64,000 nt of DNA from Acidobacteriaceae bacterium dw_441 (lineage in GTDB: Bacteria; Acidobacteriota; Terriglobia; Terriglobales; Acidobacteriaceae): positions 1,302,001 through 1,366,000 of the forward strand of contig JAAVVA010000001.1 of NCBI GenBank assembly GCA_018449715.1, in the 5' to 3' direction. Below the pieces are notes generated by a model. That model was not told where the DNA came from. It saw only the letters and a program-made list of their open reading frames with translations, and ran no database searches. Positions 1-64,000 of this stretch are shown here, one piece after another (positions within the stretch are counted from its first letter, which is position 1; every line of letters starts with the position of its first letter). The translations under genes were made by a program, and so were the position numbers.

Positions 1-470
1 CGCTCCTTGAGCAGCGTGCGATTGGCGGCTCCTGTCAGGTGATCGTGATGCGCCAGATGGTAGACGTGGTCGCTCAGCCGCTTGTGCTCGGTGATATCGC
101 GGCTGGTAATGGCGATGCCATCACCCACCTTGACGACCTGCACGTTGAGCCACGTGGCCTTGATGCGCTCATCGTCGAGGAAGACCTCGGTGACGAAGGG
201 GAGGCCCGTGCGGACGACCTCGCGGTACTTCACGATCAGCCCCGAGGTGACCATGAAGGGACGCTCTTCTGTAAGGATTTTTCCAATGAGGTCTCCGCGC
301 AGGATGCCGAGCCTGCGTTCTGCATTGGGATTGATGTAGCTGAAACGGAAGTCTACGATCTGGCCTGTCTCGTCGGGAACGCCGTCGAAGAGGTAAAAGT
401 CGTCGAGGCTGTTTTCGGCAGCCTCGTAAAAATGCCTATACTCTCCGGGGACATCGGATGAGTTAGTCAC
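1..470 (-). CDS. PAS-GGDEF signalling protein (diguanylate cyclase-like), 3' end outside window
   Basis: Only the N-terminal 156 codons are present; the gene runs off the left edge. Translation shows a PAS-like domain (about residues 10-130) and then a helix leading into a GGDEF domain, recognisable by HHDHLTGAANR near the cut. GGDEF proteins make cyclic di-GMP from two GTP; an EAL domain could follow but cannot be seen. The chosen start is GTG at 470 because no early in-frame ATG exists and because it overlaps the stop of the upstream sigma54-activator gene by 8 bp (GTGACTAA), implying translational coupling. It is the third gene of a kinase-regulator-cyclase operon, so c-di-GMP output is probably tied to that two-component system (inference). 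Confidence 0.8.
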   Translation of the reverse strand, partial: MTNSSDVPGEYRHFYEAAENSLDDFYLFDGVPDETGQIVDFRFSYINPNAERRLGILRGDLIGKILTEERPFMVTSGLIVKYREVVRTGLPFVTEVFLDDERIKATWLNVQVVKVGDGIAITSRDITEHKRLSDHVYHLAHHDHLTGAANRTLLKE

Positions 471-1899
471 GGCTGCGCTTTTTGATCTCGACATTGAGGC
501 GTTTGATCTTCTGGTTGAGCGTCGAGAGCGGGATGCGGAAGTACTCGGCGGCCTCGGTCTGGTTCCAATGGCAGCGCTCGAGGCGGTCGGAGATGATGCG
601 CCGCTCGATATCTTCCATCAGGTCGAAGAGCGAGGCGTTGGGCTGCTGTTCCAGCAGGTTGGCCGTGTAGGTGTTGCCGGTGAGCTGCGCGGGCAGGAGC
701 TCCGGCGGGATAATCTTGCCGGTAGAAAGAACAACGCCGCGCTCCATCGCATTCTCAAGCTCGCGCACGTTGCCGGGCCACTCGTAATCCATCAGGATGC
801 GCATGGCTTCGGGCGAGAGCGTGCGCTCTTCCATGCCGTTCTCGTTGGCGTAGAACTTGAGGAAGTGTGCGGAGAGCAGGGGAATATCTTCGCGGCGTGC
901 GCGCAGTGGCGGAAGCTCGAGCGTGATGACGTTGAGGCGATAGAAGAGGTCTTCGCGGAAGCGGCCCTGGTGGACGGCCTCCTGCAGGTTGACATTGGTG
1001 GCGGTGAGGATGCGGACGTCCACTTGAATCTCCTGCGTGCCTCCGAGGTGCATGAAGCGGCGGTCCTGCAGGACGCGCAAGATTTTGGCCTGCATGTCCA
1101 TGCTCATGGTGCCGATCTCGTCGAGGAAGAGGGTTCCTCCGTTGGCGACCTCGAAGAGTCCCTTCTTCGCGGAGACCGCCGAGGTGAAGGCTCCCTTGAC
1201 GTGTCCGAAGAGGGTCGATTCGAGCAGGTCCGAAGGCACCGCGCCTGTGTTGACCGGAACAAAAGGACGGTCGCGGCGCGGAGAGTTCGCGTGAATCGCC
1301 TTGGCGATCAGTTCTTTTCCTGTGCCGCTTTCGCCCTGAATGAGAACGGTGGAGCGGCTGGGGGCGATCTGTGCAACGAGATCGAAAAGCTTGAGCATCG
1401 GCTCGCTCTTGCCTACGATATTTTCGAAGTTGTAGCGCTGCTTGAGGGTGCGCTTCAGCTGCACGACCTCTTCTTCAGCCTTATGGCGAGCGATGGCCGT
1501 GCGGATGTCGGCCAGCAGCTTCTCGTTGTCCCACGGCTTCTGGACAAAGTTCTCCGCGCCTGCTCGGATGGCGTCGACAACGTTGCCCATCGTTCCGAAG
1601 GCCGTGATCATGATGACGGGCAGCGTGGGGTACAGCTCGACGATGCGAGGCAGAAGGTCGAGGCCGCTTTCGCCGGGCAGCGAGAGATCGAGCAGCAGAA
1701 GGTCGTAGTGGCTGCGCGCAAGCTGCTCCATGCCAGAGTTGCCTTCGGTGGCCAGCGTGACGGAGAAGCCTTCGAGCGTAAGCATCGTCTCGAGGGATTC
1801 GCGGATGGCGGCCTCGTCGTCGATGATGAGAATGCGTGTGGGCTGTATGCTTTGTTCAGCCTGCCGGGCGGACTCGGTGGCGGTCGTAGTTTCAGGCAT
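463..1899 (-). CDS. NtrC-family sigma54-dependent response regulator
   Basis: 478 aa. Domains in order: a receiver domain (acidic pair D27-D28, phospho-acceptor D71 in LLLLDLSLP, conserved K121), a central AAA+ sigma54-activation domain (Walker A GESGTGKE near residue 190, Walker B GTLFLDEIG, R-finger region) and a C-terminal Fis-type helix-turn-helix (LSTLNQKIKRL). The loop that contacts sigma54 reads GAFTSA instead of the usual GAFTGA. The ATG at 1899 was chosen over a longer upstream frame because it overlaps the kinase stop by 8 bp (ATGCCTGA) and sits just before the receiver domain. It should activate sigma54 promoters when phosphorylated by the kinase encoded immediately upstream. Confidence 0.93.
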   Translation of the reverse strand: MPETTTATESARQAEQSIQPTRILIIDDEAAIRESLETMLTLEGFSVTLATEGNSGMEQLARSHYDLLLLDLSLPGESGLDLLPRIVELYPTLPVIMITAFGTMGNVVDAIRAGAENFVQKPWDNEKLLADIRTAIARHKAEEEVVQLKRTLKQRYNFENIVGKSEPMLKLFDLVAQIAPSRSTVLIQGESGTGKELIAKAIHANSPRRDRPFVPVNTGAVPSDLLESTLFGHVKGAFTSAVSAKKGLFEVANGGTLFLDEIGTMSMDMQAKILRVLQDRRFMHLGGTQEIQVDVRILTATNVNLQEAVHQGRFREDLFYRLNVITLELPPLRARREDIPLLSAHFLKFYANENGMEERTLSPEAMRILMDYEWPGNVRELENAMERGVVLSTGKIIPPELLPAQLTGNTYTANLLEQQPNASLFDLMEDIERRIISDRLERCHWNQTEAAEYFRIPLSTLNQKIKRLNVEIKKRSRD

Positions 1900-4858
1900 G
1901 AATCGTCTTCCTATCGGGCTCCTGCACTGCGTCAGGGGAGGGTACGGGGGGCGGAGCCGGGCGGCTGGCCGAAACGGGGAACTCAAGCTGGAAGGCCGTG
2001 CCGACGCCGACTTCACTTTCGACGTGAATCTTTCCGGCGTGCTCCTGCATGATACCGTAGGTGACCGCGAGGCCGAGGCCCGTGCCCTTGTGTGCGCCCT
2101 CACGCGGGTTGGTCTTGGTGGTGAAGAAGGGGTCGTAGATACGGTTCAGGTGCTCGCGCTCGATACCGCTTCCGGTGTCCTGGATGCGAACGAGGACGCG
2201 GCCCGCACCGTGGAAGGTAGCGACGCGGAGCGTGGCATTCGAAAGGCCGAACATCGCGTCCTTGGCGTTGAGCATCAGGTTGAGAAGCACTTGCTGGAGC
2301 TTGCCGCGATTGCCCTGAATTGCAGGAAGCTGCGGGTCGAAGTTCGTCTCGACGCGAATCTGCGCGGTCTTGAACTGGTGCTCCAGCAGAACGGTCGTGT
2401 CGTGTAGAAGCTCGTTGAGATCGACACTGGTAAACTCGCTTCCGCTGGTGCGCGAGAAGTTGAGCAGTCCATTGACGATCTCCGATGCACGGAAGGTCTG
2501 CTGGGTGATCTTTTCGAGCACAGGGGCCAGCCTCTCGTCGTCGCGCATGTGCTTGGTCAGCATCTGCGCGTAGCTGGAGATGACGGCCAGCGGCGTGTTG
2601 ACCTCGTGCGCGACTCCAGCGGCGAGCAGGCCGATGGAGGAGAGTTTTTCGGACTGCGTGAGCTGCGCCTCCATCTGGATGCGGTCCGTGATGTCGTCGA
2701 CAAGGATGATGCGTCCGATGGTGGTGAAGTCTCGCGTGACCAGCGGAGCGATGGCGATGTTCGCCACGCGTGATTCACCGTCGGGAAGCGCGAGGCGGAA
2801 CTTGTAGAGCGTGTGCGTGCCCTGCTCGTCGCGGACGGCGTTGAAACGGCTGACGAAGTCGGCAGGGAAGAGAGACGAGAGTGGCTGACGAAGGGCTTCA
2901 GCACGCGGGCGGCTGAAGAGCACCTCCATCTGCGCGTTCCAGCTTTCGACGCGGTCGTCGAGATCGACGGCGAAGATGCCGATGTTGATGGACTCGACGA
3001 TGTTCTCGTTGAACTCCTTGAGGCGCTCGAAGTCGGTGATCTTCTGTTCGAGGCGGCGGTAGAGCTGCGCGTTCTGGATGGCGATGCCGATGTATCCGGC
3101 GAGAGATTCGAGCACCTCCATCTCCTCGCTGGAGAGGAAGTCGCCGTCGCGCGTGCGGCCCAGTCCGATGACCGCAACGGTGCGAGTGCCAAAGCCTTCG
3201 CGGCTGGCCACACGGCAAGGGACGTAGTAGTTCAGGTCGAGCCGCGAGGCGCTGAGGCGTTGCATCTCAGGCAGCCGAAGAACCTGCTGGGGATTCTCAA
3301 GGAAGAGGTGCGTATTGGCCTCGGGGCCATCGAAGTCAAGGAAGCTGGTGTCGAGTGCGGCAAGCTCGGAGGCCGAGATATTCGTGAGGCCATGCGAGGC
3401 GGCGACCTGGAAGCTCGGGGAGCGGCGCGTGTCTTCTTCAGAGGCAAGAAAGACGGCGACGCGTGTGACCAGCAGCGTCTGCGGCAGGCGTTCGACGATG
3501 GAGTCCAGTAGGGCGCGAAGGTCGGTCTGCGAGTTGAGGTCGCGTCCGAACTCGATCAACGTTTCGCGGTAGTTGAAGCGGCGTTGGTCGAACATGCGGT
3601 CGACACGCGCCTGGATGGCTCGCTTCAGAGGGTCGAAGACGATGCCCGTGATGATGATGGCCAGCAGAAGTCCCCACGTCCGAAGGCTTGGGAGTCGCGT
3701 GTGGACCCTCTCGGCGGTGAACGCGACAACGGTGAAGTAGAGACCGGCGAGGGAGGCGGTCGCGAGCGTATAGGTGACGCCGCGCTTGAAGATCAGGTCC
3801 ACATCCATCAGGCGGTAGCGGACGATGGCCCAGCTGAAGGTCAGAGGGAGGAAGACCAGCGACAGTCCCGCGAGCTTGGTGAGCAGGCTGGGAACGTGAA
3901 TGTCGAGGACGTATGGAATCGCCATCAGCGTGAAGGGCGTGACGGCGAGCAGTGTTCCGCGGGTCAGCCACTTGAGCTGTTGGCGCTCCAGCGCGGACTC
4001 CGTGCGATGGTAACGCACGCGGAAGACGACTGCCGCGATGACGTAGTAAATAGCAAGGTAGGCGACCGAGATCTGGTCGAGCCGGTGGCGCAGAAGAGCG
4101 GTTGCGGTCCAGAAGTTGATGGCCCAGTACTGTAGCCCGACGAGAAAGATTCCCGGCAGGTAGAGGATGCTTCCCAGAACGCGCCGCCGCACACGGTATG
4201 CCGGAAGGGCGTAGTCGTTCGAGAAGTTGACGGCGAAGTGCAGGAAGAGCGCGGGCTGCAGCGCTCCTGCAATGATGTTGCCCCAGTAGATGATCCAGTC
4301 GAGAGTGTCGAGCTGGCCCGTGTACTTGAAGGCGTACAGGACGAACGAGGTCAGGCAGAAGACATAAAAGTGCGTCGACTTGGGCGCGGTCCAGCGTCGG
4401 AAGAGAACGTACAGGCCGATCGAGAGATAGACGAGGGCGATGAAGCGCAGCCCCTGGTTGATGGAGCGGTCCGTCGGCTCAAGGATGACCTGAATGTCGA
4501 ACTTGGCGGAGTTTGCAAGATCCTTCGCGTGGGGGATCGGGCGGAGGATCGAGTAGGTTGCGTGGCCCCAGATTCCGCTACGGAACATCTGGCGGGTAAG
4601 GGCGGGCATACGCTCGACCGGATGTTCGTTGACCCCGGTAAGAATGTCTCCCGTGCGAACGCCGGCGCGGTCGGCGGGGGAGCCGGAGGGAACGTACTGA
4701 GCTCGAAGTCCCCCTCGCGCCTCGATCCAGGTAACGCCGTCCGTGGGGATCTCAAAGGAGTTCTCGCGCTGAAGGTTCATGAGCGCAAGCACGAAAGCGG
4801 CCACGGTCGCGATGGCTAGGGCGACAGCCAGAATGCGCGTTTGGGCGACGTCTTTCAT
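1892..4858 (-). CDS. Membrane histidine kinase with N-terminal PDZ domain, GAF and PAS domains
   Basis: 988 aa. Order: one N-terminal TM helix (residues about 8-28), a PDZ-like domain (about 35-110, with SGSPADRAGVRTGD), a block of roughly seven hydrophobic helices (about 135-400), a GAF-like domain, a PAS domain, and a C-terminal HisKA/HATPase core. The H-box is GVAHEVNTPLAV near residue 750, followed by an N-box (NLMLNAKDAM), DTGSGI and GTGLGLAV, so it should be catalytically competent. A PDZ followed by a multi-helix membrane region resembles the ComP type of sensor (family knowledge). Its stop overlaps the start of the NtrC-type regulator, its likely cognate partner. The ligand is unknown; the PDZ may sense a peptide or envelope protein (inference). 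Confidence 0.92.
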   Translation of the reverse strand: MKDVAQTRILAVALAIATVAAFVLALMNLQRENSFEIPTDGVTWIEARGGLRAQYVPSGSPADRAGVRTGDILTGVNEHPVERMPALTRQMFRSGIWGHATYSILRPIPHAKDLANSAKFDIQVILEPTDRSINQGLRFIALVYLSIGLYVLFRRWTAPKSTHFYVFCLTSFVLYAFKYTGQLDTLDWIIYWGNIIAGALQPALFLHFAVNFSNDYALPAYRVRRRVLGSILYLPGIFLVGLQYWAINFWTATALLRHRLDQISVAYLAIYYVIAAVVFRVRYHRTESALERQQLKWLTRGTLLAVTPFTLMAIPYVLDIHVPSLLTKLAGLSLVFLPLTFSWAIVRYRLMDVDLIFKRGVTYTLATASLAGLYFTVVAFTAERVHTRLPSLRTWGLLLAIIITGIVFDPLKRAIQARVDRMFDQRRFNYRETLIEFGRDLNSQTDLRALLDSIVERLPQTLLVTRVAVFLASEEDTRRSPSFQVAASHGLTNISASELAALDTSFLDFDGPEANTHLFLENPQQVLRLPEMQRLSASRLDLNYYVPCRVASREGFGTRTVAVIGLGRTRDGDFLSSEEMEVLESLAGYIGIAIQNAQLYRRLEQKITDFERLKEFNENIVESINIGIFAVDLDDRVESWNAQMEVLFSRPRAEALRQPLSSLFPADFVSRFNAVRDEQGTHTLYKFRLALPDGESRVANIAIAPLVTRDFTTIGRIILVDDITDRIQMEAQLTQSEKLSSIGLLAAGVAHEVNTPLAVISSYAQMLTKHMRDDERLAPVLEKITQQTFRASEIVNGLLNFSRTSGSEFTSVDLNELLHDTTVLLEHQFKTAQIRVETNFDPQLPAIQGNRGKLQQVLLNLMLNAKDAMFGLSNATLRVATFHGAGRVLVRIQDTGSGIEREHLNRIYDPFFTTKTNPREGAHKGTGLGLAVTYGIMQEHAGKIHVESEVGVGTAFQLEFPVSASRPAPPPVPSPDAVQEPDRKTIHA

Positions 4859-4877
4859 GGGCCTTAAAAGGACTTAC

Positions 4878-4893
4878 AGCACATAGCGTGCCA
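4878..4893 (-). promoter_or_regulatory. Candidate sigma54 (-24/-12) promoter of the kinase operon
   Basis: On the minus strand the sequence reads TGGCAC-GCTAT-GTGCT, matching the sigma54 consensus TGGCAC-N5-TTGCW at all but one fixed position, with exactly 10 bp between the GG and GC pairs. The GC element is about 20 bp before the kinase ATG at 4858, so the leader would be short but would include the TTAAGG ribosome-binding sequence. Since the operon itself encodes a sigma54 activator, autoregulation is plausible. Confidence 0.6.
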
Positions 4894-4910
4894 AACGGCA
4901 GGCACAGCAA

Positions 4911-4926
4911 TGGCGTGGATTTTGCG
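4911..4926 (+). promoter_or_regulatory. Weaker divergent -24/-12-like element
   Basis: TGGCGT-GGATT-TTGCG on the plus strand has the correct GG-N10-GC spacing but departs from consensus at three positions. It points towards the alpha/beta hydrolase at 5117, leaving a leader of about 180 nt. It lies back-to-back with the better match at 4878-4893, so the interval could be a bidirectional sigma54 control region. The rest of 4859-5116 is AT-rich and shows no convincing gene. Confidence 0.3.
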
Positions 4927-5116
4927 AACACCCTTCTCCAGATTTCTATGGAAAATCATAACTCGTTTTGCAAATTAGAGATACAGGGTTGCTCCATTCC
5001 TGAACGAGGAAATCTCTCTGCTTGGATGCGATTTCGAAAAACGCTTGCCCGGAAGATTTTTTGTTACGGAGAAATTAATCGTACTGTAACATTAGAAATT
5101 GGGTGAATACACGGAG

Positions 5117-5980
5117 ATGTCACAGGTAGCGGGCAAAAAAAAGATCGCGGTGGAAGAGGGCTATGTCACGGTCAACGGGGCACGGCTTCACTTTCACAGG
5201 GCCGGGCGGGGACGACCTCTCCTCCTGCTGCATGGTCTGGTGGGGTCGGTGCATAACTGGCGCCAGAACATCCGCTATCTCGCACAGGACGCGAACGTCT
5301 ACGCTGTCGACCTGGTGAACATGGGGGAGTCGGAGCGGGTTCCTGGGCTGGATTCGAGCCTTGAGGCGACGGCGGACCGCGTGGCGGCCTGCATGGACGC
5401 GCTGGGCTTGAAGGTGGCCGATATTGCCGGGCACTCGCACGGCGGCGCGGTGGCGATGATGCTGGCGGCGCGTCACCCGGAGAGGGTGCGGCGGCTGGTG
5501 CTGTTCGCCCCGGCGAATCCCTTCTGCGACCTTGGAAAGCAACTGATCGACTTTTACCAGACGCGCTTTGGAATGTGGCTGGCGAAGCAAATTCCCTGGA
5601 TTCCGCGTCCCCTGAAAGTGACGGCGCTCAGCCGCATGTACGGCAACCCTGCCCGCATGGCGAGCGACGCTCTGCCCGGATACATGGACGGGTTAGGGAT
5701 TCCGGGAACGATCGACCACATTATGAGCATCGTGCGGGGCTGGTCCAGCGATATGGGCCAACTTCGTGAAGAGCTTGTAAACCTTGCGGAGAAGCCTACG
5801 CTGCTGATCTGGGGCGACCGCGACCGTACCGTCGGACTGCGCTCGGCTGAGCCGTTGCAGCAGTTCCTGCGCCAGTCGGATCTCGTGGTTCTGCCGGGCG
5901 TCGGACATATTCCGTTCGAGGAGATGCCCGATATCTGCAACGGAACCGTGCGGGAGTGGCTTCTGGCTCCTCTGTCGTAA
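5117..5980 (+). CDS. Alpha/beta-fold hydrolase
   Basis: 287 aa from the ATG at 5117; a TTG 18 bp upstream is the alternative. The alpha/beta hydrolase core is clear: oxyanion-hole region LLLHGLVGS, nucleophile elbow AGHSHGG (Ser about residue 105), catalytic Asp in WGDRD and His in GVGHIPFEE. There is no signal peptide, so it is probably cytoplasmic. The substrate cannot be told from sequence; esterase, epoxide hydrolase-like or C-C hydrolase activity are all possible. It is transcribed away from the two-component operon and is followed convergently by another hydrolase. Confidence 0.88.
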   Translation: MSQVAGKKKIAVEEGYVTVNGARLHFHRAGRGRPLLLLHGLVGSVHNWRQNIRYLAQDANVYAVDLVNMGESERVPGLDSSLEATADRVAACMDALGLKVADIAGHSHGGAVAMMLAARHPERVRRLVLFAPANPFCDLGKQLIDFYQTRFGMWLAKQIPWIPRPLKVTALSRMYGNPARMASDALPGYMDGLGIPGTIDHIMSIVRGWSSDMGQLREELVNLAEKPTLLIWGDRDRTVGLRSAEPLQQFLRQSDLVVLPGVGHIPFEEMPDICNGTVREWLLAPLS

Positions 5981-6031
5981 GCAGCAGGACGAAGAAGATT
6001 GCGGCGGGAGATTCTCTCCCGCCCTTTGTAT

Positions 6032-6739
6032 TTAAACCGACGGGGTGAGCCCGAAGGTCTCGGAGAGCCACTGGCGCATGGCCTCCTGCATCAGGCTGAG
6101 CTTGGGACCGGGGAAGTTGGGTGTCCCCTGAAAGAAGTGTTCTGCACCTTCAATCCACACAATCTTCTTCGGCTCGGCGGCGCGCAGAAGCATCGGCTCG
6201 ACCTTGTCGCGAGGACCGTACTGATCCTCGGTCCCGCTGATGAAGAGTTTGGGCTGTGTGCAGTGCTCGAGAAATTCGTAGGTATAGCTGCGACCTTCGG
6301 CGAGGTTCGGGACCCCGAGGCCGACGATTCCTTTCACGCGAGCGTCATCGCAGGCGGCACGCATTCCGATGTAAGAGCCAAAGGAGAATCCTGCAAGCAG
6401 GATGGGAAGCCCTAGATTCGTGTCGAGCCAGTCGAGCGCAGCGCGCGCGTCGTCCAGTTCGCCGGGGCCGTAGTCGTGAACGCCCTCGCTCAGGCCAACG
6501 CCACGGAAGTTGAAGCGCAGCACCGGCAGCCCGAATCCGGAGAAGACCTTCATCGCGTGATAGACGACCTTGTTGTGCATGGTTCCGCCGCCCAGCGGGT
6601 GCGGATGGCAGACGAGCGCGGCGAAGGGAGCATCGGGGCGGCCTCCGTTCAGCACGGCTTCGAGCTTGCCTGCGGGGCCGCGCAGATCGTCGATGGACTG
6701 GATCACCGAGGAAGAGAAAGAGGGCGATACTTGGCTCAT
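6032..6739 (-). CDS. Small alpha/beta hydrolase of the dienelactone-hydrolase-like/serine esterase type
   Basis: 235 aa. The start is taken at 6739 (MSQVSPSF); more upstream residues are open but would cross the promoter region of the divergent peptidase gene. The fold is marked by CHPHPLGGG (typical of this hydrolase subfamily), RFNFRGVG, nucleophile elbow AGFSFGS, an Asp in SGTEDQYG and a His in EGAEHFFQG. Proteins of this kind are often annotated only as alpha/beta hydrolases; the substrate is unknown. It has no signal peptide, is divergent from the M20 peptidase (43 bp gap) and convergent with the preceding hydrolase. Confidence 0.85.
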   Translation of the reverse strand: MSQVSPSFSSSVIQSIDDLRGPAGKLEAVLNGGRPDAPFAALVCHPHPLGGGTMHNKVVYHAMKVFSGFGLPVLRFNFRGVGLSEGVHDYGPGELDDARAALDWLDTNLGLPILLAGFSFGSYIGMRAACDDARVKGIVGLGVPNLAEGRSYTYEFLEHCTQPKLFISGTEDQYGPRDKVEPMLLRAAEPKKIVWIEGAEHFFQGTPNFPGPKLSLMQEAMRQWLSETFGLTPSV

Positions 6740-6782
6740 TGCTAACAGTGTAACGGCGCTGGTGTCGTATGCTGGAAGGCGT

Positions 6783-7817
6783 ATGCCCATCGATCCTATT
6801 GAACTGACACGGCAGCTTGTCAACATCGAGTCCACGACCTACTACGAGGGGCCAGCGGGACACTTCCTCTACGAGTTTCTTGAGCGCGAACGCTATCAGG
6901 TCGAGAAGACGCCGGTCTCGCAGCCGGACCGCCTGCTGACGCCCGGCGCGGGAGAAGGCGAGCGATTCAACGTCTACGCCGCGCTGCCGGGAGTGACTCC
7001 CGACGTGGTGTTTTCGACTCACATGGATACGGTGCCGCCGTACTTTGGCTGCCGCGAGGACGACGAGTTTCTTTATGGCAGAGGGACGTGCGATGCGAAG
7101 GGAATTATCGCCGCTCAGGTGGCCGCTGCCGACCGTCTGCGAGAGGCTGGCGTGAAGGTGGGTCTTCTGTTCGTGGTCGGCGAAGAGCGCGACTCGGCAG
7201 GAGCGCAGGAGGCGAATCTTCACCCGAAGGGATCGAAGTTCCTCATCAACGGCGAGCCCACGGACAACCGGCTGGCGCTGGCCTCGAAGGGCGCTCTGCG
7301 AGTGGAGCTTCGCGCCAAGGGCAAGATGGCGCATTCGGCTTACCCCGAGCTTGGAGACTCGGCCATCAACAAACTGATCGAGGCGCTGCACGATGTTCTG
7401 GCCATGCCTCTGCCGGTCGAGCCGGAGATCGGACCTTCGACCCTGAACATCGGCCTGATCGAGGGCGGACGCGCCCCCAACGTCATTGCAGACAAGGCCG
7501 AGGCACATATCCTGATCCGTCTGGTCGGGCCCTCGGACGTCCTGAAGGAAGAGATTTTGAAGACAGTTGGCGACCGCGCACACGTCAACTTCTCACTGGA
7601 CCTGCCGTTCGTGCGGATGCGCAAGGTGGGCAACCTGCCTACGATGGTGGCGAAGTTCACGACCGACATCCCGTCGCTGACCGAGTGGGGTGAGCCGTTC
7701 CTGCTGGGGCCGGGGTCGATCCACGTGGCGCACACGCCGGACGAGAAAATCGCGAAAAAAGAGCTTCTGGAGGCCGTAGACCTTTACTACAACCTGGCCA
7801 CGAGCCTGGTTGGGTAG
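6783..7817 (+). CDS. M20-family metallohydrolase (acetylornithine deacetylase/DapE-like)
   Basis: 344 aa. The start ATG at 6783 is preceded by GGAAGG. Zinc-ligand motifs of the M20 family are all present: STHMDT (His, then Asp), GRGTCDAKG (bridging Asp), GEERDS (catalytic Glu pair) and a C-terminal HVAHTPDE. The lid/dimerisation domain lies in the middle (KGKMAHSAYPELG). Members hydrolyse N-acyl or peptide bonds of amino-acid derivatives, as in arginine or lysine biosynthesis, or small peptides. Nothing nearby belongs to arginine or lysine biosynthesis, so the substrate is left open. Confidence 0.88.
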   Translation: MPIDPIELTRQLVNIESTTYYEGPAGHFLYEFLERERYQVEKTPVSQPDRLLTPGAGEGERFNVYAALPGVTPDVVFSTHMDTVPPYFGCREDDEFLYGRGTCDAKGIIAAQVAAADRLREAGVKVGLLFVVGEERDSAGAQEANLHPKGSKFLINGEPTDNRLALASKGALRVELRAKGKMAHSAYPELGDSAINKLIEALHDVLAMPLPVEPEIGPSTLNIGLIEGGRAPNVIADKAEAHILIRLVGPSDVLKEEILKTVGDRAHVNFSLDLPFVRMRKVGNLPTMVAKFTTDIPSLTEWGEPFLLGPGSIHVAHTPDEKIAKKELLEAVDLYYNLATSLVG

Positions 7818-7856
7818 CTCGCAGCAGCCTCCATGCAGGGCCAGTGAAGCATAGCG

Positions 7857-7933
7857 AAACGAAGAATCCCTATATTTTGCTTGTACCGCCAGCATTCTTC
7901 CAGGCACAGGCAAAATATAGGGATTCTTCGTTT
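7857..7933. repeat. Near-perfect 24-bp inverted repeat
   Basis: The arm at 7857-7880 (beginning AAACGAAGAATCCC) is the exact reverse complement of 7910-7933, with a 29-bp spacer. It fills most of the 213-bp gap between the M20 peptidase and dnaE. It has no T-tract, so it is not a typical intrinsic terminator. The size and symmetry suggest a REP/REPIN-like palindromic unit (inference). Confidence 0.85.
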
Positions 7934-8030
7934 GCGGCTCCAGGGTGACGATTTCACGAAGAGGAACCCACTCCGGTTCAACCCAATTAGGGACGCGTTT
8001 TCCTCGCTCTCGGCGGGCTTAAAATAAGCT

Positions 8031-11000
8031 ATGGCTGCTGAGTTTACCCACCTCCACCTGCACACCGATTACTCCCTTCTTGATGGCGCCTGCGACGTCG
8101 ATAAGCTTGCCAGTCACCTGAGCAAGATCGGCCAGAAGTCCGCGGCGATGACCGACCACGGCAATATCTTCGGCGCGGTCCACTTCTTCGACGCGATGAA
8201 GAAGAAGGACATCAAGCCCATCCTCGGGTGCGAGCTTTATCTGTCTGAGGTGGCCGACCACCGCGAGATGGCGGGCGGGTACAACCACTTCCTCGTGCTG
8301 GCCGAAAACGAGGAGGGCTACCGCAACCTCGTCCGTCTGACCAGCGAGGCGGCGCTGCACGGCTTCTATCGCAAGCCCCGCGTCTCCAAGGAATTTCTCT
8401 CGCGACACACGAAGGGGTTGATCGCCTTCTCCGGCTGCCTCGCGGGCGAGCTGAACCAGCACCTGATGGCAGGGAAGTACGACGAGGCCAAGCGCACGGC
8501 AGGCATGTTCGAAGACATGTTCGGCAAGGGTAACTTCTTCCTCGAGGTGCAGGACCACGGTCTTGAGCCGGACAAGCCGGTGCGTGAAGCTCTCTATCGC
8601 ATGGAGAAGGAGATGAACATCCCTCTGATCGCGACCAACGACAGCCACTACGTTGCGAGCGACGACTCGAGGGCGCACGAGATTCTGCTGTGCGTGCAGA
8701 CAGCGGGATCGATGAACGATCCCAACCGCTTCAAGTTCGACACGCAGGAGTTCTACATCAAGTCTGCGGAGGAGATGCATCGTCTCTTCGCGGACAACCC
8801 CGAGACCTGCACGCGGACGATGCAGTTCATCGACCGCTGCAACCTGAAGCTGACGAAGGTCGACAATCCCTTCCCGGAGTTCCCGGTTCCTGATGGCTAC
8901 ACGCTCGAAAGCTACTTCGAGCAGGTGTGCCGCGAGGGCCTTCGCAAGCGGCTCGACACGGCGGTCGCTCACCTGCGCGAGCGCGGCATTCAGAAGAAGT
9001 CGCTCGCGGAGTACGAAGAGCGCCTGAACCGCGAGCTGGACTGCATCAAGCAGATGAAGTTTCCCGGCTACTTCATGATCGTGTGGGATTTTATCCGTTA
9101 CGCGAAGGATCAGGGAATCCCCGTCGGGCCGGGCCGTGGATCGGCTGCGGGATCGCTGGTCGCCTATGTCATGGAGATCACCGACATCGACCCGCTGCAG
9201 AACGAGCTGCTCTTCGAGCGCTTCCTCAATCCCGAGCGCGTGTCCATGCCTGATATCGATATCGACTTCTGCATGAACCGTCGCGGCGAGGTGATCGACT
9301 ACGTCAAGCGCAAGTACGGCGAGGACCAGGTCGCGCAGATTATCACCTTCAACACGATGGCCGCGAAGGCCGCGATCAAGGACGTCGGCCGCGCCCTCGA
9401 GATGCCGTACGGTGAAGTGGACCGCATCGCCAAGATGATTCCGGCGACCATCGGCATCACCATCGATGCGGCGCTCAAGGACAATGGACCGCTGGCCGCG
9501 GCGTACGAAAGCGACCAGAAGGTCAAGGAACTGATCGACACGGCGATGCGCCTTGAGGGACTGGTGCGCGGCGCGGGCGTTCACGCCGCCGGTGTCGTGA
9601 TCGCGCCGAAGCCGCTGACGGAGCTTGTTCCTGTCACGCGCACAAAAGACGATGCGATCGTCACCTCGTACGACATGAAGGCCGTCGAGAAGATGGGCCT
9701 GCTCAAGATGGACTTCCTTGGGCTGACCACGCTGACCGTCATCGACGACTGCCTGAAGCTCATCAAGCAGACGACCGGCGAAGAGCTGGACATGGCCAAG
9801 ATTCCGCTCGACGACGAGAAGACCTATGAGCAGGTGTTTCACCGCGCGCTGACGTCGGGTGTCTTCCAGTTTGAATCCGGAGGCATGCGCGACGTGCTGC
9901 GGCGTTATAAGCCCACCACTGTCGAAGACCTCACCGCTCTCAACGCGCTCTACCGTCCCGGCCCGATCCAGGGCGGCATGATCGACGACTTCATCGAGCG
10001 CAAGTGGGGCCGCCGCGCCGTCGAATATATGTTCCCGGAGCTTGAGCCGATCCTGCGCGAGACGCTCGGCGTCATTGTCTACCAGGAGCAGGTCATGCAG
10101 ATCAGTTCGGCTATCGGCGGCTACTCGCTCGGCGGCGCCGATCTGCTGCGCCGAGCGATGGGTAAGAAGATCGCCGAAGAGATGGCCAAGCAGCGCGACT
10201 TGTTCATGGCAGGCGCGGCTGAGCTGAAGTTCGACAAGAACAGGGCCGGGCAGCTCTTCGACCTGATGGAGCAGTTTGCAGGATACGGCTTCAACAAGTC
10301 GCACTCGGCGGCCTATGCGTTGCTGGCGTATCACACCGCATGGCTGAAGACACACTACCCGGTCGAGTTCATGGCCGCGCTGCTGACGAGCGAAACCTCG
10401 AAGCCCGAAAACGTGGTGAAGTACATCGGCGAGTGCCGTGAGATGAACATCGACGTGGTTCCGCCGAACGTGCAGATGTCGGACGCGAACTTTACCCCGG
10501 TGAAGACCGAGCAGGGCAACGCCATCGGCTTCGGTCTGGCGGCGATCAAGAACGTCGGCCATAACGCAATCGAGTCGATCATCGCGGCTCGCAACGAGCT
10601 TCGCACGGAAGGCAGACAGGGCTTCGCAAGCCTTTGGGAGTTCTGTGAGAAGGTCGACCTGAGCAAGCTGAACAAGCGCGTGCTCGAATCGCTCATCAAG
10701 GCTGGAGCGATGGATAACTTCGGCGCACGAGCAGCGACGACAGCCGCTCTGGACAAGGCCATCGAGCAGGCGCAGAAGGCTCAGAAGGACGCTGCTGCCG
10801 GCCAGCACGGTCTGTTCGGCATCTTCGACGCGGACCCGGTCGGAGGCTCTTCTTCGCAGGATGCCCTTCCCAATGTTCCCGAGTGGGACGAGCACACGCG
10901 CCTGCAGAATGAGAAAGAGGTGCTCGGCTTCTTTGTCTCCGGGCACCCGATGGACAAGTACCGCGAGAAGCTGCGCAACATGAAGGTGGTCGATACCGCG

Positions 11001-11567
11001 ACCGCCGTCGAGATGAAGCCCGAGCCGCAGGTCTTCCGCCGTGGACGCGACGAGAAGCCGCAGAACGAGATTCAGATTGCCGGCGTCATCACCGGCCTGA
11101 AGGTCGCGAAGTCGAAGCGCTCGGGCGAGTTCTACGCGCAGGCGATGCTCGAAGACACGACGGGCAAGATCGACCTCATCGCCTTCCCGCAGTCGTACGA
11201 GAAGCTTGCCGAGAAGCTGAAGATCGAGGTCCCGGTACTGATTCGCGGCGTGCTGCGCGGCGAAGAAGACTCGGCCCCGAAGCTGGCCATCTCCAGCATC
11301 CAGGCGCTCGAAGACGTGAAGATCAAACTGCCGGAGGCGCTTCGCATCAGGGTTCCGTTGCATCATCCCGATGCCGCGCTGCTTCAGAAGCTGCACGAGA
11401 TTCTCGTAAGCGCGCCCGGGACAGGCAAGCTGCTGCTCGATCTTGAGGAGCCGGGCGAGTTCTGCGCCGTACTGGAGCCGCATGGCGTGATGGTTGCTGC
11501 AGACCGTCTCTTCATCGATCGCGTCGAAGAGATCGTGGGGCAGGGCTCGGTTCGCATCATCAACTAA
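8031..11567 (+). CDS. dnaE: DNA polymerase III alpha subunit
   Basis: 1178 aa, close to the usual DnaE1 length. The N-terminal PHP domain starts HLHLHTDYS, with DHGN, GCELYL, SGC and TNDSHY. The polymerase core contains GPGRGSAAGS and the catalytic PDIDIDF motif; a helix-hairpin-helix/finger region (EQFAGYGFNKSHSAAY) and an OB-fold domain (about residues 1015-1090) follow. A pentapeptide QHGLF near residue 925 matches the internal beta-clamp-binding motif. It is the replicative polymerase catalytic subunit. It is preceded by an inverted repeat and stands alone transcriptionally. The PHP metal-ligand pattern looks intact, unlike the degenerate one of E. coli. Confidence 0.98.
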   Translation: MAAEFTHLHLHTDYSLLDGACDVDKLASHLSKIGQKSAAMTDHGNIFGAVHFFDAMKKKDIKPILGCELYLSEVADHREMAGGYNHFLVLAENEEGYRNLVRLTSEAALHGFYRKPRVSKEFLSRHTKGLIAFSGCLAGELNQHLMAGKYDEAKRTAGMFEDMFGKGNFFLEVQDHGLEPDKPVREALYRMEKEMNIPLIATNDSHYVASDDSRAHEILLCVQTAGSMNDPNRFKFDTQEFYIKSAEEMHRLFADNPETCTRTMQFIDRCNLKLTKVDNPFPEFPVPDGYTLESYFEQVCREGLRKRLDTAVAHLRERGIQKKSLAEYEERLNRELDCIKQMKFPGYFMIVWDFIRYAKDQGIPVGPGRGSAAGSLVAYVMEITDIDPLQNELLFERFLNPERVSMPDIDIDFCMNRRGEVIDYVKRKYGEDQVAQIITFNTMAAKAAIKDVGRALEMPYGEVDRIAKMIPATIGITIDAALKDNGPLAAAYESDQKVKELIDTAMRLEGLVRGAGVHAAGVVIAPKPLTELVPVTRTKDDAIVTSYDMKAVEKMGLLKMDFLGLTTLTVIDDCLKLIKQTTGEELDMAKIPLDDEKTYEQVFHRALTSGVFQFESGGMRDVLRRYKPTTVEDLTALNALYRPGPIQGGMIDDFIERKWGRRAVEYMFPELEPILRETLGVIVYQEQVMQISSAIGGYSLGGADLLRRAMGKKIAEEMAKQRDLFMAGAAELKFDKNRAGQLFDLMEQFAGYGFNKSHSAAYALLAYHTAWLKTHYPVEFMAALLTSETSKPENVVKYIGECREMNIDVVPPNVQMSDANFTPVKTEQGNAIGFGLAAIKNVGHNAIESIIAARNELRTEGRQGFASLWEFCEKVDLSKLNKRVLESLIKAGAMDNFGARAATTAALDKAIEQAQKAQKDAAAGQHGLFGIFDADPVGGSSSQDALPNVPEWDEHTRLQNEKEVLGFFVSGHPMDKYREKLRNMKVVDTATAVEMKPEPQVFRRGRDEKPQNEIQIAGVITGLKVAKSKRSGEFYAQAMLEDTTGKIDLIAFPQSYEKLAEKLKIEVPVLIRGVLRGEEDSAPKLAISSIQALEDVKIKLPEALRIRVPLHHPDAALLQKLHEILVSAPGTGKLLLDLEEPGEFCAVLEPHGVMVAADRLFIDRVEEIVGQGSVRIIN

Positions 11568-11618
11568 CCGCGCAATTTTGTTCTTTGAAGGGGATCATCC
11601 TGCATGTAACGTGTGGCC

Positions 11619-13340
11619 ATGATCTCCTTCAGAGCTCTGCCTGCGGTTCTCTGCGCTGCGTTGTGTCTTTGCAGCGCTATGGCGAACGCCGAGTTTCAGC
11701 GTTCTCGTCTGGATGCGTTGAGCGAAGACTTCTGGACGTGGCGTGCGACAGAGCAGCCGTTCAGCGACGACGACATTCCCCGCATCGAGCGCGCAGAGGG
11801 CTTCGTGGTGGACTGGTCGCCCGAGGCGGTCAAGAGCTACCACCGTAAGATTACGGAGTTCGAAAAACAATGGCGCGCTCTCGATTTAAAGGACGCATCG
11901 GTTGCGGATCAGATCGACTATCGCCTGCTGGGTTCAGCTATCGCCCGCGTCTACTGGGAGCTGGATGTGATGCCGATGTGGCACGAGAACCCGGACTTCT
12001 ACCTGCAACAGAGTCTTGGGAGCGTCTACGCCACGCTGCTTCCTCCCGCGCCTTTCTCCGCGTCGCAACAGAGCGAGCTGTTGTCGCGCATGGAGAGAGT
12101 TCCCGCAACACTGAAGGCAGCGCGAGAGAACCTTACAGATATGCGCGCTCCGTATGTGCGTGTCACGACCAGTTCTCTGGCCGGGATCGAAGATCGTCTT
12201 GCTCGCTTCGAGACAGCGATGCTGCCGGAGCTTGCAGAAGGGAACCGCGAACGTTTTCGCAAAGATGTCGCAGCGGTGAGGGACGAACTGGTTCACTACC
12301 GCGAGTGGATCGCCAGCAAATCCGCAGGGCTTCCTGAGAAGGCCGCAGTCGGTCGCGAAGGCTATCTCTACTTCCTGAAGAATGTTGCGCTGATGTCGTA
12401 CACGCCGGAACAGATGCTCACGATGGGGCGGCAGGAGTGGGATCGCTCCGTCGCCTTCGAGAGCTTCGCGCAGGCAGCCAACACAAATGTTCCGAAGATG
12501 CCGGTCTTTCCCAACGTCAACGTGCAGGTGGAGAGCGCGGACAAAGCAGAGCTGGCGATTCGAGAGTATCTCGTGAGCCACGGCATCCTCTCGGTGCCTG
12601 CCGAAGTGAAGCACTATCACGACCGCCCCATGCCCGCGTATCTTGCGCCGCTCGACTTCCTCGGCGTGACCGACGACCTTACCGGCCCCTCGCGGCTCGA
12701 CCAGGACAGCTCAAGCTACAAGGACGACCCGACCAAGGCGCAAGGCTTCTTCAGCGTAGTCACCGCAATGGATACGCGCCCCCTGATGGTCCACGAAGGA
12801 ATGCCGGGGCACTACTTCCAGATGGCGTGGAGCTGGCATCATCCCGATCCGATCCGCCGCCACTACTACGATTCAGAGTCCAACGAGGGCATCGGCTTCT
12901 ACGCCGAGGAGATGATGCTTGAGGCGGGGCTCTTCGACGATGCTCCGAAGATGAAGGAGAGCATCTACAGCATGATGCGTCTGCGCGCCCTTCGGACCGA
13001 GGTGGATATCCGCCTCGCGCTTGGCACGTTCTCGCTCGAACAGGCCGCCGACTATCTCGCGACGACCGTGCCGATGGACATGCCGACGGCCCGCAGCGAG
13101 GCCGCGATGTTCGCCTCGACGCCAGGGCAGGCCATCACCTACCAGATCGGCAAGCTCGACATCGTCCGTATGCTCAGCGATGCGCGGCACAAGGAGGGAG
13201 ACGCCTTCAGGCTGCAACGCTTCCACGACTACGTGTGGCTGAACGGCAACGTCCCCTTCGCCTTGCAGCGGTGGGAGATGCTGGGCAACGCGAGCGAGGT
13301 CCCGGCCATTCCAGCCACGTTCGCATGGACAGCGCACTAA
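11619..13340 (+). CDS. Secreted DUF885-family protein (putative metallopeptidase-like)
   Basis: 573 aa. The ATG at 11619 gives a clean signal peptide (hydrophobic residues about 5-22, ending near AMANAE); an in-frame GTG two codons upstream is the alternative. The family signature is HEGMPGHYFQ, similar to the HExxxGHxxQ motif seen across DUF885 proteins, with later conserved EGIGFYAEEM and GQAITYQIGK blocks. Some DUF885 relatives have been proposed as zinc peptidases, but the reaction is not settled. The predicted location is periplasmic. It is convergent with the outer-membrane protein gene downstream and shares an inverted repeat with it. Confidence 0.88.
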   Translation: MISFRALPAVLCAALCLCSAMANAEFQRSRLDALSEDFWTWRATEQPFSDDDIPRIERAEGFVVDWSPEAVKSYHRKITEFEKQWRALDLKDASVADQIDYRLLGSAIARVYWELDVMPMWHENPDFYLQQSLGSVYATLLPPAPFSASQQSELLSRMERVPATLKAARENLTDMRAPYVRVTTSSLAGIEDRLARFETAMLPELAEGNRERFRKDVAAVRDELVHYREWIASKSAGLPEKAAVGREGYLYFLKNVALMSYTPEQMLTMGRQEWDRSVAFESFAQAANTNVPKMPVFPNVNVQVESADKAELAIREYLVSHGILSVPAEVKHYHDRPMPAYLAPLDFLGVTDDLTGPSRLDQDSSSYKDDPTKAQGFFSVVTAMDTRPLMVHEGMPGHYFQMAWSWHHPDPIRRHYYDSESNEGIGFYAEEMMLEAGLFDDAPKMKESIYSMMRLRALRTEVDIRLALGTFSLEQAADYLATTVPMDMPTARSEAAMFASTPGQAITYQIGKLDIVRMLSDARHKEGDAFRLQRFHDYVWLNGNVPFALQRWEMLGNASEVPAIPATFAWTAH

Positions 13341-13344
13341 GCTC

Positions 13345-13379
13345 CGGCCCTGTGTCTTCAGAAGCGAAACACAGGGCCG
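13345..13379. terminator. Shared stem-loop between convergent genes
   Basis: An 11-bp perfect stem (13345-13355 with 13369-13379) lies between the DUF885 gene stop and the outer-membrane protein gene, and overlaps the last codons and stop of the latter. No T-tract follows on either strand, so it may be an economical bidirectional transcription barrier rather than a textbook terminator. Confidence 0.5.
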
Positions 13380-14893
13380 ATCTGCACTCCCCAATTTGTA
13401 GAGTTGACGTAATTGTCATGCGAAAGGAACGAGAGCCTCGGTGGCGTTCCAATGCCATCGGGGTCGCGCTCCTGGCTCTTGAAGCGAATGAGCATCTGCA
13501 TCGCCGTGGCGCGGATTCCGAAGTGATTGTTGAATCGAAGATCTCCGGAGAGCGTAGCCGCAGCGGCGAAGTTGTAGTTCCTCTTCAAAGCAGCCGGATC
13601 GGTTCCCGTCCGCGAGTAACTCGCGAAGCCCGGCGACAGGCCAACCTTGATGGCGTAGCGGTCGGTCGAGTAACCGGAGCGCACCCCGAAGGTTGCCGTC
13701 GTCAGGGTTCCTCCCACGCTGAGCGCTGAGCGCGGGCTTGCCTGCGGATAGATCGAAACATCGCTGACGAAGTCGAGGTAGCGCTTCATGCGGATGCCAA
13801 GCTCAACCCCGGCTCCCGTGGCGGTCTGACGGCAGTTCATGCAGTCGGAGTGGTTGGTCTGCAGCGCAAGGTCCGAGGAGTGGAGGGTCAGGTCGAAGTG
13901 CTCGACCGGCTCTGACGACATGGCGCGAACAAACTGACCGTGAATAGCCGACTCGTACTCGTCAGGATGCTCATAGTCGCGCCACCATGGATAATGTCCG
14001 CGCAGCATGTTCGCCAGCGAGCGCGGAGGATTCAGCGACGAACGGATCACCTTGTACCCGAAGCCGTCGGGGTGCCTCTGCACCAGCGGGTCGGTGATGT
14101 AGCGGTCGATCGTGTCCTCGCCCAGCATCCACAGCGTTCCGACGACAGGCGTGATGATGAAGTCCACCCAACCCGTATTGTTCGTGTAGGTCGCGTTCGG
14201 CTTCTCGCAGTAGTTGGCCGCCGCCGCGTTGTGCTTGTCGCAGCGGATGGGATAGGTGAATCCTCCCTGGTTGAAGATCGCGGTCTCCCCCAGAGGCCCT
14301 ATCTCCCATTGCGTCGAGTAGACCAGGCTCCACAGAAAGGCGTGGTAGCGGCTGCGCCAGTACGCCGGGTCGCGAGAGATGCGAAGCGCCCGTCCGCGCG
14401 GGTCGTTCTGTATCTGGATGTAGCCCGAGATCGCTCCCTGGATCGGGTGGCCGATATAGTTCACCTGCACGCTGTCGCCGTCGTTCCAGCGACCCATGTT
14501 GAACTGCTGCAGCGAGGCCCAGTAGTCCGACCAGAATGGCTTGTTGAGCAGAAGATGACGGTCGTGCTGATCCGCCGTCATAATGCGGGTCGCATGTTGC
14601 AGCATCTCGAACGAGAGGGATTGCAGCAGCAATCCTTTCCAGTGAAAGGGCTCGACCGCTGGAGCGTGCACCGTGGTCTGATCGCCAAGCGCGACGACGT
14701 CATAGCCCCCTTCTTCAGAGGCGTGCGGCTGAACCAGCGAAGTCTGATTCACAAAGAAGGAGGGTTGCGGAGCATCAACCAGCTCGGCGGCTTCCTGGTG
14801 CGGAGGTTCGTTCTCAGGCAGTAGATCCCATTCCTGTCCTGCGCAGAAGCCGCTGATAAAAAAGAGAATGACCGGTAAGCACTGGCGAAACAT
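13358..14893 (-). CDS. Predicted outer-membrane protein of unknown function
   Basis: 511 aa. It has an N-terminal signal peptide (about residues 5-19, cleavage near FCAGQ). The middle holds Trp/Tyr/His-rich segments such as HYPWWRDY and a Cys pair in DCMNCRQ. The C-terminal 150 residues alternate polar and hydrophobic residues and end in Phe (IGPVFRF), the pattern of an outer-membrane beta-barrel. I do not recognise a characterised family. It is divergent from accA across a 227-bp spacer that shows no further gene. Confidence 0.72.
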   Translation of the reverse strand: MFRQCLPVILFFISGFCAGQEWDLLPENEPPHQEAAELVDAPQPSFFVNQTSLVQPHASEEGGYDVVALGDQTTVHAPAVEPFHWKGLLLQSLSFEMLQHATRIMTADQHDRHLLLNKPFWSDYWASLQQFNMGRWNDGDSVQVNYIGHPIQGAISGYIQIQNDPRGRALRISRDPAYWRSRYHAFLWSLVYSTQWEIGPLGETAIFNQGGFTYPIRCDKHNAAAANYCEKPNATYTNNTGWVDFIITPVVGTLWMLGEDTIDRYITDPLVQRHPDGFGYKVIRSSLNPPRSLANMLRGHYPWWRDYEHPDEYESAIHGQFVRAMSSEPVEHFDLTLHSSDLALQTNHSDCMNCRQTATGAGVELGIRMKRYLDFVSDVSIYPQASPRSALSVGGTLTTATFGVRSGYSTDRYAIKVGLSPGFASYSRTGTDPAALKRNYNFAAAATLSGDLRFNNHFGIRATAMQMLIRFKSQERDPDGIGTPPRLSFLSHDNYVNSTNWGVQIGPVFRF

Positions 14894-15120
14894 GAATCCA
14901 GAAAAATTCCTTCAAAATTACTCAACGATAAGAGATGGGGTTTCGCGGAGAGTGAGCTGACGAAATCGAACAAGCAGGTCGCTCTCTGCCCAGTATTTTT
15001 TCAACTTTTCACCTACGATGCAAAAGGAGTTCCTTGGGCTGCCCCGTCTTCCTGATCTCTCCTGAACCGTTTTCCCGGTCCATCGCATACAATCGAAGGG
15101 AAACAGGATTCGCTTAAGAT

Positions 15121-16008
15121 ATGGCCGAAAAAGAAGCAGGCAGACCGCAGGGCAATACCGCCGTACCACCGGTTCCAGAGGCGTGGATCAGAACGGAACT
15201 GGCAAGAAATCCGCAGCGCCCTTATCCAATGGACTTCATCGAAGCAATCTTCACGGACTTCAGCGAGATTCACGGCGACCGCTCCTTCGGAGACGACCAG
15301 GCGATGTCCGCCGGGATGGCGCGGTTTCACGGCGAACCCGTGATGGTGATCGGCAACCTGAAGGGCCGTACCCTGAAGGAGCGCGTGGCACGCAAGTTCG
15401 GCTCGCCCGATCCCGAAGGCTATCGCAAGGCTCTTCGCGCCATGAAGATTGCGGAGAAGTTCTCGCGCCCCATCTTCACCTTCATCGACCTTGCGGGAGC
15501 TTACCCGGGCATCGGCGCGGAAGAGCGCGGGCAGGGCGAGGCAATCGCCCGCAACCTGCTCGAGATGGCTCGCCTACGCGTTCCGACTATCGCCACGATT
15601 ACCGGCGAAGGCGGCTCCGGCGGGGCATTGGCTCTGGCCGTCGCCGACCGCGTGCTGATGCTTGAGAACTCCATCTACTCGGTGATCTCGCCCGAGGGAT
15701 GCGCCTCGATCATGTGGAAGGACGCAAGCAGGAAGCAGCAGGCCGCCGAGGCTCTGAAGTACACCGCCGGAGACGTGCAGGCGCTTGGCTGTGTTGACGA
15801 AGTGCTCGCCGAGCCCGAAGGCGGAAGCCAGAACGATCCTGCCGCGGCGTTTGCCACGGTGGAGGAGAGGCTGCGATTCCACCTGACGACCCTGCGAACG
15901 CTCTCACTCGATCAGCTCCTTGAGGAACGCTACCGGAAGTTCCGCAATATCGCCCAGTTCTATACCAGCGAAGCCGCGGTTCCGGCTGCCGCCTCGACCG
16001 GCGTGTAA
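15121..16008 (+). CDS. accA: Acetyl-CoA carboxylase carboxyltransferase subunit alpha
   Basis: 295 aa, a little shorter than the E. coli protein (319 aa) because the N-terminal helical extension is reduced. Family blocks include NPQRPYPMDFI, IHGDRSFGDD, GRTLKERVARKFG, PEGYRKALRAM, DLAGAYPGIGAEERGQ, TGEGGSGGALA and SPEGCASIMWKD. AccA works with AccD to transfer the carboxyl group from carboxybiotin to acetyl-CoA, the first committed step of fatty acid synthesis, in the cytoplasm. accD is not in this window. The next gene starts 27 bp downstream and may be co-transcribed. Confidence 0.97.
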   Translation: MAEKEAGRPQGNTAVPPVPEAWIRTELARNPQRPYPMDFIEAIFTDFSEIHGDRSFGDDQAMSAGMARFHGEPVMVIGNLKGRTLKERVARKFGSPDPEGYRKALRAMKIAEKFSRPIFTFIDLAGAYPGIGAEERGQGEAIARNLLEMARLRVPTIATITGEGGSGGALALAVADRVLMLENSIYSVISPEGCASIMWKDASRKQQAAEALKYTAGDVQALGCVDEVLAEPEGGSQNDPAAAFATVEERLRFHLTTLRTLSLDQLLEERYRKFRNIAQFYTSEAAVPAAASTGV

Positions 16009-16035
16009 CGGCTTCGCGCCACGGAGCAGAAGCTG

Positions 16036-17085
16036 TTGTCGTACTCCAATTCATCCATTCCGAAGCAGCGCACAGGGAAGGCGTTGCAGCTTGCCCGCTT
16101 TATCGCGGCGCTGGCCTGGGCTGTCTCCTCGCGTCTGCTGGCCTCCAGCTCGGCACGTGGAATCACGAGCCGCTTCAACCTCGACCTGCTTCATCCGCTG
16201 ATGAGCGCGCTCTTCCTGCTCTTCCTTCTGGCGGTGGGGTTCGCGCTGCTGGAGATGATCGCCCGTCGGCCCTCGACCGCCCGCTCGGTGCTCGGCCTTC
16301 CCAAACGCGAAAGCTGGGGCAGGGAATGGCTGATCGGCGCTGCACTCGGCTGGGGAATGATCGTGCTGGCCGTTCTTCCCCTGGCCATCACGGGCAGCCT
16401 GCACGTTACTTTTTGGACCGACGCGGGTGTCCTGAAGCTCCTCACGGTCAATCTTCTGACCCTGCTCGTCTCGTCCCTGACGGTCGAGGTGGTCTTTCGC
16501 GGATACCCCTACCGCTGCCTTGCGGAGGCGATCGGTCCCATCGGCTCGACGCTCTGCATGTCCGTGCTCTTCGCGTTGATGCAGGTCGTCATTAACGGGG
16601 CGAACTCCACGGCGGCCTTCATCGCAATCCTCATGGGAGTTCTTTACTCTGTCGCATGGAACCGGACGCACGGCCTGTGGCTGGGATGGGGAATGCACTT
16701 TGCCTGGGTCGTCAGCCTTGGAACCCTCTTCGGGCTTCCGGTCAGCGGCACGGATGGAGCCTCGGTTCTCGTCCAGACGATGGCCTCAGGACGCCGCTGG
16801 TTCACCGGTGGGTCATACGGCCCGGAGGCGGCGTACCTGACCGCAGTGGCCTTGCTGATCGGGCTGATTGTTCTCGTCCGTGTGACGAAGGAGTACGCGT
16901 GGAACTACACGCATTCGCCGATCATCCCGGGCGGCTACCCGATGGAGGCGAAGCCTCCCGCCGCCCACGTCGCAATGGAGGAGCAGAGCCGTCCTGCGCT
17001 CGTGCAGATCCTGCCCAGCTCCCCCCAGGGAATGTCCTCCACGGGAAATCCTCCTCCCCCACCTCCGCCGCCCCCTCTCCCATAA
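16036..17085 (+). CDS. CPBP-family membrane protein with degenerate active site
   Basis: 349 aa from a TTG at 16036 with GGAG nine bases upstream; no ATG occurs before the first membrane helix. About seven hydrophobic segments match the CPBP (Abi/Rce1-like) fold. The conserved motifs are visible but altered: the usual EExxFRG reads VEVVFRG, the FxxxH reads FALMQ, and the HxxxN reads HFAWV. It may therefore have lost intramembrane protease activity. The C-terminus ends in a run of prolines, predicted to be cytoplasmic or exposed. Located 27 bp after accA; no functional link is evident. Confidence 0.8.
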   Translation: MSYSNSSIPKQRTGKALQLARFIAALAWAVSSRLLASSSARGITSRFNLDLLHPLMSALFLLFLLAVGFALLEMIARRPSTARSVLGLPKRESWGREWLIGAALGWGMIVLAVLPLAITGSLHVTFWTDAGVLKLLTVNLLTLLVSSLTVEVVFRGYPYRCLAEAIGPIGSTLCMSVLFALMQVVINGANSTAAFIAILMGVLYSVAWNRTHGLWLGWGMHFAWVVSLGTLFGLPVSGTDGASVLVQTMASGRRWFTGGSYGPEAAYLTAVALLIGLIVLVRVTKEYAWNYTHSPIIPGGYPMEAKPPAAHVAMEEQSRPALVQILPSSPQGMSSTGNPPPPPPPPPLP

Positions 17086-17164
17086 GCCAGAAAACCCTTT
17101 TGCTCCGTCCCCTTGTCAAACGGGAAAAGAAGGCGCAATCTGTCAGTATTCGAGAGGTGCTTCC

Positions 17165-18355
17165 ATGGCACACCCACACAAATGGACTCTCCTCGCCGGA
17201 TGCATCGCGCTCGCGGCACCGGCGCTCCAGTCGCAGGTCTTTGTCGTTGGGGAAAAGACCGCCACGGCTGACATCTCTACCTCATTCACCCCGACTAATG
17301 TTCCCCTGTCAAAGGACAAGCTCAACGAGCGCGGTCGCCGCGAACTTGTCCGCAATCTCGAGGCCGAGCAGGGATTCGCGCACCGCCCGCTTCCAATTGG
17401 AGTGCTAAGCCTTCAGGCCAACGGCGAGCTTTCGCCCGGCGGCGACAAGTACCGCCAGATGATCTACCAGAAGGGACAGGCCGCCGCCCCTGGAGACCGC
17501 GTCGTCGTCACCGCGCTGAACATCAAGGGCGACCAGATCGTCCTCGACTTCAACGGCGGTCCCTATGCAAAGCACCGCTTCCTCAGCCACGTCCAGTTCA
17601 ACGATGCTCCCGTGGCCTCGAACAACGCCGAGCGCCCGATGGGTTCGCGCATCACGTTGGTCTTTCCCGGTGGAGTCCCCGACATCTCGGCTCCCGAGGT
17701 AAAGGCGCTGCTGGAACCAATGGTGGATTTCGGCGTAAAGTCCAGCGAGCAGGCTTACGCCGACACGCTTCCTCCCCGGCTCCGCAACGCCATCGCGGCG
17801 CACGAGGTTCTCGTGGGGATGGATCGCCGCATGGTGCTGGCCGCGCTCGGCGCTCCCGAAAGCAAGGTGCGCGAGCAGGAGAGCGGCGACGCCAACGGCG
17901 CCCGCTACGAGGAGTGGATCTACGGCCACGTCCCGCAGACCGTGAAATTCATCCGCTTCACGGGCGACCGCGTGAAGTCGGTGGAGATCGCCGCGCTGGG
18001 CAAGCCCCTCGAAATTCACGATAAGAACGAGCTTGAGGATGCGGAGATGCCGTCCAACACCCGGCAGATCGCTATGGGAGACCGCGTTCCGAGCAAGGAC
18101 GACGAGGAGGGAGGTAAACCGACTCCTCCGACGCTGCGGCTCCCCGGCGAGCCCGAGCCCGCCAACACGCAGGGCAAGGTGCAGTACCCGACAGACAAGG
18201 ATGCGCAAAGGAAGGCCGACCGCCAGCCAATCCCCGCGGCTCCGGGCTCTCCGGTCGATCCCAACGCGCAGACTCCGCCCCCTTCGACGCCGCCAGCGTC
18301 AAGGCCGCAGGACATTGGACAGCCGCAGGTTCCTCGTTTGGGTCCGACCCCATAG
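17165..18355 (+). CDS. Secreted protein of unknown function with BamE-like segment and proline-rich tail
   Basis: 396 aa. Signal peptide at residues about 5-23 (AAPALQSQ). Residues about 30-210 form an uncharacterised domain. Residues about 215-280 (VGMDRRMVLAALGAPESK, then EEWIYGHVPQTVKFIRF) resemble the small alpha-beta SmpA/BamE-type fold, in which a helix beginning GM..xxV..LG.P precedes three strands. The last 100 residues are low-complexity Pro/Gln/Asp. The secreted gene at 59631-60476 ends in a similar segment. No enzymatic motif is visible. It is probably a periplasmic or envelope protein (inference). Confidence 0.7.
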   Translation: MAHPHKWTLLAGCIALAAPALQSQVFVVGEKTATADISTSFTPTNVPLSKDKLNERGRRELVRNLEAEQGFAHRPLPIGVLSLQANGELSPGGDKYRQMIYQKGQAAAPGDRVVVTALNIKGDQIVLDFNGGPYAKHRFLSHVQFNDAPVASNNAERPMGSRITLVFPGGVPDISAPEVKALLEPMVDFGVKSSEQAYADTLPPRLRNAIAAHEVLVGMDRRMVLAALGAPESKVREQESGDANGARYEEWIYGHVPQTVKFIRFTGDRVKSVEIAALGKPLEIHDKNELEDAEMPSNTRQIAMGDRVPSKDDEEGGKPTPPTLRLPGEPEPANTQGKVQYPTDKDAQRKADRQPIPAAPGSPVDPNAQTPPPSTPPASRPQDIGQPQVPRLGPTP

Positions 18356-18542
18356 CCATAGAGGTTGCAACGTTGTAAAATCATACGAGCCACAACCGCA
18401 GTTCTTCTCCTTCGATTTCTACCGAGGCCCCAGCCCGGACAATCCTGAGAAGTTCCGGATATCGCGAAGCTCTGCGTTCAATCGACCAGGGCGGATATCC
18501 CAGCGTGCGAGCCGAAACATCTGTACCAGGGAGAGCAAGATT

Positions 18543-18722
18543 ATGGCGAAGATTGCCAAGACCGGCGACCGTAAGAAGGTCATGGATACCAACAAGAGCA
18601 CGGATTGCCCGAAGTGCTCCAAACCGACCCGCATCGTAAAGCGCGTCAAGGACCGCGAGCGCGGGGTTCCCGGCGGCGTGTATATCTCCTGCTCGGCCTG
18701 CGACTTCTACGAGAAGCTCTAA
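18543..18722 (+). CDS. Small zinc-ribbon protein
   Basis: 59 aa, basic. The start ATG at 18543 has GGGAG nine bases upstream. It contains two Cys pairs, CPKC and CSAC, spaced 25 residues apart, the arrangement of a zinc ribbon; the N-terminal part is Lys-rich. The size, charge and metal-binding pattern suggest a nucleic-acid-associated protein, but no function is known to me. It sits alone, with a 187-bp spacer before it and a strong terminator immediately after. Confidence 0.78.
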   Translation: MAKIAKTGDRKKVMDTNKSTDCPKCSKPTRIVKRVKDRERGVPGGVYISCSACDFYEKL

Positions 18723-18747
18723 ACCATCGGGTGAAGAACTGTCAGAG

Positions 18748-18770
18748 AGGCCCCGAATCCGGGGCCTTTT
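18748..18770 (+). terminator. Rho-independent terminator
   Basis: An 8-bp stem (AGGCCCCG / CGGGGCCT) with a four-base loop is followed by TTTT, 26 bp after the zinc-ribbon stop codon. It closes that monocistronic gene. Confidence 0.88.
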
Positions 18771-18914
18771 CTGATGCCCGAATTCCGGCCTTTCCCGATA
18801 GAGGCCATCCACTTTAATGAACCAGAATCGTACAAAAAAATTACCGTTACATCCCTTGACGAGCGACTCGTCGACCGGGCAGACTCAAAACCGGAAAGTA
18901 GGGATTACCCTCAT

Positions 18915-19811
18915 ATGAGTACCATCAGCAGCAGCATTACCAGTTCTACTCCTCGTAGTCTTTCCTCCCTCCCCCGCTTCGACCGCCCCACCTATCTGAT
19001 GTGTTCGCCCCAGTGGTACGACGTCGATTACGTCATCAACCCATGGATGGCGGGGAACCTTCACCGTCCCTCGCGCGACCTTGCGTTCGCCCAGTGGAAG
19101 GAGCTGCACACCCAGCTTCACCGCATCGCCGACGTGCGCCTGATCCACGGCCAGCCGGGCTCGCCCGATATGGTCTTCGTGGGGCACGCCGCCCTGGTGC
19201 AGCACGGCATCGCCGCGCTTTCGAGCTTCGCCCACCCCCAGCGCCAGACCGAGGAGCCGCACCTTCGCCGCTGGCTCGAGTCCGCAGGCTTTCTCCTCTG
19301 GGAGACCCCCCGCGAGACGGCCTTCGAGGGTGAGGGAGACGTCCTGTTCGACGCGACCGGCGACCGTCTGTGGGCCGCTCACGGAGTCCGCACCTGCCTG
19401 CAGAGCCACCGCCACGTCGCCGACGCCTGGCACACCGGCGTGACCTCGCTGCACCTGGTCGATCCGCGCTTTTACCATCTCGACACCTGTTTCGCCCCGC
19501 TCTCGGGCGGCCACGCGCTCTACTTCCCGGGGGCCTTCGACAAGCCGTCGCTCGCGAAGATCGAGGCGGCCTACGCCCCGGAGATGCGCATCGTCGTCAC
19601 CGAGTCCGAGGCGGCGCACTTCGCCTGCAACGTCATCAACATAGGGCGCGACATCATCATGGGTACGACCGCCAGCAACCTGGCGACGCGGCTGGAGATG
19701 CAGGGCTACAACGTCACCGAGGTCAACCTCAGCGAGTTCATCCGCGGAGGAGGGGCGGCCAAGGCGCTTGCGCTTCGCCTCAGCGACTCCCGCGTGACCC
19801 ACGGCCTCTAG
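18915..19811 (+). CDS. Amidinotransferase/DDAH-like guanidino-modifying enzyme
   Basis: 298 aa. The ATG at 18915 is used; the open frame continues upstream through the terminator, which makes a longer form unlikely. It matches the guanidino-group-modifying superfamily: the N-terminal MCSPQWYDVDY block, an acidic DVLFDATGD segment, a His in FYHLDTCFAPL, and a C-terminal Cys in FACNVINIG positioned as the catalytic nucleophile. Members hydrolyse dimethylarginine, arginine or citrulline-type substrates; which one applies here is unclear. It is cytoplasmic, and convergent with pyrF. Confidence 0.85.
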   Translation: MSTISSSITSSTPRSLSSLPRFDRPTYLMCSPQWYDVDYVINPWMAGNLHRPSRDLAFAQWKELHTQLHRIADVRLIHGQPGSPDMVFVGHAALVQHGIAALSSFAHPQRQTEEPHLRRWLESAGFLLWETPRETAFEGEGDVLFDATGDRLWAAHGVRTCLQSHRHVADAWHTGVTSLHLVDPRFYHLDTCFAPLSGGHALYFPGAFDKPSLAKIEAAYAPEMRIVVTESEAAHFACNVINIGRDIIMGTTASNLATRLEMQGYNVTEVNLSEFIRGGGAAKALALRLSDSRVTHGL

Positions 19812-19829
19812 TCTTACAGGGGAATTTCT

Positions 19830-20573
19830 CTAAATCGGGCGGTTCTGGACCGAGGCAATCTCGTCCAGGATCGCCCGCGCTGCTTCTGCGGGGTTTGCGG
19901 CCCGGGTGATCGGGCGTCCCACGACCAGCAGGGAAGCTCCTCGCGCGATGGCCTCGGACGGGCTGGCGATGCGGCGCTGGTCGTCCACGGAGGAGCCGGA
20001 GGGGCGGATTCCCGGCACGACGAGGATCGTGTCGGGGCCGGTCGCCTGCCGAATGGCGGCAACCTCCTCGGCCGAGCAGACCATTCCATCGACGCCGGAA
20101 TCCTTGGCCAGCCGTGCCAGCCGAAGCGCCTGCTCGCCAGGGGAGGCGGTGACCCCAATCGAATCAAGTTCTCCCGCGTCCATGCTGGTCAGCACCGTTA
20201 CAGCCAGCAGGCGGGGCGCTCCCGGAGCCTGCGCGGCCTCGGCTGCGGCCTCGAGCATCGCCCGGCCTCCGAAGCCGTGGATCGTCAGCAGCTCGACGTT
20301 CAGCGAAGAGACAGAGCGCACGGCCCCGGCCACGGTGTTTGGGATGTCGTGCAGCTTGAGGTCAAGGAAGATGCGGAAGCCGCGGTCGCAGAGCGATTCG
20401 ATAAGGGAGTTTCCAGCGGCGTAGTAAAGCTCCATCCCGACCTTCAGCCAGCGGCAGGTGCCTTCCAGGCGGTCTACAAGCTCGAAGGCCGAGCGAGAGT
20501 CGGGAACGTCGAGGGCGACGGCAAGCTGATCGTGCGGGGAGCTGAAACTGGCGGGAAGGAGATTGTTCTTCAC
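19830..20573 (-). CDS. pyrF: Orotidine 5'-phosphate decarboxylase (type 1)
   Basis: 247 aa. The first strand motif LAVALDVP, the catalytic DxKxxD tetrad (LDLKLHDIPNT) and the phosphate-binding loop VVPGIRP are all present, in the order of a type 1 OMP decarboxylase TIM barrel. It converts OMP to UMP, the last step of de novo pyrimidine synthesis. No other pyr gene lies nearby. It is convergent with the amidinotransferase-like gene (18 bp gap). Confidence 0.95.
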   Translation of the reverse strand: MKNNLLPASFSSPHDQLAVALDVPDSRSAFELVDRLEGTCRWLKVGMELYYAAGNSLIESLCDRGFRIFLDLKLHDIPNTVAGAVRSVSSLNVELLTIHGFGGRAMLEAAAEAAQAPGAPRLLAVTVLTSMDAGELDSIGVTASPGEQALRLARLAKDSGVDGMVCSAEEVAAIRQATGPDTILVVPGIRPSGSSVDDQRRIASPSEAIARGASLLVVGRPITRAANPAEAARAILDEIASVQNRPI

Positions 20574-20643
20574 AGCTTCAGTCTAGCCCGAACAGGCCCG
20601 TGTGCGCTGGACTGAAGCTGTGCAAGAGGGGTGAAGCGGGAGC

Positions 20644-21168
20644 TTAGAGTCCCCGCTCAACCGAGACCGGCACTTGTAGCTGCGCGATCAGTTGCTTTGC
20701 CATCTCAGGATCGCCGGGCTGAAGTGTTTCCAGCTTGACCTTCGCGAGTCCCTTGATGCCAACCGCTCGGGCTGCCCCATAGGAGAGATCGATAATACGA
20801 CTCCCAAGGACAGGACCCCGATCGTTTACCCGAACGAACACAGACTTGCGGTTCGTCAGATTGGTTACACGGATCCAGCTTCCAAGGGGAAGGCTTCGGT
20901 GCGCGCAGGTGAGAGCATTCATATCGTACTTCTCGCCATTGGCAGTCTTCTTACCCTGAAACGGTGTTCCGTACCACGACGCCTGGCCAATCTGGTACCA
21001 GTGACGTCCCTTACCTGACTGCTGCGAATTCGTTACCGGGTTCTTGTCCGCAGCACCAGGATCACTTGCTGACGCCGAAACTCCCAGCGCCAGAAGCAGT
21101 GTCACGATAGCAACTCCACGCCGGGGCGAGACAGAAACGTCTCTCAGCTTCGCAGGAATTATCTCCAT
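20644..21168 (-). CDS. RlpA-like septal ring lytic transglycosylase family protein
   Basis: 174 aa. An N-terminal signal peptide or anchor (residues about 18-34, ending ASASDP) is followed by a single double-psi beta-barrel domain. RlpA hallmarks are seen: GQASWYG, NGEKYDMNALTCAHRSLPLG, and VRVNDRGP with IDLSYGAA; the Glu, His and Asp of these motifs correspond to the residues proposed as catalytic. There is no SPOR domain, so if it reaches the septum it is by another route. It is preceded by a 278-bp gap before divergent thiD in which no riboswitch or gene was recognised. Confidence 0.9.
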   Translation of the reverse strand: MEIIPAKLRDVSVSPRRGVAIVTLLLALGVSASASDPGAADKNPVTNSQQSGKGRHWYQIGQASWYGTPFQGKKTANGEKYDMNALTCAHRSLPLGSWIRVTNLTNRKSVFVRVNDRGPVLGSRIIDLSYGAARAVGIKGLAKVKLETLQPGDPEMAKQLIAQLQVPVSVERGL

Positions 21169-21446
21169 GCCACCTCCTTCTAGTATTGTCCGGGGCAGAA
21201 TCAGCTAAGTCAATCAGCGATCAAGGGTTATATCCGGGTACTCTCTTGCCCGATCCTGCCCGCTGTGCTAAAGGAAATCGGCGGCGGTCGTATCGATATT
21301 CGGCCTATAATCTACCGTTTCTGGGCGATTTTCAACCCTTTTGAGACAGAAGCGAACCAATCCTGCTAATTTTCGGAAAGTTACAAAAAAAGCTTCCCCG
21401 GCCTTAAAACCGGGCGGGAGAGCTGTTTTTTTTAGCGAATGCCTTT

Positions 21447-22244
21447 ATGCGGACCGTTCTCACCATCGCGGGCTTCGACCCCTCCTCCGGTGCTGGAGTC
21501 ACGGCGGACCTGATGGTCTTTGCGGCGCACGGCCTCTTCGGAACCTCCGCCATCACCAGCCTGACGGTGCAATCGACCACGGGAGTTCGGGACAGCCAGC
21601 CGGTTTCGCCGGAGATTCTGCGGGAAACGCTCGACTGCCTTCACGAAGACCTGCCGCCCGCCGGGGTCAAGCTGGGGATGCTGGCCACCGAAGGAGTCGT
21701 ATCCACCACCGCGGACTATCTTGCGCGGCTCGAAAAACTCTCACCCGAGGCAACGGTCGTCGTCGATCCTGTGCTGCGCTCCAGCTCGGGGAAAGAGCTA
21801 CTCTCAGCCGAGGGGCTTTCCGTTCTGAGGGAGCGGCTGCTTCCGCTGGCGGGATGGGTCACTCCCAACATGGACGAGCTGCAGCTTCTCTCGGGAAGAA
21901 CGGTTTCTCGTCGCGAGGATGTGCTTCCGGCGGCGCAGGCCCTGGCCGAGATGTATCCCTCTTTGAATATTCTGGCCACCGGAGGCCATCTGGACCGCCC
22001 CGACGACCTGCTGCTGATCGCGGGAGAGGAGCCGGTGTGGATCGAGGGAGAGCTGGTCGAAAGCCGCTCGACCCACGGGACCGGCTGTGCGTTTTCGAGC
22101 GCGCTGCTAAGTCGCCTGGTGTTGGGCGATGCTCCGGAGGAGGCGGCGAGGGCTGCCAAGCGGTACGTCACCGAGGCGATCCGCAGGGCTGTTCCTCTCG
22201 GCTATGGACACGGCCCACTGAACCATCTCTGGCCCCTTCGGTAG
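21447..22244 (+). CDS. thiD: Hydroxymethylpyrimidine/phosphomethylpyrimidine kinase
   Basis: 265 aa. The start at 21447 gives the classic N-terminus TIAGFDPSSGAGVTADL. Other family signatures are GMLATEGVV, VVDPVLRSSSG, TPNMDEL and the anion-hole/catalytic THGTGCAFSSAL. The enzyme phosphorylates HMP and HMP-P to HMP-PP for thiamine synthesis. thiS lies about 380 bp downstream on the same strand. No TPP-riboswitch-like sequence was recognised upstream. Confidence 0.95.
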   Translation: MRTVLTIAGFDPSSGAGVTADLMVFAAHGLFGTSAITSLTVQSTTGVRDSQPVSPEILRETLDCLHEDLPPAGVKLGMLATEGVVSTTADYLARLEKLSPEATVVVDPVLRSSSGKELLSAEGLSVLRERLLPLAGWVTPNMDELQLLSGRTVSRREDVLPAAQALAEMYPSLNILATGGHLDRPDDLLLIAGEEPVWIEGELVESRSTHGTGCAFSSALLSRLVLGDAPEEAARAAKRYVTEAIRRAVPLGYGHGPLNHLWPLR

Positions 22245-22307
22245 CGTCCAACAAGGTAAGGTCGAAGGTTGTTCTGGCCGATAGGGAAGAGTATTGGAGG
22301 TTCTGCC

Positions 22308-22532
22308 ATGTCGGTTTTCCCTGATTCCCAAACCCCGCCTGTGCTGGACGAAGTAAGTCGAGGGATGGCGCTGGAGTTTCTGGCGAACGGAGCGGAGTAC
22401 CTGGTGAACTCCCGTGTGTATACAGAGACGGTGACACAGCCCGCACTGGATTGGGAGGCTGTTCACATCCTGCTCCGGTTGAGTCGCGAGGTCTTCGAGG
22501 AGCACGTAGGGCCGAGCCAGAGGGTCTGCTGA
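22308..22532 (+). CDS. Small hypothetical protein
   Basis: 74 aa. It is supported by a strong ribosome-binding site (GGAGG seven bases before the ATG at 22308) and by its position between thiD and thiS on the same strand. The protein is predicted helical and acidic, with no Cys pairs, signal peptide or known motif. It could be part of a thiD-thiS transcription unit. I do not recognise a family. Confidence 0.55.
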   Translation: MSVFPDSQTPPVLDEVSRGMALEFLANGAEYLVNSRVYTETVTQPALDWEAVHILLRLSREVFEEHVGPSQRVC

Positions 22533-22626
22533 GTCAGAGCACTTGCGAAAAACGCATAACTTCTGCTCCGGGAGTTGCGATTTGCGCATACTCCCGTCCC
22601 CCGATGAACCTGCTAACCTTAACCCC

Positions 22627-22848
22627 ATGCCTCTTACGCTCGTTTTGAATGGTCAGCCGCGTGTCTTCGAGTCCCTCTCTGCATCCTCCAGCCTGAGTGA
22701 TCTGGTTCAGGAGCTGGGCCTGAAAGGCGACCGCGTGGCGGTGGAGCACAACGGGGAGATTGCCTCAAGAACCGTGTGGGGGGAGACTGCTCTGACCGAA
22801 AACGACAAGCTCGAGATCGTCCACTTTGTCGGCGGCGGCGTCTCCTAA
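22627..22848 (+). CDS. thiS: Sulfur carrier protein ThiS with two-residue extension after the Gly-Gly
   Basis: 73 aa with a beta-grasp ThiS pattern: LVLNGQPR at the start, VAVEHNGEI in the middle and EIVHFVGGG near the end. ThiS is adenylated and thiocarboxylated on its C-terminal Gly and donates sulfur for the thiazole ring. Here two residues, Val-Ser, follow the glycines, so the active Gly is not terminal in the primary product. thiG and thiF are not in the window. It is convergent with the glycosyltransferase gene. Confidence 0.88.
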   Translation: MPLTLVLNGQPRVFESLSASSSLSDLVQELGLKGDRVAVEHNGEIASRTVWGETALTENDKLEIVHFVGGGVS

Positions 22849-22881
22849 GATTTCTGTAAACAGTGAAATAGAGCTACAAGC

Positions 22882-24063
22882 TCACGAAGCAGACGAGGAT
22901 GCCTTGCCAGTTTCTTTCAAAAGCAGCTTCTCCCACTGTTCGCCATAATCGTTCCATCCCCCAAGAGATTTGACCTTCTCGAGCGAAGCCTCGCGCATCC
23001 TGCGTTGCAGGTCGCGGTCGTCGGCCATCTGCTGTAGCCTGAGCGCCAGAGCGTCGGGGTCGCGGATGGGGACGATGAAGCCCTCCACGCCGTCGGTGTA
23101 CAGGTTTTCCGCCCCGGTGTTGGTGGAGGCGATGACGGGGCAGCCGCAGGCCATCGCCTGTCCCATGACCATGCCGAAGCCGTCCTCGATGCTGGGCAGA
23201 ACCAGCACGTGACTGCGCTGCATCCACGTAGCGAGCTGGGGCTGGGGGAGCGAGCCGAGAATCTCGACGTTCTCCTGGGGTAGCTTCGAGAGGATGGAGG
23301 CCATCTCCGGGCCCATGCCGCCGATGAGCCGCAGGCGTTTTTTCGGATGCTGGAGCTTCGCAAATGCCTGAAGGAGGTAGGGGATTCCCTTGCGAAGATT
23401 GACTCCCCCGGCAAAGAGCACGTCGAAAGTCGCGTCATCGCCGTCCGACGGAGGCTCGGCGGGCTGGAAGCGTTCCAGGCGAACGCCGTAGGGAATCAGG
23501 CGAAGCTTTTCGGCGGGGACGCCCATCTCGACGAAGGAGCGCGCCGCAAAATTGGAAGGAACGGTGATGAGGTCGGCGACCTCGTAGATCTCCTCTTCGC
23601 GGACGGTGTCTCGCTCGTCGCTGACCGGAAGATCGACCCCCCAGCGTTGGTACTCGTCGGTGACGATTCTCTCCTGGTAGCGCTGATGCGAGGAGCCACG
23701 GTCGCAGAGGAAGAGGCCGCCGCGTCGCTGGACCTCGCGTCCGGTCTTGAGCCCCGCCCCGGAGATGGCGATGAAGGCATCGCAGGAGGGAACCCTCCGC
23801 AGTGTCCACTCGTCGAAGGCGAGGGCGTTGGTGTAACCAAGATTGTCGAGGAGCCAGCGTCCGCCGAGATGGTACTTCTGCAGTAGGAACTCTGTGGTGT
23901 GAAGCCAGGGGAAGGTCTGAACCTTTGCGTGAGGAATGCCTTCGCGTTGCAGCCTGCGCCAGGGAAAGGTCGAGTAGATGACCTCAAGGTGTCCGCGGCG
24001 TTCCAGTTCGCGAGCCAGCTCAAAGTGATGAAAGACGCCAAAGACAGCCTGGACTATTTTCAT
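22882..24063 (-). CDS. Glycosyltransferase family 4-like protein
   Basis: 393 aa from the ATG at 24063 (MKIVQAVFG); an upstream TTG would add 13 residues. It is a GT-B fold protein: an N-terminal domain with a hydrophobic start and HHFELARELERRGH, and a C-terminal donor-binding domain with FAGGVNLRKGIPYLL and EDGFGMVMGQAMACGCPVI. The usual EX7E pair is altered, with Gln at the second Glu, a variant also seen in some GT4 subgroups. It probably transfers a sugar from a nucleotide-sugar donor; the acceptor is unknown. It lies 60 bp downstream of the TetR gene on the same strand. Confidence 0.88.
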   Translation of the reverse strand: MKIVQAVFGVFHHFELARELERRGHLEVIYSTFPWRRLQREGIPHAKVQTFPWLHTTEFLLQKYHLGGRWLLDNLGYTNALAFDEWTLRRVPSCDAFIAISGAGLKTGREVQRRGGLFLCDRGSSHQRYQERIVTDEYQRWGVDLPVSDERDTVREEEIYEVADLITVPSNFAARSFVEMGVPAEKLRLIPYGVRLERFQPAEPPSDGDDATFDVLFAGGVNLRKGIPYLLQAFAKLQHPKKRLRLIGGMGPEMASILSKLPQENVEILGSLPQPQLATWMQRSHVLVLPSIEDGFGMVMGQAMACGCPVIASTNTGAENLYTDGVEGFIVPIRDPDALALRLQQMADDRDLQRRMREASLEKVKSLGGWNDYGEQWEKLLLKETGKASSSAS

Positions 24064-24123
24064 GAAGGACGGGGAGGAGTCTCCTTTTGTCGATACTAAC
24101 AAAGGGAGAGCAGAGACTCTGCG

Positions 24124-24783
24124 TCAGGCCTTCCTGTGCCAGGTGTTCTCCGGCGACATGACGGAGCGGATACAGGACTCCACCTTGCGACGCACCTCGG
24201 CGTCGTTCATGCCGATAGGATCGAAGTAGCGGTTGAGGATGACGCCGTCGAGCATGGAGCCGATCTGAGCAGTGAGGGAGCGGCGTTCGTCCGGGTCGTC
24301 GCTCAACAGCTCCGGAAGAAGCTCGAGCTTTGCGGCTCCGGCTCCGCTGGTACACATGGTCTGGTGAAGATCGGCGAGTCGCTTGCGCTTGTGCGGATGA
24401 TGGATCGCATACATCTTGAACTCGATGTAGAGCAGGGCGCGGTCGCGGTTGTTGATAATGGCTTCCATGTTTTCGATCAGCATGGTGACACGATCTTCAT
24501 GCGAGGAGGTCTGCGTAAGATGGCTCATGTACCGCTGCTTGTCAGCCAGAATGTCCTCTTCGAAGATGGCGAAGAAGACGTCTTCTTTATCCTGAAAGTG
24601 CGCGTAGAAGGCACCCCTGGTTTTACCTGCGGCAGAGGCGATGTCCTGAAGCCGGGCAACCTCGAAACCGTCGCGTGTAAAGATATGTCTGGCGGCACTA
24701 ATCAACTCCTGTCGTGTAAGGAGAGCGCGCTCTTGTTTTTCCACTCGTGTTTTGCGGGGTGCTCGAGGTTTTCCTGAATCCAC
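24124..24783 (-). CDS. TetR/AcrR-family repressor of the adjacent RND efflux operon
   Basis: 219 aa from a GTG at 24783. The N-terminal HTH reads ISAARHIFTRDGFEVARLQDIA, broken here as ISAARHIF and DIASAAGKTRGAFYAHF; the rest is an all-helical ligand-binding domain. An ATG 30 bp upstream (24813) is possible, but the GTG has a much better ribosome-binding site (GGAGGGAGG) and leaves the palindromic operator at 24810-24823 outside the coding region. It is divergent from the adaptor gene of an RND pump, the classic arrangement for an AcrR-type repressor that is released by pump substrates. Confidence 0.9.
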   Translation of the reverse strand: MDSGKPRAPRKTRVEKQERALLTRQELISAARHIFTRDGFEVARLQDIASAAGKTRGAFYAHFQDKEDVFFAIFEEDILADKQRYMSHLTQTSSHEDRVTMLIENMEAIINNRDRALLYIEFKMYAIHHPHKRKRLADLHQTMCTSGAGAAKLELLPELLSDDPDERRSLTAQIGSMLDGVILNRYFDPIGMNDAEVRRKVESCIRSVMSPENTWHRKA

Positions 24784-24809
24784 GATGCCTCCCTCCGCAT
24801 CGCATAGAT

Positions 24810-24823
24810 ACATACGTGTATGT
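24810..24823. promoter_or_regulatory. Candidate TetR/AcrR operator
   Basis: The palindrome ACATAC-GT-GTATGT has perfect 6-bp arms and lies between the divergent tetR-type and RND adaptor genes. It resembles the core half-sites of AcrR-type operators (family knowledge). Binding here would repress both directions. Confidence 0.6.
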
Positions 24824-24878
24824 CTTTTTTATCATGTAGCTCATGAAGTTTGATACAGACATGAGCAGGAGGAATTGA

Positions 24879-26105
24879 ATGACTCGCGCAAAGAGCCCGC
24901 AGGGCCAGAACAGATTGATCGGTTTCACCGCACTGATGGGAGCCATCCTGATTGCAGGATGCAAGACGGAAGCTCCGGCACCGGCGGCAGGAGGGGCCCT
25001 CCCGGTATCTGTGATCAAGGTGCAGTCGCAGAGCGTTCCCCTTGAGAACTCGTGGGTCGGCACGATGGACGGCAACGTCAACGCGCAGATTCAGCCGCAG
25101 GTTTCAGGCTACCTCGTGCAGCAGCTCTACAAGGAAGGCACGGTCGTGCAGAAGGGGCAGGTCCTCTTCCAGATCGATCAGCGTCCCTTCCAGGCGGTGC
25201 TCGACCAGGCGCAGGCGCAGGTCGCGCAGGCCCAGGGTGCTTTGGGACAGGCACAGGCACAGCTTGAGCTGGCAAAGATTAACGTGAACCGCGATACGCC
25301 TCTCGCAGCTCAGAGGGCCATCGCGCAGAGCACGCTGGACAATGAGAAGCAGCAGCTGATGCAGCAGGAGGCCGCCGTCAAGGCAGCCGAGGCGCAGATT
25401 GCAGCGGCGAAGGCCGCGGTCGAAACCGCGAACCTGAACCTTGGCTTCACGCATGTTCGCTCGCTGATTACCGGCGTTGCGGGACAGGCCACGACGCAGG
25501 TCGGCAACCTTGTGAGCCCGCAGTCGGTGCTGACCTCGGTCTCGCAGATGGACCCGATCCGCGTGTACTTCTCCATCTCGGACGCCGAGTATCTCGGCCT
25601 GAGCAAGCGGCTGAAGAATGGCGGCAGCGACCTTCTGAAGAGCGCGGCGGATGTTCCGCTAACGCTGCACCTCGCGGATGGAAGCGCGTACGGCAAGCCC
25701 GGAAAAATCATCTTCGTCGATCGCCAGATGAACCAGCAGACGGGAGCGATCCGCGTTGCGGCGACCTTCCCGAACCCCGGCAATGTGCTGCGCCCCGGAC
25801 AGTTCGGACGCGTCTCGGCCAACACCGAGGTTCGTCAGAACACGGTCATGATTCCGCAGGCGGCCCTAGCCGACATGCAGGGACAGAAGCAGGTCTTCAC
25901 CGTTGGCGCGGATAACAAGGTTCATGTCGTCACCGTCACGGTTGGACCGGAGATCGGCACGGATGTGGTCATCCTGAACGGACTTCAGCCTGGCACGACG
26001 ATCATTACCGATAACCTGCAGAAGCTTGGCGAGGGAGCCCCTGTCGCTCCGCACGCGGCCGCCCCTGCTGCGGCTGACGCCAGCAAGCCGACCGGAGGGA
26101 AGTAA
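24879..26105 (+). CDS. RND efflux periplasmic adaptor (membrane fusion lipoprotein)
   Basis: 408 aa. The ATG at 24879 follows AGGAGG. An N-terminal lipoprotein signal ends in LIAGC (Cys about residue 28). Then come a biotinyl-lipoyl half motif (NAQIQPQVSGYL), an alpha-helical hairpin rich in Gln/Ala heptads (residues about 100-185), and beta-barrel and membrane-proximal domains. It links the inner-membrane pump to the outer-membrane channel. Its stop overlaps the pump start by one base (TAATG), so the two are translationally coupled. Confidence 0.95.
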   Translation: MTRAKSPQGQNRLIGFTALMGAILIAGCKTEAPAPAAGGALPVSVIKVQSQSVPLENSWVGTMDGNVNAQIQPQVSGYLVQQLYKEGTVVQKGQVLFQIDQRPFQAVLDQAQAQVAQAQGALGQAQAQLELAKINVNRDTPLAAQRAIAQSTLDNEKQQLMQQEAAVKAAEAQIAAAKAAVETANLNLGFTHVRSLITGVAGQATTQVGNLVSPQSVLTSVSQMDPIRVYFSISDAEYLGLSKRLKNGGSDLLKSAADVPLTLHLADGSAYGKPGKIIFVDRQMNQQTGAIRVAATFPNPGNVLRPGQFGRVSANTEVRQNTVMIPQAALADMQGQKQVFTVGADNKVHVVTVTVGPEIGTDVVILNGLQPGTTIITDNLQKLGEGAPVAPHAAAPAAADASKPTGGK

Positions 26106-29100
26106 TGTCGAAGTTTTTTATTCGCCGGCCCATTGTGGCGATCGTGATTGCAATTCTCACGGTCATCCTGGGTACCGTATCCATGCTGACGCTGCCAACA
26201 GCGCAGTTCCCGGATATCGCTCCGCCTGAAATCTCGGTGACCGCGAACTATGCGGGCGCTGACGCGAAGACGCTGTTGCAGTCGGTTTCGACTCCGCTGG
26301 AGCAGCAGATCACAGGCGTCGACAACATGCTCTACATGTACTCGGTGAATGCGAACAATGGACAGTCGCAGATCTTCACCGACTTCGATGTAAAGACGAA
26401 CCCCGACACCGACCAGATTCTGACGCAGCTCCGCGTCTCGCAGGCGCAGGCGCAGCTTCCGGCGCAGGCGACTGTGGGCGGTATCACCGTGCAGAAGTCG
26501 CTGACCTCGCCGCTGATGATCGTCGCGCTCTCGTCGCCTGAGGGAAGGTATGACGCGTCGTTTCTCACGAACTACGCGATCATCAAGCTGCAGGACGAGA
26601 TCACGCGCGTTCCCGGCGTGGCCCGTGTGCAGGTCTTCGGTGGACAGTACGCTCTGCGTGTCTGGGTAAAGCCGGACCAGCTTGCGAAGCTCGGCGTCAC
26701 CGCGCCTGAGATTATCGCTGCGCTGCAGACGCAGAACAACGTGAACCCGGCAGGTCAGATCGGCGGCGATCCCGCTCCTGAAGGCCAGCAGTTCACGTAC
26801 ACCGTCCGCACGGAAGGCCGTCTCGTAACTCCCGAGGAGTTCGAGAAGATCGTCGTGCGCGCGAACCCTGACGGCTCGGTGCTGCACCTGAAGGATGTTG
26901 CCCGCATCGAGCTGGGATCGCAGTACTACACGCTGAACGGTCGCTATAACAAGGCTCCCGCGGGCGTCTTCGGCGTCTATCAGCTGCCGGGATCGAACGC
27001 GGTGCAGACGGCGAAGCTCGTCACGCAGCGCATGCAGGAGCTGTCCGCAAACTTCCCGTCCGGGCTGAAGTACGACATTCCGCTCGATACGACGAAGGCG
27101 GTTACGGCAGGTCTGCATGAGATCGTCATCACGCTGGTCGAGGCGCTTGTTCTCGTCGTCATCGTGGTGTTCATCTTCCTGCAGGGCTGGCGCGCTACGC
27201 TGATTCCGCTGCTGGCCGTGCCGGTATCGCTGGTCGGTAGCTTCATCATCTTCCCGCTGCTGGGCTTCTCGATCAACACGCTGTCGCTGTTCGGACTCGT
27301 GCTGGCTATCGGACTCGTCGTCGACGACGCCATCGTCGTGGTCGAGGCCGTGGAGCATCATATCGAGCAGGGAATGACTCCCGTCGATGCGACATACAAG
27401 GCCATGGAAGAGGTGTCCGGCCCGGTCGTCGCCATCGCGCTGATTCTGGCGGCGGTGTTCATTCCGACAGCCGCGATCCCCGGCATCACCGGGCGACTGT
27501 ATCAACAGTTCGCGATTACGATTGCCATCTCGGTTGTCATCTCGGCCTTCAACGCTCTGTCGCTCAGCCCCGCGCTGGCCGCTCTGCTGCTGAAGCCGAA
27601 GAGCGAGAATCATGGAAGCGGTCTCCTGGGACGCTTCTACAAGTGGTTCAACCGCCTCTTCGGGCGCGCGACCGACAACTACATTTCCACCTCGAAGATC
27701 ATGGTCCACAAGGCCGGATTCTCCATGATTCTTCTGATCATCACCGGTGTCGCCGCCGTGCTGCTGGGAGGAAGGCTGCCGACAGGCTTCATTCCGACCG
27801 AAGACCAGGGCTATGCCTTCGTCGCATTGCAGCTTCCGGATGCGTCATCGCTTCAGCGCACCGATCAGGCCGCGCTGAAGGTTTCGGATGCCCTGCTGAA
27901 GACCCCCGGCGTTCGCGGCGTCATTCAGGTCAACGGCTTCAGCCTTCTGACGCAGACGCAGAGCACAAACACCGCCTTCTTCTTCGTTGCTCTGAAGGAC
28001 TGGGATCTGCGTAAGTCGAAGGAAGAGCAGTTCGAGGCGATTCAGGGAAGTATGGCGCGGCAACTGGCGGCCAATCCTGACGGCATTGCCTTCAGCTTCC
28101 CGCCACCATCGATTCCTGGTGTCGGAACCTCGGGTGGTGTCACCTTCGTCCTGCAGGATCGCTCCGGCAACGACGACCCGAACTTCCTGACGCAAAACCT
28201 GATGACCTTCCTTGGGGCCCTCAAGAAGCGTCCGGAGATCATGGTGGCGATTCCATCGTACCTGCCTGCCGTGCCGCAGCTTTATGCTTCGGTCGACAAG
28301 GACAAGGTCGTGCAGCAACAGGTCGCTCTCTCCGACGTCTACGCCACCATGCAGACGTTTATGGGCGGTTACCTGACGAACTACTTCAACAGGTTCGGTC
28401 GTCAATGGCAGACCTATGTTGAGGCGGAGTCCGACTCGCGCAGTAAGATCGAGAACATTAATCAGTTCTACGTCCGAAGCGCGAACGGCAGCCAGGTTCC
28501 GCTGTCTGCACTGGTCAACGTCAAGAAGATCAACGGACCGGAGTTTATCTACCGCTTCAACGAGTACAACGCGGTCACGATCAATATCTCCGGTGCGCCG
28601 GGGTATAGCTCGGGCCAGATCATGAGTGCGCTCGAGACGACCTTCAAGCAGTCGATGCCCGAAGGTATGGGCTTCGACTACTCGGGTATGTCGTATCAGG
28701 AGCACAAGGCCGCGCAGGGACTTCCCGCATGGGTGGTCTTCGCGCTCTCGATCGTCTTCGTCTTCCTGATTCTGGCCGCGCTTTATGAGAGCTGGACGCT
28801 TCCGTTCAGCGTTCTGCTGAGCACGCCGGTCGCGATTCTTGGAGCTTATCTTGCGATGAACGTGCGAGCGTTCGAGAATGACGTCTTCGCCACGATTGGT
28901 CTGGTCATGCTGATCGGCCTTTCGGCAAAGAACGCCATTCTGATCGTCGAGTTCGCAAAGCTGAACTACGAGAGTGGGCAGAGCATCGCCGATGCCGCGC
29001 TGAACGCAGCCCGTACGCGTTTCAGACCGATCATCATGACGGCGCTGGCCTTCATCTTCGGCTGCTTGCCGCTGTGGTTCGCCGAGGGAGCCGGTTCGGT

Positions 29101-29335
29101 TTCGCGCCGTATTCTCGGCACGGTGGTCGTCGGCGGAATGACACTGTCCAGCGTCATCGGCATCCTGTTCATTCCGGTCACGTTCTCGTTCGTGGAATAC
29201 GTCTCGCACCGCTATACGAAGGGCGGGAAGGGAACCACGATGGACTCCAAGCCTAACTTCGATCCTGTCGCCGCTGGAAAGGCCGCAGGAATACATCAGG
29301 AGCGTAACGATCAGACTCCTGGAGGTCACGCATGA
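26105..29335 (+). CDS. RND efflux transporter, HAE1 (AcrB/MexB) type
   Basis: 1076 aa, near the usual HAE1 length. It starts MSKFFIRRPI and shows the duplicated architecture of a 12-TM RND pump with two large periplasmic loops. The proton-relay residues are present: the Asp pair in GLVVDDAIVVVEAV (TM4) and Lys in GLSAKNAILIVEFAK (TM10). It exports hydrophobic or amphiphilic compounds by proton antiport as a trimer. It sits between its adaptor (1-base overlap) and its outer-membrane factor (4-base overlap), under the divergent TetR regulator. Confidence 0.97.
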   Translation: MSKFFIRRPIVAIVIAILTVILGTVSMLTLPTAQFPDIAPPEISVTANYAGADAKTLLQSVSTPLEQQITGVDNMLYMYSVNANNGQSQIFTDFDVKTNPDTDQILTQLRVSQAQAQLPAQATVGGITVQKSLTSPLMIVALSSPEGRYDASFLTNYAIIKLQDEITRVPGVARVQVFGGQYALRVWVKPDQLAKLGVTAPEIIAALQTQNNVNPAGQIGGDPAPEGQQFTYTVRTEGRLVTPEEFEKIVVRANPDGSVLHLKDVARIELGSQYYTLNGRYNKAPAGVFGVYQLPGSNAVQTAKLVTQRMQELSANFPSGLKYDIPLDTTKAVTAGLHEIVITLVEALVLVVIVVFIFLQGWRATLIPLLAVPVSLVGSFIIFPLLGFSINTLSLFGLVLAIGLVVDDAIVVVEAVEHHIEQGMTPVDATYKAMEEVSGPVVAIALILAAVFIPTAAIPGITGRLYQQFAITIAISVVISAFNALSLSPALAALLLKPKSENHGSGLLGRFYKWFNRLFGRATDNYISTSKIMVHKAGFSMILLIITGVAAVLLGGRLPTGFIPTEDQGYAFVALQLPDASSLQRTDQAALKVSDALLKTPGVRGVIQVNGFSLLTQTQSTNTAFFFVALKDWDLRKSKEEQFEAIQGSMARQLAANPDGIAFSFPPPSIPGVGTSGGVTFVLQDRSGNDDPNFLTQNLMTFLGALKKRPEIMVAIPSYLPAVPQLYASVDKDKVVQQQVALSDVYATMQTFMGGYLTNYFNRFGRQWQTYVEAESDSRSKIENINQFYVRSANGSQVPLSALVNVKKINGPEFIYRFNEYNAVTINISGAPGYSSGQIMSALETTFKQSMPEGMGFDYSGMSYQEHKAAQGLPAWVVFALSIVFVFLILAALYESWTLPFSVLLSTPVAILGAYLAMNVRAFENDVFATIGLVMLIGLSAKNAILIVEFAKLNYESGQSIADAALNAARTRFRPIIMTALAFIFGCLPLWFAEGAGSVSRRILGTVVVGGMTLSSVIGILFIPVTFSFVEYVSHRYTKGGKGTTMDSKPNFDPVAAGKAAGIHQERNDQTPGGHA

Positions 29336-30762
29336 GAAAGTCTCCGAAACTTCCGATCGGCGTCCTTGGGCTGGCCAGCCTGCTTGTGCTGGCCGGCTGC
29401 AAGGTCGGTCCGAAGTATGCTCGTCCGCAGGTTCCGGCTCCTCCCGCATTTCGCGGAGCCGACGACGCTGCTGTAGCGACCGACGCGAAGGACTCGATCG
29501 GCGATCAGCAGTGGTCGCAGGTCTTCAAGGAGCCTGAACTGCAGGCCCTTATCACCAAGGCGCTTCAGAACAACTACGATGTCCGCATCGCAGCGCAGCG
29601 AGTGCTTGAGCAGCAGGCGCAGGTGAAGATCACCCGCGCACAGCAGTTCCCGACAATCAGCGCTGGCGGCTCGGGCATCGGGGCGTATGCTCCGGGGCTC
29701 AGCTCGCTTACCGGTGGGGATAGCAACTCCAACGATGGCTCGATCTCTGTTGGAAGCTTCAACCTGTCGGCGGCGTGGACCCCTGATTTCTGGGGGCTCT
29801 ACCGCAGGCAGACCGAAGCCGCTCGCGATACGCTTCTGGCCCAGGAGTGGGCTCGGAAGGCAGTGCGCCTGACGCTGGTGCAGCAGGTGGCGACGACGTA
29901 CTTCACGTTGCGCGCTCTGGACTCGCAGCTCGCCATTGCGGAGCAGACGGTCAAGTCGCGGCAGGATTCGGTTGACCTGACACGTCGTCTTGCCGATGGC
30001 GGCTCCGTTCCTCTGTCGGACCTTCGGCAGGCGGAGCAGCTGCTCTACACGGCGACCTCACAGATTCCGCAGCTGAAGCAGCAGATCCAGCAGAATGAAA
30101 ACGCTCTGCAGCTGCTGCTCGGCGAGACGCCGGGGTCTGTGGCTCACACCGATCCCAACGCTCTACTTCCTCCTCCGGCGAACCTTCCGGTGGGTGTGCC
30201 TTCGCAGCTTCTGGAGCGTCGTCCTGACGTCCAGCAGTCGGAGGCACAGCTGATGGCGGCGAATGCCAACATCGGCGTGGCGCGAGCGCAGTTCTTCCCG
30301 CAGCTTTCGATCAGCGCCTCGGGCGGTGTCGGAGGCGACAACTTCCCGGATATGTTCAAGTCCGGGGCGGAGACGGTCTACGGCATCGGGTCGTTGGCGC
30401 AGCCTCTGTTCGCGGGCGGCAAGCTTCGCGGCCAGCTCCAGATCGCCCAGGAGACGAAGAAAGAACTGGTCCTGAACTATCAGAAGACCATTCTCACCGC
30501 CTTCCGCGATGTGTCGAATGCACTGATCGCCGCGGACAAGCAGCGTGCGTATCGCGAGCAGCAGGAGAAGCTCGTGGTGGCTGCGCAGGATGCCACGAGG
30601 CTCGCGCGCATCCGCTACCAGGGCGGAGCGACGGCGTACCTCGAGGTGCTCACCACGGACACGAACCTGTTCCAGGCGCAACTGAACCTCGCGCTTGCAC
30701 AGCAGAACGAGGCGCTTTCTCTGGTGCAGCTCTACGCTGCGCTTGGAGGCGGCTGGCAGTAA
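29332..30762 (+). CDS. Outer-membrane efflux factor (NodT/OprM type lipoprotein)
   Basis: 476 aa. The ATG at 29332 overlaps the pump stop (ATGA). The lipoprotein signal ends VLAGC, then the family start KVGPKYARPQVPAPPAFR. Two repeats of long helical hairpins (such as TLVQQVATTYFTLRALDSQL and QKTILTAFRDVSNAL) define the TolC-like fold. It forms the trimeric outer-membrane channel that completes the tripartite pump. A perfect terminator stem follows 61 bp after the stop, ending the operon. Confidence 0.96.
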   Translation: MRKSPKLPIGVLGLASLLVLAGCKVGPKYARPQVPAPPAFRGADDAAVATDAKDSIGDQQWSQVFKEPELQALITKALQNNYDVRIAAQRVLEQQAQVKITRAQQFPTISAGGSGIGAYAPGLSSLTGGDSNSNDGSISVGSFNLSAAWTPDFWGLYRRQTEAARDTLLAQEWARKAVRLTLVQQVATTYFTLRALDSQLAIAEQTVKSRQDSVDLTRRLADGGSVPLSDLRQAEQLLYTATSQIPQLKQQIQQNENALQLLLGETPGSVAHTDPNALLPPPANLPVGVPSQLLERRPDVQQSEAQLMAANANIGVARAQFFPQLSISASGGVGGDNFPDMFKSGAETVYGIGSLAQPLFAGGKLRGQLQIAQETKKELVLNYQKTILTAFRDVSNALIAADKQRAYREQQEKLVVAAQDATRLARIRYQGGATAYLEVLTTDTNLFQAQLNLALAQQNEALSLVQLYAALGGGWQ

Positions 30763-30823
30763 GACTCCTTCTCAGCTCCGGGGAAACGCTATCTTGTTGT
30801 TCCCCGGGGAGATTTCATTCCGT

Positions 30824-30869
30824 AGAAAGCAGCGACCTGCGATGCACTTCAGGTCGCTGCTTTCTTTTA
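30824..30869 (+). terminator. Strong rho-independent terminator of the RND operon
   Basis: A perfect 16-bp stem (30824-30839 with 30850-30865) with a 10-base loop is followed by TTTT. It separates the efflux operon from the choice-of-anchor D lipoprotein gene. Confidence 0.92.
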
Positions 30870-30941
30870 ATACTGCAAGCATGGAAATTCCGGGTATTCT
30901 TGGCAACGTCAATGGTTACAGCCCTGAGAGGAGCCCGAGCG

Positions 30942-33900
30942 ATGCGATCGTTGGTGTGGCTGCGCACGATTCTTCTGTTCTCGCTGGTGTGTTTTCTGGC
31001 GAGTTGTTCAGGTGGCGGCTCGAAGGGAACAACGACTGCGAGCAGCGCGAATCCTCCCTCGAGTGGCAGCAATCCTCCTGCAAGCGGCAATCCTCCATCT
31101 GGGAGCAATCCACCTTCGACGGGCGATCCCTCCGGAGGCAGTAATCCTCCTGCAAGCGGCAATCCGCCTTCGAGTGGCGATCCTTCTTCTGGAAGCAACC
31201 CGCCTTCCAGCGGGAATCCTCCAGACAGCGGAAATCCTCCCTCAAGTGGGACGAATCCTCCTTCAGGAGGCAATCCACCGGATAGCGGCAGTAACCCTCC
31301 ATCTGGAAGTAATCCGCCATCGAACGGCGGGACTCCACCTTCGGGTGGGACGAATCCTCCATCGGGTGGGAACCCGCCTTCTGGTGGAAATCCTCCATCT
31401 GGAGGCACGACACCCCCTGCTGTGAAATATGGCCTGGTGCAGGGAGGAGTCGTTCCGGTAAGCGGGGCCTCCGTCCAGATGTATGCGGTAGGAACCACAG
31501 GCGATGGATCGGCGGCGACACCGCTCTTTGCAACGCCGTTGACTACGGATTCTGATGGGAAGTTCGATTCCGCGGGGGCCTATACCTGCCCGACGGCCGA
31601 CACGCTGGTGTACATGGTGGCGACCGGAGGCGATCCAGGGAATGCTACGGGCTCGGTGAATCCGCAGATCAGCATGATGGCAGCCCTGGGGCGCTGCGGC
31701 GACCAGACGCCGACGACCAACGTGACGATCAACGAGGTGACGACCGTCGCCGCGGTATGGATGCTGGCTCCTTACATGCAAAGCGCGACCGCAATCGGCG
31801 CAGACAGCAGCCATCCGGAGATGCTGGCCGCCGCCTTCCAGATGGCGCTGCTGCTGGCGAATCCTGCCACTGGTGCTACTCCCGGAGCCAACGCTCCCAA
31901 TGATGCGACCCTGCCGATCGCCGAGATCAATACGCTTGCCGATATTCTGTCGGCCTGCGTGGACTCTACCGGAGGAGCAGCCGGGGACGGCTCTGCCTGC
32001 GGAACCCTGTTCAGCGCGGTAACACAAACGAACGGCATTCCTCCGAGCAACACGTTGAGCGCGGCGTTGCTGATTGCAAACAATCCGATGCAGGGAATTG
32101 CGACTCTATACGGATTGCTGCCCGCGAATCCGCCATTTCAGCCGGTGCTGACATCAGCCCCCGCAAGCTTTACGCTTCCGACGACCTTTCCCTCGGGATT
32201 GGCTGTGTCGCCGAACCCTGCATCGTTTCCGAACATTTATGTAGGGCAGGTCTCGCAGCTGTTCGTGAATCTGACCAATCACAGCAGCTCGGAGGTTCAC
32301 TTCCAAGAGTTGGTGCTATCCGGTGCGAATGCGACGGAGTTCACTATCTTCCCGAATTCAGGCGGGAGCAGCTGCAGCACGACTACGGCACTGGCTGCTG
32401 GTACAACCTGCGTGATTTTGGTGGAGAGCACACCTGTTAGCGCAGGAACGAAGATGGCTGATCTTACTATCGTCAGCGACGCACAGAATCCTCTGATTCA
32501 TGTGGCGCTGAACGGGCAGGGAAGCGACTATGCTCTCACCTTCTCCCCGAGCTCTCTCAGCTTCCCGAGCACTCCGGTAGGGACGACCACGGTGCCCCAG
32601 ATGGTTACCGTGACGAATCATGCGAGCCTTCCCATCTCTCTCGGCGCGCAGTTAGTCGGCGCGAATAGTGCGATGTATGTCCTGGGTACATCGAGTTGCT
32701 TATCGGCGACTCTCGCCGCCGGAGCCAGCTGCACGTTCCCTGTGCTGTTCCGGCCAACCACCGTGGGGACACTCGATAGCACCATTCAGTTCACAGGGGG
32801 ATTCAGCGTTTCGCTGCATGGCACGGGCCTGGCCTCCACGGCTCCTTTGCCGCTGTCGTTTTCGTCCACGTCGCTTGCGTTCCCGGATACGATGCCTGGC
32901 CTCTCTACGCTTCCGACGCCTTTGACGATCACAAACGTCGGATCGACCGCAGTGGATGTTGCTGTTCAGCTGGTCGACGAGCAGGGACAGCCGGAGACTG
33001 ACTCGGTCTTTTACGTAGGGTCTACCCCATCGTGCCTGGACCTGAGACCAGCCGCAAGCTGCAGAATCTCTGTTGTCTTCGCTCCGATTGCCGCCGGTCT
33101 TCGGACCCCGGTCCTGCGCTTCCTGAGCATTCCCGCAGGGGCAGGCGATTGGGGTTCGCCCGCTGGGCGGACTCAGACCGTTGCCCTGAGTGGAACAGGG
33201 CTTGAGCGGACGGGCGGTCCCTTGACGCTGAGCCCGAGCGGAGGACTGTCCTTCAGCCAGTACGGAGCTGCACAAATAGCCACGCTCGAGAATGACGGGG
33301 ATACCCCGGTTACTATCCTCTCTATCAATTACATGAACAACACCTGCGGCACGACGCTGGCCGCTCATGCGCAGTGCCAGATCTCCGTCGATGGAACGTA
33401 TGGAAACGTGACAGTCGACGCGACCTCATCGGCAACGCCATACACTTTGCCGGTCTCCGTTCCGCCTGACCCGGTGACCATCCATGATGGCGTCGTGGTC
33501 TTTCAGACTACACCCATTGGGGGATACTCGACGGCCGAGTTCAGCAGCTCTGGAGGGGTTTCGGCGACGGTCCTTCAAGGGCAGAACTCATATGAGTTTG
33601 CAGGCGATTCGTGCTCGGTAAACGTACATATGGATTGCTTTGCTACCGTGAGCTTTGCTCCTATCAATCCAGGCCTGCGACATGCTCTCGTCAATGTAAC
33701 CAGTACGGCGATGTTCGGTTCCCCCACAACCATGTACAGGCTGCTTGGTTTTAGCGGAGATAAGGCCGGGGCCGATTTCACGCTTACTCAGAATGACTTC
33801 CCGAACGTAATCGTTCCCGGTTATGTGGGGATGGTTACGTTGACGAACACAGGAACAAATCCGCTGCTGCTGTACCAGGCAAACCCGACACAAACCGCTC

Positions 33901-34778
33901 AGACCCTGGGAGCTGGCTTTTCCGGATGTTATGGGATGTCCTTTCAGCTAGGCGACTCGAATGTTTACGGTGACGTCTCGTATTCCGGCATCTATGTTCC
34001 TGTGGGGCAAAGCTGCACGCTCGCAGTTTACTTCAGCGCCAGCCAGGGAACCGGAACCCAGCAGCAGTCCTTCTCCTTTACGGATGCTTTTTCCCAGATT
34101 GCGCGGGGGCTGCAATTTACAGGAGAGGCCGGGGCGCAGGAAGCTGCTCCTACGATCTCCGGCAGCACGGACGTGGGAGAGGTTCCTCTTGGAGAGCCGA
34201 CCACGCCGATCTCACTTACGATCAATGCTCCGAACGGCGATGGTGTAACGCTGGGGGAGGTGACTACGTCTCCCAGCACGGGCATAGCTTACACGATCGA
34301 TCCCGGCACCTGCGCCCAGCAGACGCCATGCCAGATTACCGTATCGGCCACACCTTCGGTCGGCAACACGTTTTCCATCTCTTCCACGATCTACGATCCG
34401 ATCACTGGTCTGAGTACCCCGGCAGTCCTGTTGCAGGGGTTCGGTGGTCACCTGATTCGAGGCACATTCGTTCCATCGACAGTCTACTTTGACCCGCAGA
34501 AGGTCAACACGACCTCAGCGGTTCACACAGTTACAGTAATAAATACGGGCCATGCGCCGCTGATTATTACTGGGGTCACTGTGAACGGCTACGGAGCGCC
34601 GGACTTTTCCGTGGATAGCAGCGCCTGCACTCAGTCTGCAATCCCTGTAGAGGGAAGCTGTTCGCTCTCCGTGACATTTACGCCGAATAGTGCGGACGAT
34701 CGATTGGCTACGCTGCAACTTATCAGCAACGAGCAAACACCATCTTCGGTGTCGCTGTCTGGCTACGGGACACAGTAG
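30942..34778 (+). CDS. Choice-of-anchor D / ASH-domain lipoprotein with Asn-Pro-Pro repeats
   Basis: 1278 aa from the ATG at 30942 (GGAG eight bases upstream). A lipoprotein signal peptide ends FLASC at about residue 22. Residues about 37-160 are a low-complexity linker of NPPSSG/NPPSGG-type repeats. A domain of about 260 residues with little similarity to known folds follows. The rest holds several roughly 100-residue immunoglobulin-like repeats (ASPM-SPD2-Hydin/choice-of-anchor D type), each with a VTNxG-like strand and a C..T..AG..C..V.F.P pattern. It is probably displayed on the cell surface through the repeat linker; its partner or substrate is unknown. Confidence 0.85.
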   Translation: MRSLVWLRTILLFSLVCFLASCSGGGSKGTTTASSANPPSSGSNPPASGNPPSGSNPPSTGDPSGGSNPPASGNPPSSGDPSSGSNPPSSGNPPDSGNPPSSGTNPPSGGNPPDSGSNPPSGSNPPSNGGTPPSGGTNPPSGGNPPSGGNPPSGGTTPPAVKYGLVQGGVVPVSGASVQMYAVGTTGDGSAATPLFATPLTTDSDGKFDSAGAYTCPTADTLVYMVATGGDPGNATGSVNPQISMMAALGRCGDQTPTTNVTINEVTTVAAVWMLAPYMQSATAIGADSSHPEMLAAAFQMALLLANPATGATPGANAPNDATLPIAEINTLADILSACVDSTGGAAGDGSACGTLFSAVTQTNGIPPSNTLSAALLIANNPMQGIATLYGLLPANPPFQPVLTSAPASFTLPTTFPSGLAVSPNPASFPNIYVGQVSQLFVNLTNHSSSEVHFQELVLSGANATEFTIFPNSGGSSCSTTTALAAGTTCVILVESTPVSAGTKMADLTIVSDAQNPLIHVALNGQGSDYALTFSPSSLSFPSTPVGTTTVPQMVTVTNHASLPISLGAQLVGANSAMYVLGTSSCLSATLAAGASCTFPVLFRPTTVGTLDSTIQFTGGFSVSLHGTGLASTAPLPLSFSSTSLAFPDTMPGLSTLPTPLTITNVGSTAVDVAVQLVDEQGQPETDSVFYVGSTPSCLDLRPAASCRISVVFAPIAAGLRTPVLRFLSIPAGAGDWGSPAGRTQTVALSGTGLERTGGPLTLSPSGGLSFSQYGAAQIATLENDGDTPVTILSINYMNNTCGTTLAAHAQCQISVDGTYGNVTVDATSSATPYTLPVSVPPDPVTIHDGVVVFQTTPIGGYSTAEFSSSGGVSATVLQGQNSYEFAGDSCSVNVHMDCFATVSFAPINPGLRHALVNVTSTAMFGSPTTMYRLLGFSGDKAGADFTLTQNDFPNVIVPGYVGMVTLTNTGTNPLLLYQANPTQTAQTLGAGFSGCYGMSFQLGDSNVYGDVSYSGIYVPVGQSCTLAVYFSASQGTGTQQQSFSFTDAFSQIARGLQFTGEAGAQEAAPTISGSTDVGEVPLGEPTTPISLTINAPNGDGVTLGEVTTSPSTGIAYTIDPGTCAQQTPCQITVSATPSVGNTFSISSTIYDPITGLSTPAVLLQGFGGHLIRGTFVPSTVYFDPQKVNTTSAVHTVTVINTGHAPLIITGVTVNGYGAPDFSVDSSACTQSAIPVEGSCSLSVTFTPNSADDRLATLQLISNEQTPSSVSLSGYGTQ
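31050..31420 (+). repeat. In-gene minisatellite coding for NPPSSG-like repeats
   Basis: About 370 bp of imperfect 15-30 bp units (core AATCCTCC followed by Ser/Gly codons) encode a Ser/Gly/Asn/Pro linker just after the lipobox of the anchor-D lipoprotein. Such tracts are prone to slippage, so linker length may vary between strains. It is not a CRISPR: units are short and in frame, with no unique spacers. Confidence 0.85.
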
Positions 34779-34802
34779 CGGAAGGCTCTCCTCCGCCATC
34801 CA

Positions 34803-36494
34803 TCAACGGAGATTGAGGGTCACCATTCCCTCCATGTCTTCCTCTTCGAAGACAAGCTCGGAGACGCGATACGCCCTGTAATTCGCGACCCAATGCGTAA
34901 TCAATCCGGCGACGGCAAGTGCAAGGAATAACCGCGCGAAGGTTCCCGGATGGTCGAGCGTGCGGCCTTCAAAGCTGGCTGCATCGCGAATCCATTGGAT
35001 GGAACCGAAGAGTGTAGGCCAGAAGACAAAATGCAGATTCGCCTTGCCGGGCATGTAGGAGCAGGCGAAGGATATCTTGCGAAAGGCGAAGAGGCACAAC
35101 TCAATGATGAGTGCTCCAAGCAAGGCCATGAGGGCAAGGTGCGCCATGACTGCGTGCGTGGAGTAATTGCGTTTGAAGACTGCAACGGAGAGAAACACAA
35201 GCGAGGGCACGATACAAATCGCGAAGAAGGATACACGCACCGCACGGTGATAATGCCAGAAGGGACGTACCTGGGTCAGGCGGAAGATCCAGTTGGCGCG
35301 TAACGAGATGGGAATCCCGACTACAATTCGTAGCGCGAAAATGCTGAGTGAGATGATAAGGATGCTGGCGAGCAGGTAGGTCAGACTGAGGGTTCCGCTT
35401 GCGTCCGCGTTCTGGCGAGCGAAACGCGTGTGGATGAAGCCGAAGATGATCGTCAAGCCAATGCCGATGTAGACGCTGAGAATCATGCGGTGCAGACGGC
35501 TTCGCATAAGTGTGCGAAGACTGAAGAGAGTGATGACCGCGCTTAGCGAAGAGCCGAAAGGGAAGGAGACGTTGCGGACGACGGGAATGATCTCAGGCTG
35601 TTCGACGACACGACGCAGTGTGCGGAAGTAGGAAAGCAGAAGTGCAGCGACGGATGCCAGCGCAACGATGTCCAGTGCGGCCCATGCACGGTGAGCCAGC
35701 GGAACAAGCTCAGGACGAAGGGTTCCGTTGAGCTGATTGAAGAGTCCAAGAAACCAGTAGGCGGGCAGCCATGCAAGCTCATGCTGGTTCTGCGATGCAG
35801 CCAAAGCCTCGGGCGAGTTGAAGGAAGGCCCGAGGAAGTAGCTGCTTAGCAGGATGCAGAGCAATGCGGCCTGCAACACTGCGGAGAAGCGAAGGAAGAT
35901 TTGTCTCGGAAGAAGGTTCGCGGCGAGCCCTTGAATGGCAAGGATGCCAAGGACGAAGAAGGATCCTGCGAGGAGAATCGTAAGCCAGTAAGCGGGGAAG
36001 CTGCGCAGCAGGCTGTAACTGCCTCCTGCCCCTACGGCGAAGACCATTGGCCAACTGAAGCCCGTGCAGAGATTGAACGACGCCATTGCGAAGATAGGAC
36101 CGGCGAAGACTGCAGCCAGCTTGGAAAAGAAGAGTGTAGAAGAACGAACCGGCAATGGTCCAAGTACGAGCATGTCGCGGCGATCGGGGAAGGCTGAGTC
36201 ACAACTGAGCACGGCGATAATGCCTGCGATGGTCATGCTGGTTTCGATGAGGAAGTGCTGAAACATATATGAGAGATGCGGAGGGATAGGAGTGCGGCCA
36301 ACGAGGAGAACAGGGACAGGGAAGCTGCAAAAGAAGCTGATAGTTACGAAGACGCTGGCGAACTGCCCCATCAGGCGCGAGGTATCGCCGTCTTGCGCGA
36401 GAAGCTCGAGATCGACGACGCGCATAAAGAAGACTCGATAAAGAACACGAAGCTGAAAGAGGAGATGTTGCCAGTGCTGATTGAAGACAGGCAT
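34803..36494 (-). CDS. ABC transporter permease (multi-helix membrane protein)
   Basis: 563 aa from the ATG at 36494, which has GGAGG seven bases upstream; the upstream in-frame extension lacks such a signal. It is highly hydrophobic, with roughly 12 predicted helices, no ATPase motifs and few charged loops. The role is assigned from context: it lies 58 bp after an ABC ATPase gene in an operon with a PadR repressor. The substrate is unknown. Operons of this form in Acidobacteriota usually encode export or resistance functions (general knowledge, not shown here). Confidence 0.85.
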   Translation of the reverse strand: MPVFNQHWQHLLFQLRVLYRVFFMRVVDLELLAQDGDTSRLMGQFASVFVTISFFCSFPVPVLLVGRTPIPPHLSYMFQHFLIETSMTIAGIIAVLSCDSAFPDRRDMLVLGPLPVRSSTLFFSKLAAVFAGPIFAMASFNLCTGFSWPMVFAVGAGGSYSLLRSFPAYWLTILLAGSFFVLGILAIQGLAANLLPRQIFLRFSAVLQAALLCILLSSYFLGPSFNSPEALAASQNQHELAWLPAYWFLGLFNQLNGTLRPELVPLAHRAWAALDIVALASVAALLLSYFRTLRRVVEQPEIIPVVRNVSFPFGSSLSAVITLFSLRTLMRSRLHRMILSVYIGIGLTIIFGFIHTRFARQNADASGTLSLTYLLASILIISLSIFALRIVVGIPISLRANWIFRLTQVRPFWHYHRAVRVSFFAICIVPSLVFLSVAVFKRNYSTHAVMAHLALMALLGALIIELCLFAFRKISFACSYMPGKANLHFVFWPTLFGSIQWIRDAASFEGRTLDHPGTFARLFLALAVAGLITHWVANYRAYRVSELVFEEEDMEGMVTLNLR

Positions 36495-36552
36495 AGGTGG
36501 GCCTCCGTTCGAAGTGACGGTGCGTTTGAAGCGAGCGAAATTTATTCCGCTC

Positions 36553-37317
36553 TCAGGCGTGAATGAGATCGACGATCTGTCGTGAAACTGCGATGTAATC
36601 TCGCTCGATGGCGAGCTGAGCGAAGATGTCTTCAAGCGATGGCAGGTGCATCAGCGTGCGTAGATTCGCGATGGAATCGTCGGCCACCACCTTGCCGCGA
36701 TGCAGGATGATGATGTGCTCGCAGATGCGCTCGACTGTTTCAAGCTCGTGGGAGCTGAAGAGGACGACCTTGCCGCGTCGGGCCAGCTCTTCGATGAGCG
36801 ACCGCAGAATGAGCGAGGAGCCGATGTCGAGTCCAGAGAATGGCTCATCGAGCAGAATGAGCGAAGGGTTATGCATGAGCGCGGCGGAGAGAAGTATCTT
36901 TTGCCGCATCCCCTTCGAGTAAGAGCTCATGGCAACGTGACGGTCGCTGTAAAGCTCGAAGAGACGAAGCAGTCCGTGGATGCGCTCGGTCGCGATGGCT
37001 CGCGACATACCGCGAAGCTGTGCCACCATGACGAGGTATTCGATACCGCTGAGGTGCGTGTAGAGGTAGGGCTCTTCAGGAACGTATCCCAGCAATTGGC
37101 GGTACGCCATCGGATCGTCGTTCGTGGATTTGCCCTCGAAGAAGATCTGGCCGGAGCTTGGCTGGATGAGCCCGGTAATCATCTTCATCGTGGTGGACTT
37201 GCCTGAGCCGTTGGGTCCGAGGTAGCCGGTGACCTCTCCAGGGCGCGCAACGAAGCTGACGCTGGAAGCGACGTGGAGTCCGGAGTATGTCTTGGTGAGG
37301 TTGCGCAGCTCGAGCAT
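36553..37317 (-). CDS. ABC transporter ATP-binding protein
   Basis: 254 aa. Walker A GPNGSGKST (about residue 36), a signature-like SSYSKGMRQK, Walker B LILLDEPFSGLD and the switch His in FSSHELE are all present. The arrangement fits the ABC-2/drug-export ATPase subgroup. It partners the permease encoded 58 bp downstream. The gene begins 21 bp after the small membrane protein at 37339-37767. Confidence 0.96.
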   Translation of the reverse strand: MLELRNLTKTYSGLHVASSVSFVARPGEVTGYLGPNGSGKSTTMKMITGLIQPSSGQIFFEGKSTNDDPMAYRQLLGYVPEEPYLYTHLSGIEYLVMVAQLRGMSRAIATERIHGLLRLFELYSDRHVAMSSYSKGMRQKILLSAALMHNPSLILLDEPFSGLDIGSSLILRSLIEELARRGKVVLFSSHELETVERICEHIIILHRGKVVADDSIANLRTLMHLPSLEDIFAQLAIERDYIAVSRQIVDLIHA

Positions 37318-37338
37318 TGAGGTTGGCTCCGTCGATAG

Positions 37339-37767
37339 TTAGTTGGGCAAAGGCAGCTTCGAATTTGGACTTTCTTGCTGGGGAGCATGGATAGAGGAAA
37401 GCAGCCTGACGTGCGTGTAAAGCAGACCGCTGATAGGCCTGGCCATGCGGGGAACAACCATGCTGGCAAAGAGGCTTGTGCTCAGAGAGCAGAAGAGGGT
37501 GATCAGGATGACCTGCGCGAAACGTTCCGCTGGAAGCGACGAATCGACCTCCTGGTAGTAGGGACCAACGGCTTCGGCTCTTTGCACGCGTGGCCTCAGG
37601 TTCTGAACGAAGATCGAGCGGAGGCCATCCCACAACAACAGAAGGGAAGCACCGCGGCGAGATTCTTCATCGAAGATCCAAAGCATCTCGGCTCCGAATT
37701 CGGTTCGGAAGCTAATAGGGTGGAGGCGAAGGAAAGCGCGATAAACAATGCGTAGTGGTGAGCTCAT
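37339..37767 (-). CDS. Small membrane protein resembling a permease-prefix domain, PadR-linked
   Basis: 142 aa. The N-terminus (YRAFLRLHPISFRTEFGAEM) resembles the prefix domain found ahead of FtsX-type permeases in PadR-regulated loci, where the pattern is L-R-L-x-P-x-x-F-R-x-x-x-G-x-E-M. One TM helix follows (about residues 84-106), then a Pro/Ser-rich tail. No permease domain is attached, so it is a stand-alone version or a cut-down relative. Its ATG overlaps the PadR stop by 4 bp. It may help assemble or regulate the ABC transporter (inference). Confidence 0.65.
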   Translation of the reverse strand: MSSPLRIVYRAFLRLHPISFRTEFGAEMLWIFDEESRRGASLLLLWDGLRSIFVQNLRPRVQRAEAVGPYYQEVDSSLPAERFAQVILITLFCSLSTSLFASMVVPRMARPISGLLYTHVRLLSSIHAPQQESPNSKLPLPN

Positions 37768-38111
37768 GCGTTGTGCGGGCTCCCTTCGCGAAGGCGTAGA
37801 CGAGCTTCGAGAACGATGCTTTGCATACGCTCGATCTCGGAGGTGAGCGCCGCCTTGCCAGCGGTTGTAATGCGATAGAAGCGGCGGTCGTCGTCTTTGG
37901 CACGGGCCGAGCGCGGGGCGTCGATCACGAGCTTCTGGTCCATGAGTTTTTTGAGGTTGTCGTAGAGCGTGCCCGGACCAATGCGATAGCTGTCGTTGGA
38001 CTGACGGGCAATCTCCTGAATGATGCCGTAGCCGTGCAGGTCCTCGCGTGCCAGCGCGAGGAGGATGTAGAGGGCCGCCGAAGAGAGTGGTGGTTGTGCG
38101 TCGTGTTTCAT
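37764..38111 (-). CDS. PadR-family transcriptional regulator
   Basis: 115 aa, the size of a minimal PadR protein. The winged helix is clear: LYILLALAREDLHGYGI, then GPGTLYDNLKKLMDQKLV and RRFYRITTAGKAAL, with a C-terminal dimerisation helix. PadR proteins repress nearby transport genes until an effector binds. It is the first gene of the operon padR-prefix protein-ATPase-permease, with a 4-bp overlap to the second gene. A direct repeat just upstream could be its operator. Confidence 0.95.
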   Translation of the reverse strand: MKHDAQPPLSSAALYILLALAREDLHGYGIIQEIARQSNDSYRIGPGTLYDNLKKLMDQKLVIDAPRSARAKDDDRRFYRITTAGKAALTSEIERMQSIVLEARLRLREGSPHNA

Positions 38112-38117
38112 CGTCGG

Positions 38118-38141
38118 AATCCGACTATATCGAAATCCGAC
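38118..38141. promoter_or_regulatory. Direct repeat upstream of padR gene, possible operator
   Basis: AATCCGAC occurs at 38118-38125 and again at 38134-38141 (16-bp period), 7 bp upstream of the PadR start. With TATATCGA between the copies it could form an autoregulatory site. The assignment rests on position and repetition only. Confidence 0.4.
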
Positions 38142-38159
38142 CAGGCGTGCAAGATTTTT

Positions 38160-38585
38160 TCAGGAAGCCGAGAGACGAGCGTGCGCGACGGCACCGAGCG
38201 GGTCTTGCCATTCGCATTGGGCAAGTTCAAGAAAGCGGCCAATGTCGTTTGAAAGCATAAAAGGAAGCATCTGTTCAATGCGGGCGCGTGGCCAGTTCCA
38301 CCAGCGGATTTTTAGCAGGTCTTCGATGATGTGCCTGGAGAACCGGAGGCGTGCGACCTTACCGGGATTACCCACAATGACCGCATAGGGAGGAACATCA
38401 CGCGATACAACAGCATGTGCTCCGATGACAGCGCCATCGCCCACGGTGACTCCCGAGAGGATGGTTGCCCCGGAACCGATCCAGACATCGTTGCCGATGA
38501 GGACGTTGCCCCTGGACTCGGGCAGACGATTGATCCCGGGGATTTCCGGCCAGTCGAGGCTTGAGGCGAAGGGATAGGTGGTCAC
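38160..38585 (-). pseudogene. Truncated CatB-like xenobiotic acetyltransferase
   Basis: An open frame of 141 codons begins with GTG at 38585 at the family's internal TTYPF motif and continues through left-handed beta-helix hexapeptides ([30 protein letters not shown]), [12 protein letters not shown] and the C-terminal helix. Full CatB/Vat proteins are about 210 aa; the missing N-terminal third holds the catalytic His that lies just before S-T-Y-P-F. An in-frame TGA sits two codons upstream and no N-terminal remnant is visible. It is most likely an inactive fragment, though a short product could still be made. Confidence 0.65.
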
Positions 38586-38859
38586 GAATCAAGGGCCTGA
38601 AAGGAGGATTCGAGATTAGGGGATGCTCATAGCGAAGAGAGGCCTTTGTTTAGATTGAAGTGTTGAATATACATAATATGTGTTATCAGACGTTTAATGT
38701 GTGACGCGTCTTATGTAGCCCTTCTTGCTTCTGCCTCCTCATTCATCTTCTATTCATCGCTTTGCGGTCAGGTGTTCGATTCATTTACCCGTGTACGATT
38801 GACAGTCCATTCATAAAATCCGCTTAGAGTAGGACTTACGAAGCGGATTCCCTGAAATT
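38586..38859. promoter_or_regulatory. Intergenic region upstream of the first membrane regulator
   Basis: 274 bp, AT-rich in its left half (AATATACATAATATG near 38665), with no gene. It carries one copy of GTGTTCGA (38772-38779), a motif repeated in front of the downstream TonB receptor, and TTGACAG at 38800, a good -35-like hexamer followed about 17 bp later by TAAAAT-like sequence (38813-38818 region), consistent with a housekeeping promoter. Confidence 0.4.
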
Positions 38860-40338
38860 ATGCAAACCCTGGAGTCATCACCAAGGATCGCTATGGGAGA
38901 AAGCTCCCCACGATCGGACGCGTCCACGCATAACCGAACCAATGATCCACGCTGGCAGCTTGCCCTGCGGATCGCCGCAAGCAGCAGCCTGGGGCGTTCG
39001 CGCCTGATGGTGGACTTCCTGCTCTATGTCGTCGATCGCCATATCAACGACCGCAGCGACGAGATCACAGAACAGCAGATCGGAGTTCTTGTCTTTGGCC
39101 GTCCCGAGGGCTACGACACGAACGAAGACAATATCGTTCGCAGCTATGCCCGTAATCTGCGCAAGCGCATCGAGGAGTATTTCGCAAAGGAAGGTGCGGA
39201 GGAAAGCCTGCTGCTGGAGATTCCTCGAGGCGGGTACGCCCCGATCTTCTCCTCAAAGCCCGCGGCGGGCAGTCTTGCTTCCAGCGAACCAGTAGAAGCC
39301 TCGTATGCCGACAAACCCTTAATCCTAAATAAGGATGAGGCTGCGAATACTTCTGACTCCCCGGACAATCCTACCGTAGAGAAGCAAGCCGAACAGAAAG
39401 TCGAGCAGCATTCTGAGCGGTCATTTTTCTCCGGGACTGCGACCGGTTGGCTCCACAAGGTCGCAGAAGCCGTTCGGAGGCGCTCTGCCAGTGTCGCACT
39501 GGCTACGGGGCTCATTCTGGGGGTGCTCGTTTCCTCCTTATTTCCAAAGACATGGCTAAAACGCATCATGGCGTCTCCTGCCGAAATAGCGTCAAAGAAC
39601 CTTTGGTCGCAACTCTTCAGCAGCAAAAGCGATACTTTTATCGTTCCCTCTGACGATGGCCTGATCATTATGCAGCGTCTTACCGAGAGACCGGTTCCCC
39701 TGGCCAGTTACCTCAATGGGAGCTATCGCAACCAGATACGAACCGACAGCGATCCCGGCGCGGCCGAACTTCTGAAGCTTGGGGGGCGGCGCTATACCAG
39801 CGTGGTGGACCTCGATCTAGCCTCGCGCCTGGCACAGCTGAGCGAGGTCGTTCCGCAGCGCATGGTGATTCGCTTTGCCCGCGACCTTCGCATGGACGAC
39901 CTGCGGGACGGCAATGCGATCCTGATCGGCTCTATCGAGGCAAACCCCTGGATCGAGTTGTTCCAGCCGCAACTGAACTTCCGTTTCAGCATCCATGCCG
40001 ACAACGACCAGCCTTCAGGGATCGTGAATGTTCATCCTCGTCCAAACGAGGGACTGATCTACGGTACTCCCGGACAGGACCACACCTACGGGCTTATCGC
40101 CTACCTGCCGAACCTCAATTCCACCGGGCACGTCCTGATTGTGGCTGGTCTGAACACCGCCGGCACCCAGGCCGCCGAAGCCTTCCTCCTCACTCCTTCG
40201 TTGATGGACCCGACCCTGCAACGCGCCAGGTTGCCGGGGGGAGGTTTCCAGCCGTTCGAACTGCTGATCGGAGCCGGTGCGGTAGCTGCGAATGCATCCG
40301 CCCCGCAAATCGTACTGGAGCGGATTGGACCCTCTTAG
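38860..40338 (+). CDS. Membrane-spanning regulator with winged-helix-like N-terminus, paralog 1
   Basis: 492 aa. Residues about 30-140 form a cytoplasmic domain with the pattern QQIGVLVFGRPEGYDT, NIVRSYARNLRKRIEEYF and EIPRGGYAPIF, seen in Acidobacteriota regulators as a winged-helix-like module. A low-complexity linker leads to one TM helix (about 208-228, VALATGLILGVLVSSLF). The C-terminal domain (about 245-485) should be extracytoplasmic and contains LWSQLF, DTFIVPSD, NAILIGS, NPWIELF, YLPNLNSTGHVL and GTQAA. The regulator at 46660-47979 has the same layout and motifs. It lies 343 bp upstream of an Oar-like TonB receptor, which it probably controls in ToxR fashion (inference). Confidence 0.75.
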   Translation: MQTLESSPRIAMGESSPRSDASTHNRTNDPRWQLALRIAASSSLGRSRLMVDFLLYVVDRHINDRSDEITEQQIGVLVFGRPEGYDTNEDNIVRSYARNLRKRIEEYFAKEGAEESLLLEIPRGGYAPIFSSKPAAGSLASSEPVEASYADKPLILNKDEAANTSDSPDNPTVEKQAEQKVEQHSERSFFSGTATGWLHKVAEAVRRRSASVALATGLILGVLVSSLFPKTWLKRIMASPAEIASKNLWSQLFSSKSDTFIVPSDDGLIIMQRLTERPVPLASYLNGSYRNQIRTDSDPGAAELLKLGGRRYTSVVDLDLASRLAQLSEVVPQRMVIRFARDLRMDDLRDGNAILIGSIEANPWIELFQPQLNFRFSIHADNDQPSGIVNVHPRPNEGLIYGTPGQDHTYGLIAYLPNLNSTGHVLIVAGLNTAGTQAAEAFLLTPSLMDPTLQRARLPGGGFQPFELLIGAGAVAANASAPQIVLERIGPS

Positions 40339-40450
40339 TTTTCGCTTCTTACGAAAGCGGTAACTCCTCTTTAATGAATTCCTTTTTCTGTACTGTCTGT
40401 TCACTTCCGCAACAGCTATTTGTGGACTGAAAGTACAGCTTTTTACTCGT

Positions 40451-40548
40451 GTGTTCCACCGTGTTCGACCTCTGGGTGCGTCCGTGAATATTAGATGAAT
40501 CAGTCAGGATAAGTTATTTATTTGCAGCGTTTACACGCGGGTGTTCGA
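40451..40548. promoter_or_regulatory. GTGTTC-type repeats upstream of TonB receptor 1
   Basis: Within the 343-bp gap 40339-40681, a tandem 10-bp repeat (GTGTTCCACC then GTGTTCGACC, 40451-40470) is followed 80 bp later by GTGTTCGA at 40541, flanked by two copies of TTTACACG. The same GTGTTCGA occurs once before the regulator gene (38772). These are candidate binding sites for the adjacent regulator. No gene was seen in the gap. Confidence 0.4.
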
Positions 40549-40681
40549 AGTTTACACGGCCACGGACACCTTGTTTCGGCAGTTCCCTCCCCCCATGATC
40601 GAACCAATCCCAAGAGCAGGCGGATCAACTTCAGTCTGAACCACCTGTGACTGCGCAAAATCCCTTTGAGGCCAAAATCCC

Positions 40682-43600
40682 ATGACGAATTTCTGGCGTT
40701 CCTTTGCTCGTCAACAACGAAAGCGGTATCTCTATCCGGTTTCGTTGATGGCATGCATGCTTCTATCCTCGGCGGTGCCCTCGCTGGCACAGTCCGATCT
40801 CTCCGGAGTCTCAGGCACTATCACCGATCCATCGGGCGCGGTCGTTCGAGGAGCGGCGGTGACCGTAATTGATGAAGCAACCCGGGCGATCCATACCGCC
40901 ACAACCAACGATTCCGGCTACTACACTATCCCGAGCCTTTCGCCCGGTCGCTACACCATCACCGTCAGCGCGTCGAACTTCCAGAAGACGACCAGCAGCG
41001 GCAACAACCTTGATCCGAACGTATCCACGACGGCTAACCTGCAACTCCTGATCGGCAGCAACAGCGAGGTCGTGCAGGTTTCGGCGTCGGAGACGGCGGT
41101 GCAGACGGAAAGCACCGTGCTGGGCCGCGTCATCACGAGCAAGCAGGCGGAGATGCTCCCCCTCAGCGGCCGCAATCCCATCGGACTGGCCCTATTGAAG
41201 GCGGGCGTTACCAGTACCAGCGGTGACGTTTCCAAATTTTCGTTCAGCACCGGCCTCGGCGGACTGAACATCAACGGCGCCCGCGATCGTGACAACCTGG
41301 TGACCTATGACGGTGCAGTCGCGGTGCGTGTCCGTGCCAACGGTGATTCCACCGGCGTAGTCGATCTCGAGAATGTGCAGGAGGTTCAGGTTCTGGCGAC
41401 GAACTATCCGGCAGAGTATGGACGTTCCATCGGCGGACAGGTCCGCATCATCACAAAGTCCGGTACGGACAAGTTCCACGGTTCGCTCTACGAGTACCTG
41501 CAGAACCCCATTCTCAACGCCAATACCTGGCAGCGCAACCATAATACGGTGGTGAACAACGACCCGACCGTTCCCAGGATTTTGAAGTCGAACTACGTCG
41601 CTCCCTTCACCTATAACCAGTTTGGTTTCAGTGTGAACGGACCGTTGTATATTCCGCATGTCCTACCCAAGGGCAAGGTCTTCTTCCTTTACTCCGAAGC
41701 CTTCGTTCACTATCCCGGAACTGATAGCAAGACGGCGACCGTGCCGAATCCAGCCTTCCGCTCGGGCGACTTCTCCTCGCTCTCCACCCATATCCGCGAT
41801 CCCAAGGCAGCGGGCGACTGCGACCCGAAAACCGGTGGCCCTGGCTGCTTTCCGGGGAACATCATTCCGCAGGATCGTCTGAGCGCCAACGGCGTCGGCT
41901 TGCTTTCCATCTTTCCTAATCCGACACCAGGCTTCGGCACGAACGGAACAAATAACCTTCTGCAAATTGCAAAGCATCCTCAGAGCCAGCAGATTGACAG
42001 CGGAAACCTCGACATCATCCCGACGGACAAGGATTACATCCGTTTTCGCCTTACGCATTTTTACTACTACGAGGACAACCCGTTCTCCTCGGCCTATAGC
42101 GTTGTGCCGCGTATCTTCAACCGCCCGGCCCAGACGGCCTCGCTCGACTGGGTTCGCAGCTTCAGCTCCAACACGATGAACGAAGTGCTGGTCACCGTGG
42201 CGCACAGTGCCGATCGTCTCTTTATCGACACCACCAGCGGCCTCTATGACCGCACGAAGTACGGGGTCAACTATCCGTACCTCTTCCCAGAGGGCAAGGA
42301 TCTTCCTAATAAGATTCCAACGGTTCAATTCTCCGAAAGTAACATCACCGCAATGGACGGTAGCGCTTACCCCTCGCACTCTCAGGGAGCTGTCTTCGAC
42401 TTTGCCGACACCTTCACCCGCATCATCGGTAACCACACGCTGCGCGCCGGTGTGCTGTATGAGCGTGCTCAATATAACGATTACGATCAGATTTCCGGTC
42501 AGAACAGCGTACCCGGGCAGACCAACAACCAGAACGGAAAGTTTGAGTTCTCCAATAAGAATAATTCGGGAACAGGTCTCGATCTCTCGGATGCCGCACT
42601 TGGCCTCTTTCAGAGCTACGCTGAAGTGGGTGCTCGCGCTGAAACCCCCTACCGCGCGAATATGCTCGACTTCTTCGCGCAGGACTCGTGGAAGCTCTCT
42701 TCCAAGCTGCATCTGGACTATGGTCTGCGCTACTCGATTACCCGCCCCTTCTACAGCCTTTGGAATAACATCGGCACCTTTGACCCGGCCTTCTACAGTG
42801 CGGCAAATGCAGTCAAGATTGACCCTAGCACAGGTAATCCCATCGCTGGCTCGGGTGATCCTCTGAACGGTACGGTACTCTTCGGCAACGGCTTTACCGA
42901 CAGCGCCAAGGCGCACGTCGCTCTGGCAAACACCGGCGAGGCGGACCGTCTCTTCCACAACCTTCCTCGTGGTTATATCGACGTCCACTACACGACCTTC
43001 CAGCCGCGTGTCGGGCTCTCGTATGCCTTCAATTCAAAGACCGTCCTGCGCTCCGGCTTCGGTCGTTACATGAGCCGTCAGGGTGTCTCCGACGGCGTGT
43101 TCGAGGGCGGTGCGCCTCCGCTGCAATCCTATGCTGGAATCAGCGGCGGTAACGCTGACAACCCAGGCGGAGGTTCTCAAGGATCGTTCCCGACTATCTC
43201 CGGGCGCGTGGACCGCAGCTCGCCACAGCCTGAATCTTACGTGTGGAATCTCTCGGTCGAACGCGAGCTTCCCTTCAACACTGTGCTCGGCGTGGCCTAT
43301 GTGGGACGTCGCGGTCTGCACGGTCAGTTTCAGGCGAATATGAACCAGGCTCCGATCGGTTCAGGATACAAATCCGGAAATATCAACCTATATCGTCCCT
43401 ATGCAGGTTACGGCCCCATCACGATGGTGTGGCAGGGTTCCGGCTCTGTTTACAACGGCCTGCAGATCGACCTGAATCATCGCTTCCAGAAGGGCTTGAG
43501 CTTCGGTGTGGCTTACACCTACGCTCACGCTAATGACTGTGGATCGTTCCAGAAGAACTTCCTTCCGAACTTCTACGATTCGAAGTACCTATGCGGCCCT

Positions 43601-44152
43601 GCGGACTATGACATTCGCCAGGCCCTTACCGCCAACGCGATTACCGAAATTCCCTTCCACAGCAACAGCCGTCTGGCAAATGAGTTCCTTGGCGGATGGC
43701 AGCTCTCGCAGATCTATAACTTCCAGACGGGTATCCCTGGATCGGTTACCGGATCGGACATCGCCGGTGTTGGAACCGGTGGTGGCGCGCAGTTCTACTC
43801 CATCGTCGATGGTGCCCACCTGGGAGCTCAAGGAAAGTTCTCAACAGGATCTGACCAGAACTTCTGGTTCAACCCTGATGCATTCGTGGCTCCTGAGAAA
43901 GCCACCTTTACCTCGCAGCACAACCGCAACATCCTTCGCGCTCCTGGCGTAATGAACTTCAACGCCGGTCTGCAGAAGAGATTTTCGACCTTCGAGAATC
44001 AGTACTTCACCTTCCGTTTCGAAGCTTTCAACTTCCCGAATCATCCGAACCTGTCGGCTCCGGATGTAAACCCAACCAGCAAAACCTTTGGACGTGTCAT
44101 CAGCAAGACCGGTCAGCGTTCCATGCAGGCCAGCCTGCGCTACACCTTCTAG
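40682..44152 (+). CDS. Oar-like TonB-dependent receptor with carboxypeptidase-regulatory domain, copy 1
   Basis: 1156 aa. A signal peptide (residues about 20-40, ending SLAQS) is followed by a carboxypeptidase-regulatory-like beta-sandwich (about 42-125: GTITDPSGAVVRGAAVTV, SGYYTIPSLSPGRYTITV), a plug domain (about 140-270, with VQEVQVLATNYPAEYGR and SGTDKFHGSLYEYL) and a long beta-barrel ending in Phe (LRYTF). Receptors of this family import or bind large ligands at the outer membrane; the ligand is unknown. It follows the membrane regulator and precedes the GH92 mannosidase, suggesting that oligomannosides or glycoproteins are handled here (inference). Confidence 0.92.
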   Translation: MTNFWRSFARQQRKRYLYPVSLMACMLLSSAVPSLAQSDLSGVSGTITDPSGAVVRGAAVTVIDEATRAIHTATTNDSGYYTIPSLSPGRYTITVSASNFQKTTSSGNNLDPNVSTTANLQLLIGSNSEVVQVSASETAVQTESTVLGRVITSKQAEMLPLSGRNPIGLALLKAGVTSTSGDVSKFSFSTGLGGLNINGARDRDNLVTYDGAVAVRVRANGDSTGVVDLENVQEVQVLATNYPAEYGRSIGGQVRIITKSGTDKFHGSLYEYLQNPILNANTWQRNHNTVVNNDPTVPRILKSNYVAPFTYNQFGFSVNGPLYIPHVLPKGKVFFLYSEAFVHYPGTDSKTATVPNPAFRSGDFSSLSTHIRDPKAAGDCDPKTGGPGCFPGNIIPQDRLSANGVGLLSIFPNPTPGFGTNGTNNLLQIAKHPQSQQIDSGNLDIIPTDKDYIRFRLTHFYYYEDNPFSSAYSVVPRIFNRPAQTASLDWVRSFSSNTMNEVLVTVAHSADRLFIDTTSGLYDRTKYGVNYPYLFPEGKDLPNKIPTVQFSESNITAMDGSAYPSHSQGAVFDFADTFTRIIGNHTLRAGVLYERAQYNDYDQISGQNSVPGQTNNQNGKFEFSNKNNSGTGLDLSDAALGLFQSYAEVGARAETPYRANMLDFFAQDSWKLSSKLHLDYGLRYSITRPFYSLWNNIGTFDPAFYSAANAVKIDPSTGNPIAGSGDPLNGTVLFGNGFTDSAKAHVALANTGEADRLFHNLPRGYIDVHYTTFQPRVGLSYAFNSKTVLRSGFGRYMSRQGVSDGVFEGGAPPLQSYAGISGGNADNPGGGSQGSFPTISGRVDRSSPQPESYVWNLSVERELPFNTVLGVAYVGRRGLHGQFQANMNQAPIGSGYKSGNINLYRPYAGYGPITMVWQGSGSVYNGLQIDLNHRFQKGLSFGVAYTYAHANDCGSFQKNFLPNFYDSKYLCGPADYDIRQALTANAITEIPFHSNSRLANEFLGGWQLSQIYNFQTGIPGSVTGSDIAGVGTGGGAQFYSIVDGAHLGAQGKFSTGSDQNFWFNPDAFVAPEKATFTSQHNRNILRAPGVMNFNAGLQKRFSTFENQYFTFRFEAFNFPNHPNLSAPDVNPTSKTFGRVISKTGQRSMQASLRYTF

Positions 44153-44176
44153 GACTGCGCAGAAACTACTCAACCG

Positions 44177-44210
44177 GATGGGAGTGAAGATATTTGTCTT
44201 CACTCCCATC
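44177..44210 (+). terminator. Stem-loop between TonB receptor 1 and GH92 genes
   Basis: A perfect 14-bp stem (GATGGGAGTGAAGA and its complement) with a six-base loop lies 25 bp after the receptor stop. The T-tract is poor (TGTTCATT), so it may attenuate rather than fully end transcription into the mannosidase gene, or protect the upstream mRNA 3' end. Confidence 0.65.
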
Positions 44211-44293
44211 TGTTCATTGATGTGAAATATGCCGGGAAGAACATCTCCTGCGGCAAGAACAAGTACCACGACACAGAAAGGCAATCTCTCCTG

Positions 44294-46600
44294 ATGCGTC
44301 AACGGCGTTTCCTTCTTCGCGCACTTCCCTTCCTGCTCATTCTGCCCACGAACTTCACGACTACCTCTATCGCGCAGACGGCTGTAACTAAGTCCGCCGT
44401 AGTGGATTACACACGTAACGTCGATCCCTTCATCGGAGTGGACTGGGGCGGCAATACCTTCATCGGCTCGACAGTTCCCTTCGGAATGCTGAAGGTCGGC
44501 CCCGACATGGAAACCTTCGATGGCCGCCGCTCCGGCTTCGGATATTCGAGCTACGGCAACATTCTCGGCTTTTCGCATCTGCATCTCAGCGGCGCGGCGG
44601 GCAAGTATGGAAACATTCTTGTAGCTCCAGTAACTGGCTCGCTCGATATCGCCGACATCAAATCGCCTCGCACTGACGAGATCGCTCGACCGGGCTATTA
44701 TGCCTCGACGCTCACGCGCTACAACGTGCGCGCGGAGCTTACCAGCAGCCGCCGCGTGGGCTTTCATCGCTACACCTTTATCAAGGGGGGAGACTCCCAT
44801 ATCACCGTAAACCTCGCTCATGCTCTTGGGCTTGGCACCGGGCGCGAGTCGCAGAACTTTCTCGGAGCCGAGGCTCACATCCTCTCCAACCGCGAGGTGC
44901 AGGGCGTAGCACGCGTCCGCGGCGGATGGAACATGGGCGGCGAGTATCGTGTCTTCTTCCACATGCAGCTCGACACTCCCGCAACCTCCGTGCAGACATG
45001 GACGGGATCGTCGCTGTCGCCGGAGCATGATGCAACGGTCGCAGAGAGCAAACCTATTGGCGCGACCTTCGATCTTCAGACGAAGCCGGGCCAGGTGGTG
45101 CAGGTGAAGGTTGGCATCTCCTTCATCAGCGCGGAGCAGGCTCACCAGAATATTCAGGCAGAGATTCCCGCATGGAACTTTGAGGCCGTGCGTCGCGCCA
45201 ACAATGTTCTTTGGAACGCTGAACTCGGCAAGCTGCAACTCAGCGGCGAGAGCGACAAGCAGCGACGCGAGCTTTACACCGCGATGTATCACATCATGAT
45301 GATGCCCGTGGATCGCACCGGAGAGAACCCTCTCTGGACCTCGAACGAGCCGTACTACGACGACTACTATGCCATCTGGGACACCTATCGCACCTCGAAC
45401 CCTCTGCTCGGCCTGATCTCACCCGAGCGTGAGCGCGACATCGTTCGTTCGCTGGTCGACATCTACCGTCACACCGGCTACATGCCCGATGCTCGCAGCG
45501 GCAACGACAACGGACGCACACAGGGCGGTTCTAACGCGAACGTCGTCGTGGCCGATGCATACGTGAAAGGCATCACCGGCATCGACTACAACACTGCGCT
45601 GCAGGCGATGATTCACGATACCGAAGTGCCTCCGCAGAATGCGCAGAAGGAAGGCCGTGGCGGCCTGAAAGACTACAACGAACGCGGCTACATCACCACG
45701 GCTGACGAACGCGCAGGCTCGCGCATCGTGGAGTACTCCTACGACGATTTTGCGATTGCCGAGGTCGCCTGTGGTCTTGGCCAGAAGGAGCAAGCTGCGC
45801 GTGCTCTGGCTCGTACGCACAACTTCGAAAACCTGTGGGACCCGAACATGACGGCGATGGGCTTCAAGGGCTTCCTTCGTCCGCGCAACCCCGATGGTTC
45901 ATGGGCCGCGCCCTATCTTGTCGTGCGCGGAACGTGGCCTGACTTCATGTACGAAGGCGACATCTGGACCTACTCGCTTTATGCTCCGCAGGACATGAAG
46001 CACTTGATCGAGATGGCAGGAGGTCCGCAGCAGTTCAACAATCGCCTGGACTTCGTCTTCGGACGCGGTCACTTCGATGTCGCGAACGAGCCCGGCTTCC
46101 TGATGCCTCTGCTGTACAACTACAGCGGTCGTCCGGATAAGAGCGCCGATGTCGTTCACCTTCTGCTGGAGAAGGCCTTCAGCGACACGCGTTCGGGAAT
46201 CCCCGGCAACGATGATTCAGGCGCGATGTCGAGCTGGCTTCTCTTCCAGACGTTGGGAATCTTCCCGGTCGCCGGTCAGGACGTGTATCTCATCAGCTCG
46301 CCTTCTGTTCCGGATGCCTCCCTGTCCCTTGGAAACGGAAAGCATCTGCACATCGTTGCGAAGGGCTTCGATCCGAACGGTCTCAACCGCTACGTTCAAT
46401 CCGCAACCCTCAACGGTCAAGAGTTGAAGACGAACTGGTTCCGCCACTCGCAGATCAAGGATGGAGGAACTCTCGTAATGACGCTGGGTTCCGCACCTTC
46501 AACATGGGGAACGACGACACCGCCGCCTTCGCTGAGCGATAGCAACGCCAACATGTGTGTTCCGATTCCCGCTAGCAAGCCAAATCGTCCCACGAACTAA
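44294..46600 (+). CDS. GH92-family alpha-mannosidase, secreted
   Basis: 768 aa from the ATG at 44294; upstream in-frame residues would bury the signal peptide. The signal peptide is at residues about 3-28 (ending SIAQT). GH92 features: NVDPFIGVDWGGNTFIGSTVPFG, SYGNILGFSHLHLSG, the (alpha/alpha)6 core with YDDYYAIWDTYR, and the calcium-site/catalytic block GNDDSGAMSSWLLFQTLGIFPV. GH92 enzymes remove alpha-linked mannose, often alpha-1,2, from N-glycans and fungal mannan by inversion using Ca2+. It is likely periplasmic. It lies downstream of the TonB receptor and convergent with the second regulator. Confidence 0.93.
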   Translation: MRQRRFLLRALPFLLILPTNFTTTSIAQTAVTKSAVVDYTRNVDPFIGVDWGGNTFIGSTVPFGMLKVGPDMETFDGRRSGFGYSSYGNILGFSHLHLSGAAGKYGNILVAPVTGSLDIADIKSPRTDEIARPGYYASTLTRYNVRAELTSSRRVGFHRYTFIKGGDSHITVNLAHALGLGTGRESQNFLGAEAHILSNREVQGVARVRGGWNMGGEYRVFFHMQLDTPATSVQTWTGSSLSPEHDATVAESKPIGATFDLQTKPGQVVQVKVGISFISAEQAHQNIQAEIPAWNFEAVRRANNVLWNAELGKLQLSGESDKQRRELYTAMYHIMMMPVDRTGENPLWTSNEPYYDDYYAIWDTYRTSNPLLGLISPERERDIVRSLVDIYRHTGYMPDARSGNDNGRTQGGSNANVVVADAYVKGITGIDYNTALQAMIHDTEVPPQNAQKEGRGGLKDYNERGYITTADERAGSRIVEYSYDDFAIAEVACGLGQKEQAARALARTHNFENLWDPNMTAMGFKGFLRPRNPDGSWAAPYLVVRGTWPDFMYEGDIWTYSLYAPQDMKHLIEMAGGPQQFNNRLDFVFGRGHFDVANEPGFLMPLLYNYSGRPDKSADVVHLLLEKAFSDTRSGIPGNDDSGAMSSWLLFQTLGIFPVAGQDVYLISSPSVPDASLSLGNGKHLHIVAKGFDPNGLNRYVQSATLNGQELKTNWFRHSQIKDGGTLVMTLGSAPSTWGTTTPPPSLSDSNANMCVPIPASKPNRPTN

Positions 46601-46621
46601 GACAACCCGGTTTTACCTCGC

Positions 46622-46661
46622 AAGGCGCCGGAGGCTCTCTTCCTTCGGCGCTTCTTTTTTT
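46622..46661. terminator. Terminator between GH92 and regulator 2
   Basis: A 12-bp stem with one mismatch (AAGGCGCCGGAGG with CCTTCGGCGCTT, 46622-46653) is followed by a T-run on the plus strand. It terminates the GH92 transcript; the T-run overlaps the stop codon of the convergent regulator gene. Confidence 0.8.
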
Positions 46662-47979
46662 ACGAATACTGGCGACTGGCGATTACGCGAAGTCCCGTTG
46701 TGTGCGATCCCGCATCCAGGCTTACGGCCTCCAGCAACAACTCAAAGCTCTTCAGCGAGCCTTTGTTCGAAGCCATCATCTGATCGAGAATCCTCTTTCC
46801 TCCATCGTTGCGGATCATAAAGTCTGCGGCGGCCTGCGTTCCAGCACTGTCGAGTCCCTGCAGCAACAACACATGGCCCGTACCGCTCAGGTTCGGAAGA
46901 TAGACGATCGTGGCATAGGTCACGTAGGAGTGCTCCTGTTCTCCGCTCCTGTAAAGAGTGCTCTCTCCAGAGAGGGGATGGATGTTTTCAATCCAGTAGC
47001 GTCCGGCCTGAAGGTCGTTGTGAAACTGAAAATTCGTGTTCTTTGAAAACAGCTCGGTCCACGGATTACTGAAGTTCGAGCCGATCAGGATGGCATTGCT
47101 ATCGCGAAAGTCTTCAAAGCGCATATCGTGCGCGCCTCGTACGATAAACCGGCTGGGAACGACTCCTTTCAAATTCTTCAACTCGTTCGTAATGAAGATG
47201 CTCAACAGATTGGTGTAGCTTTCGCTGCGAAGGTATGACATCGCCAGACTTTTCTCCGATGCGCTTGAATGCCACTGGAGATATTCGGTCAGCGAAAATG
47301 TCCTGTGGTTTGCCTCCTGCATCACCACAAAGCCCGTATCGGATGGAACGATGTAGGTGTCGCGATTCAGGTTGAACATCTGGGACCAGAGAGGATTTGC
47401 CGCTTCTTCTTTGCGCGAATGCGAATCCGGCTGCCATTGCGCAAAACGATAAAGCCCTATGGAGTACAGGCACAGCAGGAGAAGGAAGAGTCCATAACGC
47501 ACGTGTCCTCGCGAAGAATCTCCCGTAATCGTTACAGGAGTATTGCCTTTGTCCTCTTCTCCGCGCCATGCGATTGGCGAAGCTGTCGCAACGTCCACCA
47601 TCGCAAACAGGGGAACATATCCTCCCCGTGGGATATCGATGCGGACAGCATCTCCGGCTCCATCGGTCGCGTAGTACTCCTGTAGACGCCTTCGCAGTTG
47701 CCTCGCATAGTTGCGGACAATGTTGTCGTCTCGCGTGTCGAAGTCTTCGCTGCGACCGAAGACATGAACCCCGATCTCGTGCTCCGGGATTCTTGCCGTC
47801 GGCTCCTCAATGGCGCGCCGACTTACATACAGAAGAAACGCCGACAGCAGAGGCGACTTATGGAAGAACCTGCTCTTTAATAGATGCTCGACGGCTTGCC
47901 GCTTTCGCGTTGCGTCCGGCTGCTCAGGCTCGCCACCCAGCGTCATAGCCTGCGCCACAGAAGTATCCTCACGGTTCAT
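46660..47979 (-). CDS. Membrane-spanning regulator with winged-helix-like N-terminus, paralog 2
   Basis: 439 aa. The layout matches the regulator at 38860-40338: an N-terminal module (EHEIGVHVFGRSEDFDT, NIVRNYARQLRRRLQEYY, IDIPRGGYVPLF), one TM helix (about residues 165-185, LFLLLLCLYSIGLYRF), and an extracytoplasmic domain with LWSQMF, DTYIVPSD, NAILIGS, NPWTELF, YLPNLSGTGHVL and GTQAA. It lacks the long linker of paralog 1. It is transcribed divergently from TonB receptor 2 across a 284-bp region carrying a repeated GTGTATACCC motif, the usual setting for a local regulator. No Shine-Dalgarno is obvious before the ATG. Confidence 0.75.
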   Translation of the reverse strand: MNREDTSVAQAMTLGGEPEQPDATRKRQAVEHLLKSRFFHKSPLLSAFLLYVSRRAIEEPTARIPEHEIGVHVFGRSEDFDTRDDNIVRNYARQLRRRLQEYYATDGAGDAVRIDIPRGGYVPLFAMVDVATASPIAWRGEEDKGNTPVTITGDSSRGHVRYGLFLLLLCLYSIGLYRFAQWQPDSHSRKEEAANPLWSQMFNLNRDTYIVPSDTGFVVMQEANHRTFSLTEYLQWHSSASEKSLAMSYLRSESYTNLLSIFITNELKNLKGVVPSRFIVRGAHDMRFEDFRDSNAILIGSNFSNPWTELFSKNTNFQFHNDLQAGRYWIENIHPLSGESTLYRSGEQEHSYVTYATIVYLPNLSGTGHVLLLQGLDSAGTQAAADFMIRNDGGKRILDQMMASNKGSLKSFELLLEAVSLDAGSHTTGLRVIASRQYS

Positions 47980-48040
47980 TGAGAGAACATTAACGATGGA
48001 AGATTAATCGGGCATAAACATTTTTTCTCAAGCGATACAG

Positions 48041-48174
48041 GTGTATACCCTCAGTGTATTTATGGCCTCACCAGGCCTCCCAATCCTTCAGACATCACAA
48101 ATTAATCTTGCTGCGGAATCTCGGAAGAAGAGCAACTATCTGCGAATTTACTTGAGAAATTCGCGTGTATACCC
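48041..48174. promoter_or_regulatory. Repeated GTGTATACCC in divergent promoter region
   Basis: GTGTATACCC occurs at 48041-48050 and 48165-48174 in the same orientation, inside the 284-bp spacer between regulator 2 and TonB receptor 2. The first copy could serve the regulator, the second the receptor. The rest of the spacer (47980-48263) holds no gene. Confidence 0.45.
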
Positions 48175-48263
48175 CTACGCGTGCCCTTGAAGAGCCATCA
48201 GCCTGCTCAATAACGTGAGGCAGAAGTACCGATCCAACCTACAAATCAACATCACTCCTGAAA

Positions 48264-51200
48264 ATGGCTGGTTCATTTATGACGCGTATTCGAGTTTGTC
48301 TTATCGTCCTCTGTCTGTTGATAGGGATGCCATTCCGGCTGTTCTCGCAAGCCGGAGTCACCTCCCTCTCCGGTCAGATCACCGACTCCTCCGGGGCTAT
48401 CGTGGCGGGAGCCACGGTCTCCGCTACGAACACAGGAACCCAGGTGCAGCGCTCTACGGTGAGCGACGACTCTGGCTACTATTCTTTTGTTGGACTCCCC
48501 GTCGGACAGTACGAGATCTCAATCCGGCAGCCCGGGTTTGAGAGCCAGATCATGAGGATCACCCTCGATCCCTCCTCGAAACAGAGAAGCGACTTCCACC
48601 TCAATGTAGCCAGCACCGTCAGCCAGGTCGAAGTGACCACGCAGGGTATCGAGCTGGCGCACGATGACGCTTCCATTGGCACCGTTATCGATAACCAGAC
48701 CATCCTCAGCACTCCGCTTTACCAGAGGAACTGGGACGATCTTCTTCGCCTCGTTCCCGGTGTGCAGATGCAGCGCTTCACGCAGCAGAGCGGCAGCAGC
48801 ACCTCGGGCAGCACCGGACTGTTCACCATCCACGGAATCGGCAACGAGCAGAACAACTACATCCTGGACGGTATCGACAACAACACCTTCTCCGAAAACC
48901 TGCAGGAGCTTTCGGCTTCGGCTTCGCGTCCCTCGGTGGACGTGATCGGTGAGTTCAAACTGATCAGCAACGCCTACACCGCTGCTTACGGACGCAGCCC
49001 CGGAGCCGTCATTGACGTCACCACCAAGGGTGGTACGAACCAGTTTCACGGCGTCGCCTTCGAGTATCTTCGCAACCGCATCTTCGACGCGAACGACTAC
49101 TTCACCAAGCGCTCGGGCCTCGACAAGCCCAAGGAGATCCAGAACCAGTTCGGCGGCAACTTCGGCGGCCCCATCATCAAGGATCGCCTCTTCGGCTTCT
49201 TCAACTACGAAGGCACCCGAATTCGCCAGGGCATCACGCGCATCTCGACGGTTCCTCTTGCCAACGAACGCGCCGGAGACTTCAGCCCCGCCGCCGCGGC
49301 AGCCAACGGAACCACCTACGCTACCATCATCAATCCACAGACACAGCAGCCGTTTGAGAACAACATCATTCCGGCGAATCTGATTGACCCTTACGGTCAG
49401 AAGATTATGAACCTGTTCCCGGTAGCGAACCAGCCCGGAACCGTGAACAACTTCGCCCGCACCGGATCGCTGGTCGACGACAACGACAGCTACAACGGTC
49501 GCGTGGACTGGAATGCCAGCAACAAGGACCTCGTCTTCGTTCGTTACACCTACTCCAACCGCATCCGTAACGTTCCCGGAAACTTCGGCGGCATCGCCGA
49601 TGGCAGCAGCACGTCGTCGTGGGGTGATTCGACGCTGAAGTCCTGGGCCGCCGTGCTGGGATGGACCCGCATCCTGAACTCGCACATGACGAACGACTTC
49701 CGCTTCGGATTTGTTCGCAACTATGCATACGACCAGCAGCAGCCCTTCGGCATGAACAAGAACTCTGACTACATCCCTGGAGTTCCGGATAATCCCGCAA
49801 CGCAGGGCGGCATTGGCTCCACCTCGTTTACCGGTCTGGCCAGCATCGGTTCGCCTGGCTATCTTCCCAAGCAGCAGGTCCCGCAGCAGTACCAATACAC
49901 CGATACGCTTTCGTGGAACCGCGGAAAGCATTTCGTCCGCATGGGCGTTGACGTTCGCGCCCCAATGCGTAACCTCTTCCGCGATCAGTCCGGCTCGAAC
50001 GGCGGACTCAGCTTCAATGGCAGCTTTACTGGAAACTCCTACGCCGACGGTCTTCTGGGTTACGTCTACCAGGGACAGCTCTCGAACGTTTACTTCGTCG
50101 ATCTGCGCCTGTGGATGGCCTCCGGCTTCATCCAGGACGACTGGAAGGTTACGCCGAAGCTCACGCTGAACATGGGGCTTCGTTATGACTTCGCCACGCC
50201 TCCTTACTCGGCAAAGAACCAGCTTGCGAACTTCGACCCCACAGGTGAAGGATCGCTAGTGCTTGCCAAGGCTGGCTCGCTGGGTGACCGCACACTCGTA
50301 AAGGTCAACACCAAGAACTTCGCGCCCCGCTTCGGTTTTGTTTACTCGCTCAACAACAACACAACCATCCGTGGCGGCTATGGCCTCTACTACCTCATGT
50401 TCAAGCGCAACGGCAGCGAGAACCAGATCATCCTCAATCCTCCGTTCGAGATTGCAGCTACTCTTAACTCGAAAGGCAATCAGCCTGCCTTCCTGCTGAA
50501 GAACGGCTTCCCTTCCACGCTGCTCGATCCCAACCATATCGATCTTTCCATCCAGCACATCCATGCCATGAAGTCCGATTCGCCTATGCCTTACACTCAG
50601 GCATGGAGCCTCGGCTTCCAGCGGCAGCTTCCCGGACAGATCGTCCTCACCGCCGATTACGTCGGGACCAAGTCCACGCACCTCGACATCATCAACGACC
50701 TGAATCAGTACATCCCAGGCACCAAGACATACCCCTATCCGAACTTTGGCTATCTCGAATACTCGCAGCCAGTCGGCATCAGCAACTACAACGGACTGGA
50801 GGCTTCGGTACAGCGCCGCTTCCATCGCGGTCTCTCGATCGAGTCCAGCTACACCTGGTCGCGAACTATCGAGACTTCGTATACTCACACCTTCGTCAAT
50901 ACGCTCAGCGGCTCTGATGTTCCGCAACGTGTGACACTGTCGGCGGTTTATGAGCTTCCCTTCGGCAAAGACAAGTCGATGGTCACGCATGGCATCGGCG
51001 CGGCTTTGCTGGGAGGATGGCGTACCTCGGGCATCTACACCTACTCAGTGGGACGGCCCTTCTCGGTTACGGTGGGCGGCAACTATAACTCGGCCATCGA
51101 TCAGTACGGCAACGGAACCTCGATGCCCATCATGACCGGAACGCCGAAGCTCCTCAAAAATGTGAACTGCTGGTTCTATTACTCCAGCAACAAAAACTGC

Positions 51201-51503
51201 CAGGCGGTTGCACCGGGAACAGCCGATGCCTACGCCCTGCCCACGCTCACCGATCCCAACGGAAACGGAAGCCTGAACACCCTGCGTGGTCCCAGCACGA
51301 ACGTCCTCGACTTCTCCCTGATGCGCGACTTCGACATCTACGAGAAGGTGAAGGTCCAGTTCCGCTGGGAGGTCTTCAACCTGACCAACAAGACGCTGTT
51401 TGCGCAGCCCAACGGTACCCTCACCTCGAGCAGCGTCGGTACGATCACCTCACTTGCCGGAGATCCTCGCATCATGCAGTTCGCTCTTCGGTTAAGCTTC
51501 TGA
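48264..51503 (+). CDS. Oar-like TonB-dependent receptor with carboxypeptidase-regulatory domain, copy 2
   Basis: 1079 aa. A signal peptide (about residues 8-29, ending RLFSQ) precedes a carboxypeptidase-regulatory-like domain (GQITDSSGAIVAGATVSA, SGYYSFVGLPVGQYEISI), a plug domain with NYILDGIDNNTF and VDVIGEFKLISNAYTAAYGR, and a beta-barrel ending FALRLSF. A second ATG at 48279 is an alternative start. It is divergent from regulator 2. Downstream, after a stem-loop, come a PLC-like phosphodiesterase and a histidine acid phosphatase, so its cargo may be a phosphorylated compound (inference). Confidence 0.92.
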   Translation: MAGSFMTRIRVCLIVLCLLIGMPFRLFSQAGVTSLSGQITDSSGAIVAGATVSATNTGTQVQRSTVSDDSGYYSFVGLPVGQYEISIRQPGFESQIMRITLDPSSKQRSDFHLNVASTVSQVEVTTQGIELAHDDASIGTVIDNQTILSTPLYQRNWDDLLRLVPGVQMQRFTQQSGSSTSGSTGLFTIHGIGNEQNNYILDGIDNNTFSENLQELSASASRPSVDVIGEFKLISNAYTAAYGRSPGAVIDVTTKGGTNQFHGVAFEYLRNRIFDANDYFTKRSGLDKPKEIQNQFGGNFGGPIIKDRLFGFFNYEGTRIRQGITRISTVPLANERAGDFSPAAAAANGTTYATIINPQTQQPFENNIIPANLIDPYGQKIMNLFPVANQPGTVNNFARTGSLVDDNDSYNGRVDWNASNKDLVFVRYTYSNRIRNVPGNFGGIADGSSTSSWGDSTLKSWAAVLGWTRILNSHMTNDFRFGFVRNYAYDQQQPFGMNKNSDYIPGVPDNPATQGGIGSTSFTGLASIGSPGYLPKQQVPQQYQYTDTLSWNRGKHFVRMGVDVRAPMRNLFRDQSGSNGGLSFNGSFTGNSYADGLLGYVYQGQLSNVYFVDLRLWMASGFIQDDWKVTPKLTLNMGLRYDFATPPYSAKNQLANFDPTGEGSLVLAKAGSLGDRTLVKVNTKNFAPRFGFVYSLNNNTTIRGGYGLYYLMFKRNGSENQIILNPPFEIAATLNSKGNQPAFLLKNGFPSTLLDPNHIDLSIQHIHAMKSDSPMPYTQAWSLGFQRQLPGQIVLTADYVGTKSTHLDIINDLNQYIPGTKTYPYPNFGYLEYSQPVGISNYNGLEASVQRRFHRGLSIESSYTWSRTIETSYTHTFVNTLSGSDVPQRVTLSAVYELPFGKDKSMVTHGIGAALLGGWRTSGIYTYSVGRPFSVTVGGNYNSAIDQYGNGTSMPIMTGTPKLLKNVNCWFYYSSNKNCQAVAPGTADAYALPTLTDPNGNGSLNTLRGPSTNVLDFSLMRDFDIYEKVKVQFRWEVFNLTNKTLFAQPNGTLTSSSVGTITSLAGDPRIMQFALRLSF

Positions 51504-51518
51504 TCGTACCCTCAATCA

Positions 51519-51547
51519 CCGGAGCCGCTTCACGAAGGCGGCTCCGG
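51519..51547 (+). terminator. Stem-loop between TonB receptor 2 and phosphodiesterase genes
   Basis: A perfect 10-bp GC-rich stem (CCGGAGCCGC and its complement, nine-base loop) lies 15 bp after the receptor stop. There is no T-tract, so partial read-through to the phosphodiesterase gene is likely. Confidence 0.6.
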
Positions 51548-51583
51548 CCTTAATCTCGACTGCTTCACGAAAAGGATATGCAG

Positions 51584-52636
51584 ATGCAGAGAAACAGGAT
51601 CGCCCCGCTCTTCGCCGCTCTGACCGTGCTTCCGCTGGCTGTTGCGGCCCATGCGCAGAAGAACGACCTCGACTTTCTGAACCATAACAAACCCATGCTC
51701 GACGCGCACAACTGCTATCCCTACGACGGCAAGTGGCAGGACCGCGTCAGCCGCGCTCTCAATTCCGGCTTCCCTGTTTCGATCGAACAGGACCTCGCCT
51801 GGTACTCCGACCCAGCGACCGGACAGGGCCGAGTCGTCGTCTCGCACACCCCGAAGACCACCGGGCAGGAGCCGACGCTGGAAGCTGACTTTTTTGATCA
51901 GGTCAAGCCGGTCGTCGAAAAGATCATCAAGGAGAACAAGAAGGAGCAGTGGCCCCTGATCGTTCTTCACTTCGATTTCAAGGACAATCAGCCCGCGCTG
52001 CACGAGGGCGTGTGGAACCTGCTCGGAAAGTATGAATCGTGGATCTCGACCGCGGAAAAGACCTCGGACCCGCACAAGCTCTCCCCCATCGAGCGCAAGC
52101 CAATCCTAGTGATTACCGAAGACAACGACGCGCAGGAGAAGGCCTTCTACGACCGCGTCCCCGTCGGCGGCAAGCTTCGCCTCTTCGGGTCGGCGCACAG
52201 CGCGGAGGCTCCGAAGAACCTTTCGCGCGCAGAGATGATGCACTGGGTTGCCACTGCCTCGCCGGAGACTCTTCTGACGGAGACACCGACGAACTATCGC
52301 CGCTGGTGGAACAACTCCTGGTACGCGATTGAAGAGGGCGGCCAGCACAACGCCGGCGAGTGGACCGAGCAGGACGAGAAGCGTCTGCACGATATCGTGG
52401 AGCGCGCTCACAGCATGGGCTTCTGGATTCGCTTCTACACGCTCGACGGATTCGATCCCGAGAAGAACCAGGGCTGGGGCGCCGGTTACAACTTCGGATC
52501 GCGTGAGGCGGTTCTTCCCCGCTGGAAGGCTGCGATCAAGGAGGGTGTGAACTTCGTCGCCACCGACCAGTATGAAGACTTCGCCACTATGGTTCCGCAG
52601 ACCTCGAAGTCGCTGCGGCCCGGCAACACGCATTGA
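51584..52636 (+). CDS. Secreted PLC-like (PI-PLC/GDPD-type) phosphodiesterase
   Basis: 350 aa. Two ATGs lie at 51578 and 51584; the second is chosen because AAAGGA is seven bases before it. Signal peptide at residues about 5-23 (AAHAQK). The TIM-barrel phosphodiesterase pattern is visible: a first His in LDAHNCYPYDG, Glu-x-Asp in VSIEQDLAW, a second His in VVVSHTP, and later strands LIVLHFDF and FWIRFYTLDGF. Such enzymes cleave phosphodiesters of phosphoinositides or glycerophosphodiesters. It is followed 60 bp later by a histidine acid phosphatase, so the two may act in sequence in the periplasm (inference). Confidence 0.85.
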   Translation: MQRNRIAPLFAALTVLPLAVAAHAQKNDLDFLNHNKPMLDAHNCYPYDGKWQDRVSRALNSGFPVSIEQDLAWYSDPATGQGRVVVSHTPKTTGQEPTLEADFFDQVKPVVEKIIKENKKEQWPLIVLHFDFKDNQPALHEGVWNLLGKYESWISTAEKTSDPHKLSPIERKPILVITEDNDAQEKAFYDRVPVGGKLRLFGSAHSAEAPKNLSRAEMMHWVATASPETLLTETPTNYRRWWNNSWYAIEEGGQHNAGEWTEQDEKRLHDIVERAHSMGFWIRFYTLDGFDPEKNQGWGAGYNFGSREAVLPRWKAAIKEGVNFVATDQYEDFATMVPQTSKSLRPGNTH

Positions 52637-52696
52637 TCCCGTGGCGGGGCTCGGTCAGGCCGCCGCGGCAAACGATCCGGAAAGGGACTGCCCGTT

Positions 52697-53983
52697 TTGT
52701 TCTCTCTCAATCGCATTCTTCTTGTAGCCACTGCCGTGCTGGGCAGCCTTGCAACACAGGCTGTCCATGCCGCCGCCGCACAAACGGTAAACAACGACGA
52801 TGAGCTTCAGGGCGTCATCGTCCTCATTCGTCACGGCGTTCGCGCTCCCATCGAGACGGAGATCCGCAGCAGCGCCTACAACGCGCAGCCCTGGCCTGCG
52901 TGGAGCGTGCCGCAGGGTGTGCTCTCCGAACACGGAACCAAGGCCGCACAGCTTCTCGCAGAGTACTACCGCAACCGCTACTCCTCGCTTTTGCAGAATA
53001 TTTCCTGCGAGCACCCCGGCATCTACTCCGAGACGACCACGGCGCAGCGCACGATGGCCACGGCCAAGGCGATGCTCCCCGTGCTCGCGCCGAAGTGCAA
53101 CATCGAAGCGCGCCAACGTAAAGCAACCGATCCCAATCCACTCTTCTCTCCCGTCGCTGGCGCGGATCGTCAGAAGCTACAGGACGCTACGCTCGGAAGG
53201 ATCGGGCAGCAGTGGCCCTGGTTCGTCAACGCCTTCGCCGAGCCCATGGAAGAGATGCACCACGTCATGACCGTGTGCAGCGGCAAGGATTGCGACACGA
53301 GCAAGCCCGACTTCCGCACCGTCATGGTTCACAACGGAGTCGCCTCACCCCGCGACCCGAAGGTGGAGAACCCCGTTACCCTCGGAGCGGACTTCGCCGA
53401 GCACTTCCTTCTCGACTACACCGAGGGCAAGCCGATGGAGCAGGTCGGCTGGGGTCGCGTCGATCGCGCTCGCTTGAACCGCCTGATGCAGATGAACACG
53501 CTGTACCACGACTTCATGGGCCGCACGCCATACGTTGCTCAGGTCAACTCCTCCAACACGGCAGCGCGTATCAGCGATACGCTTAGCGCGATGGCGGGCA
53601 AGAGCACTCCCGGCGCGCTCGGAGCACCCGGCGACCATTTCTTCCTGCTCGTCGCACATGATGGCAACATCGCCACGCTGGGCGGTCTTCTCCGCATGGA
53701 GTGGCTGCTGCCCGACCAGAGCTTCAACGCGACACCTCCCGGCGGCGGCTATGCCTTCGAGCTGCATCGCAACAAGACCACCGGAGCCCAGACCGTTCGT
53801 GTCGTCTTCATCACCCAGACCCTCGACCAGATGCGCTTCCTCACACCGTTGCAGGGAAACGATCTTCCCTCCATCGCTCCCATCTTCCTTCCCGGATGCA
53901 GCGGCCCCGGACCGGACTACGCCTGCACCCTCGACGGTTTCCGCCAGATGGTCAGCTCCGTCATCCTCGCACCACACAACTGA
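52697..53983 (+). CDS. Histidine acid phosphatase (phytase/glucose-1-phosphatase type)
   Basis: 428 aa from a TTG at 52697 (no suitable ATG precedes the signal peptide, residues about 4-26). The catalytic RHGxRxP motif reads IRHGVRAP and the distal HD motif reads VAHDGNIATLGG; TPPGGGYAFEL also matches AppA-type enzymes. Cys residues in SCEHPG, TVCSGKDC and LPGCSG.. suggest disulfides in the periplasm. The reaction is hydrolysis of phosphomonoesters such as phytate or glucose-1-phosphate. It lies after the PLC-like gene and ends with a terminator. Confidence 0.92.
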   Translation: MFSLNRILLVATAVLGSLATQAVHAAAAQTVNNDDELQGVIVLIRHGVRAPIETEIRSSAYNAQPWPAWSVPQGVLSEHGTKAAQLLAEYYRNRYSSLLQNISCEHPGIYSETTTAQRTMATAKAMLPVLAPKCNIEARQRKATDPNPLFSPVAGADRQKLQDATLGRIGQQWPWFVNAFAEPMEEMHHVMTVCSGKDCDTSKPDFRTVMVHNGVASPRDPKVENPVTLGADFAEHFLLDYTEGKPMEQVGWGRVDRARLNRLMQMNTLYHDFMGRTPYVAQVNSSNTAARISDTLSAMAGKSTPGALGAPGDHFFLLVAHDGNIATLGGLLRMEWLLPDQSFNATPPGGGYAFELHRNKTTGAQTVRVVFITQTLDQMRFLTPLQGNDLPSIAPIFLPGCSGPGPDYACTLDGFRQMVSSVILAPHN

Positions 53984-54003
53984 TCGCTGGAGTTAACCCG
54001 CAG

Positions 54004-54036
54004 GAAGCCCGGCCATCAAGCCGGGCTTCTTCATTT
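54004..54036 (+). terminator. Rho-independent terminator after the phosphatase gene
   Basis: A perfect 10-bp stem (GAAGCCCGGC with GCCGGGCTTC, six-base loop) followed by TTCATTT marks the end of the receptor-phosphodiesterase-phosphatase unit. Confidence 0.85.
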
Positions 54037-54118
54037 AGCACATATGTTTTTCGCCGCAGTCAGTTGCATCATCACAACTTCTGCGATTTCAAGTAGCCTG
54101 TCTTACAGGGGGAACGAC

Positions 54119-54751
54119 ATGAAGCTTCTGCTCCTCGGCGCAACGGGACTGGTAGGACGCAACACGCTGGCGCTGGCTCTTCAGCATCCTAAGATTGAGC
54201 TTGTCGTCGCGCCGACCCGGCGTCCACTCCAACCCCACGGCAAACTACTCAATCCCGTAGCCTCTCGCCTGGAAGACCTTCTGCCGGAACTCTCCAGTCA
54301 GAGCTTCGACGCCATGATCTGCGCCACAGGGACGACGATGAAGAAGGCCGGTTCGAAGGAGGCCTTCCGCGCTATCGACTACGATCTTCCCCTGTCGTTT
54401 GCCCGCATGGTCCGCCAGCAGGGAGCGACGAGTCTCGCGCTGGTCTCTGCCGTTGGCTCCTCCCCCGACTCCTCCTTCTTTTACCCGCGCGTTAAAGGTG
54501 AGCTTGAGCGCGACATTCAATCCCTTGGCTTCCCTTCTCTCACTATCCTGCGCCCAGGACTCATCGGCGGCGAGCGCGAGGAACACCGCCTCGCCGAAGA
54601 GATTGCCTCCCGGCTCTCCGGCTTTCTGGCTCCCGTGCTTCCAAAGAGCTTCCGCATTAATCCTGCGTCAAAGATCGCTGCCGCACTTGTGAGTGCCGTG
54701 GTCGAAGCCGCTCCGGGGCTGCATTACCTCCGCTCGGCGGATCTGTCCTGA
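54119..54751 (+). CDS. NAD(P)-binding Rossmann protein (HTATIP2/atypical SDR-like)
   Basis: 210 aa from the ATG at 54119, with GGGGGAA just upstream; a longer frame lacks a ribosome-binding site. The nucleotide-binding loop LLLGATGLVGRNTL is at the N-terminus, followed by TRRPL, ICATGTTMKKAGS, LVSAVGSS and a YPRVKGELE segment equivalent to the YxxxK of SDRs. This matches small atypical SDR proteins such as the bacterial relatives of HTATIP2. The substrate is unknown. It is cytoplasmic and a single gene between terminators. Confidence 0.85.
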   Translation: MKLLLLGATGLVGRNTLALALQHPKIELVVAPTRRPLQPHGKLLNPVASRLEDLLPELSSQSFDAMICATGTTMKKAGSKEAFRAIDYDLPLSFARMVRQQGATSLALVSAVGSSPDSSFFYPRVKGELERDIQSLGFPSLTILRPGLIGGEREEHRLAEEIASRLSGFLAPVLPKSFRINPASKIAAALVSAVVEAAPGLHYLRSADLS

Positions 54752-54834
54752 GATGAAGAAACGAAATAGCCTTCTACTCTCACCAATCGCGGTTTAAGAT
54801 CGTCTCACAGGCAGGACTGCGTTCTCTGCCTACC

Positions 54835-56427
54835 GTGCGAACTGTGCCCAAGCCTCTGTCCGTCCTCGCTCTTGCCTTGTCGCTCGTCCTGCCCTTCTTT
54901 GTTCTTTCTCTGAAGGCGCAACAGGCCGCACCCTCAACCGCATCCCCCAGCGCGGTCTCAGGAGTCGTCCTGAACGCTACAACCGGCAAGCCCATCCAGC
55001 GCGTCCTCGTCAGGATGGGGGACCAGGCCATGCTCACTGACCACGAGGGTCGCTTCGAGTTTGCAACCCCTACCTCCTCCAACTCCTCTACCATCGAGGT
55101 CCGCAAGCCCGGCTATTACCTCGGGCCAGAGCCGGGGCTCAGCTCCGTCACGTTGCAGCCCTCGCAGATGAGCGCTCCCATTACGCTCCGTCTCTACCCC
55201 GAGGCTCTGATCACCGGAACGATCACCGGCCCCGACGGAGCCTCGCTCTCGCAGGTCTACGTCAACGCCTTTCGCAGCCTTTATAACGAGAGTGGCCACC
55301 AGTGGTTTCCCGCCGCCCACAGCATGAGCAACTCCCGCGGCGAGTTCCGCCTCGCCGTCCCTCCCGGCAACTATCGCATTGCGACCAACTTCACTCCCCG
55401 CCCGAGAACTTCTCCCAACGCCGTACTCCCTATTGCCTTCCCCGCTCCTGGCACAACCGGGGCGATCTCGACCATCCACGTAAGCGCGGGCTCCGAGCAG
55501 CACTTCGACCTTCACCCCTCCGTCAGCGCCACGCACCAGGTTTCGCTTCGCATCGACCCTCTCCCTGAGCGCGGATACCCCATGCTGATGGCCCGCACCA
55601 GCGATGGCAGTATGCTTCCCGTCGGGATGACGCGCCCCGGCCCCACGGCTGGCGATGAGCTTCACGTCAATCTTCCCACCGGAACCTTTACCCTGACGGC
55701 GACCGTCAACATGGGCGAGGTCACGCAGTATGGCGAAGTCGCCCTCACCATCGCCGATCAGGACATCGAGGGTGTCGTTCTCCACCTCTCCCCCATTCTT
55801 CCCATTCCTGTTCAGGTCGTCATCGACTCCGGCGCGACCTCGACAACCACTCTCCCCACGGCGCAGCAGCTTGGCCTCTTCATGCAACGATCCGACGAGA
55901 CGCCTCAAGCCGGTTTGATGATGTCCTCCATCATGGGAGGAAACCAGAACCCCTCGTTCCGCCTCACTCCCGGCACCTACCGGCTTACTACACGGTACCC
56001 TGGGCAATGGTTCGTCAAATCCGCGACCTATGGAGGAACCAACCTGCTCCGCGATGACCTGAACGTCGTCGCAGGAGGAGGAAGCTCGCCCATCGTCGTC
56101 ACCGTCAGCAACCAGACAGGATCACTTCAGGGCGCGGTTAAGCTGCAGGGTGCTCCCTGTGCCTGCTGGATCAGCGCGATCCCATCGGCGGAGAGTACGG
56201 CCCCCTCCTACTTCACCCGCAGCAACAACGATGGAGGTTTCACCTTCTACACTCTTCCCCCGGGCAGCTACCAGGTCATCGCCTTCGAGAGCAGGCACAT
56301 GGCCGACTACCGCGACCCGCACACGCTCGAGCCCTTCAATACCTCGATCAAGAGCGTGACCGTCACCGAGGGAAACAAGGCCTCTGTTGACCTCGACGCC
56401 ATCCCCACTGCGGAGCTGAACCCATGA
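54835..56427 (+). CDS. Secreted carboxypeptidase-regulatory-like protein A
   Basis: 530 aa from a GTG at 54835; another GTG three codons on is possible. Signal peptide at residues about 8-29 (LSLKAQQ). It begins with a carboxypeptidase-regulatory-like module (VSGVVLNATTGKPIQRVLV, DHEGRFEF) and then further beta-sandwich repeats with TGTITGPDGASLSQVYVNAF, SRGEFRLAVPPGNYRIAT and GGFTFYTLPPGSYQVIAF. It has no plug or barrel, so it is not a receptor. Proteins of this type are abundant in Acidobacteriota and are thought to bind carbohydrates or proteins at the envelope. It overlaps the next gene by 4 bp. Confidence 0.78.
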   Translation: MRTVPKPLSVLALALSLVLPFFVLSLKAQQAAPSTASPSAVSGVVLNATTGKPIQRVLVRMGDQAMLTDHEGRFEFATPTSSNSSTIEVRKPGYYLGPEPGLSSVTLQPSQMSAPITLRLYPEALITGTITGPDGASLSQVYVNAFRSLYNESGHQWFPAAHSMSNSRGEFRLAVPPGNYRIATNFTPRPRTSPNAVLPIAFPAPGTTGAISTIHVSAGSEQHFDLHPSVSATHQVSLRIDPLPERGYPMLMARTSDGSMLPVGMTRPGPTAGDELHVNLPTGTFTLTATVNMGEVTQYGEVALTIADQDIEGVVLHLSPILPIPVQVVIDSGATSTTTLPTAQQLGLFMQRSDETPQAGLMMSSIMGGNQNPSFRLTPGTYRLTTRYPGQWFVKSATYGGTNLLRDDLNVVAGGGSSPIVVTVSNQTGSLQGAVKLQGAPCACWISAIPSAESTAPSYFTRSNNDGGFTFYTLPPGSYQVIAFESRHMADYRDPHTLEPFNTSIKSVTVTEGNKASVDLDAIPTAELNP

Positions 56428-58175
56428 TTCAGCCGCGGCTCTTTCTTCGTCTGCTTGTGCTTCCTCTGCTCCTCTGTACGTTTTTGCGTGCGGCCCAGCA
56501 AACTGCATCCTCTCCGGTCTACCGCATCACCGGCATCGTGGTCAGCAGCACGGACGGCACCCCGGTTCGCCACGCGCATCTCAACGCCAACCCTTCAGGA
56601 GCCCGAACCGGCGGACTCCCCCGCAACCGTTTCTCTCCCTTAGCGCCCTCCGCCGGAGCCAGCGCGGACGCCGACGAGTACGGGCATTTCACCCTCACGT
56701 TGCCCTCCGCAGGGGCATGGAACCTTACCGCCAGCGGCTCCGGATACATCACCCAGTCCTTCGAGGCCCACGGCATGTTCTCCTCCGCGGTCGTCGTCAC
56801 GCGCGCCTCCCCGACCTATGATCTCCGCTTTCGGCTTCCACCCGAGGCCATCATCACCGGCACCGTAATCGACGAGGCAGGCGAGCCCGTGCGCGATGCA
56901 CGTGTCATCCTGCAGCAGCGCGCCCTGCCCTCTCCCGACCGCGAGCTGGCCCCCTTCCAGACCCGCATGAACGCGCAGACCGACGACCGAGGCATCTACG
57001 AGTTCCCCAATCTAGGCCCCGCTGACTACCGCCTGATGGTCGAGGCGCGTCCTTGGTACGCCCAGTCGAACCGCCCTCAGCTCTCTCTGAATGGGACGAC
57101 GCCACCATCCGATCCCGCGCTCGACGTCACCTACCAGATGACCTGGTATCCCGGCGTCGACCTCCCGGAGCAGGCCGAAATCATCACGCTGCACGCCGCC
57201 GACACCCGCACCGCCGACTTCCACCTCGTCCCCATCCCCGCACTGCACCTCCAGGTCATCCTTCCGACCTCTGCGACACCCGTCTCTAACGGTCCCATCA
57301 GCGGACGCACCTTCCCGATCTATCCCGTCCTCGAACGCATCGACACCGGAGGGGCCGGACCCGGCGTCGTACAGTCGATAGGCAGCTCAACCGGGCCGGC
57401 AGGACGCGCCGAGATCGACGGGCTCGCCCCCGGACTTTACCGCCTTCGCCTGCAGGGCCAGAACCGCAACGCCCAGTCCTCGATCGTCGAGATTGCCCCC
57501 GGCTCTTCGTCGCAGGTCGTCGATGCCTCTTCCAGCTCCGTACAGACGGCAAACATCGCCATCGACCTCGACCTCTCGGACGAAGACCGAGCCGTTGGAG
57601 TCGAGCTGCGCAGCCCCGAGACGGGACGCCGCTTCACCTCCTTCGACACCAACATGTTTCTCGCTTCCGACCGCCGCGGACCTCAGACGCAGGAGCCGCG
57701 CCAGATCACCATGCAGGTTCCTCCCGGACGCTACGAGATTGCCCTTACCGGACGAGGCAACACCTATCTCACAGAGGTCACCGGCAAGGGAGCACAGATT
57801 ACGGGACGCTTCCTCACTGTCCCGGCAGGCGATGTCTCTCTCACCCTGCACACGGCCAGCGGTCACGCCACCGTAACCGGCATTGCCACGATGAACGGCA
57901 AGCCGATTGTGGGAGCGATGCTGCTTCTCGTCCCTGCCGGTCTGGGCGATCCGAAGTCCTTCGCCTCGCTTGTGCGAGACCAGACCAACACGGACGGCAG
58001 CTTCGACCTGAATAACGTGGTTCCCGGACCCTATATTCTGATCGCCATCGACCGAGGCTGGGAGCTCCGCTGGAGCGATCCCGCGACGCTGGAACACTAT
58101 CTAACGCAAGGTGTTCCTCTCGCACTGAAGGCGGGAGACAACATCTGGCAGGAGATCACGGCGCAGACTCCGTAA
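56424..58175 (+). CDS. Secreted carboxypeptidase-regulatory-like protein B
   Basis: 583 aa. The ATG at 56424 overlaps the previous stop (ATGA). Signal peptide at residues about 5-24 (FLRAAQQ). It is a divergent paralog of the preceding protein: YRITGIVVSSTDGTPVRHAHLNA at the start, then TGTVIDEAGEPVRDARVIL, RGIYEFPNLGPADYRL-type and GSFDLNNVVPGPYILIAID strands, i.e. several carboxypeptidase-regulatory-like beta-sandwiches. No catalytic motif is visible. Together with protein A it probably forms a co-expressed envelope pair, perhaps a heteromer (inference). Confidence 0.78.
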   Translation: MIQPRLFLRLLVLPLLLCTFLRAAQQTASSPVYRITGIVVSSTDGTPVRHAHLNANPSGARTGGLPRNRFSPLAPSAGASADADEYGHFTLTLPSAGAWNLTASGSGYITQSFEAHGMFSSAVVVTRASPTYDLRFRLPPEAIITGTVIDEAGEPVRDARVILQQRALPSPDRELAPFQTRMNAQTDDRGIYEFPNLGPADYRLMVEARPWYAQSNRPQLSLNGTTPPSDPALDVTYQMTWYPGVDLPEQAEIITLHAADTRTADFHLVPIPALHLQVILPTSATPVSNGPISGRTFPIYPVLERIDTGGAGPGVVQSIGSSTGPAGRAEIDGLAPGLYRLRLQGQNRNAQSSIVEIAPGSSSQVVDASSSSVQTANIAIDLDLSDEDRAVGVELRSPETGRRFTSFDTNMFLASDRRGPQTQEPRQITMQVPPGRYEIALTGRGNTYLTEVTGKGAQITGRFLTVPAGDVSLTLHTASGHATVTGIATMNGKPIVGAMLLLVPAGLGDPKSFASLVRDQTNTDGSFDLNNVVPGPYILIAIDRGWELRWSDPATLEHYLTQGVPLALKAGDNIWQEITAQTP

Positions 58176-58219
58176 AGGCTTCTAATGTGTTAGATTCAAT
58201 AGAGCCGTAACACAATAGC

Positions 58220-58307
58220 GGAGAGATGGCCGAGTGGCTGAAGGCGCACGCTTGGAAAGCGTGTATACCGCAAGGTATCCAGGGTTCGAATCCCTGTCTC
58301 TCCGCCA
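58220..58307 (+). tRNA. tRNA-Ser (anticodon GGA)
   Basis: A complete class II tRNA of 88 nt with encoded CCA. The acceptor stem is GGAGAGA/TCTCTCC, the anticodon stem-loop CACGC-TTGGAAA-GCGTG gives anticodon GGA (Ser codons UCC/UCU), the long variable arm is about 16 nt, and the T arm contains GGTTCGAATCC. The region after it is a decayed mobile island, so this tRNA gene may have been an integration site. Confidence 0.97.
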
Positions 58308-58489
58308 GAACTTTTTGCAAGTCCTTCTATTGACTATAAATACATGGAAACAGGACACTTAGGCAATGCGAATATCGCGCCTTTAGTGCTCTATTTTGCA
58401 CGGAATTTCCCTTTCTCCCCTCGATTTTACTTACAAAGGCTATTTGGCATTACAACGGGAATCGCTGAGCATTCGGAGAGGGCTCTTGG

Positions 58490-58973
58490 ATGTCTCAATC
58501 TCACCGAAACATTCCTAACAACGTCATCCTTCGCGGAGACTGCATCGATCTGATGCGCCGTATGCCATCGAACAGCATAGATTTCATCCTTACCGATCCT
58601 TCCTACCTCGTGAATTACTGCGATTGAAGCGGGACGCAGCATTCAGAATGACGCGAATGAAAGCTGGCTCAAACCTGCGATGGTGGAAGCATACCGCCTA
58701 CTCAAGCAGGATCGTGTAGCGGTCATGTTTTATGGATGGACGAGGGTGGATGCATTCTTTCAAGCATGGAGGGACGCCGGATTTATAGGGCATCTCGTTT
58801 TCCGCAAGAGCTACTCTTCCAAGAGCAGGTTCCTGCGTTATCAGCATGAGCAGGCATTTCTTCTGGCGAAGGGCAGACCGCCCTTGCCGAAGCAGACGGC
58901 TACAACTGTCGAATCCAGAATCACCTACTGCGGCCCGCGCTCGATGGACTGCTGCGCGCCACGGCTCGCGTAG
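58490..58973 (+). pseudogene. Frameshifted N4/N6 DNA methyltransferase
   Basis: The 5' part (58490-58627; ribosome-binding site AGAGGG) encodes NVILRGDCIDLMRRMP and LTDPSYLVNY, the start and catalytic motif IV (DPPY-like) of an adenine/cytosine-N4 methylase. It then hits TGA at 58625. The homology resumes one frame over with GRSIQNDANESWLKPAM, YRLLKQDRVAVMFYGW and RFLRYQHEQAFLLAKGRPPLP, so a single-base indel near 58622-58626 split the gene. The C-terminal third is replaced by unrelated sequence. Such orphan methylases are typical of plasmids, phages and islands. Confidence 0.8.
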
Positions 58974-59140
58974 TAAAGCAAGGACGAACCTTGAGCTTTT
59001 ACGAATGCGATGTCGCCGACGATGCTGAGCGACTGATGGCGCGTGTGAGCGCTACGATGATGACCCTCGCTGAAGAACGTAGCCGAGGGCGCAACATACT
59101 GCATGGAGCAGAAGTGCTCTTGTCTATGGAGGGCGTGTAG
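58886..59140 (+). pseudogene. C-terminal remnant of a PaaI-like hotdog thioesterase
   Basis: An open frame without a start encodes NHLLRPALDGLLRATARVVKQG and RTLSFYECDV..RLMARVSATMM, which resembles the last strands of hotdog-fold thioesterases of the PaaI group, ending at TAG (59138-59140). The N-terminal half and active-site helix are missing, and the frame fuses into the methylase remnant. It is a fragment left by recombination. Confidence 0.5.
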
Positions 59141-59221
59141 ATGCGAATCCTTTTTTTGGGAAACACTTTTCCGAACGCACCCGAATACCTGCGCGAACAA
59201 CTTCCTGCAAAGGATCGAGCC
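59141..59221 (+). pseudogene. 5' fragment of a D-2-hydroxyacid dehydrogenase gene
   Basis: Starting at the ATG at 59141, one base after the thioesterase stop, it encodes MRILFLGNTFPNAPEYLREQ then LPAKDRA. This is a recognisable N-terminus of D-isomer-specific 2-hydroxyacid dehydrogenases. Similarity stops near 59221. The rest of such a gene, also damaged, resumes beyond the IS30 element at about 61890. Confidence 0.6.
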
Positions 59222-59537
59222 GGGAGCCGGCGTTCCGACGCGCTCGTAGCCTATACTGCGGTGCCCTTGACCGGCATCACGGCACGACGACCGCGATCCG
59301 CGTAGCCTCTTCGGGGCCAGCGGGCGCAGTAGACCCGGCGATAAAGCACCGCGGCATCCAACCCATTCCCGTCATGATCCGCGGTCGTCAACGCGTGTCG
59401 GGCTTCTATCCATGACACCTAACCTGCGCCCGAAGCCTCAGGAGGCGAGGAGCTGCCCGAGCCTTCCATCACGCCGCAGCAACTGGAAATCGCGTCGGTC
59501 ATTGAACACGGCTTCGGCATGGGACAGCGCCCATAGT
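59222..59537 (+). other. Decayed coding sequence of unknown origin
   Basis: No intact gene. Short protein-like stretches appear in shifting frames, for example KHRGIQPIPVMIRGRQRV followed by SGFYP and stop near 59412, and PSITPQQLEIASVIEHGFG ending at TAG (59534-59536). The pattern suggests a gene broken by several indels. I do not recognise the family. Confidence 0.4.
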
Positions 59538-59586
59538 CTTACCCGCCCGGGTGATGGGAGTCCCTGCAATTACCTGGGCGGGTAAG
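59538..59586. terminator. Inverted repeat downstream of the decayed region
   Basis: A 15-bp stem with a single mismatch (CTTACCCGCCCGGGT with ACCTGGGCGGGTAAG; 19-base loop) lies two bases after the last decayed frame and 44 bp beyond the 3' end of the convergent secreted-protein gene. It could terminate that gene or mark an element boundary. Confidence 0.5.
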
Positions 59587-59630
59587 TACTCCTTGCGTAA
59601 AAGAAGCATAAAGAACAGATACCGGTGTGC

Positions 59631-60476
59631 TTATTGCACATCGCTTACTTTGCCACCAGTAAATACAATCTTCATGTCGGGATACTTGTAAATCTTTTTT
59701 GAACCCAAGTCGATGATCTGCGCTGGAGCCCCTAACACCGCGGTCACCTGATCAGGTGTTTGCCCTAGGGCGACGGTGGGGGTACTGGTTGTTGCACCAG
59801 CCGGTGCGACAATTGCTGAGCCAACTACTGTGCCCGTAGTAGTCGAAACGGCACAATGAGGCTCGCATGAACGGGCAACGGTGCCAGAATCGCGCGCCCG
59901 TACCTGATCGGCGGGATTGACCGACAGAACGGCTTCGATCATCTTTGAAGCATCCTCCACAGACATCTCCGACAGGGTTCCCTTAGGTTCTTTGAAGGCC
60001 AGAGTCGTGGAATATCTTTTTGAGGTCTGATACTGGCCATATCCACTACCATATGCTGCCAGAACTGCATCGGTTGTGAGGATAGTCACCTTCAAGGAAT
60101 CTTCTTTCCCATTCAGGTCTTCATTGATCTTAGTGATATAAACTTTCTGTCCGGGCTGCAGGATCTGCAGATTTGTACTCTTGAGAAAACCGAGGCCCTT
60201 GGAACGCTGCTTCACCTGTCCGTCAACCACTGGGTTTTCAAAGGTGATCATCGTGGGATAGGGTTCAGCGTTGATACCATCGGCCTCGATCGACAGTACG
60301 GTTCCGGGATTAGCCACCACACCCTGCGTGTTGATTTCTGAGAGGCGGTATTTCTTTTTTAGAGCCGCAACAAGGTTATCCTGTGCAAAGGCAGCAGGTG
60401 TCATGCTCCCAGCAAGAGTTAAGGCAAAAAGAACTCCCAGAGTCACCTTATGTGCATATGACTGGTACGTCTGCAT
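59631..60476 (-). CDS. Secreted hypothetical protein with BamE-like C-terminus
   Basis: 281 aa, apparently intact. The ATG at 60476 has GGGAG eight bases upstream. Signal peptide at residues about 12-31 (PAAFAQD). Residues about 35-200 form an uncharacterised domain (KKYRLSEINTQGVVANPGTV, QPGQKVYITKI). After a Thr/Ala-rich linker the last 45 residues (LGQTPDQVTAVLGAPAQI, KKIYKYPDMKIVFTGGKV) match a SmpA/BamE-type fold. A similar C-terminal segment occurs in the protein at 17165-18355. It lies inside the degraded island as probable cargo; 60477-60715 upstream contains only a small stem-loop (60630-60648). Confidence 0.7.
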   Translation of the reverse strand: MQTYQSYAHKVTLGVLFALTLAGSMTPAAFAQDNLVAALKKKYRLSEINTQGVVANPGTVLSIEADGINAEPYPTMITFENPVVDGQVKQRSKGLGFLKSTNLQILQPGQKVYITKINEDLNGKEDSLKVTILTTDAVLAAYGSGYGQYQTSKRYSTTLAFKEPKGTLSEMSVEDASKMIEAVLSVNPADQVRARDSGTVARSCEPHCAVSTTTGTVVGSAIVAPAGATTSTPTVALGQTPDQVTAVLGAPAQIIDLGSKKIYKYPDMKIVFTGGKVSDVQ

Positions 60477-60720
60477 TTCTTATGCTCCCGTTAGTAAAAT
60501 AAGTTGAATCTTGTGTAGTAGTGCAGACTCAACACATAACTTTATCAAATGCTGCTATTTGCATGACGATGTTCATTAGTATCCCAGAGGGGTATGAATG
60601 GCGACGCAGTTAGTTAAGGCGAACAAAAGGCGCTCGTACAGCGCCTGACCAAACAAACTAAAAATCGTCCACTCCGCGTTGCGTGTCGCTCTCAAGATAT
60701 TCACAGACATTGAGCCCCAT

Positions 60721-61719
60721 TTAGGTGGCCAGTGCAACAGGCTTGAGAAGCTGAGGATTGGAGAAGACCTCCAGTGGTGTCCTGAAGGCTAGCACGGCGC
60801 GTGGCCGGTTGTTAAGAAGTTGTTCCACTCGATGCACTTCGTCCTGGGAGATTGCAGTGAAGTCCGTGGACTTCGGGAAGTATTCGCGGACAAGGCCATT
60901 GGTGTGTTCGTTGAGTCCACGTTCCCACGCGTGATAGGGCTTGGCGAAGAACGTATCTGCATCCAGCGCCGCACCGAAGATCTTGTGCCGTGCGAACTCA
61001 GCTCCGTTGTCCATGGTCAGCGTAAGAACCTTGTCGATGTCTTTGGAGAGACGTGCTTCGATGACATTTGCCACAACATCGGATTTTGATTCAGCAACGA
61101 GAGCGAGACGAACGAACTTCGATCCGCGTTCCACCATGCTGACCAGCGCCCCTTTGCGCTGGCTGCCGACGATGGTATCCAGCTCCCAGTCGCCAACACG
61201 TGACTTTTCTTCCACGATGGATGGCCGCTGACCGATGTCCACGCGCCCGGCAACTGGCGCTTTTCTGCGTGTGAAGTCGAACCGTGAGCCGAAGCGGCGA
61301 TAGCGGCGACCGCCACGACGAAGCTGTCGGTAGAGATGGCCACCATCGATCTTATTGCGCCAGACGTGCCAGTAGATGCGCTCATAACTGACAGACGCCA
61401 GCTCTGTCTGTCGATGTTTGAGCCAGCCGCCGATCTGCTCCGGACTCCAGCCCAGGTGCAGCTTCTCTTCCACGAAGGCGATCATCGCAGGCGTCAGCTT
61501 TGAAGGACGCCGTTTGCGATCTCGCTGACGCTTCTCCGCGCAGGCCTGCGCCTGGTGGTAGTAATACTTGCCGTCCACCTTGTTTCGTCGCCGCTCCCGC
61601 CCGACGGTAGAACGGTGAACCTTCAGGTCACGAGCGATCTCCGCGTCCGAGATGCCCCGTTTCGTGAGGACTTGAATTTGTATCCGGTCATCGAGACCCA
61701 GGTGTCGGTATGCCGCCAA
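60721..61719 (-). CDS. IS30-family transposase
   Basis: 332 aa from a TTG at 61719. An N-terminal helix-turn-helix (HLGLDDRIQIQVLTKRG, IARDLKVHRSTVGRE) is followed by the DDE core: Asp in VGDWELDTI, Asp in LTMDNGAEF and Glu in RGLNEHTNGLVREYFPK, then FRTPLEVF. All catalytic residues are present. The Shine-Dalgarno (GGAGG, six bases before the TTG) lies inside the 3' arm of a perfect 40-bp palindrome, which should hold transposase translation low. The stop codon region doubles as the left inverted repeat. Confidence 0.95.
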   Translation of the reverse strand: MAAYRHLGLDDRIQIQVLTKRGISDAEIARDLKVHRSTVGRERRRNKVDGKYYYHQAQACAEKRQRDRKRRPSKLTPAMIAFVEEKLHLGWSPEQIGGWLKHRQTELASVSYERIYWHVWRNKIDGGHLYRQLRRGGRRYRRFGSRFDFTRRKAPVAGRVDIGQRPSIVEEKSRVGDWELDTIVGSQRKGALVSMVERGSKFVRLALVAESKSDVVANVIEARLSKDIDKVLTLTMDNGAEFARHKIFGAALDADTFFAKPYHAWERGLNEHTNGLVREYFPKSTDFTAISQDEVHRVEQLLNNRPRAVLAFRTPLEVFSNPQLLKPVALAT

Positions 61720-61758
61720 AATGCACCTCCAGTGGCTTAAGCCACTGGAGGTGCATTT
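61719..61758. repeat. Perfect 40-bp palindrome covering the transposase ribosome-binding site
   Basis: Arms of 20 bp meet at CTTAAG with no spacer and no mismatch. On the minus strand the 3' arm contains GGAGG and ends at the first base of the TTG start, so the mRNA hairpin would mask translation initiation. This is inside the IS element, between the transposase gene and the right inverted repeat. Confidence 0.9.
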
Positions 61759-61889
61759 ACCCCAATTCCTTGTGCTTTTTACGACCTTGTTGCACTATGA
61801 ACTTGAAGAGGCGTGAGAAATACCCTGCACAGTTCCTACACAGCCAATTTTGCGCGTATTAGTCACTTTGGAATCAATAGTTTATGAAA

Positions 61890-62705
61890 TGTTTTTCACC
61901 CCTGCAGAATGCAACGGGGAGATTCTCACGTGCTCTGATTCGGACATCCTCTCAAAGCTCAGCGGTGTGGACGTTGTAATCCCCAAGATGCAGCGCATCA
62001 GTTCGCGGGAGATGGAAGCCGGCGAGTTCCCCTTAATTCAGCAATGGGGAGCGGGCCTGGAAGATATTGATCTTGAGTCTGCTCGGCGGAAAGGAATTTA
62101 TGTCTCCAACGTGCCTGCGACGGGGGCAACGCTGAATCCGTAGCAGAGCACGTGATGCTGCTGATCCTTGCCCTGTTGCGGGACTTGCCGAAAGCACAGT
62201 CGAACGTGCGCTCAGGCGTATTGGGAGCGCCGTTGGGAAAGGATGCTCGCAGGCCGCACCGTCTGCCTGTATGGTCTGGGAGCCATCGCGTTGCCTCTTG
62301 CCAAACGCCTGCCGAGCTTCAGCGTCAGGCTGATCGGAATTTCACGCGGTCCGAGAGCGCTGAAGATTGCAGGCTTTGGTCTCACGCGCTGCTTCTCACT
62401 TGAGGAACGGGACGAGGCATTCGCTACGACAGATATTCTGGTTCTGTGTATGCGATATACGGAGAGCGAGGGATGGTTGGTGCGCGTGAATTCGCAAAAC
62501 TCCCGCGTGGCGCATATGTCGTCAATGTTGCGCGGGGAGGCATCATCGATGGTGAGGCGCTCTACTCTCAACCCTCCAGCGGGCATCTTGCATGTGCAGG
62601 TTTGGACGTATTTGGCAAGAACCCGTTCCCACAAACGATCCAATACTTACGCTGCCGAACGTCATCTCGACGCCACACATTGGAGGTGTTACCGAAGCCT
62701 CATTC
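61890..62705 (+). pseudogene. D-2-hydroxyacid dehydrogenase remnant with multiple frameshifts
   Basis: Conserved blocks occur in order but in different frames: GVDVVIPKMQRI, LIQQWGAGLEDIDLE and SNVPATG in one; AESVAEHVMLLILALLRDL in the next (shift near 62125); the NAD-binding MLAGRTVCLYGLGAIALPLA in another (shift near 62240); GAREFAKLPRGAYVVNVARGG and AGLDVFGKNPF after a shift near 62465; and LTLPNVISTPHIGGVTEASF after a shift near 62640. At least four indels, so it is dead. Its missing N-terminus matches the fragment at 59141-59221, implying that the gene was split by about 2.7 kb of inserted DNA. Confidence 0.8.
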
Positions 62706-62965
62706 GTAATGATGACATGCATATTCTCAAGAACCTGATCTGGATCGTCGCGCTGCAGTTTCGTGAGATAGACGAGGTTGGTGATCGATTCGAGAGGGTT
62801 GTTTACCTCATGCATGATGACGCTCGCGAAGCGGCTGGCTACGGCAAAGCCTTCACTTCGCTCCAAAGCTTGTTCGGCTCGTTCAAGGCGCTTCTGAAGC
62901 GCTTCCTGACCTGGGCTGTCCACTGGCGTCTCTCCGGATCTGAGTAGCCCGGTTCGTCGGGGCAT
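62700..62965 (-). pseudogene. Truncated histidine kinase (HisKA fragment)
   Basis: From the ATG at 62965 it encodes a coiled-coil-like segment (ALQKRLERAEQALERSEG) and a phospho-acceptor helix with MHEVNNPLESITNLVYLTKL. Similarity stops at about residue 88, where the sequence runs into the antisense end of the dehydrogenase pseudogene; no ATPase domain follows. The junction at about 62700-62706 is a recombination point. Confidence 0.7.
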
Positions 62966-63064
62966 CGCGTCGTTCTGTTATCCGGTCAGATAGCAAAATG
63001 GGACGTTTTAGTTGGTTCGAGGGATTGTGATGACTCTTATAAGGTCCACGCGAACAAATGTCGC

Positions 63065-63877
63065 TCATTTTGAGCAATTTCGACGCGGAAGAGCCAGAAG
63101 CTCTTTGACCAGCGCTGACAGCCGTTGCAGGTCCTCCAGTGCCTGTCGCCCTACTGCTTTTGCTTCCTCGCCGTTCTGTCCCTCCGCAGCTAAATAGAAG
63201 ACGTTGGTGAGGCTTTGCAGGGGATTATTGATCTTATGGGCCAACTCATTCGCCATGCTTGCGGCGGCTTCAGCATTGGTCTTGACCAGCAGGAGCTCTT
63301 GCTGGTGACGCTGCCTTATCCCCATTGATGCGAAATCGGCAAGGACCTCCATCAGGCGGCAGTCTTCGAGATCGAAGGCTTCTGTCCGGCCATGGGCCAT
63401 GATGAAGATGGTTCCACGAGCCTCCTCCGCCTGCCATGGGAGCAGAATGCCATCCGTCACAAGGGGCGCTTCGATGCCCATCAGGTCAAAGAAACGCTGC
63501 CCTACACGAAACATCTGAGGCCTTCCGCGCTCCAGGCACACGCCACAGGCGCTCGGATATCGCGGAAGAACGGCATTCAGAAACCCTGAATACTGACCAG
63601 CGGTCGCCACCCAATGATAGAAATCTCTATCCGTGCCGTTTTCTTTTTCGAGGCTGATCCCGGCGCTGTCGGCACTGCACAGTTGAACTGCTACGTCCAC
63701 GAGTTCTTGCAGGATGGTCTCAGGGCGGTCTACGAATGCCCGTGCAATGCGCTGCATCCCCTCAAACAGGGCGGTAGAATTTCGTTTGTGTGTCGTTCGA
63801 GCGGCGAAGCTCGCGTCGTTGCGGATATCGATTACTTCGAGTCCGGTCTCCGCCGCCAGTGAAATAACTTCATTCAT
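63065..63877 (-). CDS. GAF-HisKA protein lacking an ATPase domain
   Basis: 270 aa from the ATG at 63877; the frame stays open to the window edge (further start codons possible), so a longer product cannot be excluded. Residues about 35-190 form a GAF domain (ISLEKENGTDRDFYHWVATAG, FDLMGIEAPLVTDGILLPW, RGTIFIMAHGRTEAF). A HisKA-like helix pair follows with His in ANELAHKINNPLQSLTNVFYL. The protein ends about 45 residues later, at ALVKELLALPRR, with no HATPase domain. It could be a truncated kinase, or a phosphotransfer/dimerisation partner. 63004-63064 upstream of the neighbouring kinase fragment shows no gene. Confidence 0.7.
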   Translation of the reverse strand: MNEVISLAAETGLEVIDIRNDASFAARTTHKRNSTALFEGMQRIARAFVDRPETILQELVDVAVQLCSADSAGISLEKENGTDRDFYHWVATAGQYSGFLNAVLPRYPSACGVCLERGRPQMFRVGQRFFDLMGIEAPLVTDGILLPWQAEEARGTIFIMAHGRTEAFDLEDCRLMEVLADFASMGIRQRHQQELLLVKTNAEAAASMANELAHKINNPLQSLTNVFYLAAEGQNGEEAKAVGRQALEDLQRLSALVKELLALPRRNCSK

Positions 63878-64000
63878 GAATGATTGATTCCTATATGGCC
63901 CTGGAATATCCATCGCGGAGAGCTTACGGGCATCCGGAACGAGATGATGATCCCAAATCACCAATAGGGATTCGGGATTGTTTGCGCGGAGCAGGAGATT

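Follow-up and report, generated by a model that had tools for sequence, protein, structure and literature searches.

A stretch of 64,000 nucleotides from Acidobacteriaceae bacterium dw_441 (contig JAAVVA010000001.1, positions 1,302,001 to 1,366,000; hereafter the window) encodes two similar predicted membrane proteins, each beside a large TonB-dependent receptor. Do these proteins regulate the receptors, and if so, in response to what? Acidobacteriota rank among the commonest bacteria in soil, and sequences, predicted structures and gene neighbourhoods were analyzed to address this question.

Results

Architecture of the two regulators

Regulator 1 (38860..40338, forward strand) is an open frame of 492 aa with a predicted winged helix at about residues 27-134, a membrane helix at about 210-228 and an extracytoplasmic domain at about 244-492. 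Regulator 2 (46660..47979, reverse strand, 439 aa) has the same architecture, its membrane helix lying at about residues 162-180. The two are paralogues, as the original prediction had held: BLASTP matches extend over both the N-terminal parts (40% identity over 133 columns, E 3e-27) and the C-terminal parts (38% over 251 columns, E 1e-50). The motifs listed in that prediction (LWSQ-F, IVPSD, NAILIGS, NPW-ELF, YLPNL-TGHVL and GTQAA) are present in both translations. A single transmembrane helix had also been proposed. By hydropathy, a 19-residue segment scoring at least 1.6 was found in 123 of 127 family members (2.13 and 1.63 in the two window proteins) and a second segment of at least 1.9 in none. 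Net charge before the helix is higher in 61/127 and lower in 42/127, a slight bias; the winged helix would lie in the cytoplasm and the C-terminal domain outside it.

The N-terminal domain is predicted to be an OmpR/PhoB-type winged helix, on the basis of its modelled fold and of bridging relatives that carry Trans_reg_C. In the AF2 model, block mean pLDDT was 90-97 across residues 31-130. In VIA-align, the first 13 rows were OmpR/PhoB-type effector domains (Z 7.2-5.8, best over 91 residues at 3.5 Å; a Z below 8 may reflect merely a common arrangement of elements). Foldseek alone returned no match at E 0.001, and a sequence search of the PDB gave unconvincing matches. Profile-profile comparison gave E 3e-4 at a probability of only 39%. 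Pfam Trans_reg_C (PF00486) had no match at E 1 in regulator 1 or 2, which fall below its gathering cut-off, and 2 of 16 aligned family members match it, with a best E of 0.25. The bridging proteins are L107:6934-8229 of the same genome, which matches both the N-domain profile and Trans_reg_C (31.2 bits, cut-off 26.2), and L026:18979-20316, in which the family C-terminal domain is joined to a clear Trans_reg_C (59.5 bits). The winged-helix N-terminus of the original prediction thus gains support from predicted fold and from bridging sequences.

Both bridging proteins are divergent relatives, and both pass the Trans_reg_C gathering cut-off. An N-terminal beta sheet is usual in OmpR-type domains; in the model, two helices come first and the sheet is missing. 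The same domain was found in Rhizobiaceae plasmid proteins annotated as adenylate cyclase, and a search of viral contigs with it returned one locus.

The C-terminal domain, about 250 residues following the membrane helix, has no Pfam or NCBIfam match. It is probably of a flavodoxin-like alpha/beta type. The first 100 residues were modelled poorly (mean pLDDT 63), and the second half, where the model is better, has a weak resemblance to the BcsB flavodoxin-like domain, the N-terminal domains of GH67, GH84 and GH115, and a methanogen (M. voltae) S-layer anchor. VIA-align Z was at most 7.9 at 8-23% sequence identity (7.9 for BcsB, 7.1 for GH84, 5.9 for 9fsa). BcsB contains carbohydrate-binding and flavodoxin-like domains, and the match is believed to be with the latter. 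By sequence, the solved structure that matched best was the S-layer cell-wall anchoring domain 9fsa (profile E 0.089), with a Foldseek probability of 0.90 (E 0.18); a 16-sequence profile of the C-terminal domain had no match to PDB sequences at E 10. Across 115 C-terminal domains, the two Pfam families with the most weak matches were S_layer_C (10 domains at E 0.1, best E 0.00095) and BcsB (2 domains). To our knowledge, no regulatory role has been ascribed to BcsB, to these glycosidase N-terminal domains or to the S-layer anchor. The family is not described in the accessible parts of the open-licence literature searched, including PMC10269533, PMC3878776, PMC7074687, PMC3174227, PMC10564751 and PMC11379886.

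Linkage to TonB-dependent receptors

Both neighbours are Oar-type receptors, one co-directional with its regulator and one divergent, as originally noted. Receptor 1 (40682..44152, forward strand, 1156 aa) follows regulator 1 in the same direction after a gap of 344 bp, and receptor 2 (48264..51503, forward strand, 1079 aa) diverges from regulator 2 across 285 bp. Pfam OMP_b-brl_4 scored 560 bits in receptor 1 and 770 bits in receptor 2; both carry CarboxypepD_reg, and Plug is above cut-off in receptor 2 only. Some 70 bp downstream of receptor 1 lies a GH92 family glycosidase gene (NCBIfam aman2_put; 44222..46600, forward strand). Behind receptor 2, after 75 bp, is a gene for a 352-aa protein without a Pfam family at E 1e-5 (51578..52636, forward strand), and then one for a histidine phosphatase superfamily branch 2 protein (52697..53983, forward strand), which shares a putative operon with receptor 2. 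The suggestion that no sigma/anti-sigma relay takes part agrees with the lack of an STN domain in either receptor (Pfam, E 1) and of any sigma or anti-sigma family in the neighbours scanned (thresholds 1e-15 and 1e-5; the scan lay outside the two small frames upstream of regulator 1, 37339-37767 and 37821-38252).

The module had been described as occurring twice within 10 kb. Both pairs are real, and the description was an understatement: the C-terminal profile matches 14 genes in the dw_441 genome, in which at least 65 Oar-type receptors were scored, with at least 61 in each of two relatives. A receptor barrel lies within 1.5 kb of 11 of the 14 regulators, compared with 3.1% when 20,000 positions were drawn at random on six contigs; this expectation used 65 of 114 receptor candidates, and scaling to all 114 raises the chance to 5.4% (binomial 3e-12).

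Of 297 Acidobacteriota genomes, 33 had a match; these and six named contigs supplied a set of 127 genes for a wider survey. At most 9 candidates per genome were scored, and genes outside 370-760 aa, broken genes and six duplicates (133 to 127) were removed. Five phylum matches stand outside the set (G275:C1:76090, G121:C4:114127, G281:C11:66544, G171:C1:510296 and G291:C88:49599). Its 14 dw_441 genes differ from those of the profile search, as they include the weak L112 (24 bits) and exclude the frameshifted C1:738910; for 12 of these 14, a receptor gene lies no more than 3 kb away. Over all loci the figure is 102/127, with 25 lacking one. Of the linked pairs, 78 diverge, 21 run in the same direction with the receptor gene second and 3 converge, so that orientation permits co-control in 99/102 (p 1e-9 against an assumed 75%). 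A predicted winged-helix fold and receptor linkage in other Acidobacteriota, the two points on which the original prediction had staked itself, were thus both found.

Exchange of receptor partners

Comparison of the sequences indicates that receptor partners have been swapped during evolution, which had not been foreseen. Co-inheritance of regulator and receptor as a general rule was rejected by a Mantel test (r -0.03, p 0.67, 66 pairs; within dw_441, 9 pairs, r 0.20, p 0.25). It holds partly among close regulators: of the pairs with at least 45% identity, 14/30 have receptors at least 40% identical, compared with just 8/1204 pairs of regulators less than 25% identical. Some regulators that are 59-62% identical adjoin receptors 26% identical. 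Regulator 1 and its counterpart at L076 are 56% identical and adjoin related receptors (80% identical), yet the two pairs differ in orientation, co-directional in one case and divergent in the other.

Candidate operators in the gaps

Gaps of up to 800 bp between regulator and receptor genes were analyzed for recurrent motifs. The candidate operator of regulator 1 consists of two CGTGTAAA copies 21 bp apart (40530..40558, reverse strand), about 125-150 bp before the start of receptor 1; the genome contains this spaced pair once. GTGTAAA is found in 6/7 gaps of regulator-1 orthologues (8 copies, 0.2 expected) and in 4/67 other gaps. Among the six orthologue gaps are those at L022 and L024, where the receptors share 26% identity with receptor 1. 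The gaps are partly non-independent: L024 is closely related to L025, and the window, L021 and L076 receptors are related. The regulator-1 motif is absent upstream of the regulator 1 gene in the window. For regulator 2, the candidate operator copies are AGGGTATACAC (48041..48051, reverse strand) and GGGGTATACAC (48165..48175, reverse strand), the latter about 90 bp before the start of receptor 2. RGGGTATACAC has 3 copies in the 4.9-Mb genome: two lie between regulator 2 and its receptor, and the third in the corresponding gap of the regulator that, of the 127, is most closely related to regulator 2.

A single motif common to all gaps was unconvincing: the best 7-mer, ATACCCC, occurred in 11/74 gaps (1.6 expected) and split into subgroup motifs. 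Direct repeats at 11-bp lag were seen in 11/71 gaps (1.75 expected). They were also seen at unlinked receptors (5/60, 1.2 expected; 6/60 at 10 bp), with p 0.29 for linked versus unlinked. Sharing of 10-mers between gaps clearly exceeds background only at N-domain identity above 0.7, which plain homology can explain.

Enzymes behind the receptors

The enzymes encoded behind linked receptors are varied and include glycosidases, a sulfatase, phosphatases and cytochrome c. A glycosidase or polysaccharide lyase gene adjoins all four pACIX901 plasmid loci examined. Two of the four GH92 genes of dw_441 are near such regulators. A GH92 gene lies within 2.6 kb of a regulator at six loci besides the window, and at three of these (L092, L130 and L140) no Oar receptor was found in the stretch around the regulator.

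Early tallies leaned towards a glycosidase enrichment at linked receptors; with the remaining linked loci and control receptors from two further genomes added, the enrichment was not significant. Glycosidase or lyase families lay behind 19/82 linked and 7/62 unlinked receptors (p 0.08), and in the other genomes alone behind 15/59 and 4/15 (p 1.0); for GH92 the tally was 14/122 against 2/58 loci (p 0.10). These tallies count families rather than proteins, from the best 25 of 28 families in one case and the best 25 of 34 in another. In dw_441 the first two genes behind each receptor were counted, receptors near N-domain-only regulators being treated as linked, and the scan of unlinked neighbours covered 47/49, all but two proteins of about 1200 aa; in the other genomes the first gene was counted.

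Discussion

The regulators are likely to be ToxR/CadC-like one-component transmembrane regulators of the adjacent receptor operon, probably sensing imported and often glycan cargo. The winged helix in the cytoplasm would bind sites in the gap that precedes the receptor gene and would be connected by the single membrane helix to the extracytoplasmic domain. Cargo imported to the periplasm by the receptor, or an enzymatic product of it, would be bound by the C-terminal domain, and the ligand-bound regulator would activate (or release) the receptor operon. Direct sensing of the ligand, as originally suggested, may apply, but the fold resemblance of the C-terminal domain is weak (Z at most 7.9) and the glycosidase enrichment over other receptor loci was not significant. 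The leaning towards glycans comes from the fold matches and weak Pfam matches of this domain, the enzymes at the pACIX901 loci and the GH92 genes of dw_441 near regulators. Regulator 1 would serve the GH92 locus, where the ligand is probably a mannose-containing glycan, and regulator 2 the histidine phosphatase locus, with possibly a phosphorylated sugar or an inositol phosphate.

The best solved-structure sequence match of the C-terminal domain is an S-layer cell-wall anchoring domain (9fsa), and the enzymes behind linked receptors are varied. Both would fit a domain that contacts an envelope structure (peptidoglycan, a periplasmic protein or the receptor plug/TonB complex) and reports engagement or envelope state, with the receptor operon still its target. 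We regard this as unlikely. The receptor partners differ freely (Mantel r -0.03; regulators 59-62% identical beside receptors 26% identical), which argues against specific contact with one receptor, and GH92 recurs near regulators at six further loci, three of them with no Oar receptor found in the surrounding stretch.

It is much less probable that regulators and receptors are mere co-duplicated or co-mobile neighbours and that the regulator controls something else. The genome does contain numerous paralogues of both families, but regulator and receptor distances are uncorrelated overall, so simple joint copying does not account for the pairs. Co-control orientation in 99/102 linked pairs and the recurrence of the regulator-1 gap motif beside unrelated receptors also speak against it. 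Marginally less probable still is that the N-terminal domain, though of winged-helix type, does not bind DNA and serves an accessory or dimerisation role. The model without an N-terminal beta sheet and with two leading helices, and the presence of the domain in the Rhizobiaceae proteins, would suit such a role; the domain swap with Trans_reg_C and the recurrent gap motifs are at odds with it.

A broader proposal is put forward tentatively, as one that may well prove wrong. The family could be a lineage-expanded Acidobacteriota counterpart to SusR and the hybrid two-component systems, with an undescribed glycan-sensing domain. Sensor and operator would travel as a unit and be re-plugged onto different TonB receptors, so that regulator and site, rather than the receptor, define the nutrient circuit. 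With receptor-linked regulators and candidate operators in hand, which receptor answers which polymer becomes testable.

Regulation tied to TonB receptors is known from the FecI/FecR-type sigma/anti-sigma relay. The window modules differ from FecA/FecI/FecR in that the receptors have no STN match and the scanned neighbours no sigma or anti-sigma family. The regulators resemble the Bacteroidetes hybrid two-component systems in a predicted periplasmic sensor that would control polysaccharide loci (PMC3878776), but have no histidine kinase, receiver or AraC match (Pfam, E 1). As described in that paper, SusR of Bacteroides combines a periplasmic sensor with a cytoplasmic DNA-binding domain, the layout predicted here too, is linked to SusC-type receptor operons and has predicted direct-repeat sites; its DNA-binding domain is C-terminal, whereas that of the window regulators is N-terminal, and its family is called unique to Bacteroidetes (PMC3878776). 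The predicted layout resembles that of ToxR/CadC-type regulators, where one polypeptide carries a DNA-binding domain, a single membrane helix and an extracytoplasmic domain without a relay (PMC10269533). Unlike that class as surveyed, the window N-domains miss Pfam Trans_reg_C and the extracytoplasmic domain matched no Pfam or NCBIfam family. The survey of transmembrane transcription regulators reports raised numbers in Acidobacteriae, selected proteins by Pfam DNA-binding models and does not use the word TonB in its main text (PMC10269533). Regulators of the window type were probably missed by such a selection. With the present family, the transmembrane transcription regulators gain a so far undescribed sensor domain; the Pfam-based survey probably undercounts this class in Acidobacteriota.

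Two regulator-receptor pairs

As originally predicted, the two regulators are paralogous, and their open frames lie at 38860-40338 (regulator 1, plus strand) and 46660-47979 (regulator 2, minus strand). Receptor 1 (40682-44152, +) and a GH92 glycosidase (44222-46600, +) follow regulator 1. Regulator 2 adjoins receptor 2 (48264-51503, +), after which a 352-aa protein and then a histidine phosphatase are encoded (together 51578-53983, +). Pfam matched CarboxypepD_reg and OMP_b-brl_4 in both Oar-type TonB-dependent receptors, Plug above the cut-off in receptor 2 only, and STN in neither. Pfam matches of the regulators were not significant (best E 0.038 and 0.25), and NCBIfam gave none at E 1. Ahead of tRNA-Ser (58220), the stretch 54835-58175 encodes two proteins in succession, of which the first (54835-56427) contains a CarboxypepD_reg domain.

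Linkage of the regulator family to receptors

Profiles of the C- and N-terminal domains found 14 and 19 genes, respectively, in the dw_441 genome (4.92 Mb, 10 contigs). A receptor barrel lies within 1.5 kb of 11 of the 14 C-domain genes. Chance proximity, determined from 20,000 random placements of 1350-bp genes on six contigs, was 3.1%; since 65 of 114 receptor candidates had been scored, this rate was scaled up to 5.4% (binomial 3e-12). One of the 14, C1:738910-740274 (L102:7911-9275), is frameshifted, with the break after the winged helix, and is a regulator in decay or mis-assembled. It sits between two Oar-type receptors.

Five genes were classed as having the N-domain only; among them, two have PD40 beta-propeller C-termini, one has a TPR C-terminus, and one (L112) also scored weakly for the C-domain (24 bits). 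Of the five, three have a receptor barrel within 1.5 kb and four within 3 kb. PD40-propeller or TPR proteins headed by the N-terminal domain are encoded at L109:7049-9247, L108:8075-9073 and L110:6862-8652, and both PD40 proteins have an Oar receptor barrel within 1.2 kb.

In a profile survey, the C-terminal domain was present in 33 of 297 Acidobacteriota genomes, dw_441 included: 13 of the same genus, 10 of other genera of the family, 2 of another family of the class and 8 from elsewhere in the phylum. All listed hits outside dw_441 except five were combined with 17 own-genome regions and six named contigs, and 127 genes (14 from dw_441, 7 from the named contigs, 106 other) were left once those that were short, long, broken or duplicates had been discarded. 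A receptor was found within 3 kb of 102 of these, in divergent (78; median gap 262 bp), co-directional with the receptor downstream (21) or convergent (3) orientation. The 25 genes without a receptor within 3 kb include a few (L176, L195) from contigs some 4 kb long. For a tandem pair of family regulators in a distant Acidobacteriota genome (L192:5809-9048), no Oar receptor was found in the stretch examined. The N-terminal domain is also common in proteins encoded on Rhizobiaceae plasmids (L215:3986-5791 and others); several are annotated as adenylate cyclase, which may be wrong.

Domains of the regulators

In the AlphaFold2 model, where residues 31-130 have block means of 90-97 pLDDT, the N-terminal domain consists of helices followed by a two-stranded hairpin. 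The best Foldseek match, to a response-regulator effector domain, was weak (E 0.7). With VIA-align, the top 13 rows were OmpR/PhoB-type effector domains (Z 7.2-5.8), the next being the unrelated ScpB (Z 5.7). In a profile-profile comparison of the N-domain, the alignment covered the second halves (E 3e-4, probability 39%). One protein (L107) matches both the N-domain profile and Trans_reg_C; in another (L026:18979-20316) a clear Trans_reg_C precedes the family C-terminal domain. The latter is a natural domain swap, in which a canonical Trans_reg_C winged helix carries that domain. These two proteins thus bridge the sequence gap between the N-domain and Trans_reg_C, and we take the N-terminal domain to be a divergent OmpR/PhoB-type winged helix.

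A single membrane helix was predicted in 123 of the 127 proteins, with a median of 261 residues C-terminal of it. The C-terminal domain model, usable from about residue 100 onward only, had its best matches in BcsB residues 558-723 (VIA-align, Z 7.9), the N-terminal domains of GH84, GH67 and GH115 (Z up to 7.1, 7.0 and 6.6) and the S-layer anchor 9fsa (Z 5.9), also the top match in a PDB profile search (E 0.089). The Pfam families with most matched members among 115 C-terminal domains were S_layer_C (10, best E 0.00095) and BcsB (2, best E 0.014), below cut-off or weak. BcsB is described in PMC11379886 as a carbohydrate-binding domain paired with a flavodoxin-like domain. We believe that the match concerns the flavodoxin-like domain; glycan binding therefore does not follow from it.

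Receptor partners and candidate operators

Regulator and receptor distances are uncorrelated, while linkage persists. Regulator 1 and its L076 orthologue have closely related receptors in opposite gene arrangement, whereas regulator 1 and those of L022/L024 are 59-62% identical and their receptors only 26%. The simplest reading of these sequence comparisons is that regulators would retain their own sites and take on new receptor partners.

The word GTGTAAA, chosen after inspection of the window gap, occurs in 8 copies in six of the seven gaps between regulator-1 orthologues and their receptors (0.2 expected by dinucleotide shuffling), being absent from that of L023, and in 4/67 other gaps (Fisher 8e-6). 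The six gaps are not independent: L024 and L025 are closely related and share an identical context, and the window, L021 and L076 receptors are related. L022 and L024, both with GTGTAAA in the gap, have receptors unrelated to receptor 1. In the window, the regulator 1 gap contains two copies of CGTGTAAA 21 bp apart, and the CGTGTAAA pair with this spacing is unique in the dw_441 genome. RGGGTATACAC, derived from the gaps of regulator 2, L089 and L100, occurs three times genome-wide: twice in the gap of regulator 2 and once in that of L100, which among the 127 is nearest to regulator 2 (38% identity, BLAST).

Repeats of 9-base words (at most one mismatch) were scored in 71 non-redundant gaps. 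They were found at 11 bp in 11 gaps and at 21 bp in 6, with 1.75 expected in each case; control upstream regions also repeat (5/60 at 11 bp, 6/60 at 10 bp). The known phasing of PhoB-type tandem binding is an 11-bp step.

Neighbouring enzymes

At four loci of plasmid pACIX901 (Granulicella tundricola), GH1, endo-xylanase, alginate lyase and GH16 genes adjoin a regulator annotated as hypothetical protein, as does a TonB or CarboxypepD_reg protein. GH92 was found in 14/122 regulator loci versus 2/58 control receptor loci (p 0.10). Two of the four dw_441 GH92 genes have a regulator no more than 3.6 kb away (p ~0.003, with the distance limit chosen post hoc). Among the seven regulator-1 orthologue loci, GH92 is present in the window, L021, L022 and L023, and none was seen in the stretches examined of L024, L025 and L076; L022 has it although its receptor is not closely related to receptor 1. 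Glycosidase and lyase families together were not significantly enriched (19/82 linked versus 7/62 unlinked receptors, p 0.08). From these tallies, glycans are a likely cargo, though not the exclusive one; the phosphatase behind receptor 2 points in another direction.

GH92 also lies within 2.6 kb of a regulator at L092:2552-4870, L130:9265-11502, L133:8452-10710, L134:4032-6251, L138:7885-10194 and L140:10371-12683; no Oar receptor was found in the stretches examined of L092, L130 and L140.

Comparison with known systems

Because the N-domain mostly falls below Pfam detection, Pfam-based surveys would probably overlook this family. Its architecture is that of the ToxR/CadC-like transmembrane regulators as described in PMC10269533. 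The proposed regulatory logic is similar to that described for SusR (PMC3878776), but the domain order is reversed between the two.
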